A DNA stretch of 38,059 nt from Desulfobaccales bacterium (lineage in GTDB: Bacteria > Desulfobacterota > Desulfobaccia > Desulfobaccales > 0-14-0-80-60-11): NCBI GenBank assembly GCA_037481655.1, contig JBBFLF010000022.1, positions 1 to 38,059 of the forward strand, read 5' to 3'. Shown here piece after piece: positions 1 through 38,059 of this stretch (position 1 is the stretch's first letter; every line of letters starts with the position of its first letter). The notes under the pieces were generated by a model. The model worked only from the letters and a program-made list of their open reading frames with translations. It made no database searches and was not told where the DNA came from. A program made the translations under genes and the position numbers.

Positions 1-31
1 CCCAGACCCCCTCCCCCCATCCCTTAACGAA

Positions 32-66
32 ATGAGACCATTGCGGGGCGGGCGGGGAGGTCTCAT
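32..66. repeat. 8-bp inverted repeat downstream of pyrG
   Basis: Arms ATGAGACC (32-39) and GGTCTCAT (59-66) flank a 19-nt G-rich loop, just past the pyrG stop codon on the minus strand. It could act as a transcription stop for pyrG, but no T-tract follows on the minus strand, so a factor-independent terminator is not supported. Confidence 0.3.
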
Positions 67-80
67 CCCCGGCCCTCCTC

Positions 81-1739
<1,659 letters not shown>

Positions 1740-1824
1740 CTAGCCAGGTTATACCTCAGCGGCCCGCATTGTCAAGGCGGCCGGGACGGTCTCCCTTGTC
1801 AGCCGGGCGGAATCCGGGACAGCC

Positions 1825-2727
1825 TTACCGGGGGCCGGGGACGGGCTGATCTATCGGGAGATCAGGCCGGAAAATGGGCTGATTCGGTCCTCCAGGTTCA
1901 ATGGGCCCCGGTCCGGGTCCCGGGGGCTGGGGCCCAGGGGGCTCCGGTCCCGGCGGCTCCGGCGGCTTGATGGCTTTGGGGAGCGGCGGCACAAACAGGC
2001 TCTCGGGCAGTTGCTTAAGCTCCGGCGTCGGCGGCATCTGCTCCAACATGAGGAGCTGCGCCGGATCCAGGCTGAGGACCCAGGCGGGCACGCCCTTCTT
2101 GAGCCAGAGCTTCAGGATCTCCCGCATGGCAGGGGGATAGCGCCGCGGGGCGGAAGGAAGTTCTCGTAAGGCCACCGAACTCATTTCGCCCCCCCTCACC
2201 AAGACCGTGCGGGTGATCTCCGGGAAGAGGGAACCCACCTCCAGGGTGCCGCTTTCCCCATAGGCGGCGGTATAGCGGGCCCCCAGCAGGGTGAACCAGC
2301 GGGTGCCCCTGACGCCCAGGACGGCGGTGTGGGTCTTGAGGAGGAAATCGGGGCGCTCCACCTTGAAGACCTTTTCCACCGCACAGTGCACCAACCCCCG
2401 GAGCACCTGGAGCACGGCCTTCCGGACTCCGGCCTCCCGGTCGTAGTGGAAGGCCTCGATGGTCACCAAAGAGCCCGGCGCGATGGTGAGGACCGAGTCA
2501 TCCGCCAGGCGGATTTGGGCCCGGGAATCGGCCCCGGTGCGCACCGCGTCCCCGGCCGCCACCGGATCCTGCACCCGGGCAGGCACCGCCGGCGGCCGCC
2601 CCTGGCGGAGGAGCTCCACCTTGCCCTCCACCTGGGTGAGGACCCCCGCCGTTCCGGCCCAGGCCCCGGAAGCAGCAATGATAAACAGCAGACCCAGCCA
2701 TGTCAGGACCGCAGGCCGGCGGCGCAT
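1825..2727 (-). CDS. FecR-domain exported protein
   Basis: A 300-residue protein starting with a clear Sec signal peptide (MRRRP, a hydrophobic stretch to about residue 22, cleavage near GAWAGT). Residues about 30-150 look like a FecR domain: GKVELLRQGRPPAV, then DAVRTGADSRAQIRLADDSVLTIAPGSLV, a beta-rich fold seen in periplasmic sensor and structural proteins. The C-terminal 60 residues are a Pro-Gly-rich tail with PPEPPGPEPPGPQ repeats, probably unstructured or wall-spanning. No FecI-type sigma factor or TonB receptor is adjacent, so iron-dicitrate signalling is not supported. A role as a surface or periplasmic structural protein is inference. Confidence 0.8.
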   Translation of the reverse strand: MRRRPAVLTWLGLLFIIAASGAWAGTAGVLTQVEGKVELLRQGRPPAVPARVQDPVAAGDAVRTGADSRAQIRLADDSVLTIAPGSLVTIEAFHYDREAGVRKAVLQVLRGLVHCAVEKVFKVERPDFLLKTHTAVLGVRGTRWFTLLGARYTAAYGESGTLEVGSLFPEITRTVLVRGGEMSSVALRELPSAPRRYPPAMREILKLWLKKGVPAWVLSLDPAQLLMLEQMPPTPELKQLPESLFVPPLPKAIKPPEPPGPEPPGPQPPGPGPGPIEPGGPNQPIFRPDLPIDQPVPGPR

Positions 2728-2900
2728 GGTCTTCCCTCCCCACGAGATTACCGGGTGATTCGGAGAATGCGGCAGGAGGCCGGGTGGCTGCCGCCCCCTG
2801 GCTTCCGCCCCGGCAAGTGTCGGTTCTATATTAAGACATCCGCCGGCAAGGTGCGAGAAAAAGAGGGGGCGCCAGCAAGAAAAGAGGGCGTGGCGTTTAT

Positions 2901-3053
2901 TTAGACGTTAAGGTTCAGAAACCATATCAAGGCGCAGCCACAGAGGATGGTGAGAAGGGGCAGCAAGGCCAGGGGATAGTGCGCCACCCAGGTGGCCAGG
3001 GAGAAAATCAGATGCTTTGCCAAGGCCAGCCAAGGATCCACATAAGTGAACAT
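2901..3053 (-). CDS. 50-aa hydrophobic membrane peptide
   Basis: A short reading frame: ATG at 3053, stop TAA at 2901, 50 codons. The peptide begins MFTYVDPWLALAKHLIFSLA and continues with a second hydrophobic stretch (LALLPLLTILCGCALIWFL), so one or two membrane helices are expected. A good ribosome-binding site (GGAGGG) sits about 6 nt before the ATG, and the upstream 60 bp are AT-rich, as expected for a promoter. Length alone would not justify the call; the RBS, the hydrophobic pattern and the otherwise empty gap do. I do not recognise the family. It could be a small stress or toxin-like membrane protein, but nothing shows that. Confidence 0.5.
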   Translation of the reverse strand: MFTYVDPWLALAKHLIFSLATWVAHYPLALLPLLTILCGCALIWFLNLNV

Positions 3054-3226
3054 CGGGACCCTCCGGAAATTTTCCTCCCCTTATAGCAAACTGAATGCCA
3101 TAATATAACTGATTGAAAATACTAATTCATTCCTCCTGATGGTCCAGTTGCCGGAGCAGGTGCCAGAACAGTGAGGCCGGCAAGGTCCGGGAAAGTGAAC
3201 CTCGGCGGGACAAAGGAGCACGGCTG

Positions 3227-4327
3227 ATGGCCATCATCGCCCATCTGGACATGGACGCCTTTTATGCCGCGGTGGAGGAGCGGGATCATCCGGAGCTGGC
3301 CGGCCTGCCCATTGCGGTGGGGGCCGACCCCCAGGGCGGTCGGGGCCGGGGAGTGCTCACCACCGCCAATTATGCCGCCCGGCGTTATGGCCTGCATTCC
3401 GCCATGCCCGTGTCCCGGGCCTGGCGGCTGGCGGAGGCGGCCAGGCGCCGGGGGGAGCCGCCGGTGGTCTTCCTCACCCCCAACTTCCGGCGCTACGAAG
3501 AGGTCTCGGACCGCATCATGGCCCTGGTGCATGAGCGGGTGCCCCTGGTGGAGGAGGCCGGCCTGGATGAAGCCTATCTGGACCTCAGCTTCACCGGTTC
3601 CTATGACGCCGCCCAGCGCCTCTGCCAGGAGCTGAAGGAGGCCATCCGCCGGCAGGAGGGTCTCACCGCCTCGGTGGGGGTGGGGCCCAACAAGCTGGTG
3701 GCCAAGATCGCCTCGGATTTCCGCAAGCCCGACGGCCTCACAGTGGTGCGACCAGAGGAGGTGGAGGCCTTCCTGGCGCCGCTGCCGGTGAGAAAGATCC
3801 CCGGCATCGGCCCCAAGACCGAGCGCTTCCTCATGTCCCGGGGAATCCGCACGGTGGCGGACCTCCGGGCCGTTCCCCGCCAGACCCTGGAGGACTGGCT
3901 GGGAAAGTGGGGCGGGGAGCTCTATGACAAGGTGCGGGGGCGGGGCCGGGAAGAACTCACCCTGACCTGGGAGCCCAAATCCGTGGGCGAACAGGAGACC
4001 TTTGCCGCCGACACCCTGCAAGCCGACTTTCTCTGCCGACGGCTGTGGCACCTTTGCCACCAGGCCCGCCGCCGGCTGGTGGCGGAGGGCTTCCAGGGCT
4101 TCCGCACCGTGGTCCTCACCGTGCGGTTTCACGACTTTCAGACCGTCAGCCGCTCCCACACCCTGCCCCGGCCCACGGCTTCGGGCCGGCGGCTCCGGGC
4201 CGAGGCCATGCGCCTGTTTCTGCCTTTTCTGGATCAGCGGGAAAACCCGCAGCGGAAACCCATCCGCCTCCTGGGGGTGCGCCTGGAGAAGCTGGTCAAG
4301 GGGACCGCGGGGGACTCAGATGACTGA
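3227..4327 (+). CDS. dinB: DNA polymerase IV (Y-family translesion polymerase)
   Basis: An error-prone polymerase that copies past damaged bases. The 366-residue product begins MAIIAHLDMDAFYAAVE, with metal-binding Asp8. The second catalytic motif is GLDEAYLDL with Asp114-Glu115. The helix-hairpin-helix IPGIGPKTERFL is present, followed by a little-finger domain to about residue 350. ATG 3227 is preceded by AAAGGAG at 7-8 nt. The protein ends KLVKGTAGDSDD and lacks a recognisable QxxLF-type beta-clamp-binding tail, which many DinB proteins carry at the extreme C-terminus. No LexA box was recognised in the AT-rich upstream gap. Confidence 0.95.
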   Translation: MAIIAHLDMDAFYAAVEERDHPELAGLPIAVGADPQGGRGRGVLTTANYAARRYGLHSAMPVSRAWRLAEAARRRGEPPVVFLTPNFRRYEEVSDRIMALVHERVPLVEEAGLDEAYLDLSFTGSYDAAQRLCQELKEAIRRQEGLTASVGVGPNKLVAKIASDFRKPDGLTVVRPEEVEAFLAPLPVRKIPGIGPKTERFLMSRGIRTVADLRAVPRQTLEDWLGKWGGELYDKVRGRGREELTLTWEPKSVGEQETFAADTLQADFLCRRLWHLCHQARRRLVAEGFQGFRTVVLTVRFHDFQTVSRSHTLPRPTASGRRLRAEAMRLFLPFLDQRENPQRKPIRLLGVRLEKLVKGTAGDSDD

Positions 4328-4470
4328 GACGGCCGCCACAACCATCCCTTCCGTAGGTGCCTCTTAGGCGGCAGAATTTGCCGCGGCCTGCCTTTTTGGA
4401 ATTATTTCATAGAAATTTCAAATAGATATCTCCTCAATAGCCTGGCACTTTTCTTGCTCTGCGCCCGGGT

Positions 4471-6213
4471 GTGATGGAGGTGTGGCAGAGCAATCGGCAG
4501 GCGGCCGGGGGTAAGCTGGGCGGGCTAACGTTGCCGGAGCAGCCCCCGGAACTGCAGAAAGTGCGGCTGATGCCGGGGCCGCCGCCCCTGTTGGCGGTGC
4601 CCGGGCCCCGGGGCAATTACCTGGCTCTCCATGGCCGCCGGCCCTGGGAGGAAGCCCACGCCTTGGCCGCCCAAGTCCCCCTCCTCCAGGAAGAACCCCT
4701 GGTGGCCTTGGGTTTGGGGCTGGGCTACCATCTCCTGGCCCTCCTCCCCCGGCTGGCAGAGGGCCAGACCCTGGTGGTGGTGGAGCCCGAGCCCGAGGTG
4801 GTGTCTGCCGCCCTGAGTGCCCTGGACCTGAGCCCGGTCTTGAACCGGCCGCAGACCTATTGGGTGGTGGAGCCGGAGCCGGGGGAGGCGGCCAGGCAGA
4901 TAAACCAGGTTCTGGGGGGGCGCCGCCGACCGCCCCGGGTCTTTGGCCATCCCGCTTCCCTTCGGGCCCGGCCCTCCTATTATGAAGAGCTCCTCCCACT
5001 CCTGACGCGTCCCGCAACGGCCCCCCGGCGCCCTCCCGGCCTGCGCCGGGAGAGTCTCCGGGTCCTGGTGGTCAACCCCGACTACTTCCTCATCCCCGAG
5101 GTGCTCCGGGCCTTTCGCCACTTGGGCCATGAGGTGGGGCTCATCTCCTTTGACAAGCGCCGGGAGCCGGGGGAGGAGGTGTTGCGCCGCATCCTGGCGC
5201 AACTGACGGAATTCCGCCCGGACCTGCTCTTCACCATCAATCATCTGGGGGTGGACCGGGAGGGAGTACTCCTGCAGTGCCTGGAGCGTCTACGGGTGCC
5301 CTTGGTCTCCTGGTTTGTGGACAGCCCCGCCCTCATTTTGGACCTCTACGCCGGTGCCGGCCGGGATCTCACCTTCATCTTTTCCTGGGACCCTACCTAC
5401 ATTCCCCGGGTCCGGGCCCTAGGGTTTGTGCAGGTGCACCCGTTGCCCCTGGCCACCGACCCGGAGATCTTCCGTCCCAGCGGCAATGGAAACGCCGGCC
5501 GTTATGCCCGCGGCGTCTCCTTTGTGGGCAACTCCCTCACCCGGCCGGTGGCCGAAAAACTGGCCCGCCTGCCCCAGGATCAGGAGTTCCGGGAGATTTT
5601 CCAGCAGCTCACCCGGGCCTACCTCCGGCGCCCCTACCGGGACCTGGCCACGGTCCTGGAGGAGGAGGGCCTCGCGGGCCATGTCCGGGTGGCCACCCTG
5701 AGGGACACGGAGCGGGTGGATCTGGAGGCGGCCATGATCTGGGCCGCCACCCGGGAGTACCGGCTGGAATGTGTCCGCCGGCTCGGAGGCTTTCACCCCG
5801 TCATCTACGGCGATTCCGGCTGGCGGGAGCTGGTGGGGCCGGCCTTCCGGCTGGAGCCGGAGGTACGCTATTACGACGAACTCCCCCGGGTGTATGCCGC
5901 CAGCCAGATCAACTTCAACGCCACCAGCCTGCAGATGAAGGCGGCGGTGAACCAGCGGGTCTTCGATGTGCCTGCGGCCGGGGGCTTCCTGCTCACCGAC
6001 TTCCGGGAGCAGTTGGCCGAGGTGCTGGAGCCGGGCCGGGAGGTCATCTGCTACCGCCGGCCGGAGGAGATCCCGGAGCTGGTGCGCTTTTATCTCCGGC
6101 ATCCGGCTGAGCGCCGGCGCCTGGCCCAGGCCGCCCGGAAGCGGGTCCTGAGCGAACACACCTACCGCCACCGGGTCCAGACCATGCTGGCGCACCTTCG
6201 GAGGGCATTGTGA
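4471..6213 (+). CDS. CgeB-like glycosyltransferase with N-terminal Rossmann-like domain
   Basis: A 580-residue protein. Residues 1-170 hold a domain with LVALGLGLGYHLLALL (about 78-92) followed by a conserved VVVEPEPE, resembling the nucleotide-binding core of DUF115/MptE-like proteins. Residues about 195-580 resemble the DUF3880 plus CgeB glycosyltransferase pair: VLVVNPDYF, SWFVDSPALILDLY, FSWDPTYIPRVRALG, PLATDPEIF, VSFVGNS, and a C-terminal NQRVFDVPAAGGFLLTDFREQL sugar-nucleotide region ending in the typical SEHTYRHRV. It most likely transfers a nucleotide sugar to a protein or surface glycan; donor and acceptor cannot be read. Start is GTG 4471 or ATG 4474. It overlaps the next gene by 4 nt. 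Confidence 0.8.
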   Translation: MMEVWQSNRQAAGGKLGGLTLPEQPPELQKVRLMPGPPPLLAVPGPRGNYLALHGRRPWEEAHALAAQVPLLQEEPLVALGLGLGYHLLALLPRLAEGQTLVVVEPEPEVVSAALSALDLSPVLNRPQTYWVVEPEPGEAARQINQVLGGRRRPPRVFGHPASLRARPSYYEELLPLLTRPATAPRRPPGLRRESLRVLVVNPDYFLIPEVLRAFRHLGHEVGLISFDKRREPGEEVLRRILAQLTEFRPDLLFTINHLGVDREGVLLQCLERLRVPLVSWFVDSPALILDLYAGAGRDLTFIFSWDPTYIPRVRALGFVQVHPLPLATDPEIFRPSGNGNAGRYARGVSFVGNSLTRPVAEKLARLPQDQEFREIFQQLTRAYLRRPYRDLATVLEEEGLAGHVRVATLRDTERVDLEAAMIWAATREYRLECVRRLGGFHPVIYGDSGWRELVGPAFRLEPEVRYYDELPRVYAASQINFNATSLQMKAAVNQRVFDVPAAGGFLLTDFREQLAEVLEPGREVICYRRPEEIPELVRFYLRHPAERRRLAQAARKRVLSEHTYRHRVQTMLAHLRRAL

Positions 6214-7649
6214 GGCCCCGGCGGGTGCTGATGCTGCAGCTGGCCCGGCTGGGGGACCTGGTGCAGACCTGGCCGCTCTTGCGCCGGCTTCAGGCGGCCT
6301 GGCCCGGAGCCGGCCTGGAAATGGTATGCGACGCCGGGCTTATCCCTTTATGCGCCCTGGGGCCGCCGGTGGAGCAGGTGCACGGCCTGGAAACGGGCTT
6401 TCTGGCGGCCTTGGCTCAGCGGGAGCCGGTGGCTGCAGGCCGGCGGCTGGGGGCCCGGCTTCAGGAGCTACGCGCTCGCGGGTGTGAGGTGGCGGTGAAT
6501 GTGAATCTTTCCCGGCTTTCCCTGCTCCTGAGCCACGGACTGGGACTGCCGGTCCTGGGCTACCAGCCCCTGGCGGGGGGCCGGGAATTCGGCCGATCGC
6601 CCTGGCTGGCTTATGTCTTTGCCCTGGCCCACGCCCGGCGTCTCAACCGGCTGCACGTGAGCGATGTCTTTCGGCATCTGGCCCCGGCCGCCCCAGAGGA
6701 ACCCATCCCCGCCGCCTTTCCCGGACCTGCGGACGGGGAGCCCTGGGTGGGGTTGGTGCCGGGGACCCGGCACCCTAAACGCACCTGGCCGCCGGTGGCC
6801 TTTGCCCGCCTCATTTCCCTTGTGGCCGCGGAAATGCCGGTCCGGTTCGTGCTCTTGGGGGCCCGGGCGGAACAGTCCCTGGGCGAGGCCATCCGGCGGG
6901 AACTTCCGGAGAGTCTGCGGGCGCGGCTGCAGGATCTGATGGGGAAAACCGGGCTGCGGGAGCTCTCCGGGGAGCTGACCGGTCTCAACCTCCTCATCAG
7001 CGGCGACACCGGCACCCTGCACCTGGCCGCGGCCCTGGGGGTACCCTGCCTGGGGCTTTTTTTCGGCCCCGCCCAGGCCTGGGAGACCGGACCGTATGGG
7101 GCGGGGCACCTGGTGCTGCAGGCGGAGCCGCCCTGCCATCCCTGCCGGGAGGGGGAGCCGTGTCCGGCCCCGGAATGCCTCCGGCTCCTCACCCCGGAGC
7201 TGGTGGCCCGGGTGGCCCTGTCCCGGCTGCGGGGGGAACCCTTAGGGGAAGTATCAATGCCCCCCCAGGTCCGCCTCTATGAAACCGGCCGGGACGGTCT
7301 CGGGGCCAGCCTGCGCGGCGGCCATGGACACCCGCCGACTCTGCCGGACCTGATCGCCGGGGTCTACCGCCGACTGGCGGTCCGGCTGCTGGGGCTGGAA
7401 AACGGCGGGCCGGAGAGGGAGGGGCTGCCCGTGGCCTTGCGCTCCTCCCTTGCCCGGCTGGCGGAGGCGGTCCGGGGGAAAGACCCGGCCTTGTCTCCGG
7501 CGGAGAGGGCGCTCCTTAGGCCCCTCCAGGCCTTCCGGATGGAAGCGGGGCGCCAGGGAGCCCTTCAGGGCCGGCCTGAGCTCTGGGAAGAGCTGGCCCA
7601 GGCTCTGATAAGTGATTTTGCTGATCAGCTGGAGATCCTGGCAGGGTAA
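6210..7649 (+). CDS. Glycosyltransferase family 9 (heptosyltransferase-like)
   Basis: A 479-residue protein whose first ~340 residues fit the ADP-heptose:LPS heptosyltransferase family. The N-terminal Rossmann start is VLMLQLARLGDLVQTWPLLRRL; the middle has WVGLVPGTRHPKRTWPPVAFARL; the donor-binding motif is LLISGDTGTLHLAAALGVPCLGLFFGPA, followed by a CHPC segment common in these enzymes. The last ~130 residues are an extra domain not in ordinary heptosyltransferases. The start is GTG 6210, whose GTGA overlaps the stop of the upstream gene, implying translational coupling. Placement between CgeB-like enzymes suggests glycan assembly on a protein or surface polymer rather than LPS core; that is inference. 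Confidence 0.8.
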   Translation: MRPRRVLMLQLARLGDLVQTWPLLRRLQAAWPGAGLEMVCDAGLIPLCALGPPVEQVHGLETGFLAALAQREPVAAGRRLGARLQELRARGCEVAVNVNLSRLSLLLSHGLGLPVLGYQPLAGGREFGRSPWLAYVFALAHARRLNRLHVSDVFRHLAPAAPEEPIPAAFPGPADGEPWVGLVPGTRHPKRTWPPVAFARLISLVAAEMPVRFVLLGARAEQSLGEAIRRELPESLRARLQDLMGKTGLRELSGELTGLNLLISGDTGTLHLAAALGVPCLGLFFGPAQAWETGPYGAGHLVLQAEPPCHPCREGEPCPAPECLRLLTPELVARVALSRLRGEPLGEVSMPPQVRLYETGRDGLGASLRGGHGHPPTLPDLIAGVYRRLAVRLLGLENGGPEREGLPVALRSSLARLAEAVRGKDPALSPAERALLRPLQAFRMEAGRQGALQGRPELWEELAQALISDFADQLEILAG

Positions 7650-7658
7650 GGAGAAGAC

Positions 7659-9431
7659 ATGAGCCTGCTGGAGAGCAATCTGGCCTGTCTGAGGCAGGTC
7701 AATCCGGAGCTGGCGGCGAAGCTGGCGGCGCTTGTCCCGGGGGCCGAAGCAGAGCTCCGGCCGTCCCGCCGGGGCAGCCCCACCCTGGTGGTCAGGGGAC
7801 GGCACCTGCACTCCGCCTATGATCCCGAGGCCGATGGGCAGGCGTGGGCTGCGGCCCAGGAATTTCACCCCGGGGAACCGGTGGTGGTCTTCGGCTTGGG
7901 GCTCGGCTACCATGTCCTGGCGCTCCTGATCCGGGGCGCCGATCTCTGGGTGGCGGAGCCCTGCGCCTTTACCGCCCGCCTGGCTCTCGAGACCCTGGAC
8001 CTTACCCCGCTGCTTCGCCGGGATCGCCTCCGGGTGGGACGGGATACCAATGACCTCCCCCGTCCGGCGCGCCTTTTGGCCCATCTCCCCACCCAAAAGC
8101 TTTTCCCCGAGGACTTTCAGCATCTGGCGGACTACCTGGCCGGCCGGGAGGCCAGTGAACCGGGGCTCCTCCGGATCCTGGTGGTGGGGCCTCTGTACGG
8201 CGGCTCCCACCCCATCGCCCGCTACTGCACCCGGGGCTTTAAGCGCCTGGGGCATATGGCGGAGTTCCTGGATTTTGCCCCCTTTTACCCGGCATATCAG
8301 GCCCTCAAAAGTCTGGCCTCCCCGCCCGGCCCACCGCCGCTTCTGCCGGGTCTGCTCAAACTGCTGGGAGAAGCCCTGCTGGCCAAGGTGCGGCAGTGGC
8401 GGCCCGAGGTGGTCTTCTTTTTGGCCCAGGCGCCGGTGGACCCGCCCCTCCTGCGGACCCTGAGAGCGGAGGGGGTGGTGACGGCCTACTGGTTCGTGGA
8501 GGACTGGCAGGTCTTCCCTTACTGGCAGGAGCTGGCCCCGGAAGTGGATCTGTTCTTCACCCTGCAGCGGGAGCCGTTTTTAGCTGAACTTCGCCGGCTG
8601 GGGGCCCGGGCCGCCTTTCTGCCCCTGGCCGCCGATCCGGAGATCTACCGGCCGCTCCATCTGAGCCCGGAGGAACATCAGCGCTACGGCGCCAGCCTGA
8701 GCTTTGTGGGCGCCGGCTACCCCAACCGGCGGGAGTTCTTCCAGGGGCTGCTGGATTTTGACTTCAAGATCTGGGGCTCGGACTGGGACAATGCCGGGCC
8801 GCTCGCCCCCCTGATTCAGAAGGGCGGCGCCCGGGTCACCGAGGAGGAGGCGGCCCGGATCTTTGCGGCCAGCACAATCAATCTCAATCTGCACTCCTCC
8901 CCTTTTTATCCCGGCATCAACCCGGAAGGGGATTACCTCAACCCCCGGACCTTTGACCTGGCGGCGGCGGGGGCCTTTCAACTGGTGGACTGGCGTAGCC
9001 AGCTGCCGGAATTCTTTGCCCCCGACGAAGAGGTGGCGGTCTTCCGCACCTTGGCCGAGGCCCGGGAAAAGATCGGTTATTTTCTGACTCACCCCGAAGC
9101 CCGGGAGGAGATGGCCACTAAGGCCCGGAAGCGCTGCCTGGCGGAGCATACGTATGAAAAGCGGCTGGCCCAGGCCCTTGAGCTTCTGGAGCGGCACCTC
9201 CCCGGGCGACTGCCCCGCCATCCCCGGCCGCCGGACGCCCGGGAAGTGCTGCGGGAGCTCTGCCCTCCCGGCCACCCTTTACGGGAGTTGGCCGAGCAGG
9301 CGCCGCCGGGCCTGACCCTGGCGGAGGTGGTGGAGCGCATCAGATCCGGAAGCGAGCCCTTGGGGGAACCGGAAACCCTCCTGTGGCTGGTGCATGAATT
9401 CCAGCAAGGGCTGGCCCGGGCGCGGTTTTAG
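7659..9431 (+). CDS. Second CgeB-like glycosyltransferase
   Basis: 590 residues with the same architecture as the first enzyme of this cluster. It has an N-terminal VVVFGLGLGYHVLALL motif (about 76-90) then VAEPCAF. A CgeB-like part follows from about 170: ILVVGPLYGGSHPIARYCTRGFKRLGH, AYWFVEDWQVFPYW, LPLAADPEIYRPL, LSFVGAGYPNRREFF, LNPRTFDLAAAGAFQLVDWRSQLPEFF and LAEHTYEKRLAQ. A ~85-residue C-terminal extension is rich in charged and Pro residues. The two genes are paralogues, probably an old duplication of a CgeB-GT9 pair, since each is followed by a GT9 gene. ATG 7659 has AAGGAGA 5-6 nt upstream. Gap to the previous gene is 9 nt. Confidence 0.8.
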   Translation: MSLLESNLACLRQVNPELAAKLAALVPGAEAELRPSRRGSPTLVVRGRHLHSAYDPEADGQAWAAAQEFHPGEPVVVFGLGLGYHVLALLIRGADLWVAEPCAFTARLALETLDLTPLLRRDRLRVGRDTNDLPRPARLLAHLPTQKLFPEDFQHLADYLAGREASEPGLLRILVVGPLYGGSHPIARYCTRGFKRLGHMAEFLDFAPFYPAYQALKSLASPPGPPPLLPGLLKLLGEALLAKVRQWRPEVVFFLAQAPVDPPLLRTLRAEGVVTAYWFVEDWQVFPYWQELAPEVDLFFTLQREPFLAELRRLGARAAFLPLAADPEIYRPLHLSPEEHQRYGASLSFVGAGYPNRREFFQGLLDFDFKIWGSDWDNAGPLAPLIQKGGARVTEEEAARIFAASTINLNLHSSPFYPGINPEGDYLNPRTFDLAAAGAFQLVDWRSQLPEFFAPDEEVAVFRTLAEAREKIGYFLTHPEAREEMATKARKRCLAEHTYEKRLAQALELLERHLPGRLPRHPRPPDAREVLRELCPPGHPLRELAEQAPPGLTLAEVVERIRSGSEPLGEPETLLWLVHEFQQGLARARF

Positions 9432-9618
9432 CAGGGATTGCAGAGGCCGCGAAAAAGTATCCCAAGGAATGAAGGGAGGGGCAGGTCGAGCCACCCCAGG
9501 GGTGGGGAGGGGAGAGTCTGTTGAACCAAGCGGGAGCGGGGCAGGAAGAGCCGTTCCCCGGGTCTCCTGAGCTCCTCCGGCCCCACGACCGGCCACGCCC
9601 ATCCCAGCAGGCCGCCAT

Positions 9619-11313
9619 ATGGATATCCTGGTCATCAACCTGATGCGCCTGGGGGATCTGGTGCAGAGCACTCCGGTGCTGCGGGGATTGCGGGCCCGCT
9701 ATCCGGGGGCCAGCATCACCCTCCTGGCCATGGACCTCTTTGAGGCGGCCGCCCGGCTGCTCCCCGGGGTGGACCGGCTGCTCCTCTTTCCCGGCACCGC
9801 CCTGGCCCCGGTCCTGGACCGGCAGGGGTGGCCGGCGGCCGTGCGGCAGCTCGCCCACTGGGTCAAGGGGCATCTTGGATCCCGCCCGGATCTGGCGGTC
9901 AATCTCACCCCCACCCTGATGGCCGGCCTTCTCGCCCGGCTTTCCGGCGCGCCCCAGGTCCGGGGCCTGTGGCTGAGTGACGGCCGGGAGCTGGCCACCT
10001 CGCCCTCCTGGGCCAGTTACTCCCTGGTGGCCTCCAAAGCCCGGCAGGCCAATCCCTTCAATGTGGCGGACCTCTTTGTGCTCAGCGCCGGCCTGAGGCC
10101 CGATGGGGCGGGACTGGCAATGCAGGTGCCCACGGGACCTGCCTCTGCAAAAACCGGCGGCGCCTTTCGGGTGGGGCTCTGTCCCGGGGCCAGCCGGCCG
10201 GAGCGGCAATGGCCCCCGGAAAATTTTGCCCGCGCCGCGCGGCTGCTCCTGGGCAAAGTGCCCTGCCGCTTTGTCATCTTCGGCAGTGCCGGCGAGCGCC
10301 CTTTGGGGGAGGCCCTGCTTAGGCTGCTGCCTCCCGGCACCGGCACCCTGCTGGCCGGGGAGACGGACCTGCCGGGACTGGCAGAGCAGCTGGCCGGGCT
10401 GGACCTCCTCCTCACCAACGACACCGGGCCCATGCACCTGGCCGCGGCGGTGGGCACTCGGGTGGTGGCCCTGTTTCTGGCCAGCGCCCGGGTGCAGGAC
10501 ACCGGTCCGGCCGGCCGGGGCCACGCGCTGCTGGAGCCGCATCTGCCCTGCCACCCCTGTCTTACTCCCTGCGCCCGGTTTAGCTGCCATGCGGTCATTA
10601 GCCCGGAGGCGGTGGCCCAGGTGGCCGGCGAGATCCTGACCGGCCTAGGCACTGTGCCCTGGGACGCCAGCGGCCCCTTTGCAGGAGTGCGGTTATACCA
10701 CACCCACCTGGATCCGGAAGGCTATCAGGTGGCCCTCCCTGCCCTGCGCCGCCCCCTGTCCCGGCTGGATTTCTGGCTGTGGGCACACCGCCTGGCCTGG
10801 GAGGAATTCCTTATCGGACCTCCCTCTCCCCGGCTGGTGGAGTGGCTGGCGGCTCTGCTACAGGAGCGTTATTTGCCGCCGGCACCCGGCCTGAACCTCC
10901 CGGAAAGCATGGCCGCCCTGGAGGAGCTCGCATCCCTGGCCCGGCGAGGGGCAGAGACGGCCGCCCGGCTGATCCTGCGGACCTCGGATGCCCCCCGGCT
11001 GACTCTCGCCGGGGCCCTCTCCACTTTCGCCGCCGTCGATCAGGGCTTGCGGCGGCTGGCGGCGGCCTTTCCGGAACTGGCGGCGCCGGTGGCCTTTTTC
11101 TTTCAGGACCAGCGGCTGGCGGTGGCGCAGGAGGTGCCGGCCCTGGCCCGGGAACTGAGCCGGGCTTACCGCCGGCTGGGACACCTGGCGGAACTGTGCC
11201 GGGAGGCCGCCACCCAGTTGGCACCCGCCGGTTCCAGCCGCAGCCTTGGGTTGGCACAAGGCATGCAGGCTTTATCGGCAACCGCCGTCCGTCAGTCTCC
11301 GGAAGCGAGGTGA
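9619..11313 (+). CDS. Second glycosyltransferase family 9 protein
   Basis: 564 residues. The N-terminal ~345 residues carry GT9 signatures: ILVINLMRLGDLVQSTPVLRGLRARYPGA, VGLCPGASRPERQWPPENFARA, FVIFGSAGERPLGEALL, and the donor site LLLTNDTGPMHLAAAVGTRVVALFL with a CHPC segment. The remaining ~220 residues form a mostly helical C-terminal extension, longer than that of the first GT9 gene. The upstream gap of 187 nt contains no convincing gene and no clear promoter. The start ATG 9619 has only a weak RBS but is fixed by the conserved hydrophobic first strand. Likely works in the same glycan pathway as its neighbours. Confidence 0.8.
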   Translation: MDILVINLMRLGDLVQSTPVLRGLRARYPGASITLLAMDLFEAAARLLPGVDRLLLFPGTALAPVLDRQGWPAAVRQLAHWVKGHLGSRPDLAVNLTPTLMAGLLARLSGAPQVRGLWLSDGRELATSPSWASYSLVASKARQANPFNVADLFVLSAGLRPDGAGLAMQVPTGPASAKTGGAFRVGLCPGASRPERQWPPENFARAARLLLGKVPCRFVIFGSAGERPLGEALLRLLPPGTGTLLAGETDLPGLAEQLAGLDLLLTNDTGPMHLAAAVGTRVVALFLASARVQDTGPAGRGHALLEPHLPCHPCLTPCARFSCHAVISPEAVAQVAGEILTGLGTVPWDASGPFAGVRLYHTHLDPEGYQVALPALRRPLSRLDFWLWAHRLAWEEFLIGPPSPRLVEWLAALLQERYLPPAPGLNLPESMAALEELASLARRGAETAARLILRTSDAPRLTLAGALSTFAAVDQGLRRLAAAFPELAAPVAFFFQDQRLAVAQEVPALARELSRAYRRLGHLAELCREAATQLAPAGSSRSLGLAQGMQALSATAVRQSPEAR

Positions 11314-11316
11314 GTC

Positions 11317-11913
11317 ATGCACATCACCATCAACAATCGGGCCCTGCCGGCAGATTTTTCCCATCTGGGGAACCTGGAGGAGATCCTCACGGAGATCCAC
11401 GCCAAATATCTGCCCCCCGGGGAACAGCTCTATCAGGTGCATCTGAACGGCCGCTTCTTCAGCGAGCGCTATCCCCGGGAGTCCCGGTATCTCTCCCGGG
11501 AGGAGATCGAGCGTCTGGAGGTGAAGACCCTCCCCGCCCGGGAGATGGCCCGGGTGATTCTCCGGGAAACCGCCGCGCAGGCGGAAATCCTGGGCCAGGC
11601 CATCCGGGAGTGCGCCCGCCTCTTCCGGGTGGCCCCGGAGCAGGAGGCCCACCGGGTGCTGGCGGAAGTGCTGGAGGCCCTGCGGTGGCTCGTACAGACC
11701 GGGGCCGGGGGGGGCCAGCTGCTTCAAGGGGGCTCGCCGGAGCTGCCGCCGGAGATGGGGCGCCTCTGCCGCCATCTGGAGCTCCTCCTCACCGACATGG
11801 AAGACCAGGCCCGGCATGGGGACCTGATCATGCTGGCGGACCTGATGGAATACGAACTCCTGCCTGTGGTGGAGCAATGGAGCCGGCTGCTTCTCACCCT
11901 GGCGTGCGGCTGA
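11317..11913 (+). CDS. Hypothetical protein, beta-rich N-terminus plus helical C-terminus
   Basis: 198 residues, family not recognised. The first ~75 residues (MHITINNRALPADF, then a helix, then YQVHLNGRFFSERYP and EEIERLEVKTL) read like a beta-grasp-type small fold. Residues 75-198 are predicted mostly helical with many Glu, Arg and Leu. ATG 11317 is 3 nt after the GT9 stop with GAGGTGA in front, so it is co-translated with the glycosyltransferases. Its 3' end overlaps the next gene by 37 nt. A role as partner or chaperone of the glycosylated protein is plausible from position only. Confidence 0.7.
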   Translation: MHITINNRALPADFSHLGNLEEILTEIHAKYLPPGEQLYQVHLNGRFFSERYPRESRYLSREEIERLEVKTLPAREMARVILRETAAQAEILGQAIRECARLFRVAPEQEAHRVLAEVLEALRWLVQTGAGGGQLLQGGSPELPPEMGRLCRHLELLLTDMEDQARHGDLIMLADLMEYELLPVVEQWSRLLLTLACG

Positions 11914-12233
11914 CCCCCTCCCGACTGGCCCTGCTCCAGGACCTCACCCGGGCGGTGGCAGAGGCGGTGACGGCCGGGGACCTCAACCGGGCGGACTGGC
12001 TGCTCCGGCAACGCCAGGCGGCCTTGGCCCGGCTGGACCTCCGCGAGCCGCTGGACCCCGAGCTCTTGCGGGACCTGACGGCCTTGCGGGAACTAGAGCG
12101 GCAACTGGCGGACTTCTGCCGCGCCTGGCAGGAGCTCATCCGGGAGCGGCTCACCGCGCTGGCGGCCCGGGAGGAGGTGCAGCGGGCTTATCAAAAGGCC
12201 TCGGCCCCGCCCCCCACGGAGCCGGAAGCCTGA
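11877..12233 (+). CDS. Small coiled-coil protein, FlgN/FliT-like in shape
   Basis: 118 residues starting ATG 11877 inside the end of the previous gene. The sequence is almost entirely helical: a first helix LTPSRLALLQDLTRAVAEAVTAGDLNRADWLLRQRQAALARLD, then ALRELERQLADFCRAWQELIRERL. Size, the leading helix followed by an RQ-rich second helix, and position after glycosyltransferases recall flagellar export chaperones of the FlgN/FliT kind, but there is no diagnostic motif. An apparently longer upstream open frame here is an overlap with the GT9 gene and is not real. Last gene of the cluster, convergent with metK. Confidence 0.6.
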   Translation: MEPAASHPGVRLTPSRLALLQDLTRAVAEAVTAGDLNRADWLLRQRQAALARLDLREPLDPELLRDLTALRELERQLADFCRAWQELIRERLTALAAREEVQRAYQKASAPPPTEPEA

Positions 12234-12390
12234 GTCAGACCCGGCAGGTGTTTAGACGGGGAAGGGATCAGGCGGTCTCTATGGTGGGGGGCTGCCAATG
12301 GCGCCACAAGGTGCGGCGGCAATCCTGAACCTGTCCAGCCTCGCGCATCGTCATCAGCCTGGGAGGCCAGGTTCTGCCCCCGAGCGGCCA

Positions 12391-13596
12391 TCAGGACAGG
12401 AAATGCTTAAGCTCCTCCACCCGGTCGGTGGCTTCCCAGGGGAGGGGCAGGTCGGTGCGCCCCACCTGGCCGTAAGCCGCCAGGGCCCGGTAAAAGATCC
12501 CGTGGTGCCGGGCCGGCAGGTGCCGCAGCTGGAAGGTTCTGAGCAGGGGGACGGGCCGGAAATCAAAGGTCCGGGCCACGATGGCTGCCAGCCGGTCATC
12601 GGAGAGCTTCCCGGTACCGAAGGTCTCCACCTGAATGCTGGCTGGCCGAGCTAAGCCGATGGAATAGCACAACACCACCTCGCACTCCTCCGCCAGCCCG
12701 GCGGCCACCACATTCTTGGCAGCATAGCGGGCGGCATAGGCGCCGATGCGGTCGATGCGCAAGGGGTCCTTGCCGCTTAGGGCATTGCCGCTGTGGCGGG
12801 CATACTCCCCGTAGGTGTCGGTGGCGTTCTTTCTGCCGGTGAGGCCGGAGTGCACCGCCGGCCCCCCCACCATCAGGTTTTCCAGGGGATTGATGAAGAT
12901 CTGGGTATCGTTGTCGGGCTGAAGAGGCTGGCCGGCCAAGGCAGGCTCAATCACCGCCCCCCGCATGTCCTCCTCCAGCCGACGGCGGGTAATGGTCTCC
13001 ACCTCCTCCAGGGCCCCGCTCACCACCAGGGTGAGGCTTTGCAGGCGCACGGGCCGGCGCTGCCGGTATTCCACCCCCACCTGCACCTTGGCGTCCGGGG
13101 AGAGGTAGGTGAGCCCCCGCTCCCGGCGGGCGATCATGATCTCCCGGGCCAGCCGGTGCGCCAGAAAGATGGGGAGGGGCAGAAAAGCCTCGGTCTGGCG
13201 GCAGGCAAAGCCGAAGACCGTGGCCTGCTGCCTCGCCGCCAAGCGGTCGAACTCCTCCGGCTTCAGCCGCATTTCATCGAAGATCAGGTCCGCGTCCGGC
13301 GGATATTCCTGCAGGCTGGTGAGGATGCTGCAGGTTTTGGCGTCAAAATCCGGCCGGGCATACCCCACCTGGCTGATGACCTTGCGGGCCAGATTGGGGA
13401 TGTCGGCCCGGACCTCCGAAGCAAAGCGGGCGGCGATGAAGAGGATGGAGTTGGACACGGCGCACTCCGCCCGCACCCGGGCGAAGGGATCCTGCTCCAG
13501 GAAGTGATCTACGATGGCATCGCTGATCTGATCGCAGAGCTTGTCGGGATGGCCTTCCGTCACCGACTCGGAGATAAAGATGAAATCCTGGTTCAT
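12391..13596 (-). CDS. Divergent S-adenosylmethionine synthetase (MetK family)
   Basis: 401 residues, family-like length. Conserved: SESVTEGHPDKLCDQISDAI at the N-terminus, PDAK with Lys170, GLTGRK (Arg255, Lys256), LSGKDPLRIDRIGAYAARYAAKNVVAAGLA and a late SIG. Several active-site positions differ from E. coli MetK. The GGEITT loop reads AARFAS, so its Glu becomes Arg58. GDQGLMFGYA reads RQQATVFGFA, so the Asp equivalent to Asp118 is Gln123. GGPMGDCGLTGRK reads GGPAVHSGLTGRK, so the Asp equivalent to Asp238 is His249. The fold is secure, but normal methionine binding is doubtful. It could be a specialised or altered-substrate paralogue; a standard metK is expected elsewhere in the genome. 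It lies 90 nt downstream of arsC in the same direction. Confidence 0.85.
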   Translation of the reverse strand: MNQDFIFISESVTEGHPDKLCDQISDAIVDHFLEQDPFARVRAECAVSNSILFIAARFASEVRADIPNLARKVISQVGYARPDFDAKTCSILTSLQEYPPDADLIFDEMRLKPEEFDRLAARQQATVFGFACRQTEAFLPLPIFLAHRLAREIMIARRERGLTYLSPDAKVQVGVEYRQRRPVRLQSLTLVVSGALEEVETITRRRLEEDMRGAVIEPALAGQPLQPDNDTQIFINPLENLMVGGPAVHSGLTGRKNATDTYGEYARHSGNALSGKDPLRIDRIGAYAARYAAKNVVAAGLAEECEVVLCYSIGLARPASIQVETFGTGKLSDDRLAAIVARTFDFRPVPLLRTFQLRHLPARHHGIFYRALAAYGQVGRTDLPLPWEATDRVEELKHFLS

Positions 13597-13686
13597 GGCC
13601 CATCCCCGTGACGGCCTGAAATGATCTTCTTCACTGTGGCCAACATCCTGCCATCCTTTGGAGGTATTGTGTCCGGAAAGAGCGCT

Positions 13687-14130
13687 TTAAGGAAGCTCCA
13701 GGCCCACCTCCTCTTTCAGCCATTGCCGCACCCGGGCCTCGATCTGGTCCCGCACCCGCCGGAAAACAGCCAGTTTGTCCTCCGGACTGCCCGTGGCCGC
13801 GACCGGGTCCTCAAAGGGCCAGAAGAGCCGCTGCACCACCCCGGGAAAGGCCTTGGGGCAATTTCGCTCCGCCCGGTCGCAGACGATAATCAGGTAGCGG
13901 AATGCCATCCTCCCCAGGTACGTCTCCACCCCTTTGGCATGCTGCCCCACCAGGTCAAAGCCCTTCTCTGCCATCACCTGCCGGGTGAGGGGATGGATCT
14001 CCGTGGGGTCGTAGCCGGCGCTGTGGACCTCAAAGCGGTGTCCGGCATAGTGCTTGAGGAAGGCCTCCGCCATCTGGCTGCGGGCGCTGTTGCCGGTGCA
14101 GAGAATAAGGATATTTTCCTTTTCTTCCAT
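13687..14130 (-). CDS. arsC: Thioredoxin-coupled arsenate reductase / LMW phosphatase-fold protein
   Basis: 147 residues of the low-molecular-weight tyrosine phosphatase fold. The P-loop ILCTGNSARS holds Cys11 and Arg17. The redox pair Cys84 and Cys91 sits in VCDRAERNCP, matching the three-cysteine relay of the Staphylococcus-type ArsC that reduces arsenate to arsenite. A WPFEDP segment supplies the acid Asp. No arsR, arsB or acr3 is nearby. Instead it lies 30 nt downstream of the P-type ATPase gene and is probably co-transcribed with it, so its present role may be tied to that locus. Confidence 0.88.
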   Translation of the reverse strand: MEEKENILILCTGNSARSQMAEAFLKHYAGHRFEVHSAGYDPTEIHPLTRQVMAEKGFDLVGQHAKGVETYLGRMAFRYLIIVCDRAERNCPKAFPGVVQRLFWPFEDPVAATGSPEDKLAVFRRVRDQIEARVRQWLKEEVGLELP

Positions 14131-14160
14131 AACAGACTGCGGTCCTCCCGGAAACAGTGC

Positions 14161-17100
14161 TCAGGCCGACAGCGGGGCGGGCCGCAGGGCCTCCCGGGGC
14201 GGGCGGGGCTTGGTCAGCTCATTCACCACCAGTGGCACCAGCGCGCCGGCCAGCGCCACTGCCACATCCAGGGCGCCTAAGGGGGTAAGGCCCAAAACGG
14301 CCCTGAGCCCCGGCACCAGCAGGGTCAGCCCCTGGAGCACCAGGGAGCCGGCCACGGCCCCGTAAAGATAGGGATTGGCCGGCCGCTCCGCCCCGGAAAA
14401 GAGGCGGGTGCTCTCGGAGCGACAGCTCAAGGCATGCAGCAGCTGGCCGCTGGTGAGGCTATGAAAGGCCAGGGTGCTGGCCTGCGGCCCCAGGCCATAG
14501 CGGGCCGCCCCATAGGCATAAGCCCCCAGCGCCCCGGCGCTCAAGGCGGCGGATTCAAAGGCCATGCGCCGGAAATCCGTATCACTGAAGATGGGCTCTT
14601 CCGGGTTTCTGGGCGGCCGGGAGAGAATATCCGGCTCCGGCGGCTCCAGGGCCAGGGTAAGGCCCGGGAGGATGTCGGACACCAGATTGATCCATAAGAA
14701 CTGCATGGCGGTGAGGGGCGAGCCCAGACCCGCCGCCAGGGCGGTCACCGTCAGCATGATCTCGCTTAGGTTGGTGGCCAGGAAGAAGTGCACCGACTTG
14801 CGGATGTTGAGGTAGATGGTGCGACCGTCCCGCACCGCGATGAGCAGGGTGCCCAGGTCGTCCTTCTCCAGCACCACATCGGCCACTTCCCGGGCGATGT
14901 CGGTGCCGGTATGGCCCATGGCGATGCCCACATCCGCAGCCTTCAGCGCCGGGCCGTCATTGATGCCGTCGCCGGTCATGGCCACCACCTTCCCGGCCTT
15001 CTGCAGGGCCTGCACAATGCGCAGTTTATGGGCCGGACTCACCCGGGCGAAGATGTGGGCCCGGGGGATGAGGGCCTCCAGGGTCTCCGGCGGCACCTGA
15101 CTCAACTGCACCGCCTCCAGGATCTCCAGGGGCCGGCCACGGCTGAGGTTCAGTTCCTGGCCGATGGCATAGGCGGTGGGGCTCTGGTCGCCGGTGATCA
15201 TCACCGTGGCGATGCCGGCCCGGTGGAAGGCCCGGATGGCCTCGGCCACTCCCGGGCGAATGGGGTCGGTCATGGCGATGAGCCCCAGCCAGATGAGGCC
15301 GTCTTCCCCCGCCTCCGCCTCCCGGCCCCGGGCGTAGGCCAGCCCGAGAGTGCGGAAGGCCCGGCCCGCCAGGGCCTCGTTATCCGCTTCGATGCGGGCC
15401 CGGTCCTCTTCGGTGAGGGGGCGCCTCTTTCCTTGCCGCAGCTGATGGCGGCAGAGGGCCAGCACCTCCAGGGGGCTGCCCTTCACCGCCCGGAAGCGGC
15501 CCCGGCCGTTGATGCCATGCAGAGTGCTCATGTACGGCCGGGTTTCGGAGCGGTGGTGCAGGCTGAGCAGCGGATAACGCTGCCGCAGGGCGCTGACATC
15601 CAGGCCGGCGTCCAAAGCCAGACGCACCAGGGCGGCCTCGGTGGGCGTGCCCCGGAGGGTCAACTCCCCCTGCTCCCGATAGATCTCCGTTTCGTTGCAC
15701 AGCACCGCCACCTGCAGGAGCAGGCGCAGGTCATGGCAGCCGGTGAGGGAGACGGGTTCCCCCCCGTGGCACAGCTGCCCTTCCACCACCTCATAGGTCT
15801 TGTTCCCGGCCAGCACCTGGGTGACGGTCATGCGGTTGTAGGTGATGGTGCCGGTCTTGTCCAGGCACAGGGTCTGCACCGCGCCCAGAGTCTCCACGGC
15901 CTGGAGGTGGCGGATGAGCACGTGGTGCCGGCGCATGTCCCGCACCCCCAGGGCCAGGGTGGTGGTAGCCATCATGGGCAGGCCTTCGGGCACGGCGGCG
16001 GCGGCCAGGCAGATGGCGGTGCGCAGCATCTCCAGGAAACCCAGGCCCCACAAGGCCCCGGCGGCGAAGGCGACCCCCGACACCCCCAGGCAGAGCCACA
16101 CCAGCCGGTCCCCCAGCTCCCCCAATTGGCGCTGCAGAGGTGTCTCCGGACTGATGGTCTCCCCCACCAGGAGCTGGATGCGGCCGATCTCCGTGAAGCT
16201 GCCGGTGTTCACCACCAGGGCCAGGCCCTCCCCGCCGGTGACCAGGGTGCCCTTGTAAACCATGTTCACCCGGTCGGCCAGGGGAAGGTGAGGATCAGCC
16301 AGAGCGGGGATGGCTTTGGCTACCGGCAGGCTCTCACCGGTCAGGGCGGATTCGTCCACACTCAGATGGTGGGCCGCCACCAGGCGGGCGTCAGCGGGCA
16401 CGGACACCCCGGGGCGCAGCACCACCAGGTCCCCCACGGCCACGGACTCGGAGGGGATCTCCCGGGTCTCGCCCTCCCGGATCACCAAGGCGCCGGGCCG
16501 CACCAGGGTCTGGAGGGACTGGATGGTCTTTTCCGCTTCGCTCTCGGTCTTGTAGCCGATATAGGCGTTGGCCACCACCACTCCCATGATGAGGAGGGCA
16601 TCCGTCAGACCGCCAGTAAACAGCGAGATGCCGGCGGCCACCCCCAACAGGGCCACCGGCAGGGACTTAAACTGCTCCAGGAAAATGTCCAGGCCGGAGC
16701 GCGCTTCGGCCTCAGGGAGGACATTTTGGCCATATTTCTCGAGGCGCCGCCGGGCCTGAGCGTCGGTGAGGCCCTGCACCGGGGAGGTCCCCAGCCGGGC
16801 CGCCACCTCCTCGGGGGTCAACAGGTGCCATTGCTCCTGGGGCTGCTCCTCGCCGTGCCCCCAGAGATATCCCAGTCCCGGCAGCCAGGAGGTCCCGGCC
16901 GGGGACTCCGGGGAGACCTGCCCCGGGGGCGCAGCCGTCGCCTGGTTTTGGCTGTGGGTGAGGTAGTCGGAGACAATCTCCTCCACCCGGGCAGCCATGG
17001 TCTTGGGGGTGTGATGGGAGTTGTAGCAGACCAGCAGGTTGCCGGTGAGGGGGTTGGCCGAAACCTCGGTGACCTCCGCCAGCCGGGAGAGCCGGAACTC

Positions 17101-17220
17101 GAGGACGCGCTTCAGCACCTCGTCCCGGTACAGTCCCTTCACCCGATAGCGGGTGCGGCCGGGGACCGCATCATGGACGGTCTCCACCATTGGCGGCGCC
17201 TCGGGTCCGCTGGCCATCAT
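14161..17220 (-). CDS. P2-type cation ATPase with N-terminal HMA-like domain
   Basis: 1019 residues. Residues about 12-90 form a cysteine-free heavy-metal-associated-like domain (DAVPGRTRYRVKGL, then SANPLTGNLLVCYN). A cation-ATPase N-terminal segment follows at about 130-190 (LLTPEEVAARLGTS). Catalytic motifs: TGES 294-297, PEGLP 411-415, DKTGT with phosphorylated Asp454, KGSP, and MTGDGINDGPALKAADVGIAMG. TM5 reads ATNLSEIM and TM6 WINLVSDILP, matching the SERCA Asn/Glu and Asn/Asp ligands; with the PEGLP Glu this predicts Ca2+ or Mn2+ transport (inference). There is no CPC/SPC in TM4, so it is not a P1B metal pump. Spacing of 15 nt to the upstream LEA-like gene and 30 nt to arsC implies one operon. 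Confidence 0.9.
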   Translation of the reverse strand: MMASGPEAPPMVETVHDAVPGRTRYRVKGLYRDEVLKRVLEFRLSRLAEVTEVSANPLTGNLLVCYNSHHTPKTMAARVEEIVSDYLTHSQNQATAAPPGQVSPESPAGTSWLPGLGYLWGHGEEQPQEQWHLLTPEEVAARLGTSPVQGLTDAQARRRLEKYGQNVLPEAEARSGLDIFLEQFKSLPVALLGVAAGISLFTGGLTDALLIMGVVVANAYIGYKTESEAEKTIQSLQTLVRPGALVIREGETREIPSESVAVGDLVVLRPGVSVPADARLVAAHHLSVDESALTGESLPVAKAIPALADPHLPLADRVNMVYKGTLVTGGEGLALVVNTGSFTEIGRIQLLVGETISPETPLQRQLGELGDRLVWLCLGVSGVAFAAGALWGLGFLEMLRTAICLAAAAVPEGLPMMATTTLALGVRDMRRHHVLIRHLQAVETLGAVQTLCLDKTGTITYNRMTVTQVLAGNKTYEVVEGQLCHGGEPVSLTGCHDLRLLLQVAVLCNETEIYREQGELTLRGTPTEAALVRLALDAGLDVSALRQRYPLLSLHHRSETRPYMSTLHGINGRGRFRAVKGSPLEVLALCRHQLRQGKRRPLTEEDRARIEADNEALAGRAFRTLGLAYARGREAEAGEDGLIWLGLIAMTDPIRPGVAEAIRAFHRAGIATVMITGDQSPTAYAIGQELNLSRGRPLEILEAVQLSQVPPETLEALIPRAHIFARVSPAHKLRIVQALQKAGKVVAMTGDGINDGPALKAADVGIAMGHTGTDIAREVADVVLEKDDLGTLLIAVRDGRTIYLNIRKSVHFFLATNLSEIMLTVTALAAGLGSPLTAMQFLWINLVSDILPGLTLALEPPEPDILSRPPRNPEEPIFSDTDFRRMAFESAALSAGALGAYAYGAARYGLGPQASTLAFHSLTSGQLLHALSCRSESTRLFSGAERPANPYLYGAVAGSLVLQGLTLLVPGLRAVLGLTPLGALDVAVALAGALVPLVVNELTKPRPPREALRPAPLSA

Positions 17221-17235
17221 ACGCAGGAACTGTTT

Positions 17236-17925
17236 CTATTCTGTGCTGCCTTCGGTTTTGGCCCGGGAGGGGGATTTGCGCTCCGCCGGGGCCGCCTGGG
17301 GCTTGCCTTCCTCCCCCGCCTCCTCCCGGCCTTTGGGCAGCAGAGTGCCGGCCACTTCCTTGACGCCTTCCACCGCGCCCACCAGGACGTCGGTGACCGC
17401 CTTGACGGCGCTGACCCCCAAGGTGCCGGCGGCCTCCAGGGCCCCGCCCACCGCGGCTTTGGCAGCCGCGCCGACGCTCCAGCCCACCTGGCCGGCGGTC
17501 TCCATCACCCCCATGACGGCGCTTTTGGCCACCGTGGCCACATCGCCACCCACCTCGGCGGCACCTTTCACCGCGCCCTTCACCAGGTTGCCGGCAGCCT
17601 GGGTGAGGTCGCCCCCCACGTCGCTGACGCCCAGAAGCAGGCCCTTGGCCACGTTCTTGGTGCCGGTAATCAGGCCGGTGCCCACCTCCTCGCCGGCCTT
17701 GATGGCCCCTTTGAAGACTTCCTTGCTCACCGTGATGGTCTCCGAGGCCACCTCGCCGGTGCCCTTGAGGACATCGGTGATGGTCTGGCGGGCCACGGAA
17801 ACGATCTGGGACTCAATCTCCCCCAGACCTTTGAGGCCGCCCACGATGCTGTCCTTCACCGCGGCGCCGGTCTGGCCCAAAGCCCCGCTGATGCCGCCCG
17901 TTTCCTTGCTTTCTTCCGGAGACAT
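17236..17925 (-). CDS. LEA-like amphipathic repeat protein
   Basis: 229 residues from ATG 17925, chosen because AGGAGGAGG lies immediately upstream; a longer open frame to 18090 runs through unlikely low-complexity sequence. The body (about 20-195) is a run of short amphipathic units rich in Gly, Ala, Val and Lys: VKDSIVGGLKGLG, GAIKAGEEVGTG, GNLVKGAVKGAAEVGGD, AKAAVGGALEAAGTLG. The pattern resembles late-embryogenesis-abundant or membrane-surface-coating proteins. The C-terminal 30 residues are charged and Pro-rich. No signal peptide and no clear transmembrane helix. It sits 15 nt before the ATPase gene, so a role at the membrane hosting the pump is suggested; this is inference. Confidence 0.72.
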   Translation of the reverse strand: MSPEESKETGGISGALGQTGAAVKDSIVGGLKGLGEIESQIVSVARQTITDVLKGTGEVASETITVSKEVFKGAIKAGEEVGTGLITGTKNVAKGLLLGVSDVGGDLTQAAGNLVKGAVKGAAEVGGDVATVAKSAVMGVMETAGQVGWSVGAAAKAAVGGALEAAGTLGVSAVKAVTDVLVGAVEGVKEVAGTLLPKGREEAGEEGKPQAAPAERKSPSRAKTEGSTE

Positions 17926-18002
17926 GGCCTCCTCCTGTCTCACTTCCATGGTTGCAGGGTTGCTCGGAAACCCGCACCTGCGGCGGTCTCTCCGCCTCCA
18001 CT

Positions 18003-18308
18003 TCAGGTCAAGTGCGGCCCCAGCCAGCTGGCCAGGGCCAGGGAATCCACTTCCGGAAAGAGCTCCTGGAAGGCGCTCTTCAGAGCCCACAAGGAGCTCC
18101 AGGAGCGGAGCCGCTCCCGGTCGTATTCCACCCGGACCGTCCCCGCCGCGGCATCGGCGCGCACCGCCCGGATACCGTCCACCGCCGAAAACCGCTCCGT
18201 CAGGCGCCGGGCCAGCTCCTCATTGCCCTGGAGCCGACTCACCCCCAGAACCAGCGTGCCCGGCCGGGCTGCCACCAACGTAAAACCTTGCATGCTCTCC
18301 CCAGTCAT
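18003..18308 (-). CDS. Small HMA-like domain protein
   Basis: 101 residues (ATG 18308; ATG 18293 with GGGGAG in front is an equal alternative). It shares the fold pattern of the other HMA-like domains in this cluster: a first strand, a helix with EELARRLTERFSAVDGIRAV, then GTVRVEYD. It ends with a helix and FPEVDSLALASWLG. No CxxC metal-binding motif is present, and the PGRxR motif of its relatives is reduced to RPGTLVL. Probably the first gene of the minus-strand operon leading to the LEA-like protein, ATPase and ArsC, although 77 nt separate it from the LEA-like start. Confidence 0.7.
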   Translation of the reverse strand: MTGESMQGFTLVAARPGTLVLGVSRLQGNEELARRLTERFSAVDGIRAVRADAAAGTVRVEYDRERLRSWSSLWALKSAFQELFPEVDSLALASWLGPHLT

Positions 18309-18478
18309 AAACCCCCAATCTTTGGTGTTTATTTATGTGAAGCCGCCTCAAAAGGAAACCGACCGGCAAAAAACTCACCCAATACTCATCTGCGGCTAAC
18401 ATGCAGGCCGGAAAACTGATCATCAGCCAATTGCCAAAGATGTCCGGGCTAAATAAAAAATTAACCCAGCCTTAATTC

Positions 18479-18507
18479 TTGTTTAATGGCAGCCTGTTAG
18501 GTTTATA
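18479..18507 (+). promoter_or_regulatory. Putative sigma70-type promoter
   Basis: TTGTTT (18479-18484), 17-bp spacer, TTTATA (18502-18507) in the AT-rich gap before the plus-strand HMA-like gene. The gap 18309-18538 is a divergent promoter region also serving the minus-strand operon. No further gene is seen in it. Confidence 0.45.
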
Positions 18508-18538
18508 GATGACAGGTTGTGGAAAAGGAGATGCCTGC

Positions 18539-18892
18539 ATGCCCGTGATGACCGATTATCTGCACGCCTTGGAGGGCCGGCTGCGCATCAAGGTGCCGGA
18601 GGTCAAAGGTTCCCCGGCGGCAGCCGCCCGCATCGAGGGGGAGCTCAAAGCCGCCTTTGGGGTGGAGGAGGTCCATGCCAATCCCATTACCGGCAATGTG
18701 CTCATCACCTACCAGCCGGAGATCATCTCCCAGGATGAGATCATCCGCCTCCTCCGGGATGATCTGGGCTGCTTCCGGGAGGGCCTGAACACCGTCATCT
18801 CCCGCACCGGGCCCCGGGACAGCATGGCCGCCACCTTGGGCCGGGCCGTCTTTGAATCCGCCCTCCAGACCCTGGTGATGGCCATTATTTAA
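18539..18892 (+). CDS. HMA-like domain protein, cysteine-free
   Basis: 117 residues. ATG 18539 is chosen because AAGGAG (18525-18530) lies 8 nt upstream; an in-frame ATG at 18509 would place that RBS inside the gene. The HMA-like domain runs from DYLHALEGRLRIKVPEVKGS through a helix to HANPITGNVLITYQPE. The motif ALEGRLRIKV corresponds to AVPGRTRYRV of the ATPase N-domain and ALPGRLRLKV of the minus-strand homologue. The C-terminal part ends in a hydrophobic stretch (ALQTLVMAII). No CxxC, so direct soft-metal binding is unlikely. It is transcribed divergently from the ATPase operon. Confidence 0.78.
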   Translation: MPVMTDYLHALEGRLRIKVPEVKGSPAAAARIEGELKAAFGVEEVHANPITGNVLITYQPEIISQDEIIRLLRDDLGCFREGLNTVISRTGPRDSMAATLGRAVFESALQTLVMAII

Positions 18893-18899
18893 CCGGGCC

Positions 18900-18940
18900 T
18901 GAGGGCAAGCCCTCACCAGCCACCCCTTTCCATGAAGGGG
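18900..18940. terminator. Possible bidirectional terminator hairpins
   Basis: Two short stems follow one another between convergent genes: TGAGGGC (18900-18906) with GCCCTCA (18909-18915), and CCCCTT (18923-18928) with AAGGGG (18935-18940). A T-rich tract follows about 30 nt further on. The convergent context supports a stop signal, but the first loop is only 2 nt and the T-run is not adjacent. Confidence 0.35.
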
Positions 18941-18982
18941 ATGTCGCCCTTCAGGAAAATCCCTTTTTCCCTTCCCTCAGCT

Positions 18983-19588
18983 TTACTCTTCCCCTAAAGG
19001 AATCTCCCCTGACTCCCGGGGTGGCCCGCCCGCCTCCGGCGCGGCGGCGGGCCCTTCCCACAGGCCGCGGTTCAGCATGACAAAGATGGAAAACCCGAAC
19101 CAGAAATAGTCGTACCAGGAGGGCTTAAGTTTCGAGTCCGTGAGTAATGCCCTTACCCCCAGCCCGAAGAGGCTCAAAGGGAGGAGCATCTTCAGGTCGA
19201 TAAGCCCCCCGGTGGCGGCGCTCACCTGGGAGTTGAGCTGGCTGAAGAAACCCACCAGGCCGGCGGCCAGGGAGGAGGTGGGGGCAGTCGCGGTGTTTTC
19301 CTCCGGGGTGAGAAGGCGCGGCAACTCCTCGAGATTGAGGCCGGGAAAGAGCTCGGTCACCGCCTCGGACAGGGCCAGGAGGGCCGCGGGCGAGGTGATG
19401 GCCTGGGGATCATAGTGCACCACCACGCTGCCGGTGAGGGGGACCGCCGTCACCTCCAGCAGGGCAGGCACGACCCGGAGACGCTCCTCCACCCGGCGGG
19501 CAAAGGCGGCATCGCCCTTGACCCGAGGCACCTTGAGGCGCAGCCGCCCGGGGAGAGCGTGCACCACCGTCACCTCTTGAGCCGGCAT
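18983..19588 (-). CDS. HMA-like domain protein with C-terminal membrane segment
   Basis: 201 residues, ATG 19588 with GGAGG 9 nt upstream. Residues 1-80 are a cysteine-free HMA-like domain: VTVVHALPGRLRLKVPRVKGD, a helix, then AVPLTGSVVVHYDPQAI. A linker of about 40 residues is followed by two hydrophobic stretches (DLKMLLPLSLFGLGVRALL and YDYFWFGFSIFVML) forming a membrane anchor, then an acidic, Pro-rich tail. The combination of a soluble HMA-like head and a membrane anchor resembles accessory proteins of ferrosome-type clusters (FezC-like in architecture only). Convergent with the plus-strand HMA gene, and upstream of nothing else on its strand until the operon at 18308. Confidence 0.78.
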   Translation of the reverse strand: MPAQEVTVVHALPGRLRLKVPRVKGDAAFARRVEERLRVVPALLEVTAVPLTGSVVVHYDPQAITSPAALLALSEAVTELFPGLNLEELPRLLTPEENTATAPTSSLAAGLVGFFSQLNSQVSAATGGLIDLKMLLPLSLFGLGVRALLTDSKLKPSWYDYFWFGFSIFVMLNRGLWEGPAAAPEAGGPPRESGEIPLGEE

Positions 19589-19678
19589 CGCCAGCCACCT
19601 CCCTCATCTGCCCCACGCCGCCCTGCGGCCCCCCTTCCCCCCTGAAGAGCCACGCCTTACGGCCCGGGAAAGCAGGCC

Positions 19679-19918
19679 TTATTTGGGGGAACCGTAGTGC
19701 TCCGTCTTGGCCTCGGCGTAGAGGTCGCTCAACTGCTCTCCGGTCTCCGCCACCAGCCCCACGGCGGTGTCATAGAGGGTGAGGCCGCCTTTGATGACCC
19801 CTTTCGCCAGGGGCCGCAAGATAGCTCCGGCAGCCGGCAAAAGCACCGGCACCACCAGGGCCACCCCCACCCCCACCAAGATGTTGGGCACCGTCAGTTT
19901 GAAGAGATCTTTCCACAT
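19679..19918 (-). CDS. DUF5132-like small membrane protein
   Basis: 79 residues from ATG 19918 (AGGA about 8 nt upstream); the longer open frame to 20035 is not supported. The N-terminal helix WKDLFKLTVPNILVGVGVALVVPVLLPAAGAI is a membrane helix, followed by the amphipathic LRPLAKGVIKGGLTLYDTA and a charged end ETGEQLSDLYAEAKTEHYG. It is a close paralogue of the protein at 20268-20561: both share VPxILVxxGVxLxxPxxLPA, RPLAKxxIKG and ETGEQLSDL or EAGEQLSDL. Function is unknown; single-helix peptides with this tail may interact with the HMA-like or ATPase proteins next to them. Confidence 0.75.
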   Translation of the reverse strand: MWKDLFKLTVPNILVGVGVALVVPVLLPAAGAILRPLAKGVIKGGLTLYDTAVGLVAETGEQLSDLYAEAKTEHYGSPK

Positions 19919-20267
19919 GATCTGGTCCTGCCCCCGGCGCGGTCGGAATAACTGGCCATCAGCCTCAAAATCCCGGAGGCCCAGGCCGCTGAGATCCGGG
20001 AGGGGGTCACCCCCACCGCTTTGGCGCAGCCTCACCGCGGGTGCCGGAGGACGATTAGGAATTTTTTTAGAAAATAAATCCAGTTAGGCCCGGTTGCCAA
20101 GGGAAGGCGCCCCTGAGGGTGCAAGCCCCCTGCGCTTGGACTTCCCTCAGCGCTCCCGCCGGCCGGGAATTCTCCCTCCCGTCAATCCCCTCTCTGAAGA
20201 CATACCCGGCCGTCATGTGAGGTCCGTGAGCCTCAGGTGTGAAAATTATGAGCCGTCCTGGGACCTC
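19919..20267 (-). promoter_or_regulatory. Gene-free gap with putative promoter for the DUF5132-like gene
   Basis: No convincing gene in this 349-nt gap. On the minus strand TTGGCA (complement of 20095-20100), a 17-bp spacer and TTATTT (complement of 20072-20077) form a plausible promoter for the downstream peptide gene, inside the only AT-rich stretch. The rest is GC-rich filler. Confidence 0.4.
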
Positions 20268-20561
20268 TCACCCGGCCGGGGGAGCGGTCTCCCCGCCGCC
20301 CGTTGCAGTCCCGGGCCCGCCAGCGCCGGCGGCCCGCTCCGCCTTGACTTCGGCCACCAGGTCGCTCAGCTGTTCCCCGGCTTCGGCGGCGTATTCCTTG
20401 ACCGTATCGGCCAAGGCCAGATAGCCCTTGATGAGGGTTTTGGCCAGGGGGCGGGAGACCGCGGCCACCGCCGGCAGCACAATGGGCGCGGCCAGCACCA
20501 CTCCCAGCACCACCAGGATGCTGGGAACCGTGCCTTTGAGGCCATCGTCAAACAGTTTCAC
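20268..20561 (-). CDS. DUF5132-like small membrane protein, paralogue
   Basis: 97 residues beginning with GTG 20561, supported by AAGGAGG 6 nt upstream. Layout matches its paralogue: membrane helix GTVPSILVVLGVVLAAPIVLPAVAAV, amphipathic SRPLAKTLIKGYLALADTVKEY, acidic EAGEQLSDLVAEVKAE, plus a Gly/Pro/Thr-rich tail of about 22 residues absent from the other copy. It is transcribed away from the padR-like gene, with both promoters inside the 85-bp AT-rich gap, so control by that regulator is likely (inference). Confidence 0.78.
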   Translation of the reverse strand: MKLFDDGLKGTVPSILVVLGVVLAAPIVLPAVAAVSRPLAKTLIKGYLALADTVKEYAAEAGEQLSDLVAEVKAERAAGAGGPGTATGGGETAPPAG

Positions 20562-20593
20562 GGTCCGCCTCCTTGATGAAAAGGTAAATAAAA

Positions 20594-20622
20594 ATCTAAC
20601 GAAAATTTAACCCCTTCTTCAA
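20594..20622 (-). promoter_or_regulatory. Putative promoter of the DUF5132-like gene
   Basis: Read on the minus strand: TTGAAG (complement of 20617-20622), a 17-bp spacer, TTAGAT (complement of 20594-20599). It lies 33 nt before the GTG start. Good spacing; both hexamers are near consensus. Confidence 0.5.
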
Positions 20623-20635
20623 TAATCCTTAACCG

Positions 20636-20657
20636 ACATATGTTGTATGATAGACAT
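20636..20657. promoter_or_regulatory. Putative PadR operator
   Basis: ACATATGT (20636-20643) is a perfect 8-bp palindrome, and ATGT (20640-20643) is followed 10 nt later by ACAT (20654-20657). PadR-type boxes are ATGT/ACAT inverted repeats, usually 8 nt apart, so this is similar but not canonical. It overlaps the first codons of the PadR gene, which would allow autorepression. Confidence 0.35.
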
Positions 20658-21012
20658 GGACCTCAAACGGCAGATTCTGCAGGCTTGCTGGCAGGGGCTG
20701 GTGCGGCTCTTCATCCTCCAGGAGGCCCGCAAAGGCCCGATTTATGGGGTGCGCCTGAAAAAGCTGCTGGCCCGCCAGGGCTACGCCATCAGCTCCGGGA
20801 GCCTTTATCCCATGCTGCACCAATTGGAGGAGGGCGGCGCCTTGCGCTCCCGCATCCGCATTTTCCGGGGCCGGGCCCGCAAATACTATGACCTCACCCC
20901 CCTGGGACTGAAGCTGCTCATGGACATCAAAGCCGCCCTGCCCCCGTGTCTGAGCGGCCTGCCCGAAGAAACCGTCCCAGCCCCTGATGCCGGCCTCGTG
21001 AACCTGGATTAA
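20647..21012 (+). CDS. PadR-family transcriptional regulator
   Basis: 121 residues with the PadR winged-helix pattern: LVRLFILQEARKGPIYGVRLKKLLARQGYAISSGSLYPMLHQLEEGGALRSR, then the wing RGRARKYYDLTPLGLKLL. The C-terminal helix expected for dimerisation is short and Pro-rich. No Shine-Dalgarno sequence precedes ATG 20647 or the next in-frame ATG 20656, so translation may be leaderless or the start unusual. Probable ligand-responsive repressor of its own gene and the divergent DUF5132-like gene, and perhaps the whole HMA/ATPase cluster; the ligand is not readable. Confidence 0.88.
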   Translation: MIDMDLKRQILQACWQGLVRLFILQEARKGPIYGVRLKKLLARQGYAISSGSLYPMLHQLEEGGALRSRIRIFRGRARKYYDLTPLGLKLLMDIKAALPPCLSGLPEETVPAPDAGLVNLD

Positions 21013-21227
21013 CCTTTCTTCCCCCTGACGCTGACTCTTTTTCTTTTAGGCAAGCCGCAAATGTCGGCCCTGGGGAGGCCTGCCGTCCCCCTTCCCCGGA
21101 AGGCCACGCAATCATCATCAAGCGCCAATAAATAGTGGCAGACTACGGGTGGGGAAGAAAGGATGTGCCAGAGGGGGTCCGCTGGGGGGTGTGAGAGCGA
21201 AATTTCTTGCCCGAAGTCTTCAGGGTC

Positions 21228-22087
21228 TTAGGGCTCCCTAAAAGAGGCGGCCACGGCCTCAGCCAGGCACTCCGCAAGGAAGCGGCCGGTGGCCTCCATT
21301 ACCGGTATTTGGCGGCCGTTGACGGCGCTCACCGGCATCAGGCCCAAAAGCGAATTGATGAGCCACAGGCCCTCGGCCTCCCACAGATCCGCCGGCCGCA
21401 AGGGCACCGGCACCAGCTCCCGGCCCCGGGCGGCCAGCCCCCGGGCCAGGGCCGCCAGAGTGACCCCGGGAAGGGCGCTGGGGGCCTCCGGCGTCTCATA
21501 CACCCCGGCCCGAAGGAGCACCAGGTTGGCGGCGGCCGCCTCGGACAGGCGGCCGTCGGCCTCCAGGATGAGGGCCTCCTTGGCGCCCCGGTCCCGGGCA
21601 TATTGGCGGGCGGCCAGATAAAAGAGGTAGTTCAGGCTCTTGTGGCGCCCCAGGAAGGTGGTGCGCCGGGCGGGAAAGATGACCGTCTCCCAGCCCCGCA
21701 GGTACTCCTGGGGCGGCGGCGGGGTGTACGGCCGGGCGGTGATGACCAGCGTCCCCCGGGGGACCTCCGGAAGCCCCAGCTCCGGATGCTCCCCCCGGGT
21801 GAGGATGAGCTTCACTGCCGCCAGGCCGCTCACCAAGCGGTTCACCGCCAATAGGCGCGTCAGGCGCTCCTCGAAGGGGTAGCGCTCCGGGAAGGGGAGC
21901 CGAAGCTCCCGGGCGGAGGCGGCCAGGCGCTTAAGGTGCGGCCCCAAAAGCTCCACCCGGCCGTGGACCGCTTTTAAGGTCTCAAAGAGGCCGTCGCCAT
22001 AGAGAAAGCCCCGGTCCAGGACCGAAACCCGGGCCTGGGACAGAGGCAGCAGCTCATCATTCAGCCAGACGAAGGTGTCCCGGGAAC

Positions 22088-22091
<4 letters not shown>
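21228..22091 (-). CDS. pabC: Aminodeoxychorismate lyase (class IV aminotransferase fold)
   Basis: Converts 4-amino-4-deoxychorismate to p-aminobenzoate and pyruvate, the step after PabAB in folate synthesis, using PLP. 287 residues: FVWLNDELLPLSQARVSVLDRGFLYGDGLFET, catalytic Lys in FLGRHKSLNYLFYLAAR, EALILEADGRLSEAAAANLVLL for the PLP phosphate, and TPEAPSALPGVTLAAL. The family also holds D-amino-acid and branched-chain transaminases; the 4-nt overlap with pabB and proximity to pabA favour PabC. Upstream of the stop (21013-21227) nothing is seen. Confidence 0.85.
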
Positions 22092-23515
<1,424 letters not shown>

Positions 23516-23532
23516 GACGTCTTTTCAAGGGC

Positions 23533-24099
23533 TCAGCGGGCCAGACGGAGAAAATTCTCCGCCAGCCGGTAGCCGTGCTCCGTCAGAAAGGATTCGGGGT
23601 GAAACTGCACCCCGTGCAGGGGATATTCCGGGTGGCTTAGGCCCATGACCACGCCGTCGGCGGTCCAGGCGGTGACGCTGAGCTCCGGCGCCACCGGCTG
23701 GGCCATAAGGGAATGGTAGCGGGCCGCGGCAAAAGGCGACGGCAGGCCCTGAAAGATACCCTCCCCCTGATGGAACACCAGGTGACGCTTGCCGTGCACC
23801 GGCTCCGGGGCCCGGGCGGTGGCCCCCCCGAAGACCTCGTTGATGGCCTGATGCCCCAGACAGACCCCCAAAATGGGAAGCTCACGGAAGTAGCGGGCGA
23901 TGACCGCCTTGCTGATGCCGGCCTGGGCCGGGGCCTTGGGTCCGGGGGAGATGCATAGCCAGCGGGGCCTGAGGCCTGCGATCTCCTCCACCGTCAGCGC
24001 ATCATGGCGATAGACCCGGATGTCCAGGTCGAATTCCCAGAAGAGCTGCACCAGGTTGTAGGTGAAAGAGTCGTAATTGTCGATCATCACCAGGCGCAT
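23533..24099 (-). CDS. pabA: Aminodeoxychorismate synthase glutaminase component
   Basis: Class I glutamine amidotransferase that feeds ammonia to PabB; in many bacteria it also serves anthranilate synthase. 188 residues from ATG 24099 (GGAG 7 nt upstream); an open frame further upstream is not homologous. Motifs: MIDNYDSFTYNLVQ, CISPGP, nucleophile Cys80 in ILGVCLGHQAI, and the His-Glu pair in GVQFHPESFLTEHG. Lack of trpE or other trp genes nearby supports use in folate synthesis here. Confidence 0.93.
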   Translation of the reverse strand: MRLVMIDNYDSFTYNLVQLFWEFDLDIRVYRHDALTVEEIAGLRPRWLCISPGPKAPAQAGISKAVIARYFRELPILGVCLGHQAINEVFGGATARAPEPVHGKRHLVFHQGEGIFQGLPSPFAAARYHSLMAQPVAPELSVTAWTADGVVMGLSHPEYPLHGVQFHPESFLTEHGYRLAENFLRLAR

Positions 24100-24127
24100 G
24101 GCAGTCTCCGGCGGGACTCCGGCCCCC

Positions 24128-24162
24128 AAAAGAAAAGGCCACCCAGGGGAGCCTGGGTGGCC
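24128..24162 (-). terminator. Strong intrinsic terminator upstream of pabA
   Basis: A perfect 11-bp stem, GGCCACCCAGG and CCTGGGTGGCC (24137-24147 and 24152-24162), with a 4-nt loop. On the minus strand it is followed at once by TTTTCTTTT. It ends transcription of the zinc-ribbon gene, or acts as an attenuator before pabA, whose ATG lies 28 nt further on. Confidence 0.85.
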
Positions 24163-24236
24163 ACGCGGGGCCTGACATAACTCCACACCGCCCTTCTACC
24201 TCAGGGAGACGGGGATGTCAAGTCCTTTAAAAGGGC

Positions 24237-24593
24237 TCAGCGCCGGGCGGGCTTGCGCCGGATAAAGTAGAGGGAGCCGAAGGCCCGCTCCGCCAGGCGG
24301 TGGTGCTGGCCGTCATAGTGGCTGAGGACCGCCTCGTCATAATCCTCGCCGGGCGCCATCTCCAGGGCGGCATCCCAGTCGCCGTCGCAGGCCTGCACCA
24401 TGGCCTGGAGCATGACCGCGCCGCCGTTTCTGGCCGTGGGGTCGTGGGCGTAGTGGGCCCCGCAGGTGGGGCAGAGGCCGCCGTCGAATTCATACCACAG
24501 GCCGTCGCTCAAGGGCTCGGGGCGGGGCACCGGCCCCCGGCAGAAGGGACAGAGCGCCGGCTGGGAGCGTTCCCGGGTGAGATTGAGCACCAT
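24237..24593 (-). CDS. Zinc-ribbon protein of unknown function
   Basis: 118 residues. Two CxxC pairs, Cys15/Cys18 (CPFCRG) and Cys41/Cys44 (CPTCGAHYAHD), should bind one zinc as a rubredoxin-like or zinc-ribbon site. The rest is alpha-helical and acidic (LEMAPGEDYDEAVLSHYDGQ), ending in a basic tail. ATG 24593 has AAGGAGA 4 nt upstream. Family not recognised; perhaps a nucleic-acid or protein-binding adaptor. Confidence 0.72.
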   Translation of the reverse strand: MVLNLTRERSQPALCPFCRGPVPRPEPLSDGLWYEFDGGLCPTCGAHYAHDPTARNGGAVMLQAMVQACDGDWDAALEMAPGEDYDEAVLSHYDGQHHRLAERAFGSLYFIRRKPARR

Positions 24594-24770
24594 GGTTCTC
24601 CTTGCGGGAAGGTCTGGGGGGCGCCGGCGGGAGGCAGCGGCGGCTCACAGACGGGATTTCTTTTATTATCCCGGATTTTTCCTTCGCAGGCAATCCCCCC
24701 TCTTCTATTGACAGTGGGCCCCCCCATGAGTAAATTGGGAACAGCCCACCGTGAAAGGAGAGATGTCCCT

Positions 24771-24926
24771 ATGGCGGTCACCATCACCTTCAGTGATGCG
24801 GATCAGCAGCGCATGGAAGCCATCATCATCGACAAGGACAAGGAGGAGGCCCTCCGGTTCTGCGCCGATCTCCTGGACAAAATCAAAGGGCATCCCGGGC
24901 ACGCCTGCGGGCCCAAGATTGTCTAA
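24771..24926 (+). CDS. 51-aa small acidic protein, paralogue A
   Basis: 51 residues: MAVTITFSDADQQRMEAIII, then DKDKEEALRFCADLLDKIKG and HPGHACGPKIV. AAAGGAG lies 10 nt before ATG 24771. It is clearly related to the 53-residue product that begins 26 nt downstream: the core IxIDKDxxEALxFxxxLxxxIKG, followed by a His-x-Cys-Gly. A single amphipathic helix with a conserved C-terminal H(A/V)CG is the only visible structure. Function unknown; family not recognised with certainty. Confidence 0.75.
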   Translation: MAVTITFSDADQQRMEAIIIDKDKEEALRFCADLLDKIKGHPGHACGPKIV

Positions 24927-24952
24927 GTCCCCAACCCGGCAAGGAGGCAGAC

Positions 24953-25114
24953 ATGGCGGAAAAGCAGGTGGTGTTTGAACCTCAGGACCAGTTGTATATT
25001 GAAGGCATCGTCATCGACAAAGACGCCGATGAGGCCCTGAAATTCCTGCAGAAGCTGATGGAGCGCATCAAGGGCACGGAGGGGCACGTCTGCGGCTTTC
25101 GGCCCTTCAAATAG
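24953..25114 (+). CDS. 53-aa small acidic protein, paralogue B
   Basis: 53 residues, ATG 24953 with AAGGAGG in front. Starts MAEKQVVFEPQDQLYIEG, then IVIDKDADEALKFLQKLMERIKG and TEGHVCGFRPFK. Shares the IDKDxxEAL-helix-IKG-HxCG plan with the gene just upstream; only the N-terminus and the last residues differ. The pair is a tandem duplication that has been kept, both with good RBSs. It precedes a metallophosphatase gene by about 50 nt, probably one transcript. Confidence 0.75.
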   Translation: MAEKQVVFEPQDQLYIEGIVIDKDADEALKFLQKLMERIKGTEGHVCGFRPFK

Positions 25115-25163
25115 CCTGACGTCGCTTTCTCCCTGCGAGGGAACTCCCGGGAGACTGGCCCTG

Positions 25164-25778
25164 GTGGCGGACACCCACACCTACACCGCCGGTCTCCCGC
25201 TCCTGTTGGCTTATTTCGCCGGCCAGAACGTCACTGACCTGGCCTGCCTGGGGGATTGTCCCCCGGAGCCTTTTCGCGCCTGGCTGACCGGCAGCCGCCG
25301 CCTCTATTGGGTCTATGATTTCCATGGCCCGGTCCTGCCGGAGGCCACCGCCTGCGGCATGGGGCTGGCGCTGCCCGGCAATGTCTTTCTGGCCCACACC
25401 CGGGCTCTCCTCTGGACCCACTTCCGGAAGGAATTGCACGCTTATCTGGCGGCTCCGCCCTCCGGCCGGCCGCCGCTTCTGTTCTGCCACGGCCACACCC
25501 ACGTCCCCAGCGTCACCGACTACCGACCACCGGCGCCCCGGCTCCTGTATATCAATGACGCCCTGCGGCCCCAGGACTTCCGGCCCCGGCAGGCCTGCCT
25601 CACCTTGGAGCCCGACCACGTCTATCTCATCGTGCCCGGAGCCTTCACCCTGGAGGAGGGGCGCTACCCCACCTTCAGCTTTGCCGTGCTGGACCGGGAG
25701 AGAGGGCGTCTGGCCATGGTGTCCCTTACGGACCTGGCGGCCCTGCGGCATCTGACTCTCTTTGGGGAGGATGGCTGA
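25164..25778 (+). CDS. Calcineurin-like metallophosphatase, YfcE-like
   Basis: 204 residues from GTG 25164. The frame is open upstream and reads RLALVADTH, so the true start could be a rare codon slightly earlier; CTG 25155 would give the usual first strand. Metal-binding motifs: ADTH at the N-terminus, LGDC (Asp31) and the C-terminal CHGHTHVPS. The usual GNH motif is replaced by WVYDFHGP, so catalysis may differ. Phosphodiesterases of this type act on cyclic nucleotides or phosphorylated small molecules; the substrate is unknown. Confidence 0.72.
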   Translation: MADTHTYTAGLPLLLAYFAGQNVTDLACLGDCPPEPFRAWLTGSRRLYWVYDFHGPVLPEATACGMGLALPGNVFLAHTRALLWTHFRKELHAYLAAPPSGRPPLLFCHGHTHVPSVTDYRPPAPRLLYINDALRPQDFRPRQACLTLEPDHVYLIVPGAFTLEEGRYPTFSFAVLDRERGRLAMVSLTDLAALRHLTLFGEDG

Positions 25779-25858
25779 GGCAAGGGGGACACCGGCAGCA
25801 GGGGCCTGCGGTGTGGAGGCCGGAGGGATGGTTACCCTCCGGAAAAAGGAAGGGGAAA

Positions 25859-25886
25859 GGGGCCAGATTGCCGCGTCTCTGGCCCC
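25859..25886. terminator. Bidirectional terminator between convergent genes
   Basis: Stem GGGGCCAGA (25859-25867) and TCTGGCCCC (25878-25886) with a 10-nt loop; on the minus strand pyrimidine-rich sequence with T-runs follows. A second perfect stem, CCGGAGGG (25820-25827) and CCCTCCGG (25835-25842), lies beside it. Both sit between the metallophosphatase and the DUF336 gene. Confidence 0.6.
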
Positions 25887-25956
25887 CTCTCGGTTTCAGC
25901 GTTGCAACGGCAAGGCCCAAGCCCGGTCAGAAGACGGTCGGCTCCGGGACAAGCGC

Positions 25957-26709
25957 CTATTTCTTCCGGATGGGATGGGTCTTGGGGAGCTGGGCCGCGA
26001 TCTCCTTGGCCTCCGGCGAGCACACCGGGTGGCCCCAGCCGCTGGCGCTCACGCCCTGGGCAATGTCATGCACAATATTGTCGTCCTGGGTGGGGCTCAC
26101 CCCCTTGGGCACATAGTCCAGCTTCAGGGCATGGCGCAGCTTCCAGGCGATGATGTGATCGGCGCAGGAGCTGTCGCCGCTCAGGCCCAGGCCGCCCACC
26201 AGCTCGCCTTTGTCGTTATACAGGGGTAGGCCGCCGCCGAAGACGTTGATGCCCCCCACCTTTTTGCCCACCATGGGGTCCTTGTCGGTGCCGTAGAGCT
26301 GGGGGTCGCCGCCGTAGGCCGCCGCCGGGTCCACCGGATTGCTGTGCTGCAGGCCGTAGAGGCTGCCCCCGGGCTGCACCGCGGCGTAGAGATTGGCGGT
26401 GGACAACGCCAGCCCTGGGAGGCTGAAAGCATTGGCGGTGTGGGCCTTCTGGGCCGAGATCACCCGGCTCCCCGGCCACTGGTCGCCCCGCTTCTGGCCG
26501 GAGAAGGCCACCACCCGGACGATGCCGTCCCGGTCCACCACCGTGGCCCACATGTTAAGGCCGAAGCCGCCGTTTTTCTCCGCCACGATCTTTTTCAGCG
26601 CCGTCACCACCTCCTGGTGGCTGGGGAGATCGGCGGCCGCCAAAGGGCAGGACAGGCCGAGGCACACCAGGCACGCCAGCAAGCCCCTCAGCACCTTGAT
26701 TGCCAGCAT
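25957..26709 (-). CDS. Exported HbpS/GlcG-like (DUF336) protein
   Basis: 250 residues from ATG 26709, picked because GGAGGTGA lies just upstream and a Sec signal peptide follows at once (MLAIKVLRGLLACLVCLGLSCPLAAA, cleavage near AAADLP). The mature part has DUF336 features: WATVVDRDGIVRVVAFSGQ, ISAQKAHTANAFS, GGINVFGGGLPLYNDKGELVGGLGLSGDSSCADHIIAWKLR. Relatives include the haem-binding Streptomyces HbpS, whose gene is linked to control of a catalase-peroxidase. Here it is divergent from katG, so a haem- or redox-sensing periplasmic partner is an attractive inference. Haem ligands cannot be assigned. Confidence 0.85.
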   Translation of the reverse strand: MLAIKVLRGLLACLVCLGLSCPLAAADLPSHQEVVTALKKIVAEKNGGFGLNMWATVVDRDGIVRVVAFSGQKRGDQWPGSRVISAQKAHTANAFSLPGLALSTANLYAAVQPGGSLYGLQHSNPVDPAAAYGGDPQLYGTDKDPMVGKKVGGINVFGGGLPLYNDKGELVGGLGLSGDSSCADHIIAWKLRHALKLDYVPKGVSPTQDDNIVHDIAQGVSASGWGHPVCSPEAKEIAAQLPKTHPIRKK

Positions 26710-26896
26710 CGGCTCACCTCCGGATTTTTGCCGATGCTCCCACAAGGACGGGGCATTGTCAATATATCCCCCACTGCTGATTCTCTCCTCTCGCCGAGGC
26801 AACCCATCTTGGGGATTTCTCCCCTCCATCGTGGAAATGTGGCTTTGCGCCACACGGGGCTGTATTTCCCCTCAGCCCAGGCAATCCTAAAAACCC

Positions 26897-26938
26897 TTGA
26901 CAGAGGCCGCAAAAGCCGATAATTTAATCGAAAATTAT
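26897..26938 (+). promoter_or_regulatory. katG promoter with palindrome over the -10
   Basis: TTGACA (26897-26902), 17-bp spacer, TAATTT (26920-26925). The inverted repeat ATAATTT (26919-26925) and AAATTAT (26932-26938) covers the -10, a typical repressor site. AT-rich palindromes of this kind are bound by Fur/PerR-type regulators, but it is not a perfect PerR box. The rest of the 339-nt divergent gap holds no gene. Confidence 0.6.
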
Positions 26939-26985
26939 TTTCCTATGATAATACTTCTTTATAATTTACAGCAAGATTGGAATAG

Positions 26986-29232
<2,247 letters not shown>

Positions 29233-29298
29233 GTTAACACCGGGAGACGGCGGACCCGTTATTCGGGACCGGCGGACCGTCATCTCTGACTGCTTTCC

Positions 29299-29340
29299 AG
29301 CGGCGGCGCTACCTCACCGAGGAGGCGCCGCTTTTGTTTT
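29299..29340 (+). terminator. Intrinsic terminator of katG
   Basis: Stem AGCGGCG (29299-29305) with CGCCGCT (29326-29332) plus an inner CCTC/GAGG pairing, followed by TTTTGTTTT. It lies 66 nt after the katG stop. Confidence 0.85.
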
Positions 29341-29503
29341 AGGTGGCGGCGGATGATTCTCCCGGGTCGGGAGCGGTACCTGGCAGGGGAAACAAGGGGC
29401 TTAGGACCGGGGCTTTGCCATGGCGGTTCACACCGCCTCCAGGGCACCACGGGTATGAAGTGACGACGGCGGGCGGGGCGGTTATCTCAGCCCGAAAATG
29501 AAG

Positions 29504-29552
29504 TGGCGTCCCCACGGGGATTTGAACCCCGGTTGCCGGCGTAAAAGGCCGG
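29504..29552 (-). other. 3' fragment of tRNA-Lys(UUU)-like gene, putative att site
   Basis: On the minus strand the fragment holds, in order, an anticodon arm (stem CCGGC/GCCGG, loop CTTTTAC with anticodon TTT), a 4-nt variable region, a T arm (CGGGG, loop TTCAAAT, CCCCG), a 3' acceptor strand TGGGGAC, a G discriminator and CCA. The D arm and 5' acceptor strand are missing: upstream sequence is AT-rich and does not pair. A tRNA 3' end next to an integrase gene is the usual mark of an attachment site. The intact gene is expected at the far end of the element, on the minus strand, beyond this window. Confidence 0.75.
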
Positions 29553-29629
29553 TAACAATAATTTCCTCCTTTTTACCTGTATTTTTATAACCTACTAAAA
29601 ATTAATGTAATCTCGGTTTTATATTTTCA

Positions 29630-29657
29630 TTGACTTCCCCCAAAATACCCCTATAAT
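29630..29657 (+). promoter_or_regulatory. Strong promoter of the integrase gene
   Basis: TTGACT (29630-29635), 16-bp spacer, TATAAT (29652-29657), close to the sigma70 consensus. Expected start of transcription is near 29664, just before the first repeat copy, so bound protein would block it. Confidence 0.7.
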
Positions 29658-29666
29658 CATTCCAGA

Positions 29667-29785
29667 GGTTGGAAATAGGGTTGGAAATTTTCTGTCCCCG
29701 ACTTAAGAATGGAGTTAGGCAGGTTCATTTCCAACCCTTCTTAAGCAATTTCTCAAAAATCAAAGGGGCTTAACCATTTCCAACC
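29667..29785. repeat. Four iterated sites GGTTGGAAAT around the integrase leader
   Basis: Two direct copies (29667-29676, 29679-29688) and two inverted copies ATTTCCAACC (29727-29736, 29776-29785), with a CTTAAGAA/TTCTTAAG inverted pair (29702-29709, 29738-29745) between. They lie between the promoter and the integrase start, as expected of recombinase arm sites or operators for a recombination directionality factor. Confidence 0.75.
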
Positions 29786-29809
29786 CGTTCCAGCACAGGA
29801 GACTTGGAT

Positions 29810-30940
29810 ATGAAACGGCACAAAACCAAATATCCCGGTGTGTTCTATCGAGAGGCGAACAGATTGGGCGGCCCCGGGAAGGAGAGGGTCTATTACATCG
29901 TCTTCAAAAAGGACGGAAAAATCTACGAGGAGAAGGTAGGCCGCCAGTTTGCTGACGACATGACCCCGGCCCGGGCGAACCAGATTCGGTCGCAACGCAT
30001 CGAGGGGAAGCGCCCATCACGGAGAGAATTACGGGCAGCTGCAAAAGAAACCAAATGGACGATTGATCGCCTTTGGGAGCAATACCTGAGCGACAAACCT
30101 GATACCAAGAGTTGGAGAACTGATCGTTATCGTTATAATAAATTCCTCAAAGACAGCTTTGGACAAAAAGAACCAAAGGATATTTCCCCATTGGATACCC
30201 ATCGCTTGCGGCTTCAGCTTGCTAAAAATCTTGCCCCTCAGACTGTAAAGCATGTCTTAGTTCTTCTGACCAGGATCATTAATTTTGGACTAAAAAAGGG
30301 GTTGTGCCAGGGTCTTTCTTTTAAGGTGGAGATGCCCAAGGTTTACAACATAAAAACTGAGGACTTGAGTCTCGAGCAAATGGCCAAGCTCTTAGAGGCG
30401 CTGGCAAAAGAGCCGGACATTCAAGCAGCAAACTTTATGAAATTAGCTCTGTTGACCGGTATGAGGCGGAGCGAATTATTCAAGCTTACCTGGGATGATA
30501 TTGACTTTGAGCGTGGTTTTATCCATATCCGAGATCCCAAAGGGCGAAAAGACCAAAAAATCCCTTTAAATCCCGAGGCCAGGACAGTGCTTTTAAACCA
30601 TCCCCGCTTAGAGTCGTCCTTCGTATTTCCAGGGCGTAACGGCAAACAACGGACCCGTAATCCCAGACGCATAGATGCCATCAGGAAGGCCTGTGGTCTG
30701 CCGGCAGACTTTCGCCCCTTACACGGGTTGCGTCACACCTTTGCCAGCTCCTTGGCCTCCTCCGGGCAAGTGGATCTTTACACCCTACAAAAGCTTCTCA
30801 CCCATAAAAGTCCGGCCATGACCCAGCGATATGCCCACTTGAGGGATGAAGCCCTAAAGCGAGCTGCGGCTTTGGCAGGGACCTTGGTCAATCGGGCGAT
30901 AAATGGCAACAATCTGCCTCAGGCCGTCTTGCAGGATTAG
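29810..30940 (+). CDS. Tyrosine recombinase (integrase)
   Basis: 376 residues from ATG 29810, which has AGGAGA 7 nt upstream; the TTG at 29804 is too close to that RBS. N-terminal arm-binding-like region to about 75, SAM-like core-binding domain about 80-175, catalytic domain 185-355. Catalytic residues: Arg219/220 in LLTGMRRSELFKLTW, His305-x-x-Arg308 in LHGLRHTFAS, His332 in LLTHKS and nucleophile Tyr341 in MTQRYAHL. It should integrate and excise the element at the tRNA 3' end just upstream. Codon use is less GC-rich than in the flanking chromosome, fitting acquired DNA. Confidence 0.92.
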   Translation: MKRHKTKYPGVFYREANRLGGPGKERVYYIVFKKDGKIYEEKVGRQFADDMTPARANQIRSQRIEGKRPSRRELRAAAKETKWTIDRLWEQYLSDKPDTKSWRTDRYRYNKFLKDSFGQKEPKDISPLDTHRLRLQLAKNLAPQTVKHVLVLLTRIINFGLKKGLCQGLSFKVEMPKVYNIKTEDLSLEQMAKLLEALAKEPDIQAANFMKLALLTGMRRSELFKLTWDDIDFERGFIHIRDPKGRKDQKIPLNPEARTVLLNHPRLESSFVFPGRNGKQRTRNPRRIDAIRKACGLPADFRPLHGLRHTFASSLASSGQVDLYTLQKLLTHKSPAMTQRYAHLRDEALKRAAALAGTLVNRAINGNNLPQAVLQD

Positions 30941-31128
30941 AAGAGTAACTAATGTCCGATTACGATAAACTGTGAGCCAAGGTGCGCATCGGTTAGGGCT
31001 CCTCCGATAAGTTGCTGGGAAGATCATTGACTTGCATACGAAGGGAAAGGCGGATTATCTTCCTCAAAAAGACCTGGCGCCATCGAAACAGACATGCATC
31101 CCAGTCTACAGGCGTTCTTGTCAAGCTT

Positions 31129-31383
31129 ATGAGGTTGAAGGATGTGAAAACGAAGTTGAGTCTAATACTTAATAGAATGGATAGAGGTTCATTACCGGCC
31201 CGTCGAAGAATTGGGGGCTACTTGGCCGAACTTTTTGATTATAAAGACCCTCGAAGAATAGACGAATGGTCCTTTTGGCCATCGCTTTGCCGACAAATGG
31301 AAAGGCCCTCGGATCTGGGCGATTGGCTGATTATTTCACACATAAAAGAGGCTCCGGTGAGCATACTCATTGGAGCTCCCTAA
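31129..31383 (+). CDS. Doubtful 84-aa hypothetical protein
   Basis: Starts MRLKDVKTKLSLILNRM and continues with LPARRRIGGYLAELFDYKDPRRIDEWSFWPSLCRQMERPSDLGDWLIISHIKEAP. The composition looks protein-like (Trp, Asp, Arg spread evenly), but there is no RBS before ATG 31129, and the longer frame from 31012 looks non-coding in its first part. Might be a decayed remnant. Confidence 0.3.
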   Translation: MRLKDVKTKLSLILNRMDRGSLPARRRIGGYLAELFDYKDPRRIDEWSFWPSLCRQMERPSDLGDWLIISHIKEAPVSILIGAP

Positions 31384-31832
31384 TTCCGGAGCCAGGCTTC
31401 AGGCAGAAATTGGGACTTGCAGCCAACTGAAAACGGAAGGCCTTTTCCAAAAAAGCGGTTGCCTTCCATACGGCTGGATCCATGTCATTAGGTCTCTCAT
31501 CAGACAGCCCATGACTGCTGCATTACACGAGAATACCCCACCCTGGAATTTTTAGCCCTCCAGACGCTTACCACCTCAAGGACGGATTGGGCAGGTAACA
31601 AGAATCAGGCAAGCCGTTTCATTTCTCCGACTTAGATTCCCTTCGGGAGGACCACCCTTCCTAAGGGACAACAACACCACCCACCAAGCCTTCACCCGCT
31701 TCCCCCAAGGAATGGGGGCCACAGTCCCCTCAAGGAAATTGGCCAAGATGCCCCCATTTTTAGTCAGCTGACGGGCAAACCCAGACTCATACGAGGTCTC
31801 ATTAATTTATCCTAACAATATTTTAACATTTA

Positions 31833-31848
31833 TGTGAATTATATCACA
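31833..31848. promoter_or_regulatory. CRP/FNR-family-like binding palindrome
   Basis: TGTGA-N6-TCACA, extended to ATGTGA/TCACAT, which equals the classical CRP half-sites. It sits in AT-rich DNA about 390 bp before the alpA-like gene; no promoter hexamers are clearly placed next to it. Confidence 0.45.
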
Positions 31849-32075
31849 TTAATTTGCCGGGCTGCCTTCAGTAATTCTTTTATAATTAATAATACATACC
31901 ATAAATATCTTACTTTTGTGAAAAATTAGGCAAAGGGAGTCCATGCTTATTTTAGGCTTATAGCAACAAATATTCGATATGGCGTATAGGAATATTTAAA
32001 GGGAAAATTAGGTTTGCTGAGAGAAAAAAATTACCTTGACATAGACAAAAATATATTTAAAAAAATCTTTGAAGA

Positions 32076-32224
32076 CTGCAGGGGCCGCTCCTGGGAGGCA
32101 GGTCTGCAGCACATTTGCTACTGAGACCTCGATATGAATACTACGTGATTTTTAAAAAGATTTTTAAGATTTTTAAAAGCCTGTGGAGGGAGGATAATTA
32201 TCCCCTCTTTCACGGGCTTTTTTT
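32076..32224 (+). ncRNA. Possible structured leader RNA ending in a terminator
   Basis: A -35-like TTGACA lies at 32036. CTGCAG copies (32076-32081, 32104-32109) can pair around an inner CTCC/GGAG stem. The region ends in the intrinsic terminator at 32175-32224. No reading frame is apparent. It could be a small regulatory RNA or a leader that attenuates the alpA-primase operon. No known family recognised, and no good -10 found. Confidence 0.3.
32175..32224 (+). terminator. Intrinsic terminator before the alpA-like gene
   Basis: Stem GCCTGTG/CACGGGC (32179-32185, 32211-32217) with one U-G pair, an inner GAGG/CCTC and palindrome GGATAATTATCC (32192-32203), flanked by AAAA and a run of seven T (32218-32224). 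It lies 14 nt before the alpA-like ATG, so transcripts from upstream stop here unless antiterminated. Confidence 0.8.
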
Positions 32225-32238
32225 CTCATGAGGCTACC

Positions 32239-32466
32239 ATGACTCAAAGAGAAAAGAACTGGGATAAGAAACTTTATCTTACCGATGTCGAAGCAGCTCG
32301 GCTTTTATCGGTTTCTCCGCAGACCTTGCGCAATTGGCGGAGTCTTGGCGAAGGGCCACCTTACATAAAGAAAAACCGCCTGGTTCGTTACCGTTTCGAT
32401 GACCTCATCACATTTATGGAATCCGGTCGAATTGAGCCTGCGGCCCATGGGGAAGCTAAAAAATGA
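32239..32466 (+). CDS. AlpA/excisionase-like HTH protein
   Basis: 75 residues: KKLYLTDVEAARLLSVSPQTLRNWRSLGEGPPYIKKNRLVRYRFDDLITFME, the MerR-like winged helix of the AlpA/HTH_17 family. Such proteins in P4-like satellites activate integrase or act as excision factors. The RBS is weak. It overlaps the primase-helicase gene by 4 nt (ATGA), so the two are translationally coupled. A terminator ends 14 nt upstream, leaving its promoter unclear. The GGTTGGAAAT repeats near the integrase promoter are candidate binding sites (inference). Confidence 0.85.
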   Translation: MTQREKNWDKKLYLTDVEAARLLSVSPQTLRNWRSLGEGPPYIKKNRLVRYRFDDLITFMESGRIEPAAHGEAKK

Positions 32467-34763
32467 CGGCTGCCGAGGTTGCCAAAGCATTAGCCGGAGA
32501 CCGATGCCCGCAACGAGCAGGCAGAGGGTGGTTAACCTGGTGCCCTGTCCATGTAGACAAAAACCCCTCCTTATCTGTCTCCGAGGATAATGGCAAGCTT
32601 TTGGTCTTCTGCCATGCAGGCTGTGCCCAGGAGAAAGTGATCCTGGAGTTAAAGGCCCGTAATTTATGGCCAAGGAGGAATGGCTTGAAGAAGTCTCGCC
32701 CTTATGAAGCCAAGGGTTACGGCCCCGCCAGGGGCAACGGTGGTTCTCGCCTGGGAGAGCTGGATGCCGTCTACCCTTACCGCGACGCTTCGGGCAACCT
32801 TCTCTTCGAGGTATGCCGCTTTCGGACCCCAGATGGCGGAAAAACATTCCGCCAGCGGCGGCCGGACCCCGAAAAGCCCGGGGAATGGATTTGGAATCTG
32901 AATGGCGTTCCCCTGGTACTTTACCGCCTGCCCGAACTTGTGGCGGCGGATCCGGCTATCCCCGTTTTTGTGACGGAGGGCGAGAAAGACGCCGACCGCC
33001 TGGCAAATTGGGGACAAGTGACCACCACCAACCCCATGGGGGCGGGAAAGTGGCGAGAGGAGTATAACCAATGCCTCCGGGGACGCCGAGTGGTGATTCT
33101 GCCGGATAACGACCCGCCCGGCCGGGACCATTCTCTCCATGTTGCCCAGGCTCTGTATGGGGTGGCGGCTAGCGTCAAAATCCTTAATCTGCCTAGGCTC
33201 CCTGAGAAGGGAGACATTTCTGACTGGATCGACGCCGGCGGCACCATCGAGAAGCTCCTTTCCCTGGCGGAGGCGACACCGGAATGGGAACCCCCGGTTG
33301 GGACGACGGAGGAAGGGAAGAACAAGCGCGAAAGCCAGGCCGAACAGCTGATCAAGCTGGCCGCCGACGCGGAGCTTTTCCACGATTCGGTCCTCAAGGC
33401 TTACGCCACTATCCCGGTGGGACGCCACTATGAGACCTGGCCTGTTCGAAGCCACGGCTTCCGCGGCTGGCTCCAAGAGCGCTTCTATCGGGCTCACGGC
33501 AAACCGGCCGGGGGGCAGGCCCTGCAGGATGCCATAGACCTGGTGGCGGCCAGGGCGATTTACGACGGGCCTGAGGTGTCCACTTTTGTCAGGGTGGCCC
33601 ACATCGGGGACCGGGTATATGTGGACTTGGCGGATGCCGAATGGCGGGCGGTGGAGATAAGTCCCGAAGGCTGGAGGGTGGTGGAGCGGCCGACTGTAAA
33701 ATTCCTGCGGCCGCGGGGAATGGCTTCCCTGCCTGTGCCTGAACCCGGGGACAGTCTGGCGGTTCTGCGTCCTTTCGTGAATTGCCAGGACGAGGAGTGG
33801 CCCCTGGTGGTGGCCTGGCTGGTGGGGGCCCTGTCACGAGGCCCCTACCCCATCCTAATGCTCCAGGGGGAACAAGGCTCAGCCAAGACCACCACCGCCC
33901 GGGTGCTTAAAGCTCTCATTGACCCTTCTATGGCCCCCCAGCGGGCGGCCCCGAGGAACCAACGGGACCTGATGATCAGCGCCGCAAACTCGTGGGTACT
34001 GAGCTTTGACAATCTCTCCGGCCTGGAGAAATGGCTCTCAAATGCCTTCTGTCGCCTTGCCACTGGCGGGGGCTTGGGCACCCGGGAGCTTTACTCTGAC
34101 GCGGACGAAGTGCTCTTTGACGCCATGAGGCCTCTTATCCTGAACGGGATTGACTCCGTGGCTGAGAAGGGGGATTTGGCTCAGCGCGAAATTTTAATTA
34201 ACTGCCCCTACATCCCCAAAGAGGCCCGCAAGCCTGAAGCTCGTTTTTGGGCAGAGTTTAACGCTACCCGCCCGCTCATCCTGGGGGCCCTTTTCACCGC
34301 GGTGAGCACCGCTCTGGCAAACCGGAACCGCGTCAACCTGCAAGGACTCCCACGCATGGCAGATTTCGCGGAGTGGGTGACGGCCGCGGAACCGGCCTTG
34401 CCCTGGGAGCCCGGCACCTTTCTGGCCGCTTACGACTCGAACGAAGCCCAGACTTCTGAGGAGGCCCTGGAGGCCGATCCCGTGGCCATGGCGGTGCTGG
34501 CGTTAATGAAGGACCGGGAGGTTTGGCAGGGCACCGCCTCCGAGCTTCTGGACGCCCTCGAAGGCCTAGTGAGGGAATCAACTTTGAAGAGCAAGCTATG
34601 GCCCAAAGCCCCTAATGCCTTAAGCAATAGGCTGCGCCAGGTGGCACCATTACTGCGAGCCCGCGGCGTCGAAATAGAGCGCGGCAAATCAGGTGTAAGG
34701 TTCATCATGCTTAGAAAAGGCGTGCAAAAGACCGCCCAAACCGCCCAAACCGCCCAAACCTAG
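32463..34763 (+). CDS. Primase-helicase with CHC2 zinc finger, TOPRIM and ATPase domains
   Basis: 766 residues, the probable replication protein of the element. CHC2-type zinc finger: Cys27, His30, Cys50, Cys54 (CPVHVDKNPSLSV, VFCHAGC). TOPRIM at about 165-260: VFVTEGEKDADRL with Glu172 and Asp215-x-Asp217 in ILPDNDPPGRD. ATPase domain from about 440: Walker A GEQGSAKTT (469-477), then NSWVLSFDNLSGLEKWLSNAFCRLATGGG with acidic Walker-B-like residues. It should unwind and prime the element's origin. The last residues KTAQTAQTAQT are encoded by a 9-bp tandem repeat. Confidence 0.88.
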   Translation: MTAAEVAKALAGDRCPQRAGRGWLTWCPVHVDKNPSLSVSEDNGKLLVFCHAGCAQEKVILELKARNLWPRRNGLKKSRPYEAKGYGPARGNGGSRLGELDAVYPYRDASGNLLFEVCRFRTPDGGKTFRQRRPDPEKPGEWIWNLNGVPLVLYRLPELVAADPAIPVFVTEGEKDADRLANWGQVTTTNPMGAGKWREEYNQCLRGRRVVILPDNDPPGRDHSLHVAQALYGVAASVKILNLPRLPEKGDISDWIDAGGTIEKLLSLAEATPEWEPPVGTTEEGKNKRESQAEQLIKLAADAELFHDSVLKAYATIPVGRHYETWPVRSHGFRGWLQERFYRAHGKPAGGQALQDAIDLVAARAIYDGPEVSTFVRVAHIGDRVYVDLADAEWRAVEISPEGWRVVERPTVKFLRPRGMASLPVPEPGDSLAVLRPFVNCQDEEWPLVVAWLVGALSRGPYPILMLQGEQGSAKTTTARVLKALIDPSMAPQRAAPRNQRDLMISAANSWVLSFDNLSGLEKWLSNAFCRLATGGGLGTRELYSDADEVLFDAMRPLILNGIDSVAEKGDLAQREILINCPYIPKEARKPEARFWAEFNATRPLILGALFTAVSTALANRNRVNLQGLPRMADFAEWVTAAEPALPWEPGTFLAAYDSNEAQTSEEALEADPVAMAVLALMKDREVWQGTASELLDALEGLVRESTLKSKLWPKAPNALSNRLRQVAPLLRARGVEIERGKSGVRFIMLRKGVQKTAQTAQTAQT
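34731..34757 (+). repeat. Three tandem copies of a 9-bp unit at the primase 3' end
   Basis: Unit ACCGCCCAA repeated three times, then ACC TAG. It encodes Thr-Ala-Gln repeats at the extreme C-terminus. Copy number could vary between related elements. Confidence 0.85.
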
Positions 34764-34783
34764 GAATAAAGGGGATTTTGGGA

Positions 34784-34838
34784 GGACGATTCTGGGCATT
34801 GCAGGACGGTCGCAGCCGAGATGGAGGAGGAATCGTCC
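34784..34838. repeat. 9-bp inverted repeat after the primase gene
   Basis: GGACGATTC (34784-34792) and GAATCGTCC (34830-34838), 37 nt apart, in the 397-nt gap 34764-35160. A protein site or a weak terminator (no T-run) is possible. Confidence 0.5.
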
Positions 34839-34936
34839 AGCCAGAAATCCACTGCGTGGGCAAATTGGGGGAAGGTGGACAATGCGGGTGAGGCTGGGGA
34901 GAATTTTCCTCCTTTTGATTACCAGGAGGGCGAACT

Positions 34937-34999
34937 ATGAGTCCCCGAGATCCCCTGGAACGGCTGACCCGGCTGGGTTACCGCTTTTCCTTGGTATGA
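34937..34999 (+). pseudogene. 20-codon reading frame, probably a truncated gene
   Basis: MSPRDPLERLTRLGYRFSLV then TGA, with AGGAGGG 7 nt before the ATG. The good RBS and protein-like start suggest the first part of a small gene cut short. Downstream, another frame reads YKLGRGRYAMARACDAFREKG, as if a further piece survives after a frameshift. Either a leader peptide or a decayed gene. Confidence 0.35.
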
Positions 35000-35160
35000 C
35001 TGCACTCATATTTGGCCCTAAGAAGGTGAGAACCCGCGGCCCGGCAAGCCTGGGGGTTTTGCTACAAGCTGGGACGCGGTCGTTACGCCATGGCCCGGGC
35101 CTGCGATGCTTTCAGGGAGAAAGGCACGAAGCTGCAACGGCCACAGACAAGGAGACCCAG

Positions 35161-35778
35161 ATGAAAAGCTTGTCAGAATTGACCGGGGAGCGCTACCGCC
35201 TGGAGTTCGATGAATCCTGGGAATACGAGCGCCCAGAGGTGCGGCTGGCGGACAGGGTCTGGTATGAGCACATCCTTTGCAAGATGAACGCTTTCATCAG
35301 CCTCTACTGCCTGGGAGAACACCCCTGCTCCCTTGCCGCTTGGTGCCCCCTCAGGCGGGCGGATTGCCGGGACCACGGCGGCCCCATCCTGCAGCTGTGG
35401 ACCCCCCGGCCCAAAAATGCCCGCCGTATCTGGGAAGTCATCAAAGACGAGGCGTCCTGCCACCTCGACCCCTTGGAGGGCGAAGCGGTGCTCTACTTTC
35501 CCGCCCGCTTACTCCCTGTGGTGGCGGAGCTGGCCGGCGCCCGGAAGCGGCGGCAGTTGTCCCCGGAACAGCGGTCCAAGCTCGTGGAAGTCGGTCGGGC
35601 TACGCGGTTTTCCGCCCCGGTCCGCGGCGTAGAGAGGCAGAAAACGGCCCCAGAAGCGAGGCTATCAGGTCAGGGAAGGGTAAATGTCCCATTGGCTTTC
35701 ACGCCGCAATTTTGCCAGCCCGTAGAAACCGTGAGTGCCGCTTTCCTTGAGGCTGAGGATCTGGGAAAGGAAAGTTAG
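35161..35778 (+). CDS. Hypothetical protein of the element
   Basis: 205 residues from ATG 35161, which has AAGGAG 6 nt upstream; an open frame extending back to 34882 is low-quality sequence. MKSLSELTGERYRLEFDESWEYERPEVRLADRVWYEHILCKMNAFISLYCLGEHPC, with further cysteines in CSLAAWCPLRRADCRDHGG, suggests a possible metal-binding cysteine cluster. The C-terminal third is basic and looks disordered. Family not recognised. Confidence 0.65.
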   Translation: MKSLSELTGERYRLEFDESWEYERPEVRLADRVWYEHILCKMNAFISLYCLGEHPCSLAAWCPLRRADCRDHGGPILQLWTPRPKNARRIWEVIKDEASCHLDPLEGEAVLYFPARLLPVVAELAGARKRRQLSPEQRSKLVEVGRATRFSAPVRGVERQKTAPEARLSGQGRVNVPLAFTPQFCQPVETVSAAFLEAEDLGKES

Positions 35779-35785
35779 GAGGAGC

Positions 35786-35884
35786 ATGTCAGGGGGGATG
35801 ACAAAAAATCGGAGGGCAATGACCCCGGGTAATCTCACAAAAATAGTTAAGGAAAGTTCGCATGGCGGTCGTGAGCTTTTTTAG
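35786..35884 (+). CDS. Possible 32-aa peptide
   Basis: ATG 35786 has AGGAGG only 3 nt upstream, overlapping the stop of the previous gene. Begins MSGGMTKNRRAMTPGNLTKI and ends at TAG 35884. Basic and without recognised motif. Its evidence is the overlap geometry alone. Confidence 0.25.
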   Translation: MSGGMTKNRRAMTPGNLTKIVKESSHGGRELF

Positions 35885-35913
35885 CCCTGGTGGGCATCAG
35901 AGAGTTATCATCA

Positions 35914-35941
35914 TTGGCAAATAACAGCAAATTTTTATATA
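35914..35941 (+). promoter_or_regulatory. Putative promoter of the DUF5681 gene
   Basis: TTGGCA (35914-35919), 16-bp spacer, TATATA (35936-35941), in the AT-rich gap before the last element gene. No other gene is seen in 35885-36048. Confidence 0.4.
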
Positions 35942-36048
35942 TTAGAAAATAAAGAAAAATATTTTTTATAATTTTAAAAGCTTTTCCGAGGGAGATTTAG
36001 GAAAAAAGAGCAAAGCCGATGAGCCTACCGGACCCAAGGAGGCAGGTG

Positions 36049-36486
36049 ATGAGGAGAAAAAGAGAAAATTCCGAACGGGAAGTTTATCAAAACCCCTTAA
36101 AAAAACGCCCTCGGGGCCGCCCCTGGCCCAAGGGGGTCAGCGGCAATCCCGCCGGCCGGCCCAAGGGGGCCAAAAACAAATTCACCCTGGCAGTGGAAAC
36201 AGGCATCCGCCGGGCCAAGGAGAAGCTGGCCCAGCCTAGGATCTTCGATCCGGACAAGCCCCACGAGTCCTGGGACGGGTATTACCTCCAGGAGGGCCTG
36301 TGGTTCGCCTGGGACCCCATCCGGCGGGAACATATCCTCTTGCCAGACCAGGATCCCGCCCCTAAGCCCCCCGCCCGCTTTGACCCCGCCGAACGCCGCA
36401 CGGAAATGGTCTGGAAAGGCCGCCTCATCTACGTCCAGCACGGCTGGCCTTTCGACCCGGGCACCTGGAAGCGCTTAAAAATTTAA
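36049..36486 (+). CDS. DUF5681-domain phage-type protein
   Basis: 145 residues from ATG 36049, preferred over ATG 36019 because AAGGAGG (36036-36042) lies 6 nt upstream. The N-terminal third is basic and holds the DUF5681 signature KKRPRGRPWPKGVSGNPAGRPKGAKNKF, common in phage genomes near terminase genes. The rest (about 60-145) has many Trp, Asp and Pro and no recognised fold. A DNA-binding role in packaging is possible (inference). Its last codons overlap the degenerate end repeat of the CRISPR array, and no packaging or capsid gene follows. Confidence 0.8.
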   Translation: MRRKRENSEREVYQNPLKKRPRGRPWPKGVSGNPAGRPKGAKNKFTLAVETGIRRAKEKLAQPRIFDPDKPHESWDGYYLQEGLWFAWDPIRREHILLPDQDPAPKPPARFDPAERRTEMVWKGRLIYVQHGWPFDPGTWKRLKI

Positions 36487-38059
36487 TTAGAACAATTGTG
36501 GGGACAACATTTTCACCTTCCTCCTCCTCTTCAATTAGGTCGGTTCACCCCCACGTGCGTGGGGACAACATGTCGGCTCCGGAGCCATTGCCGGCTATGA
36601 GCTGTTCACCCCCACGTGCGTGGGGACAACGTCTAACCCCTCAGCGTGTTTCCCGAGCAAAACGGTTCACCCCCACGTGCGTGGGGACAACTTTGGGCAA
36701 CTCCTAAATCGCATCTTGAAATACGGTTCACCCCCACGTGCGTGGGGACAACCCTGTCGTCTTGCTCTCCTGGGCTGGCTGTCTTGGTTCACCCCCACGT
36801 GCGTGGGGACAACATTTTTCTAGGCCGGGCCTCCATCGTGTGGTGCGGTTCACCCCCACGTGCGTGGGGACAACTGGTGTTGTAGTTGGTGGTGTTTTCT
36901 GGAACACGGTTCACCCCCACGTGCGTGGGGACAACGCGTATTTGGGGTGGCCGGGCAAAGTCATCCACGGTTCACCCCCACGTGCGTGGGGACAACATAT
37001 CTGGCCCTGGTAGCTGCCCTGGCTCCGGCGGTTCACCCCCACGTGCGTGGGGACAACTAAATACGGAGCTTCATATTGTCACGATCAACCGGTTCACCCC
37101 CACGTGCGTGGGGACAACGCCCCTGGCCTTGCAGGTGGCCCAAGCCCTGAGGGTTCACCCCCACGTGCGTGGGGACAACGGTGGCGCACCGTAGTCAGAA
37201 CCTGGAAATCACGGTTCACCCCCACGTGCGTGGGGACAACCGCCCCCAAAATGGCGCGATGATGAAGCCCCCCGGTTCACCCCCACGTGCGTGGGGACAA
37301 CGGCCTGGGGGGGCCGTCGGCGGCAGCGGCGGCCGGTTCACCCCCACGTGCGTGGGGACAACCACCTGCGCATCAAGGACCTGACAGCCCAAGTCGGTTC
37401 ACCCCCACGTGCGTGGGGACAACCTGGCCGTATAAAGATTTGGGATTGCCAGAGACGGTTCACCCCCACGTGCGTGGGGACAACGTATGGGGGCGGGTGC
37501 CGAGGCCATCAAAGAGCGGTTCACCCCCACGTGCGTGGGGACAACGGGTCTTTATATCCTCAAACTTATCAAATAGACGGTTCACCCCCACGTGCGTGGG
37601 GACAACGCATAGCCAAAGAAGTGGTTTCTGCCACATTGCGGTTCACCCCCACGTGCGTGGGGACAACTGCCCCTCAAACTTCCCCCCACAGCGGGGGCAC
37701 GGTTCACCCCCACGTGCGTGGGGACAACTTGTCTGCTTCCATCTCTATATACGGTTATTCCGGTTCACCCCCACGTGCGTGGGGACAACTTAAACCACCC
37801 TCAGCTAAGATATCAGGCAATCGGTTCACCCCCACGTGCGTGGGGACAACGTCCTACCAGTCCGGTGGTGGCACCCAGAGAGCGGTTCACCCCCACGTGC
37901 GTGGGGACAACTGTTTTTACCATCTCCACCATCTCGTCGTGACCGGTTCACCCCCACGTGCGTGGGGACAACTTAGCGGCTTTCCCGCCCGGGCGTTTGG
38001 TGGCCGGTTCACCCCCACGTGCGTGGGGACAACTGTTTTTACCATCTCCACCATCTCGT
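36480..38059 (-). CRISPR. Type I-E-like CRISPR array, open at the right edge
   Basis: 25 intact 29-bp repeats start at 36541 and then every 61 bp to 38005 (all spacers 32 bp). A degenerate 26th repeat at 36480-36508 keeps only GTGGGGACAAC. The plus-strand repeat is CGGTTCACCCCCACGTG then CGTGGGGACAAC, with a CCCCCACG/CGTGGGG stem. Its complement ends GTGAACCG, matching the I-E handle as in E. coli (ATAAACCG), so crRNA is made from the minus strand. The decayed repeat on the left agrees: it is the leader-distal end. Variants occur at 36602, 36785 and 37151. No cas gene is in the window; leader and cas genes should lie to the right. Confidence 0.97.

Follow-up and report, generated by a model that had tools for sequence, protein, structure and literature searches.

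The ATPase of the ferrosome has an HMA-like N-terminal domain which lacks CxxC and contains a motif of the R-x-x-R or GR-x-R type. HMA-fold domains with conserved basic residues in place of CxxC, the CoBaHMA domains, have reportedly been described by Gaschignard et al. in 2024. Ferrosome formation depends on both FezA, a membrane protein, and FezB, a P-type ATPase (PMC12574912). In Mycobacterium tuberculosis, P-ATPases are gathered by PacL scaffolds, and the efflux platforms formed by PacL and CtpC are known as effluxosomes (PMC9374683, PMC13043812).

We have analyzed a stretch of 38,059 nt from a Desulfobaccales bacterium, the window in what follows. It carries a gene cassette, found in sulphate-reducing bacteria, cyanobacteria and others, in which a calcium-type pump is combined with small membrane proteins and an altered copy of S-adenosylmethionine (SAM) synthetase, often together with a protein resembling those which coat lipid droplets. 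The cassette is seemingly undescribed: Our literature search found no published description of it, of DUF5132 or of a pump-MetK cluster. It looks like a membrane assembly for metal handling. The cassette and its neighbours comprise these features:

12391-13596, minus strand: MetK2, a divergent SAM synthetase paralog of 401 aa with S-AdoMet_synt domains; a canonical MetK is encoded elsewhere in the genome
13687-14130, minus strand: low-molecular-weight phosphatase or ArsC-like protein, 147 aa (PF01451, 9.5e-18)
14161-17220, minus strand: P2A-type cation ATPase, 1019 aa (NCBIfam, Pfam and PDB matches, M4-M6 residues)
16969-17181, minus strand: N-terminal HMA_2-like domain of this ATPase (PF19991, 7.5e-9)
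17236-17925, minus strand: 11-residue-repeat amphipathic protein, LEA/perilipin-like, 229 aa, with ATG at 17925 behind AGGAGG and a conserved alignment
18003-18308, minus strand: HMA_2-like protein without GR-x-R, 101 aa (PF19991, 5.8e-6, below cut-off), kept in the gene order
18539-18892, plus strand: HMA_2 monodomain protein with EGRLRIK (PF19991, 1e-9), 117 aa, or 127 aa if read from 18509, where the ORF opens
18983-19588, minus strand: HMA_2 protein with PGRLRLK and membrane helices, 201 aa (PF19991, 1.7e-20, whole profile)
19679-19918, minus strand: DUF5132 peptide a (PF17195, 5.1e-11), 79 aa from the ATG at 19918, a start read from the sequence; the ORF is open to 20035
20268-20561, minus strand: DUF5132 peptide b, 97 aa (PF17195, 1.5e-10), which heads the conserved gene order
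20635-20643, no strand assigned: candidate operator GACATATGT, a near-palindrome of the GAYATATRTC type just before padR
20647-21012, plus strand: PadR-family regulator (PF03551, 1.2e-13), divergent from the cassette

The cassette is conserved in its genes and their order, in the coupling between them and in residue patterns. Its members in the window are the DUF5132 peptides, the protein with an HMA_2 domain and a membrane hairpin, the short HMA_2 proteins, the repeat protein, the P2A ATPase with its N-terminal HMA_2 domain and, directly 3' of the ATPase, MetK2. No other HMA_2 or DUF5132 genes were found in the 2.87-Mb genome, so their clustering is not due to chance. The order DUF5132, HMA_2, repeat protein (in some cases), P2A and MetK2 is common across Desulfobacterota, and relatives of the cassette are present in Nitrospirota, Cyanobacteria, Gammaproteobacteria and Methylocystis. 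Outside Desulfobacterota and Cyanobacteria, canonical Firmicutes MetK prevailed among the matches listed; the spread found in these undersampled groups is a lower bound. DUF5132 and MetK2 occur together in 25 of the 395 genomes of the phylum, DUF5132 alone in four and MetK2 alone in one (p = 2.5e-34). All 13 sampled cyanobacteria with MetK2 also carry DUF5132 (p 5e-12).

An initial annotation of this DNA had proposed a cluster in the interval 13687-21012 and had set the conservation of its neighbours across genomes as a test. The genes which it named are all present, at about the positions it gave, and they are conserved together across phyla. Its idea of a compartment or membrane-domain system is partly supported, namely in the conservation of the genes. 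Its PadR regulator and both of its small DUF5132-like peptides correspond to Pfam matches. The cluster is genuine, but its most specific partner, MetK2, was left out: The interval opens with the ArsC-like gene, which has a relative in only 5 of 31 loci, while the MetK-like neighbour is far more constant. We have rejected an arsenate system, as the ArsC-like gene is found in few loci. The padR gene appears at the matching place in six loci, all from the order of the window, and each of these loci has a GAYATATRTC-type near-palindrome close to the gene. An operon defined by PadR was also rejected, since this regulator is limited to relatives of the window.

The same annotation had favoured a P2-type pump over the P1B-6 pump of ferrosomes, which agrees with the P2A class and SERCA-like Ca2+ ligands that we have found. 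The best PDB match is the Listeria Ca2+-ATPase lmo0841. Residues E412, N817, E820, N845 and D849, the equivalents of SERCA E309, N768, E771, N796 and D800, and the DKTGT motif are invariant in 40 of 40 homologues, as is the G-R-x-R motif of the N-terminal HMA_2 domain. The apparent equivalent of E908, a site-I residue of SERCA, is Gln in 39 of the 40, so the stoichiometry and the ion of this pump may differ. From its homology, it would be expected to use Ca2+ and ATP. Membership in the ferrosome family was rejected because the NCBIfam, Pfam and PDB matches and the M4-M6 residues correspond to P2A, not to P1B-6.

The AF2 model of the 201 aa HMA_2 protein (pLDDT 83) has a beta-alpha HMA domain followed by helices, with TMt values of 0.6-0.7 against HMA domains in the PDB. 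Orthologues of the 117 aa monodomain protein are found in most loci. These domains had been described as cysteine-free. They do lack CxxC, but a single Cys is present in the N-terminal domain of the ATPase (LLVCYN) and in the 117 aa protein (DLGCF). The (P/E)GR-x-R motif ascribed to most of them is found in the 201 aa and 117 aa proteins and, as G-R-x-R, in the pumps, but the 101 aa protein has PGTLVLG instead.

Alignment and gene order give DUF5132 peptides one TM helix, a Glu/Ala-rich cytoplasmic helix and a gene beside a P-type ATPase. In peptide b, the hydrophobic helix is at the N-terminus, followed by an acidic amphipathic helix. The C-termini of the peptides in the window are EHYGSPK and ETAPPAG. 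With hmmscan, neither of them matched DUF1490 or DUF6110 up to E 1, and hhalign of DUF5132 against DUF6110, a set of two usable sequences, was not significant (P 0.03-0.09, 20 columns at most). Six of the cyanobacterial cassettes encode DUF5132 and the membrane half of the HMA_2 protein as one fused protein. The DUF5132 and HMA_2 proteins of cyanobacteria also partner P1B-type ATPases, which ties the cassette to the type of design found in ferrosomes and effluxosomes.

In the repeat protein, the 11/3 periodicity reaches a power of 31.5, compared with 8.0 for the 95th percentile of shuffled sequences, and the 98-degree (3-11) periodicity is found in 26 of 26 homologues. AF2 predicts an all-helical protein, at a pLDDT of 52, which was too low for a fold search. 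Of 35 non-cyanobacterial P2A loci, 10 lack the repeat protein, as do the cyanobacterial loci, so it is accessory. The literature on ccyA and calcyanin, a glycine-zipper protein, gave background only and no link to the cassette; the dominant period of the repeat protein is 11 residues in three turns. The 3-11 helices of perilipin 4 and alpha-synuclein have the same periodicity, are also rich in Val, Ala, Gly, Thr and Lys and have few bulky residues (PMC5889406, PMC8064757), but their sequences are not significantly homologous to it (Pfam perilipin E 0.2).

A long helix of this perilipin-like type would suit a curved lipid surface, as expected for an internal storage compartment. In such an organelle, similar to acidocalcisomes or ferrosomes, lipid-bounded vesicles formed by DUF5132 and HMA_2 proteins and coated with the repeat protein would be loaded with Ca2+ (or Mn2+) by the pump. 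The requirement for both FezA and FezB in organelle formation offers a parallel (PMC12574912), and one genome of the order of the window (L063) has a P1B-type ATPase within the cluster. Nevertheless, the repeat protein is not universal, the pump is not of the P1B-6 type and no FezC-type cytochrome genes were seen among the conserved neighbours. We consider this compartment unlikely.

In 45 loci, the gene on the immediate 3' side of the ATPase is MetK2, and the two overlap by exactly 4 bases in 15 of these; three P2A loci with enough room (L093, L104 and L105) lack MetK2. The divergence of both proteins is correlated (Mantel r 0.88, permutation maximum 0.47). MetK2 is a full three-domain homologue of Escherichia coli MetK, with PDB matches of about 300 bits and shared Mg/triphosphate residues, but it forms a separate clade (support 100/100). 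E55, D238 and K269, which we take to be the methionine-contact residues, are all kept in 7 of 7 canonical MetK and none of them in any of the 33 MetK2, where E55 is replaced by Arg, Gln or His, D238 by His and K269 by Arg in every case. The residues for ATP, Mg and triphosphate are retained: H14, D16, R244, K245 and K265 of the Mg/triphosphate site are kept in 33/33 and D271 in 32/33. E42 is also kept in 33/33, K165 in 25/33. At its contact residues, MetK2 would not qualify as a functional methionine-using MetK.

The cassette might also be a plain operon for cation export with proteins for envelope or drying stress: a LEA-like membrane protectant, a DUF5132 stress peptide and MetK2 as a spare SAM synthetase. 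Group 3 LEA proteins also have 11-residue repeats, and MetK2 exceeds the NCBIfam cut-off for metK, so it would be given this name. We find this quite improbable. With methionine contacts altered throughout, MetK2 does not resemble a spare enzyme; an ordinary MetK is already present in 37 of the 38 genomes which contain it. It lies beside this one pump, and the coupling of the operon across phyla is tighter than in a loose stress cluster.

Another suggestion is that the actual cargo or signal is made or bound by MetK2. This could be a sulfonium analogue with an adenosyl group or a (poly)phosphate, read as a ligand by HMA_2, and the ATPase would be regulated in this way or move a substrate other than Ca2+. 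The change from acidic groups at the methionine amino group to Arg or His fits an uncharged or anionic nucleophile, the triphosphate site is intact, and the basic GR-x-R of all 40 pumps would suit an anionic partner. On the other hand, all Ca2+ ligands of the pump are conserved and K165 is not invariant in MetK2. We regard this suggestion as improbable.

Our preferred reading, with a probability of about 0.5, is a single membrane assembly for Ca2+ (or Mn2+), centred on the pump, with a DUF5132/HMA_2 scaffold and a neofunctionalised MetK2. The P2A ATPase would export Ca2+, or possibly Mn2+, from the cytoplasm, either to the periplasm or into a closed internal lumen. Two kinds of protein would form a scaffold that clusters the pump and makes it more stable, in the manner of PacL proteins with mycobacterial P1B ATPases: the DUF5132 peptides, in which the amphipathic helix following the hydrophobic one is rich in Glu and Ala, and the protein with HMA_2 and the membrane hairpin. 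HMA_2 domains, which lack CxxC, are carried by the pump, by the scaffold and by small soluble proteins; they would be basic docking modules, not metal chaperones, and might bind each other, acidic lipid or a phosphorylated ligand. The repeat protein, where present, may form an extended 3-11 amphipathic helix that rests on the membrane surrounding the pump. MetK2 would be an ATP enzyme co-produced with the pump. It would bind Mg-ATP or triphosphate, either without a nucleophile or with one which is not methionine, and could supply or sense a metabolite needed by the assembly. In this reading, we infer that the proteins cluster, that the membrane is coated and what MetK2 does. More tentatively, the cassette may represent an undescribed prokaryotic compartment or membrane domain for Ca2+ (or Mn2+), present in several phyla, in which the pump is joined by a new enzyme with the fold of SAM synthetase, acting either on triphosphate or in the adenosylation of a substrate that is not methionine.

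The cassette joins a calcium-type pump with scaffold-like membrane proteins in several phyla, while the pump platforms known so far are built on metal pumps of the P1B class. MetK2 is a family of SAM-synthetase look-alikes, automatically annotated as metK despite a methionine site altered throughout, and offers an opportunity to test for new enzyme chemistry. Should the pump fill an internal space, the few metal organelles known from bacteria would be joined by one for calcium or manganese. Cyanobacteria and Nitrospirota, which bear the cassette, are groups where intracellular mineral formation draws active interest.

A comparison with known systems may be summarized as follows. The catalytic motifs and M4-M6 Ca2+-site residues of SERCA, SPCA and LMCA1, all of them P2A Ca2+-ATPases, are also kept in the cassette pump, which differs in its additional N-terminal HMA_2 domain (about 120 residues), in the apparent change of the M8 Glu to Gln and in its genomic partners. 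The basic residues which replace CxxC in the HMA_2 domains recall CoBaHMA, a likeness by description, as the comparison was made with Pfam HMA_2 alone. In PacL/CtpC, as with DUF5132, the gene of a P-type ATPase is accompanied by one for a small protein, a proposed scaffold, which has a single membrane helix at the N-terminus and repeats of Glu and Ala; the parallel is one of architecture. The cassette has a P2A instead of a P1B pump and DUF5132 instead of DUF1490, without the C-terminal Asp/His metal-binding motif, and PacL/CtpC has nothing that corresponds to the HMA_2 proteins, the repeat protein or MetK2. The ferrosome (fez) shares with it an Arg-rich, CxxC-free HMA-like N-domain on a P-type ATPase and small membrane proteins. 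However, the pump of the cassette in the window is P2A with Ca2+ ligands, a P1B-6 pump and a FezC cytochrome are both lacking from this cassette, and MetK2 is added. We read the cassette as similar in design to effluxosomes or ferrosomes, but as a member of neither.

The cassette in the window is headed by a divergent padR gene and includes the following genes:

Downward from 20561, minus strand: two DUF5132 peptide genes
After these, minus strand: 201-aa HMA_2 protein gene
After this, minus strand: 101-aa HMA_2-like protein gene
17236..17925, minus strand: gene for a 229-aa amphipathic protein with 11-residue repeats (the repeat protein), between the 101-aa HMA_2-like gene and the ATPase
14161..17220, minus strand: 1019-aa P2A-type cation ATPase (the pump), with its own N-terminal HMA_2 domain
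After the ATPase, minus strand: ArsC-like gene
12391..13596, minus strand, at the end: MetK-like gene (MetK2), a divergent S-adenosylmethionine synthetase paralog
Inside the cassette, plus strand: 117-aa HMA_2 gene

All four HMA_2 and both DUF5132 genes found in the 2.87-Mb genome fall in this stretch, so their association is not due to chance. The other P-type ATPases of the genome, one P1B-like and three P2/P3-like by their M4 motif, are found elsewhere. Two putative ADP-heptose-type glycosyltransferases, judged by eye, are present at 6210-7649 and 9619-11313. A near-palindrome, GACATATGT, is found at 20635-20643, and an element matching GAYATATRTC exactly or nearly recurs near padR in the six padR loci. 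As a lead only, this type of near-palindrome is a candidate regulatory element for them.

Essentially the same gene order is found in nine further genomes of the order Desulfobaccales, with a variant in a tenth. DUF5132 is present in 29 of 395 genomes of the phylum; in all loci read outside the order it adjoins, contig permitting, a P2A ATPase with an N-terminal HMA_2 domain. Since many loci had been picked by DUF5132, genome-wide co-occurrence was tested with MetK2 as a second marker. It is found in 26 of the 395 genomes, 25 of them shared with DUF5132 (p 2.5e-34), and in 13 of 292 cyanobacteria, all within the 45 which have DUF5132 (p 5e-12). These values overstate the case, because the genomes are related by descent and not independent, and in some of the 13 the DUF5132 gene is part of a separate P1B locus. 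When the MetK-like protein is used as query, the matches listed include relatives in Nitrospirota, Cyanobacteria, a gammaproteobacterium and Methylocystis, where the same pump adjoins the MetK-like gene.

In 45 loci (46 with L118, added on inspection) the gene immediately 3' of the pump is MetK2, and in 15 the two overlap by 4 bases. Three pumps lack MetK2 despite having room (L093, L104, L105). Divergence of both proteins is parallel (Mantel r 0.88), part of which is expected from shared descent alone. In L116 (Calothrix sp. PCC 7103, 10001-13668) the cassette is rearranged, with MetK2 ahead of a DUF5132 fragment and of a pump reading frame of reduced length. A same-genus genome has a second, apparently decaying copy (L054, G009:C1, 7422-10457) at the same site as the window's cassette, next to TrpE/PabC, with a 163-aa pump remnant; its intact copy is elsewhere (L053). 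In L063 (4880-12099), from the window's order, the P2A pump is separated from the DUF5132/HMA_2 genes by one more DUF5132, one more HMA_2 protein and a 709-aa P1B-type ATPase.

A second, ordinary MetK is found in 37 of the 38 MetK2 genomes tested. In the tree, a branch with 100/100 support (45 vs 33 rows) sets MetK2 apart from the rest. We have aligned 33 MetK2 sequences with E. coli MetK; residue roles follow the E. coli and human MetK structures. H14, D16, E42, R244, K245 and K265 are retained in all, D271 in 32 and K165 in 25. D238 is always His, K269 Arg, and E55 Arg, Gln or His; Q98 and D118 are variable. On this pattern MetK2 probably still binds ATP and triphosphate, but probably does not hold methionine in the usual way. 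The NCBI family model would still label MetK2 as metK.

The solved structures closest to the pump are the Listeria Ca2+-ATPase, then human ATPase 2C1 (SPCA1) and SERCA. In 40 homologues the phosphorylation motif, the equivalents of SERCA E309, N768, E771, N796 and D800, and the G-R-x-R of the N-domain are invariant; the T799 equivalent varies between Ser and Thr, and 39 have Gln at the apparent E908 equivalent, the correspondence being our reading of the M4-M8 motifs. From these relatives and residues, Ca2+ is the likeliest ion, Mn2+ being possible.

In the predicted structure of the 201-aa protein (pLDDT 83), membrane helices follow an HMA-type domain. Its fold matches include HMA domains of CopZ, MerP and copper ATPases (TMt 0.6-0.7), with probability about 1, but E-values no better than 0.01-0.1. 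Six cyanobacterial cassettes encode a fusion of a DUF5132 segment with the membrane half of this type of protein, which argues that both act together. Most of the cyanobacterial DUF5132 genes read are instead found with P1B-type ATPases and HMA_2 proteins: DUF5132/HMA_2 thus partners pumps in general, with the P2A/MetK2 form as one branch. Beside the cassette at several loci (L090, L091, L093, L097, L098, L099, L101, L103, L105, L106, L108, L113, L115), the gene for a small zinc-ribbon protein (about 90 aa) with weak resemblance to InsA often overlaps and pairs with the short HMA_2 gene; the zinc-ribbon gene is absent from the window.

Among 35 pump loci outside the cyanobacteria, 25 encode the repeat protein. 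One period, at 98 degrees (3 turns per 11 residues), dominates in all 26 homologues, a pattern shared with perilipins and alpha-synuclein (PMC8064757, PMC5889406). Periodicity in the window protein is 31.5; in shuffled sequences the 95th percentile is 8.0. Six relatives (L055, L056, L057, L059, L060, L062) have DUF3419 (BtaA-type betaine-lipid) genes near the cassette, most of them with a methyltransferase gene; phosphatidylserine-decarboxylase-like genes are also found nearby.

We suggest that the pump would be at the centre of a membrane assembly for Ca2+ (or Mn2+), with DUF5132 and the HMA_2 membrane protein as a possible scaffold. HMA_2 domains may serve as basic docking modules, and MetK2 may be an ATP enzyme coupled to the assembly. 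No description of the cassette was found in the literature searched, which did not cover most subscription papers or the CoBaHMA and primary ferrosome papers. The cassette would belong with P-type-ATPase membrane platforms, an already known kind; the enzyme inside it is possibly new.

Among systems studied experimentally, the mycobacterial effluxosome comes closest: in it, P1B pumps are clustered and stabilised by PacL proteins (PMC9374683, PMC13043812). The authors of that work note that DUF6110 relatives adjoin P1B-6 pumps (PMC9374683, PMC13043812), and both Firmicutes DUF6110 loci that we have read lie beside a P1B-type pump. Profile comparison of DUF5132 with a small set of DUF6110 sequences gave no significant homology. 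DUF5132 has a layout like that of PacL, one hydrophobic helix and a Glu/Ala-rich helix, without its metal-binding tail.
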